Source: Meira nashicola
Taxonomy: Eukaryota; Basidiomycota; Exobasidiomycetes; Exobasidiales; Brachybasidiaceae
DNA: 64,000 bases
Reading direction: 5' to 3'
NCBI GenBank assembly: GCA_001600355.1
Contig: BCJU01000003.1
Location: forward strand, 2,918,519-2,982,518
Each line of letters opens with the position of its first letter. The first letter of the stretch is position 1. The notes beneath the pieces are model-generated. The model worked only from the letters and a program-made list of their open reading frames with translations, searched no databases and was not told where the DNA came from. Positions 1 through 64,000 of the stretch are shown here, piece by piece. Made by a program: the position numbers and the translations under genes.

Positions 1-760
1 GTCCAACAGCCATAAACCAACGCAAAAGACTTGAAAGACGAAGAAAGGTGCGACAGCATGTTCGATGAAGAGTTCAATAAATGTAGGTTTGGGAATGTTG
101 AATGTGTTTGGACCAAATGTATGTCTGGTGATCTCCACATCACGTTCACTGGCCAGACCTTTTGTACTTTGGAATTCGCCCATTGTTGGCTTTGAGTCAA
201 CTGGATACGGTAAGCGACGGAAAGTAGGTTCGCTAATCAAAGGCGAGACGAGTACAGAAGTGACGGAAGCTGATTGATCGGGCAATGTGAGAATGTATTT
301 GTCGGCTTGATAGGTAAAAGACGTTTCAGTGGGCATTCCAGAACGAGAATGACGTTCGATTTTGACCATATCTCCTTCTCCTTTGTGAGCATGAGGAAAG
401 ATGCGAATCAACTCAGTCTCGTTGATCGAGCTAACATTTCGACAAGTGATGAATGCCTTTGCTCCGATGCTCCATCTTGTGACTAAAAAGCTGAGTGCAT
501 GACCAGCTAACAAAGCAACAGAGAAAACAAACGTCCATTCTTCCGATTTAACCCAAGTATCATACTTTACGAAATATCCGTATGCCCAAATGGGGTAAAG
601 TGATAAGAAAGGGATGACATATAAATGCCATTCCAACGGTATCCGCCGATGAAGCGAAATCCGTGCAATGTCCGGAGATTGCACTGCGATCGACCTGTTT
701 AAGAGAAATGCAGTTGTTAAAAATTATTGCTAGCTATAATTGCATTTATCATACTCACAT
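1..760 (-). CDS. SPF1: P5A-type ATPase Spf1 (ATP13A1), N-terminal part, cut by window start
   Basis: The minus strand encodes the N-terminal ~232 residues of the ER P5A ATPase, the pump that removes misinserted tail-anchored and mitochondrial helices from the ER membrane. I see YGPN-type text (TFGPNTFNIPKPTFIELF followed by HAVAPFFVFQVFCVGLWLLD), the family's signature run before the M domain, and two membrane segments near the N-terminus (HLYVIPFLSLYPIWAYGYF and TFVFSVALLAGHALSFLV). The first exon contributes only AT of the start codon (760-759). A 64-base intron lies at 758-695 (GTGAGT...ACAG) and exon 2 starts at 694 with G, giving MSIAVQSPDIAR. An in-frame stop lies just upstream in exon 1, so the split ATG is the only sensible start. 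The C-terminal catalytic part lies outside the window. Family assignment is secure; the splice is inferred from frame and consensus. Confidence 0.9.
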
Positions 761-1186
761 TTTCGACAAAGGCAGTGATGGTTATGGTATTCGTAGAAAC
801 AATGCGCGGCCTTTGTCTCTTGCAATCTTCTTACTATTTAGCCTATTCGCATTTTTGTGTGTGCATGCAGAATAGCACAGCGCCCGCAAGACAAAAAGAT
901 CTGTGCGAATGGCGTGGAAGGTTGGAGGTAGACTGGGTTATATAATCACACGTGTACATGCCTGAAAAAAAGTCGGCTAGAGAACCCGCCAAACATGAAA
1001 GATGCACGGGCGGAAAAATTCAATGTGGGCGCCGACTTTTGAGAGAGGCTGAAGGAAGGACAGCACAAAAAAAGCTTGTCGGTCAAAATGCGAAGGGAGA
1101 GAGAGTTAGAGGAAGATGCACAAACCATATCAATTAGGTTTTCACCATCATCATAATCCGTTCCTTTTTTGTGGTTCACAGTAAAG
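761..1186. other. Divergent promoter region SPF1 / SUCLG1
   Basis: Non-coding stretch between two divergent genes. It holds a TATATAA at 939-945 and an ACACGTGT palindrome with an E-box CACGTG core at 948-955, then a pyrimidine-rich leader before the SUCLG1 start. Short frames here look like chance. Confidence 0.6.
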
Positions 1187-2236
1187 ATGTTGAGCCTTCT
1201 AAGCTCATCTTCTCGTTTTTCGCTCGGTAAAGCAGCTTTGAAGGGTACATCGCCAAGCAGCATACTTTTCTCTAATGGAGGAAAAGCTGCGTTCTCTTCA
1301 AGCTCAATTCGTCGTAGTTACGAAGATACGATCAAAAACATTCTTGTCAAGAAAGATTCAAAGATTATCTGTCAAGGTTTCACAGGAAAGACTGCTACTT
1401 TCCACTGTAAACAAGCTCTAGAATATGGTACAAACCTTGTCGGAGGTGTTTCACCTAAGAAAGCTGGACAAGAACATTTAGGATTGCCAATCTTTGCTTC
1501 CGTAAAAGAGGCAATGCAAAAGACTAAAGCAGATGCAAGTGTTTTATACGTTCCTCCTCCAGCTGCTGCAGATGCAATCATTGAAGCAATCGAAGCTGAA
1601 GTTCCTCTCATTGTAGCAATTACAGAAGGTATTCCTCAACAAGATGAAATCCGTGTCGCACATGCATTAAAGAACCAATCCAAATCTCGTTTGATCGGAC
1701 CAAATTGCCCAGGTGTAATTAATCCTGAAGGTTGCAAGATTGGTATCATGCCCGGTCATATTCACACTCCCGGTAAGATTGGTATCGTTTCACGTTCAGG
1801 TACATTGACTTATGAAGCCGTTAATCAAACTACTGAACACGGCTTGGGTCAATCGATCGTTGTTGGTATTGGAGGTGATCCGTACCCAGGAAGTACAACT
1901 TTGGATTTGGTGAAGTTGTTGTTGGAAGATGATAATTCAAAGGGTATTGTTTTGATCGGTGAAATTGGTGGATCTATGGAGGAGGATGCCGCCGAATACC
2001 TTGAAAAACATAACAAGACACGCAAGAACCCTAAACCAGTTGTAGCTTTCATTGCCGGTCGTACCGCACCTCCAGGACGCAGAATGGGTCACGCAGGTGC
2101 AATCATTGCAGGTGGAAAAGGTGGTGCAGGTGACAAGGTTGCTGCTCTAGAAAAAGCTGGTGCCATTGTTGCTGATAGCCCGGCAAAGATCGGAGAATTG
2201 ATGAAGAAAGCAATGGTCGAAGCAGGATTAGCATAA
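1187..2236 (+). CDS. LSC1: Succinyl-CoA ligase (ADP/GDP-forming) alpha subunit, mitochondrial
   Basis: Alpha subunit of succinyl-CoA synthetase, which turns succinyl-CoA into succinate with substrate-level NTP formation in the TCA cycle of the mitochondrial matrix. 349 residues from ATG 1187. The frame is open a little further upstream, but only from TTG, and the ATG begins a Ser/Arg/Leu-rich mitochondrial presequence ([18 protein letters not shown]). Visible family marks are the CoA-binding Rossmann part ([22 protein letters not shown]), the [10 protein letters not shown] loop, [13 protein letters not shown], and the phospho-histidine loop [11 protein letters not shown] with His about residue 302. 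No intron. It is transcribed away from SPF1. Confidence 0.97.
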
Positions 2237-2381
2237 AGAATCCATACGATAGAATAATTCTGTTTATGCTAAATGTTGTCAATTTATAATTCATGATACA
2301 TTTGAATGACGAATATGTCATTGTCCTGAATAGTGTTACAGTCTTATTCCATTAATGCAGTAGTAGTGTACAATGATGTTA

Positions 2382-4385
2382 TTACAAATCGGGAACTGGC
2401 AAATGAGTAGTGTGAATTGCATCTTCCCTAAGATATCTCACTTCCACTTCTCCATTCTTGTCGAAATGCTTGCCCAGAATGAATACGAGCGGATAGCCAA
2501 TCAAGTCAGCTTCATTTAATTTGGCACCAATCGACATTGTTGATCGATCATCGATTGCGATATCGTTCTCCTGACACGAGCCAACATGAGAGAGGACTGC
2601 GTACCATGAAGTTTTCTCTTGATTATTGGCTCTTTGTGTGAGTAGGTTACAGATAGACTCGACTGCAGCCGCCTGTTTTTCGTTGTGCAAATCTGATGTA
2701 AGAACCAAAGCCTTGAACGGAGCAATTTCGGGATTCCATGCAAATCCTTTTCGAATCTTTGTTTGCTTCTGCGACACTGGCGAATTCAGCTTGTCAAACG
2801 TTCTCTGAGCATTTTGTGCTAAAACGCCTAAAATGCGAGTCAAGCCAATACCATAACAACCCATCTGGAATAATGCTGGCTCATTTGTGGATGGTGTATT
2901 CTTAGTATCAGTCATGAATTGATATTCCAATGCTTTCGAATATCGTGTCCCAAGCAAGAATGTATGTCCAACTTCTACCGCTTTTGCTTCATGTAATTTC
3001 CCTTTTCCGCATGAGGCACAAGTATCATTAACTTCAGCTTGTCTAATATCGACGTATTCCTGAGGGATGGCATCATGAGGCGATGCAAACTGTGCGCCGA
3101 AATAGTCATGAAGAGTAGGAGCACCTTCTGATTCGGAGCTGTGCTTTGAGGTAGAGCCAGCTGGTGAGCCAAATTGTTCGACAGCATGCAAGACGGCCTG
3201 TTGGACTTCTTCCGGTTCCAAAGCTGCGCATTCATGATCAAGAAGGATACGAATACGGTCAAAGCGTACTATTGGACCTTCAGGTCTTTCTTTCCAATCC
3301 CACTGTGTACTACTTCCATTCTGACTTTCGCACGCCGTTAAAGGAGAAAGCTGGTCTGTAGAAATAGTATTTGCCGCAAATTGACCATTCTCGATCGCCT
3401 GTTTTAATTTGATCGGGTTAAGACTTCGACCTTTTGGTGATACGACTGCTGTTAGTGTACAACCATGAAAAGATGGATCGCTAGCGCCATGCAAAGATAC
3501 ATGCACTTCGCTTGCTTCAATGGGCATGTTCTCGCGTCTGGGCAATGAAGTTGCTTTCTCAATGTTGGCAGAGTAATCGCAATGATCACACGATATCAAA
3601 GCATCTTCTCCGAGTGGATCCCTTACCTGATACTCATGCGATCGTAGTCCTCCCATTGCTCCTGTGTCTGCTTCTGCTACTTGCCAACCACTACTTTTCG
3701 GTCCAAAAAGTCTGGTCATTATACGATCGTATGCTGCTCTCACTTCTTCATAAGAGCGTTCAGCATCATTGACAGTAGCATCAAAAGTGTAAAGGTCTTT
3801 CATAATGAAGCCACGTGTACGCAATAATCCACTCCTAGGTCTCGGTTCATCTCTATGTTTGCTTGTGATCTGATAAACTTTGATCGGTAATTGTTTATAA
3901 GACTGAACTTCTTCTCCGATCAATTTTGTAACTTCTTCTTCAAATGTGGGAGCAAGTATAAATTCTGTCTGTTTTCTATCTTTAAGCTTGTATAATTCAC
4001 TTCCCATTGTGTCAAATCGTCCGCTTTTGTGCCATAAATTGCTAGACAGCATCGTTGGCATTTCCAATCTACTTGCACCAATTACTTCCATTTCTTCGTC
4101 AATCAATCGTTCAATCTTTTTTATCATCCTATATCCATTCGGCAAAAGGGTAAAAAAGCCTGAAGAAGATTGTCTGATATACCCTCCTCTTACCAAAAGT
4201 CCAACACTTTCTACTTGTTCATTACCGATTTGTTCAGCTTTAAGGGTAGGAATAAATTGTTTTGATAGCCGAACGGTTTTGCGGGTTATCGGCGCTTGAA
4301 AAGACGATGCTGCTCGCCGAATGGTTTGACTAACAGTCAAAGACCTCTGCCGTGCCAATAGGGCTGGCGAGAAATATACAAGCAT
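2382..4385 (-). CDS. Prolyl-tRNA synthetase, mitochondrial (bacterial type, class II)
   Basis: Charges mitochondrial tRNA-Pro. 667 residues, no intron; the ATG at 4385 begins a basic, Ser-rich presequence. Class II motifs: motif 1 region around residues 60-130 (LLPNGYRMIKKIERLIDEEM), motif 2 around 178-200 (RDEPRPRSGLLRTRGF then MKDLYTFD), and motif 3 around 508-523 (GCYGIGLTRILGVLAQ). A ~250-residue insertion lies between motifs 2 and 3, in the place of the bacterial INS/editing domain, and the C-terminal anticodon-binding domain follows (APFKALVLTSDLHNE). The protein is longer than typical animal mitochondrial ProRS. Oddity: motif 2 has RGF (Gly192) where ProRS usually has REF. It shares an upstream region with the divergent kinesin gene. 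Confidence 0.93.
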   Translation of the reverse strand: MLVYFSPALLARQRSLTVSQTIRRAASSFQAPITRKTVRLSKQFIPTLKAEQIGNEQVESVGLLVRGGYIRQSSSGFFTLLPNGYRMIKKIERLIDEEMEVIGASRLEMPTMLSSNLWHKSGRFDTMGSELYKLKDRKQTEFILAPTFEEEVTKLIGEEVQSYKQLPIKVYQITSKHRDEPRPRSGLLRTRGFIMKDLYTFDATVNDAERSYEEVRAAYDRIMTRLFGPKSSGWQVAEADTGAMGGLRSHEYQVRDPLGEDALISCDHCDYSANIEKATSLPRRENMPIEASEVHVSLHGASDPSFHGCTLTAVVSPKGRSLNPIKLKQAIENGQFAANTISTDQLSPLTACESQNGSSTQWDWKERPEGPIVRFDRIRILLDHECAALEPEEVQQAVLHAVEQFGSPAGSTSKHSSESEGAPTLHDYFGAQFASPHDAIPQEYVDIRQAEVNDTCASCGKGKLHEAKAVEVGHTFLLGTRYSKALEYQFMTDTKNTPSTNEPALFQMGCYGIGLTRILGVLAQNAQRTFDKLNSPVSQKQTKIRKGFAWNPEIAPFKALVLTSDLHNEKQAAAVESICNLLTQRANNQEKTSWYAVLSHVGSCQENDIAIDDRSTMSIGAKLNEADLIGYPLVFILGKHFDKNGEVEVRYLREDAIHTTHLPVPDL

Positions 4386-4859
4386 CTGTTAACTGAACGA
4401 TAAACGAGAAGAATGATGATAGCATTCATCATGAGCAGAAATCGGAATGACATTTGTACAAGTTTCTTCGCACGGGCATGGATCTTCTTAAATTTCATTG
4501 ATAAAAAATCCACTACAGGCGTGAAAGTGTTTAAAATCTAGGGCGCCGCGCTAGGGAGATCACGTCTGGTTGCTCTAGCATAGTGCTTATGTACCCGGTG
4601 TATTCTCTGAGACCAACATGCGAGAGTGTGTTACTTATGATAATTGTCCGCTCAAATTAAGGTGTGCATTTAAACATCCATCATCATCACCAATCTCCCT
4701 CCTAAATTCTTGTCGTATGCTTCGTTCTTCGTAAATTTTCTTTAACATAATCATTTGCAAATTTCAGCAAGAGGAGAAGGGAGGTAATCAGAAGTAGATT
4801 GTATATTGAAAGGGGAAATTTCGCCTGAAATCTGGAGTGTCAAGTGATTAAGGCCCACT
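4386..4859. other. Divergent promoter region ProRS / kinesin-3
   Basis: 474 bases without a credible gene. It contains a GC-rich GGCGCCGCGC at 4542-4551, also found upstream of two other genes in this window, and purine-rich leader sequence before the kinesin ATG. Confidence 0.5.
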
Positions 4860-7800
4860 ATGGCTGATTCAGGTAATATCAAGGTGGTGGTACGATGTCG
4901 TCCTTTGAATACACGTGAAAAGAATCGTGGTGCTTCTCATTTGATTGAATGTAAAGATCAACATCAATTAATCCTCAATCCTCCAGGTGAAGGAGATTCT
5001 CGCGAAAATGCAAAAGCTACAAAGAAGAAATCTATGCCTTTCTCTTTTGATCGAGCTTATGATGAAAATACAGAACAATCAGAATTATTCGAATATGTTG
5101 GTCTAGAGTTACTCGAACATAGTTTCAACGGTTTCAATACTTGTGTTTTCGCATATGGTCAAACAGGTTCAGGAAAGTCACATAGTATGGTGGGATATGC
5201 CGAAGCAAAAGGTCTGATCCCTTTGACGTGCTCGCGTTTGTTCGATGATGCGAATCGTTTGATGGATAATGATCCAAATCTTCGAATCACAGTCGAAGTG
5301 TCATACATTGAAATTTACAACGAAAAGGTTAGAGATTTACTTAATCCCAAAAATAAAGGCAATCTTCGTGTTCGTGAACATCCGAGTTTGGGTCCTTATG
5401 TCGAGGATTTGAGTAAACTTGTTGTCAAAGACTTCCAAGACATTGAAAGTTTAATGGACGAAGGAAACAAAGCACGTACTGTTGCTGCAACAAATATGAA
5501 CGAAACCTCATCTCGGTCACATGCCGTCTTCACTCTCGTGGTAACACAAAAGCGAAAAGATGAGGAAACAAATCTAGAAGCAGAAAAAGTGTCAAGAATC
5601 AGTTTGGTGGATTTGGCAGGATCTGAAAGAGCCAATTCGACAGGTGCAACCGGATCGCGATTGAAAGAAGGTGCAAATATCAACAGATCCCTTACAACCC
5701 TAGGTAAAGTCATTGCAGCTTTAGCCCAAGCCTCAATGGAACCTGCAAAAGGGGCAAAGAAAAAAGCGGCTCTGGAAAACTTTGTGCCTTATCGAGATTC
5801 CGTTTTGACGTGGCTCTTAAAAGACAGTCTTGGAGGTAACTCAAAAACTGCCATGATTGCTGCCATTTCTCCAGCAGATTATGAAGAGACTCTAAGTACT
5901 TTACGCTATGCTGATCAAGCAAAGAAAATCAAGAACAAAGCTGTTGTCAACGAAGACCCAAATGCAAAACTCATTCGCGAGCTCAAAGAGGAATTGGAGA
6001 TGTTACGAAATCGCGTGCAGATTGGTGGCGGAGGCGAAGGAGAAGGTACATGGGATCCAAGCATTCCACCAGAAAAACAAGTTGTCAGATACCAGACAAA
6101 GAATGGAGAGATCAAAACGGTCACCAAAGCAGAATTACAAGATCAACTGGAACAAAGCGAAAAGATTATGGAAAGCTTAAATCAAAGTTGGGAGCAAAAA
6201 GTTGCCCAAACTCGTGCTATTCAAATCGAAAGAGAAAAAGCTTTGGAAGAATTGGGAATCACTGTCGACAAAGGCAATGTTGGTGTGCATACACCGAAGT
6301 CCCTACCGCATCTTGTCAACTTGAACGAAGATCCGCTCATGTCTGAATGTCTTATTTATCAGCTCAAGCCTGGTACAACGTCTGTTGGCAATCTCTCTGG
6401 CAGTCCTTCTGACACTGTCGAAGGCACTGCTCAAATTCGTCTTAGCGGTGATACGATTCTACCCGAGCATTGCTTGTTCGAAAACGTTGATGGGGTCGTT
6501 ACTTTGCATACGAAAAGTTCAGACTCGCAAACTATGGTCAATGGCAAGAAAGTCACTCCAGAAGAACCTAGAAGACTACGATCAGGATATCGTATCATTC
6601 TCGGAGATGATTTCCGTCACGTTTTCCGATTCAATCATCCCGAAGAGGTACGTAAAGCACGTGATAGAATTCGATTGGCTTCTACGACTGGCGGAGATGA
6701 AACGGATGATAATATCCCACGATCCGATTCACCTACATCAGAAGCAAATGAAGGTAATGTTGATTGGACGTATGCTCGCAGAGAAGCTGCCTTGGCCGCT
6801 GTGCATGGACAAGATGTCAATTTTGACGCTTTGAACGAAGGCGATCTGGAAAAGCTGTATGAAGATATCATGAAAGCACGTTCGAAAAAGATAGGCAGTG
6901 GAGCATGGAGACCCGAAAGCCGATTGAGCTCTTTCGATGACAATACAAGCGAAACTGCAAGCTCAGAGTTAAGACCGTATTCGATGAGCGCTTATACCGA
7001 CGATACAAGCTTAGACCCTTGGAGCATTAATATAGATGGAGATGGGCCAAGCTTAATACCCTCCTTGAGCACACCTGAGCCTGAGCAAGAGCAAGAATCA
7101 CAAGAAACTGTTGATTTGCGCAAACAGGTGAAGGATTACCAAGAACAGATCACAAAGCTTTCCACCCAACAAAAAATCACATCTCTTGATTTACCAGCAA
7201 ATTTCTCTCCACGTGAAAAGAGACTTTTGAAGAGCGCTTTGGCAAAATGGAGAAACCAAACAAAGGTATCCATGGCAGAAGATATTTTGTCAAACGCAGT
7301 TTTACTCAAAGAAGCAAATGTGATCAGTCGAGAATTGCGCAAATCTACTACATATCAATTCACCATCGTAGACAAAGGATCACTGTCCAATCCTACTTCA
7401 AGTGTTGAGGCAATTGCAGGTTTGTCGGAATTTGATGACGTTGCCGATGCATCATTAGCAAGTGCACCAAAGCCATGCGTTGCTGTAAAAGTGATTGATC
7501 ACGCACATCCTTCCGTTTACATTTGGTCAATCGCAAAACTTGAGCAAAGATTGCAGAAGATGAGAAACCTCTACACTTTTATCGATAGACCGGAGTATAG
7601 CCAACATTTCAATTGGGCGGATCCATTCTATGATGACAATACCCATGGCGTAAATTTTACCTTTATTGGAAATGCTTTAATACCCCTTACGCCTTTATAC
7701 CGTCAAACATCGGCACAATATACCAATCTTCCGATTCATTCTCGACATACTCATCAAAGGATAGGAACATGCAAGGCAGAGTTGAAATTTATCAGTCTTA

Positions 7801-9710
7801 CTGGACCCCAAAATGGCTCGATAAACGGTTCATCCGACGCTGGAACAGGCAATAGTGACTTGATCCCTGGCCAAAAGCTAGGATGTCAGCTATCAATTGA
7901 TACGGTGGTTATAAAGGGAAGCAAGAGCGAATTTGTAAAGTTGCATTTGCAAGTGCGAATGGCAGCTTTAGCGGGTGAAAAAGGTAGCCAGGACGTTTTC
8001 ACATCTATACCCGTCGAATCTTCAGCTGATCTCAAATTGCGTAAAACGATCTCATTCATCCTTGATAAGGAGAACATCTCTCGTTTAAGGGAACAAATGT
8101 TGCCTATTGAAATCTTTGCTACCGTCAAAGAAGGCTACCTTCAATCTCTTGAACAATACGATACAGGTAAAGAAGCGAATCGCACTATTGGACATGCACC
8201 TGTTCAAGATGGAACGAGTAACGGCAATTCCAGCTCGGCAAATCATGCTGATGAACGTCCAAGTCTGCACGTCAAATCTCCTTCTTCTGGTCGCTTGAGC
8301 GAAAGGGAGATGGTATCTGAAGAACGTCATGATATCTTGGCTGCTGTTCAAATTTGTGAACTTGATAGTTCTGGTGCGTATAAACCCGTACAAGTTCGAG
8401 CTCAATCGATGCTCGATCCAGGTGCTTTCTACCTCAGACAAGGATTGCAACGTAAATTGGTCATTCAATTACGCCATGACTCAGGTCATCAATTCCCATG
8501 GTCAAGTTTTTCGAACGTGAATTTAGGATCTGTTCGTTTACTTGATTCGAAAGGCAAGATACATTCTTCTACATTAGGAGAAGGTGTTTCTTTAAAGACA
8601 CCTATCAAACAACAAACGCTCACTTTCAATACAAACGGAACCAGTGATTTAGAGTTGTGGACTTGGTGGGATAGCAGCATGCACGATTCCATCTTTTTGA
8701 ATCGAACAACAGCATCCAACCAACGTGTTTTGCTCAATCTCAAATTCGAAGTGACTGTTGAATCATGCATCGAACCGGTTCTATTTGAGATGGATATTGC
8801 AGTGACGATTCATGCACGAGATGCTAAAGCACCTGGAAAGCTACTCAACATGCTTGAATCTGCTACGATCGGAAGTCGTGTTTTGACAAAGACCAGCAAT
8901 ATATTTGCAGTCAGACTTACACCTCCGATGACAAAGAAAAGCAAAGAATTATGGAGATTAGATACTGCTACCAAATACGTTCGTGGACAAGAAACACTAG
9001 AAGGAAAGTGGAAGCCAAGAAGTGTGGGATTAATTCATGAATATGCTCAATTTGTCCGCAAAGAGCGAAGATATGCAGAAGTGGAAGGCGTTCGTGCTCT
9101 GCTCAAAGCACACCCTCCGTTATCATTACTAGAAAACAATGGTGATAAAGCAGAAGGAGTTGATGAAGAAGCACTTATCCAAAGATCTCTTGATGCGTGG
9201 AAATCAGTCATGATGGACGCCAAAATTTCTGTTCTGGCTCGTGAGATTGATGAAAATCGACAAACGAAATTCGGTGAAGAATCAAAGGAACAGAACGGTC
9301 TCATACCCAACGGTAAGGAAGAAGACAATCATGGCACTGATAAAGAAGAACAAGAAGCACCACTTCCCACGAAACTCAAAGCAACTGTCACACTGGTACC
9401 AAAGAGCGATACAGCCAATAAGCGAGGCTATTTATTCATGCCAATAGAAGCATTCAGCGATCATTGGGTAAAAAGATGGTTCGTCCTTCGAAGGCCATAT
9501 TTATACGTTTACGAATCGAGTTCGGAACTAGACGAATTATTGGCAATGCATTTAGGCTCCGTTCGTGTTGAACATGATGAAAATATTGAAAATATGTTGA
9601 ACAAGAAATGCATTTTTGGATTATATACGGCGGCTAATTCGTACTTTTTGCAAGCTCCAAATCCCCAAGAAATGGAACATTGGATGAATTCGTTGAGCAT
9701 TCGCCGATAA
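4860..9710 (+). CDS. Kinesin-3 motor (Unc104/KIF1A type) with FHA and PH domains
   Basis: Plus-end-directed microtubule motor that carries endosomes and vesicles in fungal hyphae. 1616 residues in one exon from ATG 4860. Order of domains: motor head 1-~365 with P-loop GQTGSGKS (100-107), switch I NETSSRSH (~214-221) and switch II LVDLAGSER (~249-257); a short neck and coiled coil (~375-480); FHA domain ~505-600 (LSGDTILPEHCLF, VNGKKV); KIF1B domain ~815-935 (EANVISRELRKSTTYQF, IWSIAKLEQRLQKMRNLY); the DUF3694 region ~1155-1360; and a C-terminal PH domain ~1520-1612 (KRGYLFMP, WVKRWFVLRRPYLYVY) that binds phosphoinositide on cargo. This is the full kinesin-3 architecture with no visible break. 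Confidence 0.97.
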   Translation: MADSGNIKVVVRCRPLNTREKNRGASHLIECKDQHQLILNPPGEGDSRENAKATKKKSMPFSFDRAYDENTEQSELFEYVGLELLEHSFNGFNTCVFAYGQTGSGKSHSMVGYAEAKGLIPLTCSRLFDDANRLMDNDPNLRITVEVSYIEIYNEKVRDLLNPKNKGNLRVREHPSLGPYVEDLSKLVVKDFQDIESLMDEGNKARTVAATNMNETSSRSHAVFTLVVTQKRKDEETNLEAEKVSRISLVDLAGSERANSTGATGSRLKEGANINRSLTTLGKVIAALAQASMEPAKGAKKKAALENFVPYRDSVLTWLLKDSLGGNSKTAMIAAISPADYEETLSTLRYADQAKKIKNKAVVNEDPNAKLIRELKEELEMLRNRVQIGGGGEGEGTWDPSIPPEKQVVRYQTKNGEIKTVTKAELQDQLEQSEKIMESLNQSWEQKVAQTRAIQIEREKALEELGITVDKGNVGVHTPKSLPHLVNLNEDPLMSECLIYQLKPGTTSVGNLSGSPSDTVEGTAQIRLSGDTILPEHCLFENVDGVVTLHTKSSDSQTMVNGKKVTPEEPRRLRSGYRIILGDDFRHVFRFNHPEEVRKARDRIRLASTTGGDETDDNIPRSDSPTSEANEGNVDWTYARREAALAAVHGQDVNFDALNEGDLEKLYEDIMKARSKKIGSGAWRPESRLSSFDDNTSETASSELRPYSMSAYTDDTSLDPWSINIDGDGPSLIPSLSTPEPEQEQESQETVDLRKQVKDYQEQITKLSTQQKITSLDLPANFSPREKRLLKSALAKWRNQTKVSMAEDILSNAVLLKEANVISRELRKSTTYQFTIVDKGSLSNPTSSVEAIAGLSEFDDVADASLASAPKPCVAVKVIDHAHPSVYIWSIAKLEQRLQKMRNLYTFIDRPEYSQHFNWADPFYDDNTHGVNFTFIGNALIPLTPLYRQTSAQYTNLPIHSRHTHQRIGTCKAELKFISLTGPQNGSINGSSDAGTGNSDLIPGQKLGCQLSIDTVVIKGSKSEFVKLHLQVRMAALAGEKGSQDVFTSIPVESSADLKLRKTISFILDKENISRLREQMLPIEIFATVKEGYLQSLEQYDTGKEANRTIGHAPVQDGTSNGNSSSANHADERPSLHVKSPSSGRLSEREMVSEERHDILAAVQICELDSSGAYKPVQVRAQSMLDPGAFYLRQGLQRKLVIQLRHDSGHQFPWSSFSNVNLGSVRLLDSKGKIHSSTLGEGVSLKTPIKQQTLTFNTNGTSDLELWTWWDSSMHDSIFLNRTTASNQRVLLNLKFEVTVESCIEPVLFEMDIAVTIHARDAKAPGKLLNMLESATIGSRVLTKTSNIFAVRLTPPMTKKSKELWRLDTATKYVRGQETLEGKWKPRSVGLIHEYAQFVRKERRYAEVEGVRALLKAHPPLSLLENNGDKAEGVDEEALIQRSLDAWKSVMMDAKISVLAREIDENRQTKFGEESKEQNGLIPNGKEEDNHGTDKEEQEAPLPTKLKATVTLVPKSDTANKRGYLFMPIEAFSDHWVKRWFVLRRPYLYVYESSSELDELLAMHLGSVRVEHDENIENMLNKKCIFGLYTAANSYFLQAPNPQEMEHWMNSLSIRR

Positions 9711-9855
9711 TTTTACCTTATAAACATTCTCCTTTTTTTTTCTGTATATATACCCTCGTAGTCATAACACGAAATGTCACTCCTTATGCACTAAATGGAC
9801 ATCAGCATGATTTAATTATACTATGAATACAACTTTTTATTTCATATTTGAACGA

Positions 9856-11786
<1,931 letters not shown>

Positions 11787-13708
11787 ATGGCACCTGTAGC
11801 TTCTACCAATGGAGTAACGGCTGATGGCCAACAAATCGACAACGGTTTGTTCCATGCTTCTACTTCTGCTGCTCCCTTGGATGCTTCTAAAGCAATCGCT
11901 CATTTGGCTACCTACAAGCACGGTGATGGTTTATCCATGTCTGAATTAGTTGACTCACGTTCAAACGGTGGATTGACATACACCGACTTCATCGTTTTGC
12001 CCGGTTACATCGACTTCCCTGCATCAAAAGTGTCTTTGCAAACCAAGGTTACACGTAACGTTACCCTCAACACTCCTTTCATCTCTTCTCCGATGGACAC
12101 AGTCACCGAAACTGAAATGGCTATCGCAATGGCATTGTTGGGAGGTATCGGTGTTATTCATAACAATATGAGTGCCAATGATCAAGCATCAATGGTTCGC
12201 AAAGTCAAGAAGTTCGAAAATGGTTTCATTACTGAGCCTCTTTGCTTGAGCGACAATGAGACTGTCGGAGATGTATTGGAGATCAAACAACGTCTTGGAT
12301 TTGGAGGTATTCCAATTACTGGTGAGTATCGAGATTTGTTAAATCCCCTTTTACACACAAGATGAAAACCTTAAACTGCTGTAACCTTCGTTCTTCCGAC
12401 TAACCTCTTTGGGGTGGTATGGAGAAAACTTTTTTACTTAACCTATGTCTTCTGAAGTTTAGTCTCTTTGATGATATTTTGAGATAGACGTACTGACTCA
12501 TTGCTTCTCAATCTGTCTTTTATTCTCTAGATACCGGTGCAATCAATGGAAAATTGCTTGGTATTGTTACTGCTCGCGATGTTCAATTCCGCGATCCTTC
12601 AACACCTTTGAACCAAGTGATGACTCGTGATTTGGTCACAGCAAAGAAGGGTGTCACACTCGAGGAGGCAAACAAGATCCTTCGTGATAGCAAGAAGGGT
12701 AAATTACCTATCGTTGACGAACAAGGTCGCTTGGTCTCCTTGTTGGCTCGCTCCGATTTGCTCAAGAATCAAAACTTCCCTTTGGCCAGCAAGCGTCCAG
12801 ACAGCAAGCAATTGTACTGTGCTGCTGCAGTTGGTACCCGTGAATCGGACCGCGAACGTTTGGCCCTTTTGGTCGAAGCCGGTTTGGACATTGTCATTCT
12901 CGATAGCAGTCAAGGAAATTCTAGCTACCAAATTGAGATGATCCGATGGATCAAATCTACTTTCCCCAAATTGGACGTAATTGCTGGAAATGTCGTCACT
13001 CGCGAACAAGCTGCAAACTTGATCGCTGCAGGAGCTGATGGTTTGCGTATCGGTATGGGAAGTGGTTCGATTTGCACAACTCAAGAAGTTATGGCTGTAG
13101 GTCGTCCACAAGGTACAGCCGTTCATGCTGTTGCTGAATTTGCTTCTCAATTTGGTGTGCCTGTTATTGCTGATGGTGGTATTGGTAATATTGGACATAT
13201 TGCTAAAGCTATGTGCCTCGGTGCATCTGCTGTTATGATGGGAGGTTTATTAGCCGGTACAACCGAGACACCCGGTGAATACTTTTACCGCGAAGGTAAA
13301 CGCTTGAAGGGATACCGTGGTATGGGTAGCATTGACGCAATGGAACATCAAAAGAAGAGCAAAGTTGCCGGTGCAACAGGAGCAGGAGCAGCAAAAGCAT
13401 CCAAATTTGAAGCTAGTGTTGAAAATGCTGCCACTCAAAGATACTTTTCTGAAGCTGATGCCGTCAAGGTTGCTCAAGGTGTTTCAGGTGCAGTTCAAGA
13501 TCGTGGAAGCGTTCACGGCTTCGTTCCTTACCTTTACACTGGTTTGCGTCACAGTTTGCAAGATATGGGTGTTCGTGATTTGACTACTTTACGTGAAGCA
13601 GTAGGTTTGGGCAAATTACGATTTGAGTTACGTTCAGCTGCTGCTATTACTGAAGGCGGTGTTCATGGCTTAGCATCTTATGAAAAGAAATTGTTCACTT
13701 CTGCTTAA
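11787..13708 (+). CDS. Inosine-5'-monophosphate dehydrogenase (two exons)
   Basis: Oxidises IMP to XMP with NAD+, the committed step of GTP synthesis. Exon 1 is 11787-12321, the intron 12322-12530 (GTGAGT...CTCTAG, 209 bases) and exon 2 12531-13708. The joined product has 570 residues and restores [20 protein letters not shown] across the junction, in the CBS-pair subdomain. Catalytic loop [11 protein letters not shown] with Cys about residue 360 (the usual Ile after Cys is Thr here); NAD/IMP-binding runs [15 protein letters not shown] and [17 protein letters not shown]; flap segment YRGMGS. N-terminal text [27 protein letters not shown] is typical of eukaryotic IMPDH. This intron is the longest one I could identify in the window. 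Confidence 0.96.
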
Positions 13709-14565
13709 TCAACTTCTTGAATTCCTAAAAGTTACACCTTGTAACACTTCTTTTTGCTTAGCATCTTTCCTTTGCTCTATGTACATTTATCTATATCAAA
13801 AGCACAATGAATTCATTTGTTAAAATTGATTGCATCGTTGATGATTGAAGTAGAATTTATTCATTGATCTTTACGTAAGACATGACGTTGAGATTGTGAA
13901 ATCTTTTGAGATTCCCCTTTTCCTTACTGATGCTGTTTTGAGCAGAGTGCGTCGCGCTTAGTTGCACAGCACAGCGCGTGCACGATCGCGTGTGTTGTGT
14001 GTTGCTCTCACTCAAATTTAGTGCAATCATGGGAATGCGATTCGCGCTAAATTCTCGAAGCGGGAGAAGCGGGATCTGTTGAAGTATGTCGGTTAAAATG
14101 TTTGTGTAAAGCCTATCATCTTAGAGAGTGCATATGTACAAACATACACACATATTGATAGGAACGATACATCATTCTTGCTAAAAGGAGAAATTGCGAG
14201 AATTGATTTGAAAGATTGATATTTTATCATTCCATGTCTTGTGCTACATATATATGTATTGATTTTAGTATACATACTCCAAACTTCTATCCTTTCGTTC
14301 TCTCGCTTGGAGAGATTATATGGACCCTTATAAACACTAAATGTGTACGAGAATACATATGTACTTACTGTAAATGTCTCATGGGACTTCTAAAAGATTG
14401 TTTTCCCGAGAATTCGGGACTTTCATTTAGCACGGTTCTTGAAAATTACACAACACTTTATGATTTAATTTAATATCCGCTTTGACCTATGGATTGAAAT
14501 ATAAACACATTTAAGAAAATATTTTAGATACGATCACCATCATCACTACAAACTATTTCTGGAAA
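13709..14565. other. Intergenic region IMPDH to GH43-like gene
   Basis: About 860 bases with no supportable gene. The first part has alternating GC-rich runs (CGTCGCGC, CAGCGCGTGCACGATCGCG near 13950-13990); the second half is AT-rich with ATATATGTAT-type tracts. The 85-codon frame around 14216-14473 has no homology I recognise and looks like chance. Confidence 0.5.
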
Positions 14566-15977
14566 ATGGTAAAAGGAGGGATTACGGTCATTGTCATTGT
14601 CTCACTTTGTTTTTATTTCTGTAGTGCTTCTACTATAGGTTCATATAATCGAGATGCTGCAAGGTATAATTCAAGAGGTCTTCAACATTGGATTTATCCG
14701 AATGGCAAACAAGCAAATAATTTCAATTTAAACAAATTCGGTTTAGGATATTTTAATACTTTGCTGGGTCAAGGTAATCCTTTCGCACAACCTGAATCAA
14801 CAGCTAATACAACACAATCAGGTAATCAGAGAATTGTTGATGGTGTAATTAATGCTTTAGGTCGTGAGTATGACTGTTAAGAATATTATTTGAACGTTGT
14901 TAACCCCCTTCTCTTCATCTCAGCTGGACAAGATCCTTCCCCAATTTCTCGCGTTGAAGCAGATGGCAAGAGACATTATTATTGTGAGTGTAAATATAGA
15001 AATGGTAACCAGGCATATTTCCTGACACAAAAAACATCCTCTTCTTTGGCAGTTCCTACTATTGATTTTGTGAGTCTTGATCATTATCAATCTTTAATCT
15101 TCCAATTCTAACAAATTATTCCTCACTACTTATTTTAACACAGAATCGCGGAGTATATATGCAAACATCAACGAATTTAAACACAGTCTTATCAAAATCT
15201 TCAAATGAATATTCTGTTTATAACTTTACTTCTCAGATTGGTCCAGAAGCACCTGCTTTGTACGAATGGGATGCAAATAATTATCTTTTGTATATCAGTA
15301 GCGTAGGACCTGATGGAAAAGGATTCATTTATGTTTTACATAATGATGGTCAAGATCTTTTACATGGTTGGCAAGAATTAGGACCTGTTAAATATGGAAA
15401 TGGTGATCCAATTATCAATTATGATGCATTTGCGTTCACACATCCAAACGGTAATCATTATTTACTTTATAGTGGATTACACTTTATCCTTCTTTCACGT
15501 TTAGATGGATTTACACAACTTGCACCCCGATCAGAAGAAGTTATAGTTGTTCCATCAAGAACGGTAAACGGAAATTCACCTGTGATAGAAGCTCCAGGAG
15601 CATTCGTTCAAGGAAACACTCTTAATGTGTATTATAGCGAAAATGGATTCTTTGATCCTGCTTATGATACTTTGAATATCGCAATTGATACATCTTTGGA
15701 TCCATTACAAGAGAATAATTGGCGTAATAATAGTATACAAACTACAATCTTAAAATCCAACGATCAAACTGGTGTTTATGGACCAGGTTCAGGTGGAACA
15801 TTTATTGGACCTGATAATCAACCTTGGTTCGCATATACTTGCTTTTATGATAAAAATGGATTCGATCAAACAAAGATAAACCCAAGACGTGTTCAAGCTC
15901 AACCACTTTCATTTAATCAAGACAATGTTTTGATTCAAATCACTCCTGATAAACCGTTAAGGTATTTGAACGCTTAA
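14566..15977 (+). CDS. Secreted glycoside hydrolase, GH43-like five-bladed propeller (three exons)
   Basis: Probable secreted arabinan/xylan-active enzyme. Exons 14566-14863, 14924-15069 and 15144-15977, with introns of 60 and 74 bases (both GTGAGT...CAG), join to 425 residues. The N-terminus MVKGGITVIVIVSLCFYFCSAS is a signal peptide. Joining exons 1 and 2 restores LGPGQDPSPISRVEADGKRHYY, the DPSP-type strand that carries the catalytic base Asp in clan GH-F, and VIEAPGAF later carries a Glu in the place of the general acid. HYLLYSGLH and TLNVYYSENGFF look like propeller strands. Family is inferred from these motifs; GH43 versus a related clan-F family and the substrate are open. A TATA-like ATATAAA lies shortly upstream. 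Confidence 0.7.
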
Positions 15978-16341
15978 TGCATGTGTGAAATTCGATAGCA
16001 TTCTTCATCCTTTTGCTGCAACAATCATCCATATCACTTACCTTATTTCATAGACTTGTACTGTTTTCAAATCAAATGATCATGTATGTATCCGGATGAT
16101 GATTGTACCTGATAGAATGTATGCACTTTGTGTATCAAAGCCACAATTACAGGCTGACAGGAGTGAGTTCTATTTTGTGACGCGTGCTCTGGCGCCGCGC
16201 CCCGCATGAAAGTGTTGGTCTTGCTGGTTTTATGGTTGCGTGCATGTAGTCTAGGATTAAAATACATGGACTGAGCAGAGGTGAGTGATTGTACTTCTCC
16301 TCCTTTCACTTTACCCCACATCATCTTCAAATCCAACAAAG
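15978..16341. other. Intergenic region upstream of amidase
   Basis: 364 bases without a gene. It contains GGCGCCGCGC at 16191-16200, the same GC box as at 4542-4551. A GTGAGT at 16281 followed by a pyrimidine tract and AACAAAG just before the amidase ATG could be a 5'-UTR intron, but this is weak. Confidence 0.4.
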
Positions 16342-18264
16342 ATGGTTTGGCCATTCAGTTCGAATGCATCACTCGTTCGTACTCGACGTGCTGAACGTGA
16401 TGAATTGATAGAAGAGGCTCGTAAAATTCTATCGGAACAATATACGCCAAATAATGGAGATATAAGTTCTTCAATTTTATCGAGTAATATTGAAGATTTA
16501 GTAAAAGGAATTGAACAACGTAAATGGACAAGTACGATTATCGTTCAAACTTTTATTCGTCAAGCAATTGTTGCACATGAAAGAACAAACTGTCTAACAG
16601 AAGTAAACTTTAAACAAGCATTAGAGAAAGCAGAGGAATTGGATAAAGAATTTGCCAAAAATGGAAAACTTGTTGGACCTTTACATGGTATTCCATTTTC
16701 ACTTAAAGATCAATATCACCTTCAAGGAAAACGATCTGCTACAGGTTACTCTGAATGGTTAAAGAAAGAACCTGAATCGGAATCAGCTTCTATTGCAAAG
16801 ATTGCTTTTAGCTTAGGCGGTATTTGTATTGCAAAAACAAACGTTCCACAAACAATGTTAAATTTTGAATGTAGAAATCCAGCATGGGGTCAAACTTCAA
16901 ATCCGTACAGTGCAGCACATACATGTGGTGGAAGTTCAGGAGGAGAAGCAGCATTATTGTCCATTGGAGGTTCAGCGTTTGGTATCGGTTCGGATATCGG
17001 TGGTAGTTTGCGTATTCCAACATCGTATTGCGGCATTTATGCTTTGAAAACTACAAATGGCCGAACTTGGCCAAGAGCAGGAAGTATCGAATTCGGTCCT
17101 GCTCCTACACCTATCAAATCTGTCGCAGGTCCAATGTGCAGAAGTGTACAAGATTTGGATTTCCTGGTCCGTTTATTCACAAAAACAATCAATCCTCCTA
17201 TGAAAGAGATCGAAGAACGAGCAATCTCTTTTCGTGATGTTCAACGATCATTTGGTATGGAAATCTTGCCTTACATGCCTTTGCAAGAATCTTGGTTGGA
17301 TCCTTTGCAGGCAGCAGAAAAGCGTGGCAAGAATGGAGGAGAAGCAAACGGCAAGACACTTCGAATTGGTTGGTATGCTTGTGATGGATACATTAAACAG
17401 ACACCGGTAAGTCTTCGTTCGATGGAGATCGTGACAGATGCACTGCGAAATCATGTGGACATTTCAAACAGCAAAGGTGTCAAAATTGAATTGATCGAAC
17501 TTCAATCAAGTGAATTACAAAGCTTTAATGTATTTAAAACTTTTGTCGGACTTACTTCTATTACTCGATATGATTTCCTCAAGCGTCATTTGGGCGCAGA
17601 TTGGATCGATCGTGCTTTATGGGTAGCTTTGTTGCTTCCAAATCATTCTTTTGTTCGTGCACTGATAGGATTCGTTGCTCGATGGGTATTGCGTGATCCT
17701 TATCCAAATCAATTCTTGACAAACATTGCAAACGATTCAGCGAAAAAGTTTGTTGAACATGAATATAATCGAGAAAAATTGGTAAAAGATTTCGAAAAAA
17801 AGGTTTGGAACGCACATAATTTGGATGCAATCATTTGTCCAGTTCAAGCTACTTCTGCTTTACCGCATTATGGTACAACTCTTTTGGCTCCTTTAGCTTC
17901 TTCAACGATTTTGTATAACGTTTTGAGAAATCCAGCCACCGTTGTACCAGTCACAAAAGTTGATAAAAATTTGGACAATGTTAAAACTTCAACTTCTGTT
18001 AAACAAAAATGGAATGGACAAAAGGATGTAAAGAAAACTTCAAATATGGTTGCAAGTGATCTTGCTAAACGATTTGATGCAAAAGATTCACATGGTTTAC
18101 CTTTCGCCGTTCAAGTCGTTACACGTGAATATGAAGATGAAAAAGCAGTTGGATTTGCAAAACTTTTAGATGATGCTTTAGCAAATCGTGATTCAAATCA
18201 TCGTAAAGAGTTCGGTCCAGGTGCGTGGCAAAGGTGGAATGCAAGGAATGATCCAAAGAAGTGA
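16342..18264 (+). CDS. Amidase signature enzyme (fatty-acid amide hydrolase/acetamidase type)
   Basis: Serine hydrolase that cleaves a carboxamide. 640 residues from ATG 16342; the frame is open further upstream only from a GTG. The Ser-cisSer-Lys triad is visible: Lys122 in FSLKDQYH, Ser198 in GGSSGGEAALL and Ser222 in GSDIGGSLRIP, with the same spacing as in mammalian FAAH. Overall layout matches fungal fatty-acid-amide-hydrolase-like amidases, which are often peripheral membrane proteins; the hydrophobic run WVALLLPNHSFVRALIGFVARWVL may be a membrane-contact cap. A ~60-residue lysine-rich linker sits before the final HGLPFAVQVV segment. Substrate cannot be told from sequence. One short gene starts only 84 bases downstream. 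Confidence 0.88.
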   Translation: MVWPFSSNASLVRTRRAERDELIEEARKILSEQYTPNNGDISSSILSSNIEDLVKGIEQRKWTSTIIVQTFIRQAIVAHERTNCLTEVNFKQALEKAEELDKEFAKNGKLVGPLHGIPFSLKDQYHLQGKRSATGYSEWLKKEPESESASIAKIAFSLGGICIAKTNVPQTMLNFECRNPAWGQTSNPYSAAHTCGGSSGGEAALLSIGGSAFGIGSDIGGSLRIPTSYCGIYALKTTNGRTWPRAGSIEFGPAPTPIKSVAGPMCRSVQDLDFLVRLFTKTINPPMKEIEERAISFRDVQRSFGMEILPYMPLQESWLDPLQAAEKRGKNGGEANGKTLRIGWYACDGYIKQTPVSLRSMEIVTDALRNHVDISNSKGVKIELIELQSSELQSFNVFKTFVGLTSITRYDFLKRHLGADWIDRALWVALLLPNHSFVRALIGFVARWVLRDPYPNQFLTNIANDSAKKFVEHEYNREKLVKDFEKKVWNAHNLDAIICPVQATSALPHYGTTLLAPLASSTILYNVLRNPATVVPVTKVDKNLDNVKTSTSVKQKWNGQKDVKKTSNMVASDLAKRFDAKDSHGLPFAVQVVTREYEDEKAVGFAKLLDDALANRDSNHRKEFGPGAWQRWNARNDPKK

Positions 18265-18348
18265 CTTTTCTTTTTGTCCATTCTATGAGATCTCTTCTCA
18301 TCTTGTCTACCATCAATCCCTTTTGATTTACTTTTCTGCATCGCCAAA

Positions 18349-18666
18349 ATGGTCAAATTCCCTTTGACGGTATTAGGAACGTTAAAGACGGTTCTTTATC
18401 CATACCTCTACAATCCTGCGAATCTTCCTTTAGCCCTCACCGCTCCAGACTGTCCTACGGCTCCTGAATTGAGTTGGGGTGACGAGCTCGACCCTAAAGA
18501 TCACAAAGAATTAGGTCAAAAATTAATGGATATCGTGAGTGATGAAGAGATGGTGATGAAGATTGTCAACACAATCGCCTTGAAAGATTCTCCACGACCG
18601 TCACATAACGGAAAAAATCGGTCCCAAAGTACGTGCGTGGAGAATCGTTCACGGCGATTGTATTGA
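18349..18666 (+). CDS. Small protein of inverted-repeat pair, copy A
   Basis: 105 residues, family not recognised. The first 82 residues (MVKFPLTVLGTLKTVLYPYL..., ELSWGDELDPKDHKELGQKL) match copy B on the opposite strand at about 77 percent by hand count. After residue 82 the frame runs through the 39-base spacer and then reads the antisense of copy B's own coding arm, ending ENRSRRLY. Its last 101 bases therefore overlap copy B tail-to-tail. It begins 84 bases after the amidase stop, so its promoter must be very short or lie inside the amidase 3' end. Most differences between the copies are third-position, which suggests the protein has been under selection. Confidence 0.55.
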   Translation: MVKFPLTVLGTLKTVLYPYLYNPANLPLALTAPDCPTAPELSWGDELDPKDHKELGQKLMDIVSDEEMVMKIVNTIALKDSPRPSHNGKNRSQSTCVENRSRRLY

Positions 18667-18883
18667 TGATCTTCAATACCGTGTCTCCGCCGCTTACAAT
18701 TTCCATCAGCTTTTGGCTCAACTCCTTGTGGTCCTTGGGGTCGAGCTCATCACCCCAACTCAATTCACGAGCTGTTGGGGAATCTGGAGCAGTAAGGGCC
18801 AAAGGAAGATTCGAAGGATTGTAGAGGTACGGATAAATAACCGTCTTTAACGCCTCTAATACCATTGAAGGGAGTTTCACCAT
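18566..18883 (-). CDS. Small protein of inverted-repeat pair, copy B
   Basis: 105 residues from ATG 18883, paralogue of copy A (MVKLPSMVLEALKTVIYPYL..., ELSWGDELDPKDHKELSQKL). Like copy A it ends in a tail read from the antisense of its partner (VENLSRRLC). No known domain, no signal peptide, no clear membrane span; the central LSWGDELDPKDHKEL is polar and charged and is the best-conserved part. It has its own TATA box about 80 bases upstream. Function unknown. Confidence 0.55.
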   Translation of the reverse strand: MVKLPSMVLEALKTVIYPYLYNPSNLPLALTAPDSPTARELSWGDELDPKDHKELSQKLMEIVSGGDTVLKIINTIAVNDSPRTYFGTDFFRYVTVVENLSRRLC

Positions 18884-18959
18884 TTTGATGATGCAACAAA
18901 AATTGAGTCAGAGGAGTTGATGTTAAAGAAGATAGGGAGATGGCATGGAAAATGGTTGT

Positions 18960-18966
18960 TTATATA
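18960..18966 (-). promoter_or_regulatory. TATA box for inverted-repeat copy B
   Basis: TATATAA on the minus strand 77-83 bases upstream of the ATG at 18883. The motif also reads TATATAA on the plus strand one base over. Confidence 0.45.
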
Positions 18967-19125
18967 AGAGCTTGTCTCAGTCAATCTGCACACAAACTTT
19001 GCTTTGGTATATCCCATTACGTAGCATGTGTGTACATACATCAATTTCCTATACATGAAATTATTAAAGAAAGAAAGAACAGGAAAGCTCTCCTCACAGA
19101 GAAGAGCGAGTGAATTTAATAAGCA

Positions 19126-22100
19126 TCATTGACGTTGTGAACCATAAGCGAAACCCTGCTGATACTCCGAAATAGGTGAAGGAGTGAGAGATTCTTTTCG
19201 TGATGGCGGTGAAGATAGACTTGGTCTACCATTACTGCTTCCACTACGTGCGGATCTTCGTTGCAATTGAGTTCCTGTTGTATTTTGAATTTGGTTTGAC
19301 TTTGTCAATTCGCCACGCAATGATGAAGTGTCACCACTATAAGATGATTGCATGACATTCATGGCAGGTGAAATTGACCTTTCTGAACTTGAAGGTTCAT
19401 CATCTACGTTAGAACGAACGTCTGATTTAAGTTGTAATTTACCATCAATGATTGCAGATCTACGATTTTTCATCACCGATCGTAATTCATTCATCATTCC
19501 ATTCGTCATTTCAACACCGCCTGAAGTACGTTGACTTGCATGCATCGCTAATTGTTGAGCATCATTATTCCTTTGTTCTTTCATCAATCGAATTCTTTCT
19601 TCTCTTGATAAATTAGAAGGTTGCTTCTTTGCTGCTGGAAGAGCAACATCTTCATACACAGTTTCAACACCAGGTAAAGGTAAGTCCTGCGGTGAGGTGG
19701 ATCTTAACAAGAGTGATGATAATTCGTCCTCTTTTTGCGCTTTAGATCCGTGTTCTAGCATATACTTAATGCCAGCCTCAATTGCAACAGTTTCCAAACT
19801 TACATCATTGGCAAGATGAGCTTTTTGATTCTTTATCCATTCTCGCATTGCATCTTCTTCTGCTTCTTGAGGTGATTCGAGCAACAAAGTGCCAGCAGTT
19901 GTATTTGATGAATTGCCAGTATTGGTAAGAGATGATGAAGTTGAAGATGCGCCTGTCGAATCAACGCTCGTATTGACAGCATTATCAGCTTGTGCTAATC
20001 CATGAACACGCATGATTTTAGATGCTGCTTCCCATTCAGCCGAAAGTTGTAATAAATCATCTCGAATCGTACCAAACATCAACTCGGTTGATGTAGATGC
20101 TCTCCTTTCACTGCCAGATGTTATACTGCTATTCTCTTCCGACGTATCTCCATGCAAGGGCGCAGATCCTCGCATTTGTAAATCATCCGCACAAAGTCTC
20201 ATCTTAATTTGAACACTTCGGAGTGAATCGCCCATTGCGATTAAACGATCTTGGAAGCCAGAATAATCGATAAGATGTCCTGAACTGTCTCTTTTAGGGG
20301 CATCGTTCAGAAGATCTTCCGCTTTTTGCCCATTTTCTTTACTGATAGAAATTTCCTTTTGCAAATCAGCTTTAACGTTCTCTGATAATCCAAATAAACA
20401 GTCCGAGATACCGTTCAATATTCGTCCGATATGTGACCAGTATTGCCTTGTAGATTTGATTGAGGATGTTTCGATTTGCACGGCATCGTTTAGTGAAAAG
20501 TCAAGAGCGAGCAAGCTACATAATGCTCTTCTACGAATCGTATGCATTTGTTCAAATGACTCTTTCAGCGAAATGATCTTTTGACTATCAACTGAGGCGA
20601 TAGCATTTGGAGAAACTGGTGCATGCAAGATTCCACTTAACGGTAAAGGTGAAACGGACCTTGAGTCATCGCTTGCACCATTCAAAGTCAATTGAACGCT
20701 TCCTTGACGTTTGTTATGTCCGGAGCCAGTTCTTGATGTTGGTTGCAAAGCTGTTCGAAAAGGTGATGCGCCATTGAATCCTGTTCCTACTCCGCCACTC
20801 AAGCTACCGTTAGAACTATAACTCAAACGTTTTAATGCACCATTTTGATTTGGTCCTGTAAAAGAAGTGACAGTAGTGGGCGATTTGTCGGATATATAAC
20901 TCAATCTCGATCCCGATCGTACACCAACCGTTGAATTTGTCACACTTCCAGAAAGGCTAGGAGGTGTATCCCACATTCCACTCTCGCGCTTACGCAAAGA
21001 TGATGATCTGTCCAACAAAGAATTGTCTAATAATGAATCACGATTTTGCGGCGTTCTTGGACTAGATTGTTGGTCTTCATTTGTGAGAGAAGAAGGTGGT
21101 CTGGTCGTATCACTTGTCACCATTCCGCGCGAGTTCCAGCTCGTCCTTTGAACAGTTGAATCATTCGTATCTACAAGGAAAGATCCAGATCTACGGTTGG
21201 TATTTGTGTCCAGTTCATACATATCACGCAAAAGGTTCATTTCTGTTTGATCCACAAGCGGTTTCAAAGTTGATGTTGCTTCTTTCATCGTACTATTGAC
21301 ATCCTCGAAAGCGTTTGCGAGTGATTTTCGCAATTTGGCCATACGAATGGGTTCGAGCGGAACATTTTCATTAGTCGAAACATTGTTCGCATTCAAATGA
21401 CGGGCGGTAAAGCTTGCTCGTGAACCAACAGGAAGACCATTCAGAGATCCGTTTCGTAATCTGGGAGGTGAAGAAGGTGCTTTTGTATTCGAAAGTTCGA
21501 TGCGTGAGATCGGAGGTAAAGGGTGAGAGATCTTATACCCTCGCGAGATCAATTCAGTTTCTTGAATAGCAGCCAGTGCTTTATTGCATTCAACGTCGAA
21601 TGATTTGCATGCTTTAATCAATTTGACTAATCTATTTTGCATACCTTCTTTGATTTGTCTCCTACGCTGATCGTTAATTCCTTCACCTAGATGGTCCTCT
21701 GAAGCATTAATATCATACAGACTAGGTCTGTAGGAGCCGCTTGGTGTGTGTGAGATTTCGTACGTTATTGAGGTTAACGAACTCACTCCAAAAACGGCAA
21801 CCATACCCCACATAATACTTGTCAGCAGAAGTGTGCTGCGCATCCATACGTCCTTTGACGAACTGAAAGGTATTGAGAGTACCACAGCCAACGCACAGCT
21901 TTTGAGAAGTGTTTGAGCTCCTCTTGAAATTCGTATCTGCGACGAAGAAGATGAAGCAACGGCAATCGGTTCAAGGTCACCCTCTGATATTGCACCTTGA
22001 ATTTGTCGAAAGTCAATCGTAGATGTCGGATTCGGAAGTTCTTCACCTTTTCCTCCTTTTTCATCCTTCTTTATCTCGGGTACAGGTGAATCGTACGACG

Positions 22101-23142
22101 AAATAGCAAGAGATGTCGTCAAAAGGTTACTTGTGCAAAGAGCGAATTTAAACTTTTCCGCAAAAGACTGATCTGCCAGCTGTTCCGTACCATCTTGTTT
22201 TTTCTCTGGAACAGATTTCAACCTTTGCTTTTCATGTTTTTCAGTATTCCGCAGAACATTCAAAGTGCTTAGGACTGCAATCAAGAGTGGATAGAACACT
22301 TGACTCCAAAGCATATAGAATGCTTTTGCAATCTCTGATACGAATGAGATACTTGATTGCATCATACCTCTTAGCCTACCCGACTTTTGTGCGCTAGGTG
22401 AAAGATCAATAGAAGGTGAAATTGCATTCTGTGTTTCCTTCTTGCTCGTTGTGTATGAAGACCGATTGGACCTGGGAGGCCTTTGTGGTTTTTGTTGTTC
22501 GGAATTCGTGGAGAGTGTTCTTGATGATCGAGAAGAGCTATAATCGCTATTGGTTGTCATTCCTGAGGATCGTACACCAATGACGATTGTAGGACCTTCA
22601 CCTGCTCTTTGTATTTGTTTACTAGATTTTCTCTTTACACTTGAAGAACCATTAGAAGTTATAGAAGATGTTGAAGCTCTAGTAATTGCTGAAGGGCGCG
22701 AAGATTTGATCGGATGGCCGTTATTTGCTGTTCTTTCGGTTTGTTGATGAATTGCATAATCTCGTGGAATTAAGTTTGCGGATGTTGATGCGATTGATGA
22801 ACGTGCAGAAGCAGCAGCAGCAGTAGAGGCGGCAATATCTTGTTGATTTGCTAATGCTAATTCTTCTCCTAATGACATAAAGTTAGAAGGCGGTCTTTGT
22901 GAAATGATTGGGGATGGACCATTGGTATAATATTCGGCTATGCTTGGCGTTGGAGGTGCTTCACTTGCATCAGTCTCAAAATGTTTCGTATTTGGATTCG
23001 TCATTACGGATGCCGCTGAAGATCGTTTTGAACTTCTTGTTGAAGATGCTAAAGAAGCAGGTCTAGGCGGAGGCGTAGGCATTTTAGATGTAAGTTGTGA
23101 AATGCTTTCATCTAGCAGCATCTCTTCGTGTCTTGCACTCAT
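19126..23142 (-). CDS. Vezatin/Inp2-like membrane protein (putative myosin-binding)
   Basis: 1338 residues in one exon. Long Ser/Thr/Pro-rich, probably disordered N-terminal ~265 residues. Then hydrophobic segments around 275-300 (AFYMLWSQVFYPLLIAVLSTL) and 405-460 (LLKSCALAVVLSIPF, STLLLTSIMWGMVAVFGVSSL) form a membrane hairpin. Directly after it comes VKLIKACKSFDVECNKAL and QETELISRGYKISHPLPP (~517-535), which matches the conserved QETExISRG box of the vezatin domain (shared by animal vezatin and the yeast peroxisomal myosin receptor Inp2). A second helical part (SLKESFEQMHTIRRRALCSLL) and low-complexity serine-rich stretches follow. I infer a membrane receptor for a class V or VII myosin, possibly on peroxisomes. 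The rest of the protein is not recognisable. Confidence 0.6.
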   Translation of the reverse strand: MSARHEEMLLDESISQLTSKMPTPPPRPASLASSTRSSKRSSAASVMTNPNTKHFETDASEAPPTPSIAEYYTNGPSPIISQRPPSNFMSLGEELALANQQDIAASTAAAASARSSIASTSANLIPRDYAIHQQTERTANNGHPIKSSRPSAITRASTSSITSNGSSSVKRKSSKQIQRAGEGPTIVIGVRSSGMTTNSDYSSSRSSRTLSTNSEQQKPQRPPRSNRSSYTTSKKETQNAISPSIDLSPSAQKSGRLRGMMQSSISFVSEIAKAFYMLWSQVFYPLLIAVLSTLNVLRNTEKHEKQRLKSVPEKKQDGTEQLADQSFAEKFKFALCTSNLLTTSLAISSYDSPVPEIKKDEKGGKGEELPNPTSTIDFRQIQGAISEGDLEPIAVASSSSSQIRISRGAQTLLKSCALAVVLSIPFSSSKDVWMRSTLLLTSIMWGMVAVFGVSSLTSITYEISHTPSGSYRPSLYDINASEDHLGEGINDQRRRQIKEGMQNRLVKLIKACKSFDVECNKALAAIQETELISRGYKISHPLPPISRIELSNTKAPSSPPRLRNGSLNGLPVGSRASFTARHLNANNVSTNENVPLEPIRMAKLRKSLANAFEDVNSTMKEATSTLKPLVDQTEMNLLRDMYELDTNTNRRSGSFLVDTNDSTVQRTSWNSRGMVTSDTTRPPSSLTNEDQQSSPRTPQNRDSLLDNSLLDRSSSLRKRESGMWDTPPSLSGSVTNSTVGVRSGSRLSYISDKSPTTVTSFTGPNQNGALKRLSYSSNGSLSGGVGTGFNGASPFRTALQPTSRTGSGHNKRQGSVQLTLNGASDDSRSVSPLPLSGILHAPVSPNAIASVDSQKIISLKESFEQMHTIRRRALCSLLALDFSLNDAVQIETSSIKSTRQYWSHIGRILNGISDCLFGLSENVKADLQKEISISKENGQKAEDLLNDAPKRDSSGHLIDYSGFQDRLIAMGDSLRSVQIKMRLCADDLQMRGSAPLHGDTSEENSSITSGSERRASTSTELMFGTIRDDLLQLSAEWEAASKIMRVHGLAQADNAVNTSVDSTGASSTSSSLTNTGNSSNTTAGTLLLESPQEAEEDAMREWIKNQKAHLANDVSLETVAIEAGIKYMLEHGSKAQKEDELSSLLLRSTSPQDLPLPGVETVYEDVALPAAKKQPSNLSREERIRLMKEQRNNDAQQLAMHASQRTSGGVEMTNGMMNELRSVMKNRRSAIIDGKLQLKSDVRSNVDDEPSSSERSISPAMNVMQSSYSGDTSSLRGELTKSNQIQNTTGTQLQRRSARSGSSNGRPSLSSPPSRKESLTPSPISEYQQGFAYGSQRQ

Positions 23143-24804
23143 GATAATTGTCTATTTAAAACGATCATCAAGACCGATTCGACTTAACGAACAAAAAAAA
23201 AGGATGGATGTCGGAATTTCTTTTTGCGATCTTTGGGTAAATCCGGCAAAACAATCTAATCGATTCTCCGTACTTTTGGTTTTTTTTTGATAAGAACGGA
23301 AAAGGAATGTGTGAACCGAGCCTCGCGCGGAGTGGATGGCGTAAAATCAAAATGCGATCAAAGCGTTCCCCCGCTTGATGACGCCTATTCTTGTTTGATG
23401 GATGAAAAAAAATAAGAATTGAAATTAGACGGGGACCTCCTTTCGATCAAAGCAAAAGGAAAAGTTAACTTTCTTTCACGAAGAGCTAATGAGTGAACCC
23501 CTTCTTTTTACAGAAGTTGAAAGAGAGAGTTTGATGAGATTGAAGATGACAAAAAGATTGATCGAAATTCTTTTCTAATATGAGCGCCAATAATTGATGA
23601 GCTCGCAAACTTTAACGGGCAGCAATCGTGAATAAAATATATGCTGCATGCACGTATGTCGGAATCAACATTTACACACGGTTAGTCATTTATGGCAAGT
23701 GGACAGTCTATGGAAAAAGGGAAGTGTTGCGCGCTTCTGCTGCTTGACGCAAACAACAAACACGACTAAAACTATATTTATTAAAATCTTGCATGCATGC
23801 AAACACACGCACACACGCACACGAAAACACACTTGTACAAAACATTGCTTGGCTGAGAAAAAGTAGGTGGATTTGAAAAGAAAGAAAAAGGGGGGTACAT
23901 GTGTACACAATGAGCTCTTCTTCCCTACTTTTCTTTTTTTTCCAGAACAACACACCATTTTGATTGACATTTTTCTATAATTTTCACCACTGCCTCATTC
24001 TTCATTGGTGAGGGGACGATTGCTGTGGCATAATTAAAGTTCTTAACAATGTGTTTTTGCAGATCAGAGCGATATACTGCTGCATTTACATAACCTTATT
24101 ATTGCTTTTACCATGACGGCGGCGGCGGCGCTCGGATGAGGAATAACTTCATTTCGGAGTTTTAATTTAGGTAGCAGGGATCCGCATAATTGTGCTCATG
24201 AGCTAAAAAGTTTAAAACACATACGTATGTTATTGATGGCCAAAGTTTTTCATCGTGATCATATTTGGCACACCTTATTTTGATGTCATCGGTAAAGCGG
24301 TCCGCTCAACTAGGGCGCTGCGCTTTATTCATACCTCAAAGCACGCCATTTGATGAGGACGGAACAGTAAGAGCTGTCAGGTATTGATTAATACTGATTG
24401 TTCTATCGTGTTCTCATTATGCTTCCGAATATGATGACTTTAACGAATGAATAGATAGGCGTAATGTAACCTTGCTCAATTTTCAAAAGCCGTAATAGGC
24501 AAAGTCATTAATCAAACCACATAAGCAGTATAAATCTTTAGGTAGTTCTTTGCAAAATGAAAGGCCCTCCGCCTTTTTTTTCACAAATTAACGCCAATTT
24601 AAGCCCCCTCACGCCGGACGGGTGGCTTCATTTTGTACGTTTTCCATTTTTGTACAATTTTTTTTGCCCTTGCCGCCTTTTATGGAGTACGCTTCAGAAT
24701 GAATGCATTTAAAAAGCGGTCAAAAGGATTCCATTTTTGAGTTTTCCTTATTCTCAAGTAACTCCTTCTTCTCTTTCAACAACAACAACCTTAACCTCAA
24801 CAAG
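23143..24804. other. Large intergenic region (1.66 kb)
   Basis: No supportable gene. Contains a CA-rich microsatellite at about 23802-23831, a GGC triplet run (~24118-24131), several homopolymer T tracts, and a pyrimidine/A-rich leader just before the small secreted gene at 24805. Frames over the CA repeat are low-complexity artefacts. Confidence 0.6.
23802..23831. repeat. CA-rich microsatellite
   Basis: Imperfect (CA)n/(CACG)n tract: ACACACGCACACACGCACAC and neighbours. Confidence 0.7.
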
Positions 24805-25267
24805 ATGTTCAAGAATGTACTCTCAATTCTTACTCTTTTCTCTTCGATTTATCTATTGATGATGACAGTTCATTGTTTGCCTAACGTAAGTCGGAGATGA
24901 GTTTCAAAGTATTGCATTCCTTGTGACCTTTCTGACTTTTTTTTTTATCATCCCATTCTTTTTTCAGGCTACGAAGCCTTTATCAATCAAGCGCGGTGAA
25001 CAAGGTAGTAATAGCGGTATTCTAAAGAGAGAAACCGGATCCGAATTGAATAAACGATCCTTGGTCAACAAGTTCCGCAAAAGGACCGATCCAAAAAACT
25101 ATAATCAGATGCTAAGTAGTGCACCGGCACCTCAATCAAACCCGTATTGGAAGCCATCATCAGAGCCTTATTGGAAGCCATCATCAGAACCTTATTGGAA
25201 ACCGACAAAACGTGATAAAAATAGTCCTTTGTATGGTCAAATGTTGTCTGTTGAAATTGGGAAGTAG
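24805..25267 (+). CDS. Secreted Kex2-processed repeat peptide precursor (PYWKPSS repeats)
   Basis: Exon 1 24805-24885 (27 codons: MFKNVLSILTLFSSIYLLMM then TVHCLPN, a signal peptide), intron 24886-24967 (GTAAGT...TTTCAG, phase 0, 82 bases), exon 2 24968-25267; 126 residues in all. The mature part has five dibasic sites (SIKR, ILKR, NKR, FRKR, TKR). Between the last two lies a peptide with three tandem copies of PYWKPSSE/PYWKPTKR. Related runs NYNQMLS and LYGQMLS flank the repeats. No cysteine after the signal peptide. The design, a signal peptide plus KR-separated repeats, is that of kexin-processed secreted peptides such as smut repellent-type proteins and pheromone precursors. The peptide's activity is unknown. 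Confidence 0.75.
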
Positions 25268-25961
25268 ATGTTTCGGGATCCATAAAACGTTCAAATGAAG
25301 AAAAAGAGGAGAGCAAAAAGCAAGACTTTGATTCACGTTTCTCTCCAGATGTTCCGCTTAACATTTGAACCTTGTTTACTGTACCTTTCCTTCGTCCCTG
25401 CGTCGGAGTATTTTCATTTTTCAATTTTCTCTTGGTTTTGATAATAATTATGAATTTCAACAAATTTTTTTGCCTTTAGACACCAATGTTCAAAACAGGG
25501 GCTGAGAGCACTTCTCTTTTTTTTTGATCTTGACGGGGATTCAAAGATTTACTTGGCTATTAGGGGCAAACTCGGGTAGCATTTGACTTGATTGGCCCCT
25601 ATGCTGCGTCGGGACTTATACCTCACTCACTTCTTAGTTTGGTTGAAAGGGCAAAGTATAATTTGACTTTAGCCAATAATCTTCTTATTACTTAAAAGAC
25701 TTTGAATGGCGTTGAAAGAATCTTTTTACGGCCCTTATATATTAGCCGAAGATATCGTTTCTTTCTGGCTAAAAAGTATAATCGGGGATCAGTGTTAATA
25801 CTAAGTAAAATGATGGCAGTACTACTCGGGGTGATTGTTATACAATGGTAAGGATCTGACTGACATTGTAAAAGACATAAATAGACTTGATTTCTAACTT
25901 GTTTTAAGGTGAAAAGCCATCAGTAAGTAACATCAACTCATTGAGTAACATCAAATTAGAG
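25268..25961. other. Intergenic region with possible first exon of the next gene
   Basis: Mostly AT-rich, with TATAAT-like runs near 25660 and 25780. The end carries an imperfect repeat of AGTAACATCAA (25926 and 25944). An ATG at 25845 followed at once by GTAAGG could be a one-codon coding exon for the gene at 25962; see there. Confidence 0.4.
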
Positions 25962-26399
25962 ACAATCTCTACTTTTATTATCGCTTTAAGCGTTTTAACT
26001 TATTTATTTGAAGTAGCAATTGCATCTCCTATTCCAACAACTGGCGGTAGTCGTCATGGCTCACTTATACGTTCAAGTTCAGGTCCTGCTAGTTTATCTA
26101 GTCAAACACACTCTAGTCGTCCTAGCTCACCTGTACAAAGGCAAGCTACTCCTATGGCACCAGAATCACCTAAAACTAGGAAAGAGTGGCACCATGAAAG
26201 AGCAGGAAGATGGGAAGAGCATAATAATGATACAGCAAAAACGGCTAGAGACCACGGTAGAAATGCGTTACAGTCTGCACGTCAAGGTGATTATAAGAAA
26301 GCGGCAGTAAATTTAGGCGATGCTTGTCTTATGGGAATGATTTGTGGTATTGGACATATTACTAAAGCCGTTCATACGCAAAAGGCTAACAAACCCTGA
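25962..26399 (+). CDS. Small secreted protein candidate, start uncertain
   Basis: The open frame reads TISTFIIALSVLTYLFEVAI then ASPIPTTGG, a convincing signal peptide, followed by a Ser/Pro/Thr-rich part and a charged, possibly helical C-terminal half (KEWHHERAGRWEEHNNDTAK, GRNALQSARQGDYKKAAVNL), ending CLMGMICGIGHITKAVHTQK. The frame has no ATG before the signal peptide; it opens after a stop at 25905 and an in-frame TTG is at 25941. One solution is ATG at 25845-25847 joined to 25962 across an intron starting GTAAGG, giving MTISTFIIALS. Other 3' sites upstream cannot be excluded. No KR sites, unlike its neighbours. Function unknown. Confidence 0.5.
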   Translation, partial: TISTFIIALSVLTYLFEVAIASPIPTTGGSRHGSLIRSSSGPASLSSQTHSSRPSSPVQRQATPMAPESPKTRKEWHHERAGRWEEHNNDTAKTARDHGRNALQSARQGDYKKAAVNLGDACLMGMICGIGHITKAVHTQKANKP

Positions 26400-27373
26400 T
26401 CTGTAACCATTACATTTATTTCTTTGATTTCTCTTATTTCTTTTATCTGTTTTATTTTTTTATGTACATCTCTCATTCTTTTTTCGAATCAATATTTTGA
26501 TAATGTCTGAAGTGTAATAAATCGTGCTGAGCTATAAGTGTAACAATTAATCAAGTATACACCACGAAGCGTATAATTCTCATGTCTTAGAGATTTATGA
26601 TTCAAGACACAATAACGGAAGTTTTATTATGCTTTCGTTGTCGATTCTGGAGTCAGACGTATTAGCAGTTTTGTACATGATCATAAAGCCAAAAGAATTG
26701 TACTTTTTAGTCTTTTCTCTTATCATCTTTCTTTCTGCTCTTTATTTTTGTTTTCTTACGTTTCTGTTTTTAGCAATTTTGAATTTTGATCATCAAATTA
26801 AGATTTCCTACACGAATAAGCAAATTATCAACCGCTGCGTATTTCGACGATCATGAAAGTCAAATTAGTTTTATTTCCGTGTCTTCTTGTTTAAGGCTAT
26901 TTTCATAATAAAGGTCATTTGCAAAGAATCTGAGATTTATATTCAGATTTAAGCGGTTGCCGAAGAACTATAAAAAAGCAACGTACGGCTTTCCGCGTTT
27001 ATGCAAAATACTATTTTTGTTCATTAACCGTCAAAAATTCTGACTAAACTTAAGAATAAGATCAATTATTAAGCTTTATTTAGATTCAAAAGGGTTGACC
27101 GAGATAGCTTTTTATATTCTAGCGGCTACCATTTTGTTTGTTTAAAGTGTTATTGTACCAATTTAACCAGATCACTGTAAGGATGAAATTGTTTGATCTT
27201 CAGATTAAGTTGCTATAGCGAAATCTTTATTGTAAGTTCGAATTGCAAACAAAAAAAGGTTAAATAGAGGGACTTTTGTACAAGATTCTTCTCCTTTTTC
27301 TCCATCTCAATTCTCTCACTATCTCCTACCAACCAAATCAACAACCTAACAAATAAACATTCAATAATCAAAA
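26400..27373. other. AT-rich intergenic region (0.97 kb)
   Basis: No supportable gene. A 75-codon hydrophobic frame at 26629-26856 is AT-driven and has no intron/signal-peptide structure like its neighbours. A C/A-rich leader (27300-27373) precedes the next start. Confidence 0.5.
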
Positions 27374-28360
27374 ATGAAGGCTTTTGCAACTTTAAACTTC
27401 TTTTTCACGCTGGTGTTGGCCATGTCCTTCTTTACATTCACAGTAAATTGTGCTGCATTTGTGAGTATCATTTGTTTATAATTCTGTGGCAGTAATGACC
27501 ACTTACACTTTATCAATTCTTTTTTTCTAAAAAAACCACAGGAAATTCGTGATAATAAATCCAAAAACACTTATAAGTGCCCTGCTGGAAAACTTTGTAA
27601 GCGAATGAACGATGAATCGGAGTCAGTCAAACTTATCGAACGTGATGATAGAAAACACAAGCCTCTTTTACCCGAAAAACGTGAAGGAGTTTTAGTCAAT
27701 TCGATCAATTGCGGTCATGGAAGACTTTGTAAACGTATGAACGATGAATCGGATTTAATCAAAGTTATCGAACGTGATGATAAAATATACAAAACTGCTT
27801 CGCTCGAACATTTGAAACGTGAAGGAATTTCACTTGATGAATCAAGTTGTGGTCACGGAAGACTTTGCAAACGTACGAACGATGAAACGCAATCAGTCAA
27901 AATTAACGAACGTGATGATAAAAAATACAAAAACACTTTGCCCGGAAATTTAAAACGTAACGATGAATCGGATTCACTCAAGCTTGTCGACGGACGTGGT
28001 GATAAAATTTACAAATTACCCCAAAAACGTGATGATGCAAAACATAAACCACTTTTGCCCCAAAAACGTGAAGGAATTTTACTTGATTCATTAAGTTGCG
28101 GTCATGGTAGACTTTGTAAGCGTATGAACGATGAATCGGATTCAATCAAAGTTATCGAACGTGATTCAATCATTCCAAAGCCAGATTGTGCAAGTCATCT
28201 TTGCAAGAAACGTTCTCTTAATGAAGGTGAAACTATACTTGAAGAGAAGAAACGTGATTCATTCATTCCTAAACCAGATTGCAGTGGACACTTGTGCAAG
28301 AGACGTTCTATTCTCAAAGAAAATAAAGCAACGTATGACGCCATTGATCATGCCGATTGA
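27374..28360 (+). CDS. Secreted Kex2-processed multi-peptide precursor with Cys-loop repeats (CGHGRLCKR)
   Basis: Exon 1 27374-27460 (29 codons, signal peptide MKAFATLNFFFTLVLAMSFF), intron 27461-27541 (GTGAGT...CCACAG, phase 0), exon 2 27542-28360; 301 residues. About twelve KR sites cut the mature part into two alternating peptide types. One, starting EGVLVNS/EGISLDE/EGILLDS, ends in CGHGRLC-KR (three near-identical copies). The other starts MNDES or TNDET and carries VIERDD. The first peptide ends CPAGKLC-KR, and the last two Cys peptides share IIPKPDC or FIPKPDC and end CASHLC-KKR and CSGHLC-KRR. Each Cys pair encloses 4-5 residues immediately before the cleavage site, so small disulfide loops at peptide C-termini are likely. 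Comparable precursor designs occur in fungal RiPPs and signalling peptides, but no modifying enzyme is seen nearby. Confidence 0.85.
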
Positions 28361-28969
28361 ACGGGTCGTGATTGCCTTAAATGATTTTTTATCATGCAAC
28401 TTACTCATATAACAAAAAGATGTGCTGGTATATTTCTTTTATTTAAATTTCAACGTCTTCCACTCAAAGTTCTCATAGTCCAATGACTTCAACTTTTTAT
28501 CTTTTTGTCTTTAATACTTATTATGTATCCAACATCATAATTACAATAAATCAAATTTTAATACTTTACCAAAGAAAAAGACGGACTACCAGTAGAGATG
28601 CTACAGATGTTGGGCTGAATATTGAGCGATAATCGAAATCGCAAGTGAAGAAGGAAACAATCAGATTAGAAATACGCAGTCCGCTTTTGCGTTTACCGTT
28701 GACCGTAATAATTAGCCCAAAGCCCTCTATGATAAGCAATTCCATCCTTCATGTGCCTAATACATTTTAAGTCTATGTACAAATACCCTTTCTTACCATA
28801 TCTTATCATTATTAAACTTAAGCTACTCTCAATTCAGAAACTTATTCTATTATTTTCTTCATCACTTCTTCAACTTATCTTGTGAACATAAATTTCAAGA
28901 TTAATATACAAAATTTATAAAGTATTCGTGACTGTATGATACATTGTGCTTCTTCATTGGTGATTTTTA
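28361..28969. other. Intergenic region between convergent genes
   Basis: About 610 bases of AT-rich 3' flanks of the peptide precursor (plus) and the 7-TM gene (minus); nothing supportable inside. Confidence 0.5.
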
Positions 28970-30799
28970 TCAAGTTGTGTGTCTGCTATTCAGATCTGTA
29001 TATTCTTCTAAACGATCTAATCGATCCAAGTTATCACATGATAAGAGAACACTTCCACGATCAAGTCTTTTAGATTTATTTTGAGGAACGTCATCAGCAT
29101 CTATGCTAAAGTATGATAAACCAATACTTTCCATTGCAACTGCTTCTTTCGCATGATGATTTTGAACAGAATGAATTGAAGGTTGTAAGGTCGTACTCGG
29201 TGATAAGATTACTTGCATTGCAGTTAAATAACTATCTTCATTATCATTTTCTCTTTTATATAATTGTTGTTCTTGATCTTGCTTAATTTGAATTATACTT
29301 TCTGGAGTAGGATCAAAAATACGAGAAATGATTGAAAATGCAGCAGAAGTACCAAAAATAACACATGTCCAAGCAGAAACTAGATGTGTTTTTTCATATA
29401 ATTTACTTATTGCAATTGGACCTTTATTAACAACTGAAACGATTTCCATACTCCATAAAATTGAAATACTTGTAAAAATACTCAAAGCCATCAAGATGCT
29501 AAGATATAAAATCGTTAAACTGATCCAACATCGATGTGCATATTTATACCTCTCCATTCTTTCCTTTTGAGTACCTTGATGAATAGTTGTATGAAAAGTT
29601 GTAGGTGTAGAATTTTGTAATTCTGGAATCGTCGAACGAACAAATGTTTCTGCTGGTACTTCTGTCTTATCATCCGATTCGGATAAACGATGAAAAGGTG
29701 ATAATGAACGTGGATGATCGAAGTATGAATTCGCATTACCTATCATTTCTTGATCGTATGCATAAAATCTTAAACTGTCATGTCTTCTTTCCACTCTTGG
29801 AATGATGCCATCTTTTGAATTCCTTGAAAAGATTCGTTTAACTTTGCTTGGAATTTTGATCTTCTTCCAATATATCAAAGAATGCCAAGGTTTACTACTT
29901 TCTTGACACCTTTCTGAAGGTTGAAGTGAAAGATAATGTTGACGCATCTTTTGATAAAGTCTGACGGTTAATTGATATCCAACGATTGCATAGAATATCA
30001 ATAAGATAGAGGAAAGAATTGACCAAAATGCATACGAGATTCGATAAATTGTTGCTGCTTTTTTATGTCTATTCAAAGTTGTCATTGCCATTGCGAACAA
30101 TTCTTTACTTTCTTTTGCATTCAATTCGTTTTTCTTTATCAATTCATCATCAACAACTTTTAAAACACGTTGATGAAAATTATGATAAGTTTGAAGATTT
30201 TTTCTCAATGCTACTTCCGTACAAATTGCCAATGGAACTTGAATTACGCCAACGAGAAACGGTGAACCTAAACATAAAATGCTTAAAATTAAAGGTCTTG
30301 GAATGCATCTATGTAGTATTTTTGGAGAATCAAGAGATCCAATCGAAAAAAATGAACCCCAAGCAACGCATGAAATTGCACTTAATAATGGCCACCAACA
30401 TAAAATTTGCATAGTTGGTAATGCATTTTGAAGGATATCGTATTTCATCATATATGCAATAACTTCCATCGTACAAGTAAGTATCCAGCAAATGCCAAAA
30501 ATTGTAATACAAATCACAAAAGAAGTGATTGCATTTGGAACGATATATACTCCTTCTTGACGACGAATAAAACGAATGAACCAAACTTTCTTTTTTAAAA
30601 TTCGAACGATAAAGATTGGTAATCCGCATAAGATCAATAAAGCAATCCAAGCACAACTTGCAATCAATAAAATAAAATACGATTTTGGTAAATCAAACGT
30701 AAAAATTGAATGAACGAAATCGTCAAGTTGTAATAATGATTCGATGCTTCCTCCATCAAAATCGAGAAAGTCATCTATGATTTCTTGTGGTAATTTCAT
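28970..30799 (-). CDS. Seven-transmembrane protein of unknown family
   Basis: 609 residues from ATG 30799. Not recognised. Seven hydrophobic spans by eye: ~41-66 (YFILLIASCAWIALLILCGL), ~88-113, ~128-150, ~168-190, ~255-280 (FWSILSSILLIFYAIVGYQL), ~430-460 and ~478-498. A ~55-residue charged loop lies between spans 4 and 5 and a ~150-residue loop, rich in Ser/His/Arg, between spans 5 and 6; the C-terminal ~110 residues are polar and likely cytoplasmic. This matches the general look of orphan multi-pass proteins in basidiomycetes. A receptor role is possible but there is no diagnostic motif. It sits among the secreted-peptide genes, which is suggestive only. Confidence 0.7.
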   Translation of the reverse strand: MKLPQEIIDDFLDFDGGSIESLLQLDDFVHSIFTFDLPKSYFILLIASCAWIALLILCGLPIFIVRILKKKVWFIRFIRRQEGVYIVPNAITSFVICITIFGICWILTCTMEVIAYMMKYDILQNALPTMQILCWWPLLSAISCVAWGSFFSIGSLDSPKILHRCIPRPLILSILCLGSPFLVGVIQVPLAICTEVALRKNLQTYHNFHQRVLKVVDDELIKKNELNAKESKELFAMAMTTLNRHKKAATIYRISYAFWSILSSILLIFYAIVGYQLTVRLYQKMRQHYLSLQPSERCQESSKPWHSLIYWKKIKIPSKVKRIFSRNSKDGIIPRVERRHDSLRFYAYDQEMIGNANSYFDHPRSLSPFHRLSESDDKTEVPAETFVRSTIPELQNSTPTTFHTTIHQGTQKERMERYKYAHRCWISLTILYLSILMALSIFTSISILWSMEIVSVVNKGPIAISKLYEKTHLVSAWTCVIFGTSAAFSIISRIFDPTPESIIQIKQDQEQQLYKRENDNEDSYLTAMQVILSPSTTLQPSIHSVQNHHAKEAVAMESIGLSYFSIDADDVPQNKSKRLDRGSVLLSCDNLDRLDRLEEYTDLNSRHTT

Positions 30800-31452
30800 G
30801 ATGTTAATGTGAGAGAAAGAAGGCGATGGTGGACATTTTTATGGAGTAAAGAAAGATCCGCCTTTTTTATACGCCAATTGCTTACATGTCATAATGTTCG
30901 CTTATCTGGAGTCACGCCTTCTATGAAAGGCTCTCTTTTTCCGTCAAGACGGAGTCTAGAAGAATAATAAAAAAGTGTACCACATTTCCGATGTGAATTC
31001 AAATTCCGTAAATTCACCAAAAACGAGATACCTATGACACACTCTCCTTCATATTTTTGTGGGCGTTTCCAAATCTATTTACGTGTACATTCCGACGGTA
31101 ATGAAATTATGTATGCGCAACAAAGCCTTCCATTATATCCGTGACCCACAATTTATTTTTATAATGGCGCACTTCAAAAACAGATTCATACAAGATGATG
31201 GTGCTAAAGTGAGAGCAGAATTATTACACGTGCAGGATTCCCGAGGTAAAATTTCCAAAAGAGAAAAAAAAGTACGCGACGGCGCATTTTATTATATTTT
31301 TTTAGGTATTTATTTTGAACACAGACTCTGCATATACTCCGACAGATGAAACGCCCATAAGAAGTTTGTATACAGCATTTAGTAAAGAGAAGTTCCTATT
31401 CTTATCCTTATCATTCCTTCTTAAATTTGACGATCCGGTCATACCGTTAAGG
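30800..31452. other. Divergent upstream region, 7-TM gene / NOP12
   Basis: About 650 bases. The NOP12 reading frame is open upstream to 31315 but only from TTG; a 97-codon frame at 31059-31349 shows no family features. No supportable gene. Confidence 0.5.
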
Positions 31453-33489
31453 ATGGCTAAAAAAGGAAACAAGCGATCGTCCGAAAAGGCAGACAATACA
31501 ACCAAAACTACAATTCCACCTTCTTTTGATTCGGAGTTAGATGCTCTTTTCAGTGCTGCTTCTGCTTCTACAAAAAGTGCAAATGTCGAAAGTGATCATA
31601 AAGCCACCAAAAGAGGTAAAAGCTCCGATTTAAAGGTACCGGCAACAAAAGCGGCTCAACTCTCACAAGAAGACGATGATGAAGAGGTGGGAAGTGATGC
31701 AGAGATTGAAGGATTGGTAGAAGTAGAACAGCGATCAGAAGACGATGAGGGAGAAGAGGAACCGATGACCAACGAGATCGAAGACGGAGAATCTGTTGTG
31801 CTTTCTGAAGAAGAGGAAGATGACGACAACAAATCAGATTCCGATCCATCCAAATTGATTCATGAGACTTTACTGGCAAAAAACGGAAAGAAAAAAGAGA
31901 AAAAGAGAAAAGCAATCGATGATGAACCACAGGAAGCTCGGGACCGTCGAAGCATTTTCGTTGGTAATCTCCCTATCTCATTGGTCAAGTCAAGACCTGG
32001 ACTGAAAGCTCTTCAGAAGCATCTTATCGAGCAAAGCCCTTATCCATCTGCAACACACATTCAATCTATCCGATTACGATCTATTCCATTCTCAAAGCCT
32101 ACAGATGATTATGAAGCACGCAATCAAGAAGAAGCAGATAACAAGATGAAAAAGAGACAGAGAAGTAGAGCATACAAAGAAGCTTTGAATGAAGCAACAG
32201 GTGATTATAAAGAGAAAAAGCAGACTTTCTTGACTGGATCTCAAAAGAGAAAGGTAGCATTCATCACACAACAATTAAACGAAAAGGCCGACACTGTAAA
32301 TGCGTACATTACCCTATCTCCTTTAACTGAAAAACGCCTTGCTGTTTTAAAGGAAATTAGCGGAGACAATATTGTGGACAATTTGACAGCATCTGCATTG
32401 GCTGCTTTGTTGGCCCGATCCGCACATGGCTCAACATTTGAAGGGCGACATCTTCGTGTGGACATTGTGTCAGCCTTATTACCCTCAGAGTTGATCGAGA
32501 GTGGACTAGACACGATCAAAACAGCGGATGGAAGTATGTTGGGTGCAACTGCTGGAGGCGGTGGTGCAGATCAAGAAAGTAGAAGGAGGACTGCATTTGT
32601 TGGTAATATGGACTTTGAGACAAAAGATGAAGAAGTTTTAACATTCTTCAACGCTTTGATGATCGATGAGCGTGGCCAACCTCCTGCTTTGCCCAAATTA
32701 GACTTCAGCCGATGCACAAAACTTCCAAAACCTGAAAAAGCATTTGAAGAATCTCAAGTGCTACAACAAGCTTCTTGGGTACAAGATGTGCGTATAATTC
32801 GTGATTCTGCTACTCAAATGGGAAAAGGGTTCAGTTATGTGAAATTCCTTGATGCAGCTTGTGTGGATGAAATTATGGCAATGCATGAAACTGAAGAAGC
32901 GTTCCTTGCTGCTGCCAAATCGGGTAAATCCAACACTCCAATTGGACAATTCCGACGAAAATTAAAATTGAAAGGACGTCCTCTTCGTGTATCACGTTGC
33001 AAGGTACCAAAAGGACATGTAATTCCAACAAAGAGAGGTCGTGATACGAACGAAGGAAATAATATTAGCACTCCAAAAGCTAAGAACAGAAGTCGAAGTA
33101 CAGGGGCTCCTACTCCAGGCGGTACTTCGCCATTCGCTAAAAGGCAAAAGATGGCTAATGGACGTGGTGCCGAATCACCAACGGCAAGAAGAGTGGCTAA
33201 AATCCAAGGAGATAATGAAAAGCCTGCCATTGTTGTCTCTAATCCTTCACCGAAAAACAACGATCCGCTCAAAGCTGCACAATTGGCACAGAAGAAAGCG
33301 GATCCTGAGAGACAAGCAAAAAGAATGGCTAAGAAGAACGCCAAACGTGCATCATTGAAGATTACTTCTGAGATGGGAACGAAGGGCAAAGTATCTTTGA
33401 AACCGAATCAGAAGAAAAATGGCGGAAAAGCACCGAACGCACACAAGAAATCTCATTCTGCCAAGGTGAGAAAGCCAGGCAAAGTTTGA
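31453..33489 (+). CDS. NOP12: Nucleolar RNA-binding protein Nop12 (RBM34 family)
   Basis: Nucleolar protein of 60S/25S rRNA maturation. 678 residues from ATG 31453 (MAKKGNKRSSEK). An acidic serine-rich N-terminal region (~70-145) is followed by RRM1 beginning RRSIFVGNLP at ~165 with a long charged insertion (~215-265), and RRM2 beginning RRTAFVGNMDF at ~377 and ending GKGFSYVKFLD to ~460, also with an insertion. The tail is basic (KKADPERQAKRMAKKNAKR), as in nucleolar proteins. No intron needed; however, a GTGAGA at 33466 near the end can pair with the strong acceptor TCTGCAG ending at 33589 and would join this frame to the next gene. Confidence 0.85.
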   Translation: MAKKGNKRSSEKADNTTKTTIPPSFDSELDALFSAASASTKSANVESDHKATKRGKSSDLKVPATKAAQLSQEDDDEEVGSDAEIEGLVEVEQRSEDDEGEEEPMTNEIEDGESVVLSEEEEDDDNKSDSDPSKLIHETLLAKNGKKKEKKRKAIDDEPQEARDRRSIFVGNLPISLVKSRPGLKALQKHLIEQSPYPSATHIQSIRLRSIPFSKPTDDYEARNQEEADNKMKKRQRSRAYKEALNEATGDYKEKKQTFLTGSQKRKVAFITQQLNEKADTVNAYITLSPLTEKRLAVLKEISGDNIVDNLTASALAALLARSAHGSTFEGRHLRVDIVSALLPSELIESGLDTIKTADGSMLGATAGGGGADQESRRRTAFVGNMDFETKDEEVLTFFNALMIDERGQPPALPKLDFSRCTKLPKPEKAFEESQVLQQASWVQDVRIIRDSATQMGKGFSYVKFLDAACVDEIMAMHETEEAFLAAAKSGKSNTPIGQFRRKLKLKGRPLRVSRCKVPKGHVIPTKRGRDTNEGNNISTPKAKNRSRSTGAPTPGGTSPFAKRQKMANGRGAESPTARRVAKIQGDNEKPAIVVSNPSPKNNDPLKAAQLAQKKADPERQAKRMAKKNAKRASLKITSEMGTKGKVSLKPNQKKNGGKAPNAHKKSHSAKVRKPGKV

Positions 33490-33631
33490 ATAAAGCGAAA
33501 GGGAAACATTGTATTCTGAAACATCTTTTTTTCTTTTCCTCCATTCTGTAATATTATTCAATTCGACCCTTTCTCTTCTTGGTCTGCAGAAACGTCTATC
33601 GCTGACATCTTTGGCACTCTTGGCATTATCG

Positions 33632-34621
33632 ATGATCGCTCTCGTTATCATTCCAGGAACTTCTGCAAATAATGAGATTCTCAATTTTGGGCCAATCATG
33701 TGCGCTGCTGATGAACATGGGCATTTGCAAGAGAAAGCAGCAAGGGAATTAAGTAAAGATTGGCCAAGTATAAAACCATTTTCGGGTGTACAGCTTTTCT
33801 CTGTGGATCCTGTCAATGAACCTGAAGTTTGGATCGCCTTGGACTTGGAGGAAGTGAAAGAGATAGTTGATGGAGATGTTTCCGCTTCAAGTTCAGATCG
33901 TTCAATTTCGACTCGCAAATCTACAACTTCCGTTTTGCCTTCGGAATTACACTCGGCAGCATTCCCTTTGATAAGTCGAGATATTCAAACCGACTTTTCA
34001 CCAAGAGATCTTTGGTTAAAAATGTTACCAAAAAGGTTTGAATGGTATACGTATTCAAAAAGGTTTTCTTTTCGAGTTGATTGGTCAGCAAATTTTCCAA
34101 TTAAAGTTCAAGCAAACGTTCATACGCCTCATAGTATGTTATCAACCGGTAAAGCACGTTGGCAAGCAAATGAATATGAATTTGATGAAAATCGAAGAAC
34201 GGAAGAACAAGATTTGATCGATGCAATTTATTGGCCTTGTCCTAGGGTTTACGTGCATCTCAAAGTTGACATTGAAGCTTTGCCTATTCCGCCGCCAAAA
34301 CAGAATCATGTTAAGCAATCTTCTCTTTGGGATATGCTTGTTAACCTATCAGAATGGTACATTGGACCTTTGACCAATCCTTTCAAAGAAGGCAATTTTG
34401 GTCCAAACGATAAGATTATTTCACCTGTTCCCGTTCATTTGATTCTCGAGCCTGTTTATCTCGGCTTCATACCACATACAAGTTTAAGCCTATTTATGGT
34501 TTTGATACCGTTTTTGTTATTTTCAACTTTCGTTCTTGCACCAATTGTGAAGAAGAAATTGAATGAAATTTTAGCACAAGAAGACGATCAAACAACCTCA
34601 CAAGCACGTAAAAAGCAGTAA
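33632..34621 (+). CDS. ER-type single-pass membrane protein, possibly Pga1-like; start uncertain
   Basis: The frame is open from 33509 without an ATG until 33632 (MIALVIIPGTSANNE). Upstream of this, KRLSLTSLALLALSMIALVI reads like the start of a signal sequence, and it begins exactly after the acceptor GGTCTGCAG at 33581-33589. So either an upstream exon supplies the ATG (the only in-frame donor I see is inside NOP12, 33466), or translation starts at 33632 with a short signal. The body (~300 residues) contains YSKRFSFRVDWSANFPIKVQ and YWPCPRVYVHLKVD, then a C-terminal membrane span SLSLFMVLIPFLLFSTFVLA and a short KKK tail. This topology fits a lumenal ER protein; the FRVDWSANFP strand resembles the W-S-A type strand of Pga1, the Gpi18 partner in GPI-anchor mannosylation, but I hold that weakly. 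Confidence 0.5.
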   Translation: MIALVIIPGTSANNEILNFGPIMCAADEHGHLQEKAARELSKDWPSIKPFSGVQLFSVDPVNEPEVWIALDLEEVKEIVDGDVSASSSDRSISTRKSTTSVLPSELHSAAFPLISRDIQTDFSPRDLWLKMLPKRFEWYTYSKRFSFRVDWSANFPIKVQANVHTPHSMLSTGKARWQANEYEFDENRRTEEQDLIDAIYWPCPRVYVHLKVDIEALPIPPPKQNHVKQSSLWDMLVNLSEWYIGPLTNPFKEGNFGPNDKIISPVPVHLILEPVYLGFIPHTSLSLFMVLIPFLLFSTFVLAPIVKKKLNEILAQEDDQTTSQARKKQ

Positions 34622-34805
34622 AATACAGAATTTCAAATCATCTTGTACATTAGTCATATTTATCATTGTGATGACCTAATAAGCTGACGCCTATTAATTT
34701 AATGTCGGGATTCCGAAGCATTTTGACAATACATTTCTTGTTAAGATTCCGAATTTTCCGTCATGTTTTCTTCGGCGCCGTTTCGTTATTTATGAGACAA
34801 AGGGG

Positions 34806-34812
34806 TATATAA
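34806..34812 (+). promoter_or_regulatory. TATA box of the secreted peptide gene at 34882
   Basis: TATATAA (GGGTATATAAGG) about 70 bases upstream of the ATG, followed by a C/T-rich leader. Confidence 0.55.
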
Positions 34813-34881
34813 GGTAATATAAATTGTTCCCTTCCTGATACTTTTCTACATCTTGGACATCCTAACCTTTATCAATCTAAC

Positions 34882-35124
34882 ATGAAGCAAATTTTCATCA
34901 TTTTCGTTAGTGTCATCATCACTTTGGCTTTGGCTTCAATTGCGTCAACTAGCCCTGCGCCAGCGCTTAATGTGAGTAGAGTCAAAAGATTTGTTAACAA
35001 CAAACACTAATCCATCTCCTTCTATCAGATTGGTGAAATCAAAGCAAGAAGTTTATCAAAAGTGACCGGCAAGATTCCTAAATCTGGCCAGCCTGCACCT
35101 GCTTGCGTGGAACCACCATGCTAA
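34882..35124 (+). CDS. Small secreted peptide precursor ending CVEPPC
   Basis: Exon 1 34882-34971 (30 codons, MKQIFIIFVSVIITLALASI then ASTSPAPALN), intron 34972-35028 (GTGAGT...ATCAG, 57 bases, phase 0), exon 2 35029-35124; 61 residues. The mature part is IGEIKARSLSKVTGKIPKSG then QPAPACVEPPC and stop. Only two cysteines, at the very C-terminus, enclosing four residues. It has no KR pair, but KAR and basic residues could be cut. The signal peptide start MKQIFII is nearly the same as MKQVFII of the gene at 39943, pointing to common origin. Too short and split for simple ORF calling; the two-exon model rests on splice consensus and the shared architecture. Confidence 0.7.
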
Positions 35125-35446
35125 GGGATATGCATACGTACTTGAAGGTCTTTATTAAGACAGATAACAAGATGATGGGTTTATTAATGGTTATCGACTT
35201 CTCATCTCTGTAACTCTCAATCTACTCGCTTCAATGCACGATTTCAAATAATCGATTGAGCTTATTGAAATCTATATACAATGTTTTGCGTTTTTGGAGT
35301 GAAAAGTGCTGTAAGAATTTGAATGGCATCCATGAAGGGGATGTGTGTAATGCTTGATTAATTTGGTATGAATATGCTGGGCGTGTAAGATTAAGAAGAA
35401 TGCAGGATCAACCTACATGATAAAATTTCTAGAGAGAAAGAACTCT
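35125..35446. other. Short intergenic region between convergent genes
   Basis: About 320 bases of 3' flanks; nothing supportable seen. Confidence 0.5.
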
Positions 35447-37981
35447 TTATTTCTTCTTCAAAGCAGCTAATTGATCAGCTTTAGTCAATTGTAACTTTCC
35501 TACACCTCCAACAGGTAAGAAAGTATTATTTGATCCGCTTGAAGATGAAAATTGAGGTCCTTTTGGTGCATGTGGAGATTGTCCAGGTTTGAGTGTAAAA
35601 GAGACAGGTTGTTTTGGTAATTGATAAGAAATTCCTAAACTTTCTAATTCTTCTTTTAATTGACGCATCAATTGCGTTCTACGAGACCAACGTTGTCCCC
35701 AATCTTGCCAATTACCTTTATGTTCCATTGCTATAACCAATTCGATCGAATTCGTTTGAGATTCGATAGTGTTCAAATTGATTTCCATACCTCCACCCCA
35801 TTCACGATCATGTTCTTTAACGTATGTTCGCATACGTGAACGTAATTCGTCAATCATTTCTAACAAAGTAGAATCGTAACCGACTTGAATCATTGTAACT
35901 TCCCATTGATTGTTCGATCTACGACAATTGAAAATCATCTTTTGCGAACTGAGTAAAGCATTTGGTGCAACAATCGTTTCGTTATAAACGGTACGGAAAG
36001 TTGTACTGATCAAGCCAAATTCGACAACAAACATAAAGTTTTCGTCAACACAAACCAAATCTCCTACATCATATGGATGTGTAGCAAAGATGAACACCAT
36101 CGATTCGAACAAAGTCTTGGCGCTATTTCCAAAAATGAATGAGAAACCGACGACAAAGGTTGAAAGAGGAGCAATGTTTGCCACTGTATTATCTCCGTTA
36201 AAGATCAAAAGCCAAATAAAGATCATGATAATCAATGCAACACCTAAAAGTACACCGTCCAACTTTTGAACAGCTGAACTTGCATCTTTGAGTGATGTTG
36301 CCAATGCACGACGTTCTCTAAAGATTCTTTGAACGCCATCACGAAATTCTTGCTTGCTCACATCTCCATTACCATCTGCATCGAAATGTTTGAATGCTTC
36401 ACGAGCTTCTTCAAAAGAGTCGAAAAAGGGTTCAAAATCCTCTGCTACCAGAGTAGTACGATGATGTCCAACAGCGTTGAAAAGTTTCTTTGCTAAACGA
36501 CGAGCAGAGAGCATTTTCTTGTTCCTATACAACTTGGAATCTTTCATCGTTGCAGTTTGCAAGGCATCCGTCAATTGGGAAGCAAAGTTTTGTTTGCGCA
36601 TTTCCTTTTCATCGAGTTGTTTTGGTGTTTTAGTACCCTTCTTTCCTTTTGGTGTACCAGCACCTCCGCTGTTGCCATGTTGTTGTTCTTGTAATGGTGA
36701 TCCATCCCGAGCAGCGCTGTTTCCGAAAAAGCCACCAGTTTGAGAAGCATTTTTATGATGACCGAAAGCGACATTAGCACTCGGTGATTGAGGTCGACTT
36801 CCAAAACCGAACTTTTGTCCCCAAATACCTGTTTGTCGTTTGCTGTTCACACCACTAGCGAGGTATTTGCTATCGGCTAAACGATCCAGAGCTCTAAGTG
36901 CAGATTGATTCGTCTCAAGGCGTTCTTTGAGAGATACTTTGTGGAAATTGATAGCAACCAATTGAAGTGCAAATTTCTCTGCGACGAGTATGATACCAGA
37001 AGCGAAAAGTGCTTTGATTGTAAGAAGAATCCATTTAAAGTATGGCGGATGAGCCTGACCTGGGAATTCAACGGCTAAGATACCACCCAACGAAATCCAT
37101 GCCCAAGTGATACAAAGAACTAATTTGATCCAAATCATGATTGCGATAAAAACTTCAACGTAAGTCTTGAAAGCTGGAGGAGCTTTACCATAAAATGCTA
37201 CACCAACCTTAAGCACGATTGGAGGAATCCAGTCCATTACCAAAAAAGTACCACAAGCTGCTGCCCAAATGATAGCAATCCAAATTGACCAAGTTTGTAC
37301 TTGTGGTCGAACGGGATTATTTTTAAAGGCAGCAGTTGTAACGATAAAAGGTACCATAGCAATACCTGTACCCAAGAGACCAAACACAAATATACGTACC
37401 GGTCGTGCTAAGCGCATAAGCCAAAGCCATACTCTACGACCACGTTTTGCGCGAATGACTCGTTTACCTTTGTTATCAATCTCTTCTGCTTCATCATCAT
37501 CATTATCCGAATCGTCTGTATTCCAATCAAAATCGTCGGTCTCATCGCCTGAGCTATCCCATTCTTCTCCGTCTTCATCAACGTGATGATGATGATAATG
37601 ATGACCACCACCACCAGATTTACTTTGTTGTGGCGGATAATCGTTTTGGGGGNGTGTTGAATACTTTTCCGCTAAATAAGGATTTTTATCCTTATCAACT
37701 AGAGTATCATATTGTACGGAACCTTTTGAATCTTTTCCTCTTTGATGACCGTTGCTTTCGTATGATTGTTCACCTTCAAATCCAGGTTGCATTCCTTCAT
37801 AAAAATGTGGATTGTTTGGGTCATGTTGATGAATATGGTGAGCGGGAGGATTAGGATTAGAAGTGGCAGAATCGAAACTGGATTGAGATTGCATTCCTGG
37901 CCGCACAGGTGCGCGTAAGCTATCTAATGGTATTAAAGAAGGATCTGCACCCTCTCCACGAACATATGGTAGAGAGGACAT
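35447..37981 (-). CDS. MscS-type mechanosensitive channel with EF-hand (Msy1/Msy2 type)
   Basis: 844 residues. Calcium-regulated mechanosensitive channel; relatives act in the ER/perinuclear membrane of fission yeast to limit calcium on hypo-osmotic shock. Layout: disordered N-terminal ~180 with His/Asp/Glu runs; four hydrophobic spans ~190-350 (FVFGLLGTGIAMVPFIVTTA, FIAIMIWIKLVLCITWAWIS and others); a linker; an EF-hand at ~530-545 (FKHFDADGNGDVSKQEF with the Asp/Asn ligands intact); two spans ~570-620 (GVLLGVALIIMIFIWLLIF, ANIAPLSTFVVGFSFIFGNS); then the MscS beta domain (FIFATHPYDVGDLVCVD, TFRTVYNETIVAPNALLSS). One ambiguous base (37653) leaves residue ~110 undefined beside a run of G; the frame is otherwise intact. 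Confidence 0.93.
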   Translation of the reverse strand: MSSLPYVRGEGADPSLIPLDSLRAPVRPGMQSQSSFDSATSNPNPPAHHIHQHDPNNPHFYEGMQPGFEGEQSYESNGHQRGKDSKGSVQYDTLVDKDKNPYLAEKYSTXPQNDYPPQQSKSGGGGHHYHHHHVDEDGEEWDSSGDETDDFDWNTDDSDNDDDEAEEIDNKGKRVIRAKRGRRVWLWLMRLARPVRIFVFGLLGTGIAMVPFIVTTAAFKNNPVRPQVQTWSIWIAIIWAAACGTFLVMDWIPPIVLKVGVAFYGKAPPAFKTYVEVFIAIMIWIKLVLCITWAWISLGGILAVEFPGQAHPPYFKWILLTIKALFASGIILVAEKFALQLVAINFHKVSLKERLETNQSALRALDRLADSKYLASGVNSKRQTGIWGQKFGFGSRPQSPSANVAFGHHKNASQTGGFFGNSAARDGSPLQEQQHGNSGGAGTPKGKKGTKTPKQLDEKEMRKQNFASQLTDALQTATMKDSKLYRNKKMLSARRLAKKLFNAVGHHRTTLVAEDFEPFFDSFEEAREAFKHFDADGNGDVSKQEFRDGVQRIFRERRALATSLKDASSAVQKLDGVLLGVALIIMIFIWLLIFNGDNTVANIAPLSTFVVGFSFIFGNSAKTLFESMVFIFATHPYDVGDLVCVDENFMFVVEFGLISTTFRTVYNETIVAPNALLSSQKMIFNCRRSNNQWEVTMIQVGYDSTLLEMIDELRSRMRTYVKEHDREWGGGMEINLNTIESQTNSIELVIAMEHKGNWQDWGQRWSRRTQLMRQLKEELESLGISYQLPKQPVSFTLKPGQSPHAPKGPQFSSSSGSNNTFLPVGGVGKLQLTKADQLAALKKK

Positions 37982-38742
37982 GATGGAGAGAAAAGTTTTA
38001 GTTTCTCTCCTAACTTCTTCTCCTGTTCAGGACCAGCCGATAGAACAGGAAATTGAAAGACGTGTATGGAGTTGTTACGCCAGGTTTATATATGTGTGTT
38101 TGAAAGTGATTGGAATTGCTTCCTTGTAATAGCGATGATGATGGAGATGAGGGATATATGCTAAAGATTTCAATATGCAATTTACTGTCATTGACATTCA
38201 TTCTTTCTTTCGGCCGGCGAAATGTGTTGCTTGGCATATTAACCAAAACTTTTTTAGTGCGATTTCGCCTTTGTCCGAATAAATTTTCTGCAACATTACC
38301 GAATTGACAACAACATGTACCCGTAGTGCAAACTTTTTTCCCCCACGTCATCCCTGTCCCTATTTTTTTTTATTTGATTTGATTCTTGTGTTTTAGTGGA
38401 ACGCACGCGGTGTACGAACGGCGCGTAATTAAGGCACTGCATGCAAGCTTCACGAGACTTCGATTTGGTTGCATATAACACATACACAGGCAGACGATGC
38501 TAGTGAAAAGAATAAATAGAAACACGGGAAATTTCCAAACAAAAGGAGAGGAAGTATCACCACAGCAAAAAATAAGAATGATTAAAAAACGCGAAGAGAC
38601 ACTGACTTTGAACCGCCACCCCGAAATTCCAATACTATGCATGACCAAGATGCAAGGTCAGATGTGATCTTAGTGAATTGATGATATGATCGCGCAGTAA
38701 AGGTTACAGCTTTGATCTTAAGCTTTTTCTCTTTCATCTTTG
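37982..38742. other. Intergenic region MscS channel / secreted peptide cluster
   Basis: About 760 bases. Upstream region of the MscS gene followed by the 3' flank of the minus-strand peptide gene. Short frames here (38010-38351, 38370-38648) have no support. Confidence 0.5.
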
Positions 38743-39038
38743 TCAAGACCGTTTGCATTTTGATTTATGACATTTGGGAGGCGTTCTAAAGTTGCTCAAA
38801 TTTGAAGCAATAGAATATTTACTACGCTTTATTGAATCGTGGCTTTCAGTAGCTTCATCTTGACTGTTTATAAGTCGCTCGGATAGTGATGGACTTGCTA
38901 TATTCATCTAGACGGCAAAACATCATATTAGTGACATACTATTATGGTACAAACCACCTCACTCACAATCGGCAAAGACGCAACTTGGAGGCTGATCAGG
39001 ATGAAGGTCGTTAAGAAAAGAAAGAGATTGAAGAGCAT
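38743..39038 (-). CDS. Small secreted Kex2-type peptide precursor ending CHKSKCKRS
   Basis: Exon 1 39038-38967 (24 codons, signal peptide MLFNLFLFLTTFILISLQVA then SLPI), intron 38966-38908 (GTGAGT...GTCTAG, 59 bases, phase 0), exon 2 38907-38743; 78 residues. The mature part starts MNIASPSLSERLINSQ, has a KR site (HDSIKR), and the released peptide SKYSIASNLSNFRTPPK runs into CHKSKC followed by KRS and stop. This is the same two-Cys-then-KR ending as in the large precursor at 27374. A longer in-frame ATG at 39134 exists, but 39038 gives a clean signal peptide and lies ~50 bases from a TATA-like box. Confidence 0.75.
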
Positions 39039-39649
39039 GAGTGCTGTTAGAAAAGTTTGAATGCAGAAGAAATAATTATTGCTCTTTATATTTGCTGCGT
39101 GAATTGATGATGAAAGGTCAGAAATAGCGCACACGTTATCCCCTAATACTTCTCACGGCAGCGCTTGGCATAGTCTTATCCACGCTTACTAAATTCGTTA
39201 TCATTTCCGAATTGATTCGGCAATCGCCAACCATGACATCAATGATAATAATTAATTTGATTTTTAATATAAATTGTCCCTTTCGCGGCTCCCCGCTTTT
39301 GAAGATAAAGCAAATTTTACACACGGTCGATCGATATTAAATAGGTCTGAGAACATAAACGGTCCGAATTGAAAGTCGCGAAATCGATAAAAGGCTAAAA
39401 AAAGTAAGGGAAGTCAAAGCCCAGCCGAAAAAGTCTCTCATTTTCAACGTTATTGAAGTCTAAAACACGATGATAAGAGAACTGTCAAAAGGTTGTTAGC
39501 CGATAAGGGGCGCTATAATCCGACTAAGTTCATTTTATAAATTGTATTTAGCGAGAAAAGACAAGATAAGGATAAATATAAAAATGGTCTTTAATCACTA
39601 TTGAGTGAAAAAAGAACTAAGAAAGGAGGCATAGTTCGAAAATCAAATT
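39039..39649. other. Intergenic region within peptide cluster
   Basis: About 610 bases. Minus-strand ATATAAAG near 39083-39092 is a likely TATA box for the gene starting at 39038. Otherwise AT-rich with no supportable gene. Confidence 0.5.
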
Positions 39650-39943
39650 TCAGCAATGGTCCTGGCATCCAATAATGTTTGGCACTCCTGCGCCTCGCTT
39701 AAGGTTTTGAGATGGTTCATTAAAAGTGCGCTTTTCGTAGCTTGTAGTGATTGTCTCAATCGAGCGCTTAAACGGTTTTCCGCTTTTATTTGCCTAGAAA
39801 GAGAGATTAAAGGAGATTATATCTCAGTAACAATAGAACTAAAAAAGTCTGTTATCACTCACAATATTGAATGGCATAGAGTGCACTCTGCAAACACAAA
39901 GAAATAAAGCGAGTGCGAAAATGATGATGAATACTTGCTTCAT
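39650..39943 (-). CDS. Small secreted Kex2-processed peptide precursor ending CQDHC
   Basis: Exon 1 39943-39863 (27 codons, signal peptide MKQVFIIIFALALFLCVC then RVHSMPFNI), intron 39862-39794 (GTGAGT...TTCTAG, 69 bases, phase 0), exon 2 39793-39650; 74 residues. Three KR sites cut the mature part into ANKSGKPF-KR, SIETITTSYE-KR, TFNEPSQNL-KR and the C-terminal peptide GAGVPNIIGCQDHC. The last peptide ends in two cysteines enclosing three residues. Every KR sits at the end of a 10-12 residue segment, as in multi-peptide precursors. Closest in signal-peptide sequence to the gene at 34882. Confidence 0.78.
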
Positions 39944-39983
39944 AGCGAATGATTTAGGTTTTGAATGAGTTGGATGAAGAGGG

Positions 39984-39990
39984 ATTTATA
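39984..39990 (-). promoter_or_regulatory. TATA box of the peptide gene starting at 39943
   Basis: TATAAAT on the minus strand (TTTTTATAAATCCC) 41-47 bases upstream of the ATG. Confidence 0.5.
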
Positions 39991-39996
39991 AAAATT

Positions 39997-40657
39997 CAAA
40001 TAAAAAGACAAGGACTTTATATAACTTGAAAAGAAATAAAATTCTTAAGTCTCAACCTTTTATATTGCGCCAAAAAGACCTTATTTATCCGAACAAAAGC
40101 CATAAAAGAAATGACAAATTGAAAAAGAAATGTAATCCGTCCTACATGCATCGGGTAATGTATTTGTATCATAAACCTTATTCAAATACGTTGGCCGGAT
40201 CCTGGATTTAGAAAATTAGCCGCGGTTCCCATAATTCTTTGTTCCTGAACATTTAAGTAGCCGAATAGTGAAACTTAATAAAGGCAGCCTGCGGGAAAAG
40301 CCATATTTGCCAAGTATTAGAATTTCATTCATAATTGTGCATGAAGGCTGAATAATTTAGTAATAACTTCGGCGGTGTTGTAGTGAGTCCGTGTCAATTG
40401 GTTAATTTGATTGGTGGCTGTTATAAGACACATTATAAAATTTACGCCAAACATTTTAGTTGACTCCGAAATGAGTATGAATACATGATCAAGGTAGAAT
40501 AAGAGATTGTTAATACACTTTCTTTCGTAACCATAGCGATGAGAAATAGTTTAAAATTGTATATTAAATTTCAGTATATTGACAATGTGATACATAATTA
40601 ATAAGGCGACGGAGAGACAACAAATCACTTCATTATAAAGTTCATCAACAGAGAGTT
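39997..40657. other. Intergenic AT-rich region within peptide cluster
   Basis: About 660 bases with no signal-peptide exon or credible frame on either strand that I could find. Confidence 0.45.
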
Positions 40658-40902
40658 TTACGTCACAGGGTGGGGTTTGCATTGAGGTTCATTTTGTGTA
40701 TAATTTGAACACTTAATACAACGTTCAAGTTGAATACTAGTAGTTTTACTGTCACGCTTGATAAACCCCTATAAGATAGGAAATACCATCATTAGTAGTG
40801 TTCAATTTCGAAAATAAAACTTACCACAGGAGCAGACATAGCAGACATGCTCATAATGAGAGCCATAAAAGCGAACAAGATGACGAGATTGTTCTTCATC
40901 AT
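40658..40902 (-). CDS. Small secreted cysteine-containing peptide precursor with KR site
   Basis: Exon 1 40902-40825 (26 codons, signal peptide MMKNNLVILFAFMALIMSMS then AMSAPV), intron 40824-40769 (GTAAGT...TTATAG, 56 bases, phase 0), exon 2 40768-40658; 62 residues. One KR site soon after the signal peptide (GFIKR) would release a 31-residue peptide DSKTTSIQLERCIKCSNYTQ then NEPQCKPHPVT, with three cysteines (C-x2-C-x9-C). The odd cysteine count allows a dimer or a free thiol. A minus-strand TATATAAAG box lies ~85-92 bases upstream. Unknown function. Confidence 0.72.
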
Positions 40903-40985
40903 AGTTATGTGTTTGTAGAATGGATATATGTTGCTGATGGTTTGTGCGAAGAAAATGGAGGGGGAGTCCAACAAATTCTTCCTCT

Positions 40986-40994
40986 TTATATATC
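40986..40994 (-). promoter_or_regulatory. TATA box of the peptide gene starting at 40902
   Basis: ATATATAAAG on the minus strand about 85-92 bases upstream of the ATG. Confidence 0.5.
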
Positions 40995-41949
40995 CTATAT
41001 CCTACTTCCTGTTTCTCATACACTCGGCTTGGTAATTTCTCAATTTTGGCGTAATCGGTACTGTTAAGCTCACCAAGGGACGATTATCTTCCAGTGGCTT
41101 GTCGGTATGACGTAGTAAAAAGCTTCATAAATCGCAATGTGATAACTTCAACGTGAAACCTTGAAACGCCAAGAGCAATTCCATTTCCAACAAGATCATT
41201 TGATTGATTGACAGATTGTGGTGATCTCATCACAAAGTGTTATGAAAAGGCTAGATCTTTATTTTTTGTTGCTCACATGAAGATTCATGAGCCGAATAAG
41301 ATTTCTGTTTTGTGATGCTTTGATTTTTTTTGCTGCTCTTCGCCAACATTATGTCATAGGATGCTTGATGTGACGTTTGAGTAATGAATTCATCTTTTTA
41401 GCTCTTTTGAAGTTCATCCTCCTTGTCATGATGGCCAACTTGGAGTATAAAATCTTCTCTCTGATCACCATATCTTGATTAATTTGTTTACTCTATCTGT
41501 ATATAAGACCTTCCTTCACAGTATCCTTGCCAAGGAAAGGGCATGGGCGGTGGTGTAGGGTACTCAGCACATGCATACTGGGTTGGGCTGGGTAGCAGTG
41601 CACTGCGCCGCGCCTGGCGCACTCAAGGTTTGTGAAAAGGTTGTTGGTGGTGAAGAAGTGAAGAAGCGGGACACGTACGTAAAGAGAAAGATGGAGTGGA
41701 GGTGCGTAAGGTTCAAAATAGGCAAAATGACAGTGTATTTTTCGAGAGCAACACTTTTTTTTTCGCGTGTAATACGAACGCTAGACGGGAACGAGGACCT
41801 GCATATTGTATTTGCTTTTGATCTTCAACATCATTCAATCTTAACTTTCTCTTTTTTTTCCAAAGAATAAAGAGAAGTGTATGATCAATTGGAGGTATCA
41901 CTATAATCTTGTGTGCTGCTGTGTTTGATCTGCTTTTCACACACACACA
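40995..41949. other. Intergenic region upstream of START-domain gene
   Basis: About 950 bases. Contains GCGCCGCGCCTGGCGC at 41605-41620 (the GC box shared with 4543 and 16192) and a CA run (41938-41948) directly before the ATG. The frame at 41571-41870 crosses these elements and has no family features. Confidence 0.5.
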
Positions 41950-44900
41950 ATGTCAAGACGACCAAGTCAGGCAAGCACAACGGCCAAGAATAACGTAAAT
42001 GATGGAGGAGGTACAACACAAGATGCCCATCTAGCATATCATTCTAGAATTGAAGCATCTCTTCAATGTTTAAAAACACTCATTTCACCTTCTCAGGCTA
42101 ATAGTAAAGCATGGCGTCTAATTCATCCTCAACCTGGAATTTCTACCGGATCGGCTACCAATAATCCCCAATCTACAGCAAATGCAGCATCCATTTCATC
42201 TATATCATCCATAGTAGGTTCACAAAATGTTGATGACTTACCAACTTCAGATTCAATCCCATCCACTTCACGTCAAACTTTGGATAATGCAACTGCAATG
42301 CTCGGTCAACCTACTATCGTTCAAGTCCATCGAAGAACGGCAACAAGAGCATCAAAAGATTTGACTGCATCAACAGCTACTATCGCACCTTCATCCAAAC
42401 CAACAACTTCACAATCTCCTTTGCTTCCACCAAACAGCTCAACAGGTGCCGATATTTATCGTGCAACATGTTATATACCCATTAAAGGCGAAGAAGAATT
42501 GAGTAATTTGGAATGGAGTGATGTACAAGATGCATTTCGTCGATTAATCGCAACACCAGAATGTCGTCCGGCATGGGATAGAATCGTAGAAGAAAGTGAA
42601 ATTGTAGAAGAAGTTGATGCTGATACAAGAATTAGTAGAACAGTTTTCAAATTAGGTTGGCCTGCAAGTCCAAGAGATGCAATCACTGTTTCACGTACAT
42701 TAATGGATTCAAACACTTTGATTGACGTTTCATGCTCTTTACCACGATCTTTAGATGCTCCTGTCTACCTTCGTCCAGCTCCGCCTTTTGTACGATCACA
42801 CGTCAATTTGTTCGCTTGGTGTTTAGAACGTGCTGCATACACTGGCAAGCCACACGTAAAGCTTACTTGCTTTTGGTCTTGGGATCTTCGAGGAGCATGG
42901 ATAGGAATGCCAGCTGGTGGAATAGGAGCAAGATTACCTAGTTTGATCACTTCATTGGTGCAACATGTCAAAGATGGTGATGCTTTGCATGTTCCATTCT
43001 TATCGCATTATGGACGAAATGTTGAATTAACAAACAGAACATTTAATTCATCGCGTGATATGGTCACAGTGGAATACCAAGTTGTATGCGATGATGTACA
43101 AGGATTACATTCAGATCAAGCTAGAGATTTGCAATTGGAATGGTCTTTGCCTGCAGCTGAAGGATGGGACGTTCATGTTGACGTGAAACCGCTTGATAAT
43201 CATAAGCATTCAAGCGTCGAATGGAAAAGTACAGCAACAAGGACGATTCAATCTGGACGGCATTCCGCTAAAATGACTTTTAATGTACAGCATTTACAAA
43301 GCGAAGGCCCGTCAGGAAGATCTTTGCTTGCTGAAGGTATTCGTGGTAGGATCACAGTTCAGCGCATTGCCGCTAGTCAAGATGTTAAATTGCGAATTAA
43401 CGACAAACCGTTTGCAGTTGAAGAGGTACGCCTTACAGATGAAGAAATCGTATCACCAAAGACTGATTTTGATCTTACAACTGGTTCAAATTCGCTTGCC
43501 GATGATTCTGCATCTATCTCAAATTTGAGTATGCGCAGCGAAGTTTCTTCTGCTTCAGCAACAACTATGGGCGATGATGTGATCAAAAGGGCGGCAACTC
43601 CGTCAAGCATATCAGGATCAACAACCAAACGACAAACTTTAGACGTGATGGGATCACCAATGCAAACTTCCTTGTCGAGTGGTAGACCTGCACCTGATCG
43701 AAATACAGCAATTGCCAGTATTATCAGACGAAATTACATCTATTTCACATCTCTATTACAAGAACCTGAAGCGAAATGGAAACATTTTAGCGATACAAGA
43801 GGGGTAACGATTACGCAATTGGACAGTATTGATCCTACTTTGGTCGTTTATCGAGCTGAGGCTACATTTGTAGGTGTTGGCGTTTGGGATTTGTTTGCAG
43901 CAGTTGCCAATGCAGGCGTGAAGAATTCATGGGATAAAGGAGCAGAGGAATCCAGATTAGTTGAAGATCTTGGTGATTCGAGCAAAGTGTGGTGGAACAA
44001 GCTCAGAGGGACATGGCCAGTTGCTTCTCGTGATTCAGTGGTAGTTGAAACGGTGTATAAATCACCTTCATCTATACACATATTTTCATTTTCAAGTGAT
44101 GATAGGAAATTGTTCCCGTCTATACCTTCACCTGATACAGGTGCTATCCGAACACAAATTGATTTGAGAGGATGGAGTATCGAAAGTTTAAGTCCAACAA
44201 CGGCACATATTACCCTAATCGAACAAAGTGATCCGAAAGGATGGACGAGCAAAAGTTCCGCTACTCCTGCAGCCATGACTGCAGCTGTTGCAGGAGTAGG
44301 TGATTTTGCTATCAAACAAGGAGGACCGCCGATCACAACACGGTTATTGGGAGGCAAAATTCGTCAAATGAAATATGAAGCCGATAAATCATCTTATCGA
44401 GTTGAATATGATCTAGTGGAAAATCACTCGGAAGATCCTTCGGGGAATGTGGAATGCGAAATTCGATGCGATGTTGAAACTTGGTCGCCTAGCTTGGATG
44501 TCGTCGTCGATCCACCACCAATCAACGTAAGCTGCTTACGTCGTCATAAACTAAGTCAAGGTGGCAGTGGATTGTGGCTCACGATTGAACAGCCGATTGC
44601 CAGCTTGGAAGATGATCCTTCTCGAATCACAGTAAGAAAGGCAAATAATAAAGAGAAAGGGGTAGTTTACGTAAATGGTGCACGAATGAAAGTGGATATG
44701 GATGATCTAAAGGATGCAGAAGTAACACAATTACGTGAACAAAAGCGAACAAAGCCAAAAAGAGTGCCGCTAGACCTCGTTAACGAAAGTCCAAGGAGAC
44801 CGATGATAGGAAGTAGTTCACCTGTTGGAACGATTTCAAGAGCAGGAACTCCGGCTAGTGCAAATGGCATCAATACTGCTTCTAGCAATTTAGCTGCAAT

Positions 44901-47900
44901 AACAAGTGGAGCAGCAAACAGTAATGGTGCAATCAATTCTGCTACACCGGCCGAACAGCCAACGATGGATGTTTTCTCAGATGAAAAACCAAGACAACCA
45001 ATGACATGTGCCTTGGATGTTTTGTTTTTATTACGACGAATTCACGCTGAAAGAAGTCCTGATCCTGCTGGAAATCCTGCGGGTTGGTCTTTGGTTGCCA
45101 ATCGAAATGGATTGTATACAAGACGCAAGATGATGCAATCCATCTCACCAACTGTGATTGTACAAAGAGGTGACAAGGTAGTTGAAGGCTTAACAGCAGA
45201 AGACATTTTAAGTGTAATATCTAATGTACAATGTCGAAAAGTATGGGACGAAAGGGTAGAATCAACTACAAATTTGGAATCATACGGCAATGGAGCATCT
45301 ACTGGCTTTTTTACCACAAAGGGTAGCTTCCCGTTCCGTGGCAGAGCTTTCAGTTTGGCAAGTTTGGTTGCTCGTTCAGGACCTCGTGCGTCACAATTTG
45401 GCAATCCAAGTGCACCGACAGTATATTTCCATGCTTCTTCTTCCTATTCGATGTCTAAATCAACATTTTCAACGATGAAGTTAAATCCTACTGGTCTACC
45501 AATGGGTAAGGTTTTAATCGATGGATGGATCTTAGAGACTTTAGATCCTTACAGTTCAACATTGAATTATCAAATTCCTTCAACAAGAGTGACACATTTA
45601 GTTGCAGTTGATTATGCTGGAAGTTTGCCAGTCACTGTGAATGCAATGTGGAATACGCAATTATCACGAAGTATTGTTCACGTTGAAGAATATCTCAAAC
45701 AACATGGAACTTTGCCAACCTTACGTGCACCTCCTTCTTGCATGGAGGTATTGGGAGATGGTAGAGATGAAGATCATGATTTGATTTGGAATATGTCAGA
45801 TGATAAAACAAAGAGAGCTTGTACGTTGCTTTCGAATGATTTTAGCATTGCAACAAAAGTATACAATGTGCTTGTTACATTGGATGCAGCTTCTTCGCTT
45901 ACAGAGGAATCTTCAACCCCTCTTGCTGTACCTTTTCCACGAAGAGCAGCATTATCGAATGCGTCAACGACGAGAGGATTGGCAAATGCTGCTTCGATGT
46001 TTTCTTCTCCTTCATTGGATGGTAACCTTTCTAGTCCATCAAATGCGATGATTGAAGGAGGAACAAGCGTTGATTCAACCCCTCTCTCACGTACAACGAG
46101 TATCAGCAGCTTACGCAGTACAACATCTCGACCTAGACCTTCTGTGATTCGAAAAGAGACAAAGAAACCATCTGATTTGGTGGTATTGGATGTCGAAGTA
46201 GAATTACGTCATTATGAAAGAGGATATGATATCATTCTCAAATCAATGCTAGGAGAGGAAAAGGCAAAGGAGACAGATGATGAAAATGAAGAATCGTTAC
46301 CTGCTGAAACACCAAGAGCGATTGCACCTTCTGAACAGAAAGAGTTTCCTTCTCTTACCAGCAAAGAAAGTAAAGCAAGTAAAACGCAGAAAATCAGTAC
46401 GACTTGGCCGATGAACATTTCTTCTAATGATGTAGAAGAATTGTTGCCTTTATCAGTTTCGACGTTCGACCTACCACCTTCTGCCGTCCTTGCAGCAACT
46501 TTGGATCCTTCAGCTAGACCGAAAAAGCATCTCGTTCGCGTTACTTTGCCAACTGCAGCTTTCATGGGCACGGCTAGAAGCAATCCTTTCCATGGACCTG
46601 AATTGGAAGATGCTCCAGAATGGTATGACAAAGTACGAGAGCGAGGAGCATTGATCAGTCTAGAATTAAAACCACGCGGAGGAGAATTGACAGGATTATC
46701 AAGTCCGACTAGCAATGGAAGTTCATCATTTGATAGTCAAAAAGTTGGTTCGACTTCTGGTTCATCAACTCCAAGTGATAGTGACGTGAGTGATCAAGGT
46801 GAAACAGATTCACAACAAGTTCCTGTGTTTTATAAAGGAGTGAGAATCTCGGTAACGCACGTAAACAAAACGTCTGCAATGTTACAACGTGAAAGTGATA
46901 ATGAACAAGAATATGCCATCTTGAAACGTATTGCTCCACCTGTACCACCACGAGCAGAAGGCCAACCAACGCCAGCCGGAATGAGTATGCATAAGCGAAA
47001 GGAAACGGCAGAACAAAAGTTGGAAGAACGTTTACCGGTTCAACTACAATCTCCGCTTGCTAAATCGACAAAGTTTATTCGAGATGCATCAGAAAGTGTA
47101 ACGGAAAAAGCAAATGTAGAAGAACAAATGAAGAAAGATGGAAATGTTATTTCACCTTCTTCTTCTGTTGGCGATACAACGATTGGATTAACACCAATGG
47201 CAAATCGAGCAAATCTTCTCACGCCGAGTAATTCAAATCAAGCGAATGCGAGCAGCTCTACGCCAACTCCTACCACACGAATTGCTAATCCTTCAACGCC
47301 AGCATCGGCTGCAAGTGCACAAATAATGAGCATTTTGAATTCCTATCCATTATCAAGATTAGGAGGTGGTGCATCTACTGCCGTTTCAACAACAGTTGCA
47401 AATGGAGGCTTGTTTTCTAGGAGAACGGAAGCAGATAATGATGGAGCCACTGGTAATATATCCGGAGCAGATGGTGAAAAAGGTAAAGCAAACGGAGATC
47501 AAAAAGGACTGATTGGTATTCTAGGAGGAGATGATGAAAATGCGACAACGATGCCAGGTCAATTAATCATTGCGACTGAACAAATTCGAAAAAGGATTGT
47601 TGATATTCGATTTACATGGTCAACAATGATCTTGGTCGCTTTAATTGCATTTTTACTTGGAAGTTTAGTTCGTTCTTTATTAGAACCTGCAGATTTCATT
47701 CTGGTGAATCAACTGAAGGGAACAAGCAATTTACGTGGTCAAGGAGGTCAAGCAATCGAAGCAGCAGCAGTACGAGAAGTTAAAAAGTTATTCGATCAAG
47801 GTCAAGGTCCACAAGTTGGAGAACAAAATAATCCACATCATTCTGTCGCATGGCGTGAATTGAAACGATTGATCGAATTGAGAAATTTGTTCGGTGGTAG

Positions 47901-47934
47901 ATGGGATTTAGTCATAGCAGCCGTTCGTAGATGA
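41950..47934 (+). CDS. Large membrane-anchored protein with three START-like lipid-binding domains
   Basis: 1994 residues in a single 6-kb exon. Three StAR-related (START) type modules by eye: ~170-345 (WSDVQDAFRRLIATPECRPA, PRDAITVSRTLMD), ~595-800 (FVGVGVWDLFAAVANAGVKN, SWDKGAEESRLVEDLG, WPVASRDSVVVETVY), and ~1045-1260 (GLTAEDILSVISNVQCRKVW, GWILETLDPYSSTLNYQIPS). Each keeps the W-D/SRD pattern of START folds, though they are divergent. Long Ser/Thr/Pro linkers separate them. A single membrane span at ~1891-1911 (STMILVALIAFLLGSLVRSL) lies near the C-terminus, leaving the START modules cytosolic. Likely role: sterol or phospholipid sensing/transfer at an organelle membrane. That is inference; relatives are known mainly as uncharacterised fungal START proteins. 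Confidence 0.75.
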   Translation: MSRRPSQASTTAKNNVNDGGGTTQDAHLAYHSRIEASLQCLKTLISPSQANSKAWRLIHPQPGISTGSATNNPQSTANAASISSISSIVGSQNVDDLPTSDSIPSTSRQTLDNATAMLGQPTIVQVHRRTATRASKDLTASTATIAPSSKPTTSQSPLLPPNSSTGADIYRATCYIPIKGEEELSNLEWSDVQDAFRRLIATPECRPAWDRIVEESEIVEEVDADTRISRTVFKLGWPASPRDAITVSRTLMDSNTLIDVSCSLPRSLDAPVYLRPAPPFVRSHVNLFAWCLERAAYTGKPHVKLTCFWSWDLRGAWIGMPAGGIGARLPSLITSLVQHVKDGDALHVPFLSHYGRNVELTNRTFNSSRDMVTVEYQVVCDDVQGLHSDQARDLQLEWSLPAAEGWDVHVDVKPLDNHKHSSVEWKSTATRTIQSGRHSAKMTFNVQHLQSEGPSGRSLLAEGIRGRITVQRIAASQDVKLRINDKPFAVEEVRLTDEEIVSPKTDFDLTTGSNSLADDSASISNLSMRSEVSSASATTMGDDVIKRAATPSSISGSTTKRQTLDVMGSPMQTSLSSGRPAPDRNTAIASIIRRNYIYFTSLLQEPEAKWKHFSDTRGVTITQLDSIDPTLVVYRAEATFVGVGVWDLFAAVANAGVKNSWDKGAEESRLVEDLGDSSKVWWNKLRGTWPVASRDSVVVETVYKSPSSIHIFSFSSDDRKLFPSIPSPDTGAIRTQIDLRGWSIESLSPTTAHITLIEQSDPKGWTSKSSATPAAMTAAVAGVGDFAIKQGGPPITTRLLGGKIRQMKYEADKSSYRVEYDLVENHSEDPSGNVECEIRCDVETWSPSLDVVVDPPPINVSCLRRHKLSQGGSGLWLTIEQPIASLEDDPSRITVRKANNKEKGVVYVNGARMKVDMDDLKDAEVTQLREQKRTKPKRVPLDLVNESPRRPMIGSSSPVGTISRAGTPASANGINTASSNLAAITSGAANSNGAINSATPAEQPTMDVFSDEKPRQPMTCALDVLFLLRRIHAERSPDPAGNPAGWSLVANRNGLYTRRKMMQSISPTVIVQRGDKVVEGLTAEDILSVISNVQCRKVWDERVESTTNLESYGNGASTGFFTTKGSFPFRGRAFSLASLVARSGPRASQFGNPSAPTVYFHASSSYSMSKSTFSTMKLNPTGLPMGKVLIDGWILETLDPYSSTLNYQIPSTRVTHLVAVDYAGSLPVTVNAMWNTQLSRSIVHVEEYLKQHGTLPTLRAPPSCMEVLGDGRDEDHDLIWNMSDDKTKRACTLLSNDFSIATKVYNVLVTLDAASSLTEESSTPLAVPFPRRAALSNASTTRGLANAASMFSSPSLDGNLSSPSNAMIEGGTSVDSTPLSRTTSISSLRSTTSRPRPSVIRKETKKPSDLVVLDVEVELRHYERGYDIILKSMLGEEKAKETDDENEESLPAETPRAIAPSEQKEFPSLTSKESKASKTQKISTTWPMNISSNDVEELLPLSVSTFDLPPSAVLAATLDPSARPKKHLVRVTLPTAAFMGTARSNPFHGPELEDAPEWYDKVRERGALISLELKPRGGELTGLSSPTSNGSSSFDSQKVGSTSGSSTPSDSDVSDQGETDSQQVPVFYKGVRISVTHVNKTSAMLQRESDNEQEYAILKRIAPPVPPRAEGQPTPAGMSMHKRKETAEQKLEERLPVQLQSPLAKSTKFIRDASESVTEKANVEEQMKKDGNVISPSSSVGDTTIGLTPMANRANLLTPSNSNQANASSSTPTPTTRIANPSTPASAASAQIMSILNSYPLSRLGGGASTAVSTTVANGGLFSRRTEADNDGATGNISGADGEKGKANGDQKGLIGILGGDDENATTMPGQLIIATEQIRKRIVDIRFTWSTMILVALIAFLLGSLVRSLLEPADFILVNQLKGTSNLRGQGGQAIEAAAVREVKKLFDQGQGPQVGEQNNPHHSVAWRELKRLIELRNLFGGRWDLVIAAVRR

Positions 47935-49670
47935 ATGAAAATGTATGATAATTATAATGAATCACACACTGTTACCATCATCGGAATCCCGGATGAAGTC
48001 GGCATTTGAACTTTTAATGAAAGGCCCGAAAGTCACGAGGTCACCGATGGTATCGAATGTTCCGAAAAGTTGTTGTTACCGTGTCCACTTGGAAACAAAT
48101 TCTTGGCAAGGTAACGAGTACCTTTCCGTCTTTCCCATCAATCGATCGATTGCGCCCGCTTACATGCATACTCTTGCACTTAATCTGTCATCGCGAAAGA
48201 CGCCGATACGTACTTCAACCTATACGTCAAATCTTGCATATCACCGGATAATTGATCGTGCAAAAACACAGCACACATTCTTTTTCCCACAAAAAAGAGG
48301 GATGCGGCGGCGGCAAACGTGGCTATATGCTCCATCCGCCTAATCTTCACGGAATACCGTAGAAGAAATCAATTTTTTTTAAATCAATTTTCATTCATGA
48401 ATTCACTCTTTCTCACTTCATTCATTCGTGCATGATTGTATGCAAGACTTTCCAGAGATGTGGTTTTTATCTGTCCGCCTTTCTTTAAAAAAGTTTATCC
48501 AGCCGGATGGATGTCAAACCATGTGGTCAAAAATCCGCTTTTTGACGCCAAAACTTACAGCTGACGTGTTGACATGACAGGATTCTTTGTGCATCTGACA
48601 GAGCCACTAAGCATTCCTACATACACACACATTCTCACTCTCTTTCTCATCATCTCTACTGTGTTTCAGGAAGAGGCAATGAATGACGGTGAATTAAAGT
48701 TCTTGGCGCTTTCCGCGCTCAGCTGGTAAACTTCCGCAAATCGTCGGTGGTCCCCCGTTTCTCTTTGCTTTGGATAGAATCGGTCCAGGCCCGTAAGAGC
48801 ACGGATCACGCACACACACAGACACACTCACTCAAATCAAGAAAAGCGGACACAATAACATTCTCTCGTTTTTTGCGGGTATGAATATTATTCATGCATT
48901 CATGATCGATCATGAATTCAGCTCGTCATACATGCCATTTCCTCCGTTCATCTAAGGACCGTCAAAGTCCGCGTAGGATCTATGCTTTCCTTTTTTCTGC
49001 TTTGACCCTGTTTTCTATTTTGTTCTCAGGAAAAATAAAATTCACCGATGTTTTGCTTTTTTTGTTTTTTTGTAATTTTATTTTACCGCTTTTTTTTTTC
49101 TTTTGAATAAAATCACCGCTCCGGTTTGCGCCGCTTGTGCTGAGCAAAAATGTTAATCACATTTCTCTTCCTTTTTTTGCTATCCGAAAAATGAGAGTGG
49201 GGGAAAAGTATGAAACTTTAATTCTTTTCAGTGATCATGTGAGCTTCCTTGACAGACAACAATTGCGGTGAGCAAACAAGAAACAAGGTACACTCCGTTT
49301 CTTCTCTTCTTTGTTTACAACCTTCAGCTCTTTGGCATTTACCCTGTCTGTTTCCAAGCAATCGGATCCAGTTTCAAGAATTCGATCGCTGGCAGCCACT
49401 CACACACGCCAACAAAACAATTCGGCATCCTTGTTCAAAAGGTAATTGAGGATCAACAGAGTGTCGCAACATGCCTGTCTAATGTTGAACAAAAAAACCA
49501 TCAGATACATTCCTCAACGCTGTCAGATCTCAATTAAATCGGCGACTTGCTCTGTTTTTCCTTCATCAAGGTACGATTGAAGCGTGAGCCGTGATGACAT
49601 AAAAAGAGACAATTCCACAAAGTGGAATCAATCTTTTGTCCCCCGCTCGCTCAATTTGAGTTCAAATTGA
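47935..49670. other. Large intergenic region upstream of Rua1-like regulator (1.7 kb)
   Basis: No supportable gene on either strand. The length suits an upstream region of a regulated transcription factor. Contains a 20-base perfect palindrome at 48898-48917, CA-rich tracts (48623-48640, 48811-48835), and T/poly-pyrimidine runs (48360-48380, 49057-49103). The 132-codon frame at 47945-48343 looks like chance. Confidence 0.55.
48898..48917. repeat. Perfect 20-base palindrome
   Basis: ATTCATGATCGATCATGAAT is its own reverse complement, centred on TGATCGATCA. It lies ~750 bases upstream of the Rua1-like gene and could be a dimer-binding site. Confidence 0.6.
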
Positions 49671-51806
49671 ATGAGTGCTCTAACGACAAGTGACATGAAC
49701 GAACATACTTGGATCATGTCAGCAAATCAACAATACTATCAACCATTAGCGCCAGAATTTATGATGGAATCTTATCCAAACAACCAAGCCATGTCAAATG
49801 TTGCATACCCTTCCCTTTTTGGACAAAATGAGCAAGAGGAAGTTGTGCGTCGCGCTTGGATAAGACCACCGCAACCACAACATTCACAAGTGCAAGAATC
49901 TTACTCTCCTCCTTTTTCGAAGCAAAATAAGTCCAGCGTTCCTCGTACGAATCCAACTCAGAATCGTTTGCCAAATCTGCTAGAAAGCATTTCAGAAGCA
50001 GATATAAGATACGAAAATGGACCAAATCAAATCGAATCACAAGATGAGCAAGAAGGATTACCACCATTAGCAAATAATTTATTGCCTATTCCACTTACAA
50101 TAAATCCCTCAGCTACGCATGATCGTGAATTTTGGGATCAACATCGTCAAAGTTCGCTCACTTCAAACTTTTTCGATGGTCACACGAGTATGAATCTTTC
50201 TGGAAGACCACACACAGTAGGCAACTTCATCAATGAACATGCAGAATGCAATGGAGATGATTCTGTATTGCCGTCTTTGCCTAATGATGAAGTTTATCAA
50301 GCTATATTGCCGGAGATTGTGCATACCCGCTTACCACATCCAGACGGTGTCTTATTGTCTGCTCCAACAATCAAATCGGACAAGATACCAATCTACTCAA
50401 ACGATCAAATGTTCGGCTCATGGTTTAATGGAGTTTCTTCGGGTCCAAATAGTATTCTCTCAACTAGAACGCATTCGCATGTACCGCAACTGACTAGGAG
50501 TCATTTTTCTGGCATTTTGAATCCTACTTTGCCATTCACCTCTACAAATCCTCTTCATCGATCTGATTTTCGATCTAATCATTGGCATATCACATCTGAT
50601 ATTGTTCTCATCGCGCCAAGAAGTCAAAATGGTCAAAGTGGACCAGATATTCATTATCCAAGTGATCCAAGACCAGAAGATGTATGGCATAGCCTTCAAG
50701 AGCCAAATGCACCGGAATTTCCTCAACTTTCTGCGGCTACTGTGAATCATTTGGAATTTTACGATTATGGTCAAGTACAAGTACCACGTGATAAAATTGT
50801 TCCTCCTCCTCCTAACAATCGTGCGCCAGGTGTAATGCCATACAATTCTCCTCCGATGGATTCTTATTTTCATCTTAACCCAAAAAATCGTCCAATCCGT
50901 CAAGATGAAAAGTTACGATTCCCAGCCGATCTATATACACCAAGATGGGTACGTGGAGATGGTCCTGCTCGCGAAGGCTTTTGTAGCTTGTGTGAAGAAG
51001 GAAGTTGGTTACAACTCAAAACATCGCAATACTGGTATCATGTTCGTTTCACTCACGGTGTCAATTCCAATACCGGAAAAATCTATGATCCTCCTTTACG
51101 TTTGCGTATCTGTGATGATCCTTTGTCATCTACTTATGGCTTTTGTGGTGAATGTCATCAATGGATAGCAATCTGTACTCCGCGTCGCAAACGATGTTTT
51201 ACGCCTTGGTTTAAACATGCCCATGCATGTCATCGATTTCAACATAGTATGGGTCATTATTTACCTTTGCAAGAAGAAACAAGCGAAGCGACTCCTGCGA
51301 TGTCTTCCGATATTGATCGCATGAACATCGAGGAAACTTCTGAACAATCAGCAGAAGAGCAAGATGAATTGATTTCATCACCTCCTTCTCAAGCTGAACA
51401 GTCTATGCCACAAATCAACTCACAGATGGTAATCTCTGAACAAATTTTGACAGCTTTTGAAAAGGACAAGGTTCATCAAAGAACATCTTGGCCTGTTGCA
51501 CCTGTGGCAGTCTCCAAATCATTATCAAATAATCAATTCTCTTCTTATGATCGTGATCACCGCGAACAAGTTCAACCAACGCTCCATGAAAGAACACTCG
51601 GTCATCGTCGTAGCGCAAGTGAAGGATGGCTCGAACTTCAAGAAACAAGTACAACGTCAAGCGGTAGTCTGATCAACGATGTTCCTCATCGTCCAAGAGC
51701 AGAAACATCTGTCAAAAGTCCTTTTAGCAGCGCATCAAAAGGTCAAAAAGAACTAAGAAGTCGCAAAAAGCAATCTGGTATTCTGAAATCGACCATAAAG
51801 AAGTGA
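49671..51806 (+). CDS. Rua1-like transcription regulator (C-terminal zinc-binding domain)
   Basis: 711 residues in one exon. The N-terminal ~400 residues are low-complexity and Pro/Asn/Ser-rich. At ~418-525 lies the domain of the Ustilago maydis ustilagic-acid cluster regulator Rua1: TPRWVRGDGPAREGFCSLCE, WLQLKTSQYWYHVRFTHGVN, then GFCGECHQWIAI and FKHAHACH. Two CxxC pairs and the paired His/Cys residues are in place for zinc binding. The C-terminal tail is basic with SRKKQSGILKS-type text, fitting nuclear import. In U. maydis such a factor switches on a secondary-metabolite cluster; no such cluster is adjacent here, so its targets are unknown. Confidence 0.75.
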   Translation: MSALTTSDMNEHTWIMSANQQYYQPLAPEFMMESYPNNQAMSNVAYPSLFGQNEQEEVVRRAWIRPPQPQHSQVQESYSPPFSKQNKSSVPRTNPTQNRLPNLLESISEADIRYENGPNQIESQDEQEGLPPLANNLLPIPLTINPSATHDREFWDQHRQSSLTSNFFDGHTSMNLSGRPHTVGNFINEHAECNGDDSVLPSLPNDEVYQAILPEIVHTRLPHPDGVLLSAPTIKSDKIPIYSNDQMFGSWFNGVSSGPNSILSTRTHSHVPQLTRSHFSGILNPTLPFTSTNPLHRSDFRSNHWHITSDIVLIAPRSQNGQSGPDIHYPSDPRPEDVWHSLQEPNAPEFPQLSAATVNHLEFYDYGQVQVPRDKIVPPPPNNRAPGVMPYNSPPMDSYFHLNPKNRPIRQDEKLRFPADLYTPRWVRGDGPAREGFCSLCEEGSWLQLKTSQYWYHVRFTHGVNSNTGKIYDPPLRLRICDDPLSSTYGFCGECHQWIAICTPRRKRCFTPWFKHAHACHRFQHSMGHYLPLQEETSEATPAMSSDIDRMNIEETSEQSAEEQDELISSPPSQAEQSMPQINSQMVISEQILTAFEKDKVHQRTSWPVAPVAVSKSLSNNQFSSYDRDHREQVQPTLHERTLGHRRSASEGWLELQETSTTSSGSLINDVPHRPRAETSVKSPFSSASKGQKELRSRKKQSGILKSTIKK

Positions 51807-52093
51807 TCATATTGTAGCTTTGGCTATGATTGTATATATAATGTACATTGAATCAAGACCGAAACGAAGAATCTGACGATAGATAACGACGCAAGATAGA
51901 AACGACATAAAGACAAAAAAATATCTAATGATCCAAGCTATGTAACTTCACGTACCTTCAACGGAGAGCAATTTTTTGTAGCATTTTCATTTACCATTCA
52001 GGCTCTCAGCTTTTGTTTTTCATTGTATCGTATTTGACTTTTAAATGAATATATTTTATGATGTCGTTCATAAATAATACAAGGATAGATTTG

Positions 52094-54403
52094 TTACTGT
52101 GCTTCTTCAACAACAACGTATCTTCCTGGTGATACTTCATCGAGAATTCGACGTGAAGTCCAATAAGTGAAGGCTTGTTGAGCAGCTTGAACAGAGACAT
52201 CAAGTTTCTCTGCAGTCTCTGTGAGAACAATGTCAGCAGTCAAAGAGGATTTATTGGCTGCTGCCATTTGAATGATTGAAGCTTGCAAAGGTGTCACATT
52301 ATCATCTAGCGTTTGACCATTATCCATCTCTATATGGACATGAACAAAATTTCGTCCAGGTAACCAACGCAGCTTTCTACCATGAACGATTTTACTGAAT
52401 TGATTTTGATAGCTCTCCATAGCTTCTTTATACGATTTAGGTAATTGTTCTTGTTCACTTGCGTTTGCTCCATTGACAGGTGCACTGGTATTTAAAGCGC
52501 CTGGATTTGCTGCTCCGGAAACAGCTAAAGGCGCAGATGCAAACATCATCGAACCTCCATTCGCCCCAGCCCCGCTACTACCATTTACACTTTGACCAGG
52601 ATTGACACCTCCGCCTTGAGCTGGAATTGTACCATCATCATTAAAAAGAGGCCAGAATTGACGAGAAAGGATAAGTGGATGTAAAACGCTCATTGCAACT
52701 TTCACATCATCTTCTAATGCTTGATCGACTTCCGCATCAACCCGATGAACCCGTCTGTCGATCCTTTGTGATCGCTTTATATCGTTCAACATGACATCAC
52801 ATTTATTCATCGAAGAATCTCCGAATCGTTTTTTCAAATTTTCATTTAATTCGTATTCCTTTCTAGAGTCATATTTTCGAATTTGAATAATTTGTTCTGC
52901 ACAACTCTTTTCAATTGCTGCAATAAAACCTTGTTCATCATCAAAAATTGAAATTATAATCGCAATAACATCTGATTTTTTGCTTTGTCGATAATCCGGT
53001 CCAGCATCGATAGGTCGAGGTGCCCAATCTTCATCTGGTTCAGGAATGAATACCATTCGTTTTGTTTCATCCATTGCTGCAATGTCCACGTTGATCGAAT
53101 CTGCATCCATACCTTCATTTATGCCATTCAATCCGCTTGCCGTTACATCTTCATACATTGTGATTGATTGATCACCTGCTGAACCACGACCTGATCGACC
53201 TAATCCGCTGTTCAGATCGCTTGACTCTCGCATCATATTGTGCAAGAGAGTAAAATCACCTGTTTGACCTAAAAGACTTGCAACAATTACCGGAATCGTA
53301 TCATTCCTTGCTCGCAAATAAGAACGTACAGGTCCGATGACATGAGAAAGTATCACACCACTTGGATCAACGAAACGTAAAGAGCGAATCAGATGGGTAT
53401 AAAATTGAATGATATCCCTTGTCGAAGCACCAGGATGAAGCAATCGTGCTTGAAGAGCGTCTGCAAGGGTCGAAGAAACGTAATCTTTTATATCAACTTG
53501 TTCAGAACATTCAATCAAATCTTGAAGAGCGGGTGAAGATTGTGGAAAATCGCTAATGATATCAAATAATTGTCGAGCACGTAATTGACCAAGTACTAAA
53601 AGTAGCTTGTAAGAAATTTGCTTTGAGAGCACATTTAAATGATTCACATCCCAAATCCGTAATATTGGCAAGATATGATTCTCTAACCAGCCACGTAATT
53701 CCGGAATAGCTTGTTCTTCAAAATCGTACGAATGTTCGCCAAAGCTATCGTCGGGATTGTTGTTGTTATCGAGTATGTTGGATCGTGTAGATGATAAAGA
53801 GAAAACGCCGCCTGAGAAAATCTTATCTCGAACGATACTGTGCACAACTATAGATATGAGAGATTGCCATTCTGATCTCAATCCCAATGCCAATAATGCA
53901 TCTCGCGTTAAACTTTGAGATCTTGCTTCTAGGATATCACGATAAATCGCCTGTGCAAAGTCTGATCTGTATGCAATGAGAGAATGACAATTGACAATGA
54001 ACAATTCATCTTGTAGCGGTTCTCTTAACAAATTGACAAGATCTTCATATACTGCATATACAGATGATGCTTTTCCCAATACTTCTTCGGCTCGATCTGC
54101 TGAAGGTTTGTTTGGTATCTTTAGCCTGCTTGAAGAGGGCAAAGCTGAATAAAGTTCTTCCTCATATCTTTCTTTGATGTGAGTCCAATTCCTGCGACTG
54201 AAATTAGCACGAAGACCGGGTGAAAGATCTTGTAAGGAGCCTAGCAGTACCTCTTTCGACTTCGAATGATTGTTTAAAAATGATTTCAGCTGAGACTCAA
54301 TGTCGTTCAAATGATACTTGCTTTCATCTTCTATTGGATCATTTGTGTGAGCATACCGAAGCAGTGACGCAAGTCCTGCCCCTTGTCCATTATCAATTAC
54401 CAT
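52094..54403 (-). CDS. APC2: Anaphase-promoting complex subunit 2 (cullin-like)
   Basis: Cullin-type scaffold of the APC/C ubiquitin ligase that binds the RING subunit Apc11 and triggers mitotic exit. 769 residues from ATG 54403, no intron. The cullin-homology part spans ~430-660 (DVIAIIISIFDDEQGFIAAI, KYELNENLKKRFGDSSMNKC-like text, MLNDIKRSQRID) and the C-terminal APC2 winged-helix domain ~690-765 (LTPLQ-type VTPLQASIIQMAAANKS, KLDVSVQAAQQAFTYWTSRR, GRYVVVEEAQ). The linker between them has a Gly/Ser/Ala-rich stretch. Slightly shorter than plant and animal Apc2, otherwise complete. Confidence 0.9.
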   Translation of the reverse strand: MVIDNGQGAGLASLLRYAHTNDPIEDESKYHLNDIESQLKSFLNNHSKSKEVLLGSLQDLSPGLRANFSRRNWTHIKERYEEELYSALPSSSRLKIPNKPSADRAEEVLGKASSVYAVYEDLVNLLREPLQDELFIVNCHSLIAYRSDFAQAIYRDILEARSQSLTRDALLALGLRSEWQSLISIVVHSIVRDKIFSGGVFSLSSTRSNILDNNNNPDDSFGEHSYDFEEQAIPELRGWLENHILPILRIWDVNHLNVLSKQISYKLLLVLGQLRARQLFDIISDFPQSSPALQDLIECSEQVDIKDYVSSTLADALQARLLHPGASTRDIIQFYTHLIRSLRFVDPSGVILSHVIGPVRSYLRARNDTIPVIVASLLGQTGDFTLLHNMMRESSDLNSGLGRSGRGSAGDQSITMYEDVTASGLNGINEGMDADSINVDIAAMDETKRMVFIPEPDEDWAPRPIDAGPDYRQSKKSDVIAIIISIFDDEQGFIAAIEKSCAEQIIQIRKYDSRKEYELNENLKKRFGDSSMNKCDVMLNDIKRSQRIDRRVHRVDAEVDQALEDDVKVAMSVLHPLILSRQFWPLFNDDGTIPAQGGGVNPGQSVNGSSGAGANGGSMMFASAPLAVSGAANPGALNTSAPVNGANASEQEQLPKSYKEAMESYQNQFSKIVHGRKLRWLPGRNFVHVHIEMDNGQTLDDNVTPLQASIIQMAAANKSSLTADIVLTETAEKLDVSVQAAQQAFTYWTSRRILDEVSPGRYVVVEEAQ

Positions 54404-54945
54404 CTTTGTTATAGAAAGATCATTTCAATCTGATCCATATGGCTGGCAAGTGTTGGTGTTGTTCTTCTTCGACACCCTCTACGCGAAGTAGAGTGGTGTT
54501 GTGTATGTACACGCGTCGAGCTTAAAAAGAAGAAGCCGAGTTGTCCAAAGTCCGAAAATCACACGAGTGAAATGGGCTCATAATCGGAAATCTGCAATGT
54601 ATGTATACTGCTTGATGCACTCACTTCTACGTACATACACTAAGAGAGTGGGGGTACTGCTTCTATGTGTTCTTGTTGCCGTAACATACATGGAAGAAAC
54701 AATACATTTGAATCCTTCCAACAAACTTCACACAACAATCATCAATCTTTCTAACAACTTCAGACTGCTGTCAAAATTACGGGGCCGATTTTGGTATCCC
54801 TGTTCATTAACGGAGCTGGCGCTTGCGCCTAATCATTAACACTTCTTGTCCATTTCCCCCTCAATTCAATTAAAAAAAGTTAACCTCATGCTACCGAAGC
54901 ATTGAATCGAATTTGGACAAGAAATTATCTTTGTAAGGCTCGATC
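54404..54945. other. Divergent region APC2 / ALG5
   Basis: About 540 bases. Short frames only (54501-54839), no recognisable gene. AT-rich leader before ALG5. Confidence 0.5.
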
Positions 54946-56304
54946 ATGTCTTGTTGTGCAGAACATCAAGTTTTGACCACTGGGTCTTCTTACTTGTTCA
55001 ACGTATGGTCAAGCTCGCCTTTTTTAACATCTTTGGTCTTAGGTCCGATCGTGCTGGCAATCGTATTAATATATCCTGCATTGATATTCTTTACACCACA
55101 AGAAAAGCAATTAGACTCAAGTTCGTTTCAATATGTTACAGCAGAAGATCCATCTACAAAAAAGAAGTTGCCAAAGCTGGAAGAAATTGAAGCAGAAGAT
55201 GAAGAAATTCAATTAAGTATCGTCATTCCAGCTTTCAATGAAAAGGAGAGATTACCGATCATGCTTGATGAAGCAGTAGCATTTCTAAACAACCTTAAAA
55301 AGTCAAAGAAAAGCTTAGTAGAAGCAACAGGTAAACAGTCTGCCAACGGTCATTCTCACACAGTAGGGTCAAGTGCTTCTAAGCGTGCACTCGTGAGCCC
55401 ATTGCAATCAATCGAATTCATCATTGTAGACGATGGATCTCGTGACTCAACCGCAAAAGACGTATTGGAATATGCAAAAAAGCACAATTTACAACAATTT
55501 CTACGATTGGTACAATTAGGTCAAAATTGCGGAAAAGGTAGAGCAGTTCGACATGGAGTATTACATGCTAGAGGAGCATTAATCGCATTTTGCGATGCTG
55601 ATGGTGCAACAAAATTCTCCGATCTGGGCAATTTAGCAAAAGAGATGGAAAGAATCATCACGCCTGTAGGGTACGGAATCGTTTGTGGTAGTCGTAATCA
55701 TTTGGTACAAAGTGAGGCAGTTGTCAAAAGATCATTTGCAAGAAATTTCCTCATGCATTCTTTCCATTTCGTTTTGAAGCTTCTCATGCGACCTCCAAAT
55801 CCTGCCAAGATTATTAGCTCTTATTTGCCAAAGTTGAACATTTTTATTTCTTCAGCCAATTCTAAACGAACTTCTTTACCTGTTCAACCTCCAATTCGTG
55901 ATACCCAATGCGGTTTCAAATTATTCACAAGACGAAGCGCACAAGCAATCTTTCCTTTGGCACATATTGATCGTTGGATTTTTGATGTCGAACTTTTGCT
56001 TTTAGCTGAAGTTGCATCTTCCAATACGCTTCAAAAGACGGCTGCTTCGAATCTTACCCTCTTTACTAACTCTGACGTAAAAGATCCACTTTTACGATTA
56101 CCATTGCCAATTTCTGAAGTCGCTGTCGATTGGCGTGAAGTAGAAGGTAGCAAGATTGATATCTTGAAAGATAGTATCAAGATGGGAATGGACCTATTGA
56201 TCATTCGATTGAATTATGCTTTCGGAAGATGGAAGAGTCCAGGCATGTTGCCAGGTGTTGAATACCCAGCGGCTAAGGAGAAGAGCGATTCATGTTGTAA
56301 ATAG
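54946..56304 (+). CDS. ALG5: Dolichyl-phosphate beta-glucosyltransferase
   Basis: ER enzyme that makes dolichyl-phosphate-glucose from UDP-glucose, the glucose donor for N-glycan precursor completion. 452 residues. A membrane anchor lies at ~27-50 (FLTSLVLGPIVLAIVLIYPA), then a GT2 fold: LSIVIPAFNEKERLPIMLDE, IIVDDGSRDST (Asp162/163) and the DADGAT motif at ~217-221 for metal and UDP-sugar, with QLGQNCGKGRAVRHGV between. DTQCGFKLFTRRSAQ and DRWIFDVELLLLAE complete the family set. Longer than yeast Alg5 because of two extra loops (~125-150, ~285-310). Confidence 0.95.
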   Translation: MSCCAEHQVLTTGSSYLFNVWSSSPFLTSLVLGPIVLAIVLIYPALIFFTPQEKQLDSSSFQYVTAEDPSTKKKLPKLEEIEAEDEEIQLSIVIPAFNEKERLPIMLDEAVAFLNNLKKSKKSLVEATGKQSANGHSHTVGSSASKRALVSPLQSIEFIIVDDGSRDSTAKDVLEYAKKHNLQQFLRLVQLGQNCGKGRAVRHGVLHARGALIAFCDADGATKFSDLGNLAKEMERIITPVGYGIVCGSRNHLVQSEAVVKRSFARNFLMHSFHFVLKLLMRPPNPAKIISSYLPKLNIFISSANSKRTSLPVQPPIRDTQCGFKLFTRRSAQAIFPLAHIDRWIFDVELLLLAEVASSNTLQKTAASNLTLFTNSDVKDPLLRLPLPISEVAVDWREVEGSKIDILKDSIKMGMDLLIIRLNYAFGRWKSPGMLPGVEYPAAKEKSDSCCK

Positions 56305-56407
56305 ATACGTTCATACTGTCACAATAATCGAATTGAATAGAATACAAATGCTGATAGATGAATCGAATGCGAAAGCGTGGAGCGAAGTGGTTGTCTGATA
56401 AGAAAGA

Positions 56408-56944
56408 TCAATTGTTCCTGAAGAATGATGAAGTAAGGAAAAGTCAGTGTCAAAGTTTGAATTGAACGGTATCCAGGATACGTACTGGCTGAACTTGTGT
56501 CCACATTTTGGGCATGTATAGAAAACGGTTGAACCTTCATCAGCACTACGCATTTGCATTGTGTAAAAGTGCATTTCATCATGACCGCATTGAGGACAAT
56601 CTTCTTTGATCGTTGCTTCTTTTGCTCGCGTTCCTTCTGCTCCTGTTGCTGTATGTACTAATTGTCGTTTTTGTAAAAGTGCTGATGGGAAAGCTGAAGG
56701 GTGAGATTTTGTTGTGATTGTTAAATCGTCATAGACTGATGAATGAAGAAGGAGGTAGAGCAGAGTGAGTATAACTTATTGTCGCGCTTTAAGAAGGCAA
56801 AACACACTCACCTGAAGCATCTTGAACTGCACCACAAGGAGCACATTTTATTAAATCTTCATCACCCGGTATATCGAGTAGAGATCCACATCTACGACAG
56901 AACAAGAGTGATCCAACTTTGTCGGGCAACAATACTCCAGTCAT
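56408..56944 (-). CDS. RPA12: RNA polymerase I subunit Rpa12 (A12.2), three exons
   Basis: Zinc-ribbon subunit of RNA polymerase I needed for RNA cleavage and termination. Exon 1 56944-56812 (133 bases) encodes the N-terminal ribbon FCRRCGSLL...KCAPCGAVQ. Intron 56811-56736 (GTGAGT...ATCAG). Exon 2 56735-56486 encodes [20 protein letters not shown] and [17 protein letters not shown], the TFIIS-like ribbon with the invariant acidic RSADEG loop that distinguishes Rpa12 from Rpb9 and Rpc11. Intron 56485-56418 (GTACGT...TTCAG) is followed by a 10-base exon 3 (56417-56408) giving QNN and stop. Product 130 residues, matching the family's length and its usual C-terminal FSxNN ending. Divergent from the PNPOx-like gene. 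Confidence 0.88.
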
Positions 56945-57331
56945 TGTAAGGTAGGGTTAATATTGAGAATGATGATGAAAAGGAAGAAACTGTCGCATGC
57001 ACCCACGCGTAGAAAAAATATTAAAAATTTATCTCCGAATAAACTTTTTCTTTAGGTCCGCAAGCATAACAGAGAAAAAAAAAAGTCAAGCATGCAGAGT
57101 TAGCGTAAAGGCTTTCCCGTGTACGGCTTGGCTTGGCCTGGCTGTTTTCCTGTGCAGTAATGTTGTACACGCCCGCATAGACTACTCCCACAAGGGCATG
57201 AATGCATGACAGGAGTCATGGGCCGAAAACAGATTCCAATTTCCCCACAGATTTAGTTAAACCTTTGACAATTCTCTCTCCCGACGACCGCTTCAAAAGT
57301 ACCACCTTCTCTGAGAGAGTAACTGATCAAA
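56945..57331. other. Divergent promoter region RPA12 / PNPOx-like gene
   Basis: About 390 bases; nothing supportable beyond leaders. Confidence 0.45.
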
Positions 57332-58291
57332 ATGGGCAAGATATATGATCATATTCCCGATAATCTAGTTGCATTTATGCAAAAATCCAAAATTTTCTTT
57401 GTTGCAACTTCACCTTTAAACGGAGGAAGTGTAAACGTTAGTCCGAAAGCCAATGAAGGAACGTTTGAATATGTAAATAAGAATAGAGTACGTTATATGG
57501 ATTTAACAGGATCAGGAAATGAAACGATAAGTCATTTATTAGAACCAAAAAATGGTAGGATAACAATGTGTTTTATTAATATAGAAGAAGGTTTACCAAA
57601 CATTGTACGTTTATACGGAAAAGGAAAAGTTTATGAACGTGGTTCAGATGAAAATTTTGATCAAAAATGGCAAGAAGTACATCATGGCGAAAAAGTTCCG
57701 ATTGGAGGAAGAGCAATAATCGATATCGCAATTCATACATGTTCAACTTCATGTGGTTTCAGTTTACCAATTTACGAATTTAAACGTAAACGAACGGCTT
57801 TGGATGACGTAATCTCAAAATATGAAAAACTTTCTCCCGAACAAGTAGCAAAAATAAAAGGTAAAAATCTACCAGAAAATCGTTATTTAATTGTTGAGAA
57901 TGATGATGAAGAAGAAGATGAACGAATTAAATATAAAAGAGAATACAAATCAGGCTTAGAAGCTTATTGGGCAATCATTAATGATTTATCAATAGATGGT
58001 TTACCTGGCTTACGTTCTGTACGTGATTCTTTCAAGAAAGAAGAACAACAAATTTTAATCGATAAACGTCAAAAGCACGATGACTTACAACCACCTCGAG
58101 AAGATTTGGGACCTATCAAACCTGTTAAAGAACAAGTACAATCATTGTCAAAAGCAATTGTCAAGCCTGTCACTTCTTCTCCGATATCCCAATTTCATCT
58201 TTTCATCGCTTTCACTTTAGGTTGCGCAGTCACAACAGCTCTTTTCCTGGCTCAGCAGCGTTCCTTAACCAACTTTATGAACAAACTGTGA
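57332..58291 (+). CDS. Pyridoxamine-phosphate-oxidase-like FMN-binding split-barrel protein, tail-anchored
   Basis: 319 residues. The N-terminal ~150 residues have the split-barrel FMN-binding look of the pyridoxamine 5'-phosphate oxidase family (FFVATSPLNGGSVNVSPKAN, RVRYMDLTGSGNETISHLLE, GRITMCFINIEEGLPNIVRL, YGKGKVYERG). The rest is a charged helical region with a DDEEEDERIKYK patch and a C-terminal membrane span at ~291-311 (FHLFIAFTLGCAVTTALFLA) followed by a short tail, so the protein is probably tail-anchored, ER or mitochondrial outer membrane. Substrate and cofactor use are not clear; many fungal members are uncharacterised. Confidence 0.78.
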   Translation: MGKIYDHIPDNLVAFMQKSKIFFVATSPLNGGSVNVSPKANEGTFEYVNKNRVRYMDLTGSGNETISHLLEPKNGRITMCFINIEEGLPNIVRLYGKGKVYERGSDENFDQKWQEVHHGEKVPIGGRAIIDIAIHTCSTSCGFSLPIYEFKRKRTALDDVISKYEKLSPEQVAKIKGKNLPENRYLIVENDDEEEDERIKYKREYKSGLEAYWAIINDLSIDGLPGLRSVRDSFKKEEQQILIDKRQKHDDLQPPREDLGPIKPVKEQVQSLSKAIVKPVTSSPISQFHLFIAFTLGCAVTTALFLAQQRSLTNFMNKL

Positions 58292-58430
58292 GGCTGCGTC
58301 ACTGAAATACTTCTCATTGTATACTACTTATCAACCAATTTCTCCACTTCATTAAATAATCATTATCATCATATATTAATTACATGATCCTCTTAACGAA
58401 TAGAAAGGGAATGAGCCAAAATGATTGTTC

Positions 58431-61400
58431 CTATTGGTATCCATAACCTCCACCATTATAACCAGTGAATTGTGTATTAATATATCCTCCCGGTTGAAAA
58501 CCCGTAGGTTGAGGTCTTAAAGCATCGTATTTTTGTGAATTTTGAGGTGCTTGATTTGTATCTTGATGCATTGTACCTTGTTTCATTTGACCAAAAATAT
58601 TTGCAGCTGAGAAACGATCTGGACCATTATTGATCTCTTGTTGTTTTTGTTGCTGTTGTTGTTGTGAATATTGTTGTTGTGTATATTGAGGTGCTAAAGG
58701 TTGTTGACCTTGTTGTTGAATTGGTGGTGACATCATTGCGGAAAATCCTGTTGGTTGAGAAACCATTGCATTCATTCCAAATGGACTTTGAGGTTGTGAC
58801 ATTTGCATTCCATAACCTGTTTGTTGAGCTTGCATATAACCTGTTTGTTGTGGCATCATTTGTTGCATTCCACCCCATCCTGTTTGTTGTGGTTGCATAC
58901 CCATTCCTGTTGGCTGATGACCAAGAGATGTAGGCATAAATTGACCAGTACTTTGAGTAGGAATTAAAGGTTGAAGCATTGATTGATTAGAAGCAACGGG
59001 CGCAAACGGTCCACGAGGTCCATTAAACATCGAGCCTGTTCCTAAAGGAGAAGCACCAGGACGTCCACCACTTGGCGTACTTGGCTTCATAGCGGCCAAC
59101 TTATCAAACAATGCCGAATTAGGATCAGCTTTCACTTCAGGTGTTGTAGCCGGTACTGGAGCAGACGGTGCAGGAGGTGCAGGTGATACTGCTGGAGCGG
59201 GAGCAGATGCAGGAGCAGCTGCAGATGTCGGTCTTGGTGGTTGAGGAGGTGGTGTTGGTGCAGCAGCAACAGGAGTAGCTGGCTTAGCACTTGGTGGTCT
59301 TGGTGTCCATGCATCATCATCAAAGCCACTTGTATTTGAAGCGGTTGGTTGAGATCGAACGACTTCTGGACTTGCATTATTGCTTCTCATAGGTGGACTT
59401 GATGTGCGTGCAAGTGATTCAGAAGCAGCAGCTAAACTTGCAGCGTCCACTGTTCCACTTGTGTTGCGTGTAGGATTTGCATTGGGTCTTCCTCTTCTTG
59501 TATTGTTCTTCAATGAACCATCTGGACCAGAGAAAAGATTTGGTGGAGGCGTCGTACCGTTTCTCTTTGCTGCTTGTTCTTGTTCTTGAAGCTTTCTCGC
59601 CAAAGCTTCATCAGCTTTAATTTGCGATGCTGGATCATTCGATCTAGATCCACTACCAGTTGCTGCGCCTTTATTGTAACGCTTACTGATAAACTTGGTC
59701 ACCCGAATAATATCACCTTCACGTAAACCGATGCTACGTAAAGTACCACTGTCTAATTCGGGCAAGATTGCTTCATCAATCTTATCTCTTTCAAATGCTG
59801 AAGCATAGCGTGTGCAATCATCGATATCAACACCAGATGCCAAAAAGAATTCGAACCAATCAATATTTCTCTTTGGTCCTTTGGCAGCTTCCTGACGTCT
59901 ACGTTGTTCACGCTCTTGTTCTCTGCGTCTTTCACGATCACGTTCCGATCTACCATCACTAGCCGAGGCTCCGTTTGTTCCACTTCGAGTACCATTGCTT
60001 CGAGAAGATCGAGAAGGTGCTAATTTACGTCCTGTAACTTCTTCCAAATATTGAATATCGGGCTGACTCATCTTTTCGATAGCAACTTCAATCACAACAC
60101 CATTTAGCTTATGCAAACGAATTTTACCTTGATTGAAACCCAAGAATTCAGCCTCAACTTTGAATTGACCAGTTCGATCGTGCCATATACGTGTGCGTGC
60201 AGGACTTGGTTTTGATTTACCTGCGTCTTTCGGTCTTGCAGGTGCAGATCGTCCACTGGGAATAGAAACATCGCGTGATGCTGCTGATGCTGAAGTTGTG
60301 GCTGTTGTTGCGGGAGCACGTGGTGGTTTGGGAGCAGGTTGTGATTTAAGTGCTTCTCTGCGTCTTTCTTCTGCTTCTCGAGCTCTTCTTTGTGCGTCTG
60401 CTTTTGCTCGTCTTTCTTCTTGTAATCTAGCCCTTTCTGCTGCTTCTTCTTCCTCTTCTTGTCTTTGTCTTTCTTCTTCTTCTCTTGCTCGTGCAGAAGC
60501 TTCTGCAGCAGCCCTTGCTTCGACAGGATCTTCTTCATCAGCCACGCTCAATGCAGCCGTACGACTGGCAACTTGATCAACTCCATGATCAGCTACAACT
60601 TCTACATAACTGGCAGGCACGACACCTTCTTGTCCAGATGCATTACGTACTTTCCACCAATCATCCGTTTCCTTCTCTACCAAAATTAATGATTCATTTT
60701 CGGCCACTGTTAGCTCATCATCGCCTTGCGCATCAAAGTCATACAATGCAATAGCATTCTCTTCTCCTGCTGAAAGACCATTTGATGCAGGCGTAGGTGC
60801 GCTTGGGGCCGAAGGAGGTTTAGGCACTGCTGTTGCACGACTTGGTGGTGGAAGGATGGAAGCAGCTGGTGGAGCTGGAGGTGGGATTGGCGCACTAGGA
60901 ACATTTCTAGTGGATTGTGCGATCGGAGGTGGTGCAGGTATGGCTGCTGCTGGTGGTGGTGGTGCAACCTCTTCTTCCTCTTCTTCTGGCTCAGCATTTG
61001 CAGCATGAGCTTTCTCTTGTGATACCTCAATTTTCTTCCAAACTTCCTCTACATCGCCTTTACTACCTAATACAAATCGTAAGTTATTGTTCTCATCCAC
61101 ATTTACTGATGCTGCTGCTTTAGCATCTAATTCAAGGTTCAATTGCTTTCCTTTTCCTTCGATCGTATGACTGATGATGGATAAAACATTAATCTTTTGT
61201 ACTGGTGCTTTATCCGATTCACTTGCAAAGAATAGAGATGAATTTCCAATTCCAAGAGTGCCTTTCTTCTTTTTCTTCTTTGCATCCAATTCAGAAGCAG
61301 CCCACATTTTGATCTCATCATCTTTGGCAACTTTACGAGGTGCTCCAATAGTTGCAGTAGAAGTTGCGATAGGAATTGCTGCTGCTGGTGCAGAGTATGG

Positions 61401-61862
61401 CTCCGGTTCATGCTCTTCCAAAGGTGCAGCTTCCATTGGTTCAGTTACCCCATCAACAGCGGCTACTTCATCGACATAATTAGCAGGCACGAAACCTAAT
61501 TGACCAGAAGGTATTCCTTCATTTTGTTTTTTCACCAAAAGCCATTCACCTTTTATTTCAAAAACGCTCAACATTTCATCTTCTTCGATATCCAATTCAT
61601 CTTCATTTTGTTTTGCATAATCGTAAAGAGCTTTACTTATTCGAACAGGTTCAGATTCTTCAACGTAATTTGCCGGTATTAGTCCAATTGGTCCTTCATC
61701 ATCTTCATCCGTTTCATTTTCTCCTACTTTTAATTTCGCTTTCCACCATTCTGAATCTTCTGCATCCAAAACGTACAATAATGCATCTTCTGTAAACGTT
61801 AATTCATCTTCAGCCGTTGCTGTATAATCATACAATGCCTTACACAAAGAAACGTAAGCCAT
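58431..61862 (-). CDS. SLA1: Actin-cytoskeleton/endocytosis adaptor Sla1
   Basis: Scaffold of the endocytic coat that binds clathrin, Las17/WASP and NPFxD cargo. 1143 residues, no intron. SH3-1 at ~4-65 (CKALYDYTATAEDELTFTED), SH3-2 at ~72-130 (SKALYDYAKQNEDELDIEED), SH3-3 at ~360-420 (AIALYDFDAQGDDELTVAEN, WWKVRNASGQEGVVPASYV), an Arg/Glu-rich helix ~440-500, SHD1 at ~557-617 (IWHDRTGQFKVEAEFLGF), SHD2/SAM-like at ~665-727 (IDWFEFFLASGVDIDDCTRY), then Pro-rich linkers and a Gln/Gly-rich tail with TG repeats (PTQSTGQ, PQQTGW, PQQTGYM, AQQTGYG). This is the whole Sla1 architecture. The stop is just before the PNPOx-like gene's 3' end. Confidence 0.96.
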   Translation of the reverse strand: MAYVSLCKALYDYTATAEDELTFTEDALLYVLDAEDSEWWKAKLKVGENETDEDDEGPIGLIPANYVEESEPVRISKALYDYAKQNEDELDIEEDEMLSVFEIKGEWLLVKKQNEGIPSGQLGFVPANYVDEVAAVDGVTEPMEAAPLEEHEPEPYSAPAAAIPIATSTATIGAPRKVAKDDEIKMWAASELDAKKKKKKGTLGIGNSSLFFASESDKAPVQKINVLSIISHTIEGKGKQLNLELDAKAAASVNVDENNNLRFVLGSKGDVEEVWKKIEVSQEKAHAANAEPEEEEEEVAPPPPAAAIPAPPPIAQSTRNVPSAPIPPPAPPAASILPPPSRATAVPKPPSAPSAPTPASNGLSAGEENAIALYDFDAQGDDELTVAENESLILVEKETDDWWKVRNASGQEGVVPASYVEVVADHGVDQVASRTAALSVADEEDPVEARAAAEASARAREEEERQRQEEEEEAAERARLQEERRAKADAQRRAREAEERRREALKSQPAPKPPRAPATTATTSASAASRDVSIPSGRSAPARPKDAGKSKPSPARTRIWHDRTGQFKVEAEFLGFNQGKIRLHKLNGVVIEVAIEKMSQPDIQYLEEVTGRKLAPSRSSRSNGTRSGTNGASASDGRSERDRERRREQEREQRRRQEAAKGPKRNIDWFEFFLASGVDIDDCTRYASAFERDKIDEAILPELDSGTLRSIGLREGDIIRVTKFISKRYNKGAATGSGSRSNDPASQIKADEALARKLQEQEQAAKRNGTTPPPNLFSGPDGSLKNNTRRGRPNANPTRNTSGTVDAASLAAASESLARTSSPPMRSNNASPEVVRSQPTASNTSGFDDDAWTPRPPSAKPATPVAAAPTPPPQPPRPTSAAAPASAPAPAVSPAPPAPSAPVPATTPEVKADPNSALFDKLAAMKPSTPSGGRPGASPLGTGSMFNGPRGPFAPVASNQSMLQPLIPTQSTGQFMPTSLGHQPTGMGMQPQQTGWGGMQQMMPQQTGYMQAQQTGYGMQMSQPQSPFGMNAMVSQPTGFSAMMSPPIQQQGQQPLAPQYTQQQYSQQQQQQKQQEINNGPDRFSAANIFGQMKQGTMHQDTNQAPQNSQKYDALRPQPTGFQPGGYINTQFTGYNGGGYGYQ

Positions 61863-62365
61863 CTTTGATAGACGATCGAAACGATCACCACGAAATACTT
61901 GTTAAAACAGTAAACGGAACGAAAGTTGAAGAATGAGATGATAGGGTGGAGAATAGGTAAGAGAAAGGAGGAAGATAAAATGAACGAGTTCCACAACGGC
62001 ATACTGACGCCGTTCGTACGCTGCTGCTTGATTGAGGAACTAGTGCATCCGTGCCTTGATGCCGCCTGTTGCTGTATTATATGCAGATAGGGTTGACGAC
62101 AATCTCTAAATCGGCTTTTGCGCACGGCTAAAGTGCCCTAAACGCGTGCGTATACGTATACGTATTTTTGCGTTGTGTGGCCTGCTTGCTTATGTGGTCC
62201 AATGTTGTACTGCAAAGAGAAAAAAAGATCTCCAAGAGACAAAAAGGTCGTCCACACGATCTGTCATTCTACCAACCATTCAAGGCCGATCAAGGCCGAT
62301 CGATATAAAAGACCACAAAACACCACAAATCCCGTCAACATTTCGTGTTATAGAATAGGTCAAAG
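61863..62365. other. Divergent promoter region SLA1 / RPB7
   Basis: About 500 bases. Holds a tandem CAAGGCCGAT repeat and a TATA-like box close to RPB7 (see separate entry); nothing else supportable. Confidence 0.55.
62281..62311 (+). promoter_or_regulatory. Tandem CAAGGCCGAT element with TATA box, RPB7 promoter
   Basis: Two direct copies of CAAGGCCGAT (62281-62300) followed at once by CGATATAAAAG. The TATAAAA lies about 60 bases before the RPB7 ATG. A likely core promoter. Confidence 0.5.
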
Positions 62366-62887
62366 ATGTTCTTCTTAAAAAGATTAGAACATACTATTCA
62401 ATTACATCCTTCTTTCTTTGGTGCATCAATGCAAGAATATTTACAAAAAGAATTAAAAACAGAAGTTGAAGGAAAATGTTCGGGTACGATTGGTTATATC
62501 GTTCGTGTCTTGGTTATACATACTATCGGTGAAGGAATAATTTTAGCTGGTGGTGATGGAAAAGCTGAATTTAATATGGAATATACAGCTTTAGTAATGA
62601 AACCTTTTAAAGGTGAAGTTGTGGATGCCTTAGTTACAAATGTTAACAAGATGGGTTTCTTTGCAAGCGTTGGTCCTCTTAGCATCTTCACTTCAACTCA
62701 TTTACTTCCTTTGGAATTCAAATTTCAACCTGATTCAAATCCGCCAGAATTCGCTGCTCCTGATGGACAATCGATCGTTAAAGGCAAGAAAGTCAGACTA
62801 CGAATCGTTGGTACACGTGTTGATGAGAGCGAAATCTTTGCAATCGGAAGTTGCAAGGAAGATTATGTGGGTGTTGTCGATGGATGA
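62366..62887 (+). CDS. RPB7: RNA polymerase II subunit Rpb7
   Basis: Partner of Rpb4 in the polymerase II stalk. 173 residues, one exon. N-terminal RNP-like half (MFFLKRLEHTIQLHPSFFGA, GTIGYIVRVLVI, GKAEFNMEYTALVMKPFKGE) and C-terminal S1/OB half (GEVVDALVTNVNKMGFFASV, STHLLPLEFKF, IVGTRVDESEIFAIGSCKED, YVGVV). Size and text match fungal Rpb7 closely. Confidence 0.97.
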   Translation: MFFLKRLEHTIQLHPSFFGASMQEYLQKELKTEVEGKCSGTIGYIVRVLVIHTIGEGIILAGGDGKAEFNMEYTALVMKPFKGEVVDALVTNVNKMGFFASVGPLSIFTSTHLLPLEFKFQPDSNPPEFAAPDGQSIVKGKKVRLRIVGTRVDESEIFAIGSCKEDYVGVVDG

Positions 62888-63217
62888 TGGTTTGGCAGGG
62901 CAGAAAAAATAGACAACCTTGCAGTTCTTGACGAAAGGGCTGCTCAAAATGTATACTAGTATCAAACAAACAATGGACATACACACATTGTGGGGGCAAA
63001 TGATTGAATAAATGCGGGCGTAGAGAATTGAGATTGGCGTTTGTATGTAACGTGTTGAACAGATTCTTTGGGAAGCAGAACATTAGCCTCACAAACTCTA
63101 ATCGAGCACACTTACAAACAAGATTGGAAAGGTCTCACTATCATTTCATTCAACTACGATGCTCTATTACTGTCCTGTGAATCGATATAGATTATTTGAG
63201 GGTGGATGGTGTTACGA
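62888..63217. other. Intergenic region between convergent genes
   Basis: About 330 bases of 3' flanks; nothing supportable seen. Confidence 0.5.
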
Positions 63218-63985
63218 TTATTGAACCTCAAGTTGCTCCAATGTCGTAAACACCGCTTGATCGGGCATTTGTTTCATAGGTGTAACATGACGCTTTTGTG
63301 TATAATTAGGCCCGTTCGTGATTGCCTTGCGTTTCGTTGTTCCTTCTTTGCCATCTTTGGGAATATTGAGAATTTCGTGTTCATACTTCTTCTCGGCTGC
63401 ACGTTCATGATTTGTGTCGAAACGTTTCAAAAAGATGAGTACAAGTGGCGGGAAAAGGTTGTCTCTTGGAATGAGATGACGTGTATTCATCACAACACGA
63501 ATGTTGAGCATATTGGCAAAAATGATTGCGGGCAAGTATGCAAGAAAAACAAAGAAGTTCCATGAAAATTTGGGCATGAACGGAGGACGAGACGGCGGAC
63601 TTTGTGGATCATTGATCGGGAATTCCAAACGATTATCTTTGAGACGAGCAAAGAGCTTACTGTGTTGTGGATCGGTACGAGCTTTGTAACTTTCTTCGTC
63701 TTTCCAGCGCATAGCTTTCTCAACGGGTCCAAGATTCGCCTCATTGGCAGCTTCGGTCCACATATTCTTGAGCTTGGATGGGCGTGTTTTTGATAAACTT
63801 TCAAATTGGATTGACTTGAAAGGGTCATATTGACCGCCCACTACAACACTATGATGGATATGTTCATGTGTTGATTCCTTGTTCACTTTTCCACCCCAAA
63901 CGATATTCTTTGGCAAATTCCATTGACGAACTTGGCGGGTTGATTGGAACATGACCGGAGGTCGTTCACGATGTTGAGGTTGCAT
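63218..63985 (-). CDS. Hypothetical single-span membrane protein, possibly truncated by window end
   Basis: 255 residues from ATG 63985. The frame stays open up to the window edge (a few more codons, RLPWA before MQPQHRER), so the true start may lie outside. Text: charged, tryptophan-containing N-terminal part (WNLPKNIVWGGKVNKESTHE), one hydrophobic span at ~142-165 (FSWNFFVFLAYLPAIIFANM), a basic region after it, and a polar tail. An N-terminal presequence and mitochondrial location are possible but not shown. Family not recognised. Confidence 0.55.
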   Translation of the reverse strand: MQPQHRERPPVMFQSTRQVRQWNLPKNIVWGGKVNKESTHEHIHHSVVVGGQYDPFKSIQFESLSKTRPSKLKNMWTEAANEANLGPVEKAMRWKDEESYKARTDPQHSKLFARLKDNRLEFPINDPQSPPSRPPFMPKFSWNFFVFLAYLPAIIFANMLNIRVVMNTRHLIPRDNLFPPLVLIFLKRFDTNHERAAEKKYEHEILNIPKDGKEGTTKRKAITNGPNYTQKRHVTPMKQMPDQAVFTTLEQLEVQ

Positions 63986-64000
63986 TGCCCATGGTAAACG

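What the first reader, a model, noticed from the sequence alone, without database searches (positions are those of the whole stretch)
24805..40902. Family of two-exon secreted peptide genes scattered over 16 kb
Six genes (24805, 27374, 34882, 39038, 39943, 40902) share one build: a 24-30 codon signal-peptide exon, a phase-0 intron of 56-82 bases immediately after it, and a single exon for the mature part. Five contain KR (Kex2) sites; four carry a pair of cysteines 3-5 residues apart next to a KR or the stop (CGHGRLC, CHKSKC, CVEPPC, CQDHC). Two signal peptides are nearly identical (MKQIFII, MKQVFII). The set looks like an expanded, fast-diverging family of secreted peptides, possibly signalling, effector or antimicrobial. 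I recognise no described family.
Basis: partly seen in the sequence, partly recalled or inferred. Interest (0 to 1): 0.9.

Follow-up and report, generated by a model that had tools for sequence, protein, structure and literature searches.

The report
Clustered fungal secreted ring-peptide genes
A stretch of a basidiomycete fungus genome carries six small genes for secreted peptide precursors, one of them with a relative in another fungus and built to be cut into several copies of a tiny ring-shaped peptide that looks like a signal, lying next to a gene for a receptor-like membrane protein.

Summary
In detail: six intact two-exon models with consensus phase-0 introns. A strict detector finds five of them (shuffle mean 0.13); raw hits are 6-8 times denser here than in 200 kb sampled from the 17.9 Mb genome. 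'Family' holds only loosely: A, B, D, E and F find no paralog, and only C and E share letters, in the signal peptide. Four (B, C, D, E) place Cys-x(3-5)-Cys at a predicted mature C-terminus. Gene B is a KEX2-processed repeat protein (KEP). Its relative in Meira miltonrushii keeps CGHGRLC-KR exactly and the order of first and last ring types. B's three CGHGRLCKR copies differ only synonymously (10 pairwise differences at 5 sites, 0 nonsynonymous), while their arms vary freely. The genome has a kexin. I read B as precursor of a disulfide-ring signalling peptide; C, D and E as single-copy precursors of similar shape; A and F as secreted neighbours. A seven-helix protein (28970-30799), possibly GPCR-like, lies 609 bp from B: a candidate receptor, untested. 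Splicing, cleavage, disulfides and function are inferred.

The parts
24805..25267 (+). Gene A, 126 aa, exons 24805-24885 and 24968-25267; 5 KR sites, three PYWKP repeats, no Cys in the mature part
   Evidence: relative P0003 from a metagenome, 86-87% identical over about 67 aa with both KR sites of that part kept
27374..28360 (+). Gene B, 301 aa, exons 27374-27460 and 27542-28360; KEX2-processed repeat precursor with six C-x(4-5)-C rings, 12 KR
   Evidence: Meira relative P0002
27683..27736 (+). B core unit EGVLVNSIN-CGHGRLC-KR
27821..27874 (+). B core unit EGISLDESS-CGHGRLC-KR
28070..28123 (+). B core unit EGILLDSLS-CGHGRLC-KR
34882..35124 (+). Gene C, 61 aa, exons 34882-34971 and 35029-35124; ends CVEPPC-stop, no KR, one IxxR (IKAR)
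   Evidence: aliphatic-x-x-R as an extended Kex2 motif from passages of PMC8528282
38743..39038 (-). Gene D, 78 aa, exons 39038-38967 and 38907-38743; CHKSKC-KR-S-stop
39650..39943 (-). Gene E, 74 aa, exons 39943-39863 and 39793-39650; 3 KR, last peptide GAGVPNIIG-CQDHC-stop
40658..40902 (-). Gene F, 62 aa, exons 40902-40825 and 40768-40658; 1 KR, 3 Cys, no C-terminal ring
28970..30799 (-). 609-aa seven-helix protein, convergent with B, 609 bp away; candidate receptor (speculative)

Best explanation
The six loci are real genes for secreted peptide precursors in an Exobasidiomycetes-like basidiomycete. The first exon encodes a signal peptide; the second encodes the pro-part. Gene B is a KEX2-processed repeat protein: Kex2 cuts after KR, a Kex1-like carboxypeptidase trims the basic residues, and the main products are 14-16-residue peptides with an N-terminal arm of 8-9 residues and a C-terminal ring closed by a disulfide (CGHGRLC three times; CASHLC and CSGHLC once each, the former needing a cut at VIER rather than KR). 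A first piece ending CPAGKLC is longer. E releases one peptide of the same shape (9 residues plus CQDHC), D a longer one ending CHKSKC, and C one ending CVEPPC. The ring of B is the functional part, and B most likely acts as an extracellular signal sensed by the fungus itself. A and F are secreted, KR-bearing neighbours of unknown relation. Shown by sequence: gene models, rings, KR sites, ring conservation, a kexin in the genome. Inferred: splicing, secretion, cleavage, trimming, disulfide, signalling role.
For: Models and splice sites. Density and chance controls. Rings in 4 of 6 genes, at most 2 of 6 in 20,000 shuffles; 6 of 951 unspliced ATG-ORFs of 40 aa or more in the window plus the sampled 200 kb end C-x(3-5)-C-stop. 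B against Meira P0002: signal peptide, first ring C[PA]AGK[LV]C, exact CGHGRLCKR, and last segment SIIPxPxC in the same order; arms of 9 residues in three Meira cores and 8 in the last, as in B. Among the three B cores, 10 synonymous and 0 nonsynonymous pairwise differences (5 variable sites) in CGHGRLCKR, against about 5 and 19 in the 9-codon arms. Kexin with S8 and P domains, L001. A ring held across genera while the arm drifts fits a receptor ligand better than an arms-race effector (inference).
Against: No transcript, peptide or SignalP evidence. B's relative is known in one other species only, at a weak single-sequence E of 0.017, and Meira's first ring is followed by NR, not KR. B also releases spacer pieces of 11-26 residues, several of them repeats of each other, with no assigned role. 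C, D, E and F were not searched against the large protein collection, so outside conservation is unknown. C has no KR. KEP knockouts in Coprinopsis showed no phenotype (PMC9769878, passages), so a KEP need not be an obvious signal. The 3' end of A differs in frame from its metagenome relative. A Kex1-like enzyme was not looked for.
Confidence: 0.55

Rival explanations
1. The cluster is a set of host-directed effectors or host-signal-mimicking peptides, released into the plant apoplast after Kex2 cleavage.
For: Small, secreted, locally concentrated; A, B, D, E and F without paralogs in the genome. Kex2-processed effectors are a recognised class, and U. maydis has 15 repeat proteins, 8 of them apparently Kex2-processed (PMC8528282, passages).
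Against: B's ring is frozen while the arms drift and is identical in Meira. No host-contact expression data; host and lifestyle of this organism are unknown.
Confidence: 0.25
2. The peptides are antimicrobial or act on competing microbes.
For: Short Cys-ring peptides released in several copies from one precursor; competition with other microbes is plausible (inference).
Against: By eye the ring peptides of B carry few charges and no amphipathic stretch (not computed); synthetic KEP peptides of Coprinopsis gave no growth inhibition of bacteria (PMC9769878, passages).
Confidence: 0.12
3. Only B (and perhaps A) is a functional peptide precursor; C to F are ordinary orphan small secreted proteins that happen to be near, and the C-terminal Cys pairs of C, D and E are coincidence.
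For: No sequence homology among them except the C/E signal; KR excess is weak or absent in C, D and F; the two-exon build occurs elsewhere.
Against: 4 of 6 rings at predicted mature C-termini against at most 2 of 6 in 20,000 shuffles; 0 of 17 relaxed-detector hits outside the stretch carry one.
Confidence: 0.3
4. The six models are chance open frames.
For: Short exons, no transcript data.
Against: 0.13 mean hits in shuffles, consensus introns, relatives of A and B outside the genome.
Confidence: 0.03

Closest known systems
KEX2-processed repeat proteins (KEPs), PMC6339444 and PMC7329392 (passages; section 10 of the former)
   Same: Gene B: signal peptide, repeated cores bounded by KR, a kexin in the genome.
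   Different: B's cores end in a C-terminal Cys ring and alternate with spacers; its ring is not among the conserved motifs named in section 10 of PMC6339444. C, D, E and F carry single cores and A's repeats are not split by KR, so they are not KEPs by that definition.
Ascomycete alpha-type pheromone precursors, and the Cys-pair KEP of Trichosporon oleaginosus (QSWGGCGGRGTPCW) reported in PMC6339444 (passages)
   Same: Multi-copy Kex2 precursor of a short peptide with two cysteines; six residues apart in that KEP, four or five in B.
   Different: No alpha-factor family in Pfam, no repeated XA/XP Ste13 signature in B, ring at the very C-terminus, no Trp.
Ustilago maydis Rep1 repellents
   Same: Kex2-cut secreted precursor in the same subphylum.
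   Different: Rep1 peptides are given as 37 residues acting on hyphal wall properties (PMC6339444, passages); B's are 14-16 residues with a Cys ring.
Dikaritin RiPPs (ustiloxin type)
   Same: Kex2-cut repeat precursor.
   Different: No UstYa match in the genome (control uninformative); B's five main ring cores lack tyrosine.
Blumeria Y/F/WxC effector candidates (PMC2886064, passages)
   Same: Short secreted proteins with little sequence identity but one shared intron build.
   Different: [quoted passage not shown] here it is phase 0, directly after the signal peptide.

Membership tests
KEP | N-terminal secretion signal | tested here: met
   Hydropathy detector finds all six in its relaxed form and 5 of 6 in its strict form; SignalP not available
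KEP | Repeated cores separated by Kex2 sites (gene B) | tested here: met
   Three CGHGRLC cores bounded by KR on both sides and two xIPKPDC cores followed by KKR/KRR, one of them preceded by VIER instead of KR; 12 KR against 3.2 expected. Borderline by my arithmetic against the 15% repeat-content threshold of PMC6339444: 16% for the 16-residue unit, 9% for CGHGRLCKR
KEP | Repeated cores separated by Kex2 sites (genes A, C, D, E, F) | tested here: not met
   Single cores; A's PYWKP repeats have no KR between them
KEP | Kex2 protease in the genome | tested here: met
   L001 778-3534, Peptidase_S8 E 1.7e-46 and P_proprotein E 5.1e-25
KEP | Peptides released in vivo | not testable with these tools
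   needs peptidomics
alpha-type pheromone | alpha-factor Pfam domain | tested here: not met
   no such family listed at E up to 1 for any of the six
alpha-type pheromone | Ste13 XA/XP repeats after KR | tested here: not met
   B cores begin EG or DS; one Meira core begins SPIP
alpha-type pheromone | STE2 receptor in the genome | tested here: inconclusive
   no match, but the control rang nowhere
basidiomycete lipopeptide pheromone | C-terminal CaaX, no signal peptide, near STE3 (features recalled) | tested here: not met
   signal-like N-termini present; none ends in CaaX with aliphatic a (D ends CKRS); all four STE3 matches lie on contig C1, not C3
dikaritin RiPP | UstYa/DUF3328 partner | tested here: inconclusive
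   no match, control uninformative
GPCR (neighbour 28970-30799) | seven-helix GPCR fold, N-terminus outside | tested here: inconclusive
   [not shown]

The most novel reading that the evidence does not exclude
Gene B and the seven-helix protein next to it are a peptide hormone and its receptor: a non-mating, alpha-factor-like disulfide-ring signal with a lineage-specific GPCR in a basidiomycete, a phylum whose known mating pheromones are only of the lipopeptide kind; C, D and E would be ligands of related shape for paralogous receptors.
Probability: 0.12. Interest if true: 0.85.

Novelty: new variant of a known kind. Interest (0 to 1): 0.55.

Why it matters
The KEP literature leaves open what basidiomycete KEP peptides do (PMC9769878, passages) and which GPCRs perceive them (PMC6339444, passages). 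This locus gives a concrete, compact case: a precursor with a relative in another genus, a seven-residue ring marked as the functional part by its substitution pattern, four precursors converging on one mature shape within 13 kb, and a candidate receptor gene beside the main precursor. Each link can be tested with a synthetic peptide and two gene deletions.

Tried and rejected
Homologous family: rejected; genome searches with A, B, D, E and F found only the genes themselves; C was tested only by its signal pattern. Third MKQ[IV]FII match, L009: no signal-peptide gene there. Pheromone response element (ACAAAGGGA, recalled): 2 one-mismatch sites in 6 upstream regions of 600 bases against about 1.7 expected, no enrichment. 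Shared upstream 8-mers: CAAATTAA in 5 of 6, P 4e-7 before correction for some 33,000 words, so a weak lead. TATA-like boxes: C, D, E, F yes, A and B no. Pfam on the six: nothing over a cut-off; E against DUF3302 at E 0.0042 is below cut-off and covers residues 4-40, mostly signal peptide. Solved structures: nothing useful for B (one match, E 0.65, ribosomal) and none for the seven-helix alignment. Protein search with the B/Meira profile: no further relatives at E up to 10 among the 7,989 candidates scored. Gene A relative L037:311: shares PYWKP repeats; the PYWKP DNA pattern occurs 8 times in the genome (3 in A, 2 at C4:1.2007 Mb, 1 inside a longer frame of L039, 2 in loci where I saw no PYWKP frame on the strand read), control 1. 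Mating-type linkage: STE3 matches lie on another contig. Literature searches; no paper of that library holds CGHGRLC, FA14DRAFT_181873, NPYWKP or SEPYWKP. Only open-licence papers are held and supplementary tables were not readable, so B or its Meira relative may be listed in a KEP supplement.
Full report
What was checked. I read the two relevant stretches, listed frames and tested GT..AG pairs near each start. Donors are GTAAGT or GTGAGT, acceptors end in CAG or TAG, and all six introns are in phase 0.

More than chance? I wrote a detector (hydrophobic start, consensus donor, pyrimidine-rich acceptor, branch-point-like word, second exon of 18-320 residues). In 24000-41500 its strict form gives 5 hits, all among the six genes (B fails its intron filters); 60 dinucleotide shuffles of the same stretch give a mean of 0.13, at most 2. 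Twenty systematically placed 10-kb stretches give 7 hits, of which I judged one credible by eye (L037:311). With relaxed filters: 7 hits in the 17.5-kb target (the six plus one), 4 in the other 46.5 kb, 13 in the 200 kb; hits with a C-terminal ring are 4, 0 and 0. In the relaxed sample a second credible gene appears (L031:7117). Taking 2 credible genes per 200 kb as background, six in 17.5 kb has a Poisson P of 3e-8; taking all 13 raw hits as background, seven has P 2e-4. By raw hits the density ratio is about 8 (strict) and 6 (relaxed). The stretch was chosen because it looked rich, so these figures overstate the surprise.

Not one homologous family. Protein searches of the genome with A, B, D, E and F return only the genes themselves. 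Among the six, only C and E are linked, through the first residues of the signal peptide and 18 of 20 bases at the start. The MKQ[IV]FII pattern has three exact matches in 17.9 Mb, and the third is not a signal-peptide gene. So C and E may share an old signal exon; the rest share a build.

What they do share. Four of six (B, C, D, E) put C-x(3-5)-C directly before KR/KK or the stop, so that after Kex2 and a Kex1-like trim the ring would be the C-terminus. In 20,000 residue shuffles of the mature parts at most two genes showed this; 6 of 951 unspliced six-frame ATG-ORFs of 40 aa or more in the window and the sample end that way at a stop. The last peptide of E (GAGVPNIIG-CQDHC) has nine residues before the ring, as do the three CGHGRLC cores of B and three cores of the Meira relative. 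A and F have no such ring.

Gene B. Cut at KR, B gives three EGxxxxxxx-CGHGRLC peptides, two DSxIPKPD-CxxHLC peptides (the first of which needs a cut at VIER, an aliphatic-x-x-R site, since no KR precedes it), a first piece ending CPAGKLC, and spacers, several of which are repeats of each other. The large protein search found one relative outside this genome, an uncharacterised protein of Meira miltonrushii (E 0.017 for one sequence). That E-value is weak, but the alignment is specific: a matching signal peptide (VLAMSF...VNC), a first ring C[PA]AGK[LV]C (followed by NR in Meira), an exact CGHGRLCKR, and a last segment SIIPxPxC. Searching with the two aligned found no more among 7,989 candidates scored. 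Within B the three CGHGRLCKR units differ pairwise at 3, 2 and 5 positions (5 variable sites), all synonymous, while the nine-codon arms before them differ at about 5 synonymous and 19 nonsynonymous positions summed over pairs. The ring, not the arm, is what selection holds. The genome has a kexin with catalytic and P domains; a Kex1 was not sought.

Gene A. A metagenome protein, P0003, is 86-87% identical over about 67 residues with both KR sites of that part and all three PYWKP motifs kept, which supports A as coding. Against a perfect match: P0003's C-terminal tail runs on, and the corresponding letters of the window lie in another frame behind A's stop. PYWKP repeats recur in another two-exon secreted protein, L037:311 at C4:1200311.

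How it most likely works. Secretion, Kex2 cleavage, trimming and disulfide closure give ring peptides; B's is probably a signal to the fungus itself. I put about 0.9 on the genes being real, 0.85 on B being Kex2-processed and 0.45 on self-signalling (my estimates). Host-directed effectors are the main functional rival.

Comparison with what is known. B meets the sequence criteria of a KEP as used in PMC6339444 and PMC7329392 (passages, and section 10 of the former), though borderline on the 15% repeat-content threshold of the former by my arithmetic. C, D, E and F do not, having single cores, nor does A, whose repeats are not separated by KR. None of the passages that I read describes a KEP with a C-terminal Cys ring in this class of fungi; the words Exobasidi and Meira do not occur in the main texts of PMC6339444 and PMC7329392, nor Exobasidi in that of PMC9769878. 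Supplementary tables were not available to me.

Organism. Named by inference only: the nearest relative of B is in Meira miltonrushii, which I recall as one of the Exobasidiales; the genome is 17.9 Mb with about 40% GC in the window.

Noticed in passing
window 28970-30799 (-): Seven-helix, possibly GPCR-like 609-aa protein without Pfam match, with five clear and two weaker relatives in the genome.
   Followed up: partly
window about 25845-26399 (+): Open frame with a signal-like stretch (FIIALSVLTYLFEVAIASPIP) but no clear start codon or intron model; only a weak similarity to a two-exon hit in L020 (E 0.052).
   Followed up: partly
L037:311-937 (C4:1200311): Two-exon, phase-0 secreted protein with NPYWKPQ repeats, recalling gene A.
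   Followed up: partly
L031:7117: Two-exon, phase-0 secreted Cys-rich peptide with KR sites.
   Followed up: no
window 25214-25378: Behind the stop of gene A another frame encodes GSIKRSNEEKEES, similar to the tail of the metagenome relative P0003: the 3' frames differ between lineages.
   Followed up: partly
window 35447-37981 (-): The mechanosensitive-channel frame contains one codon read as X, so the window holds an ambiguous base there.
   Followed up: no
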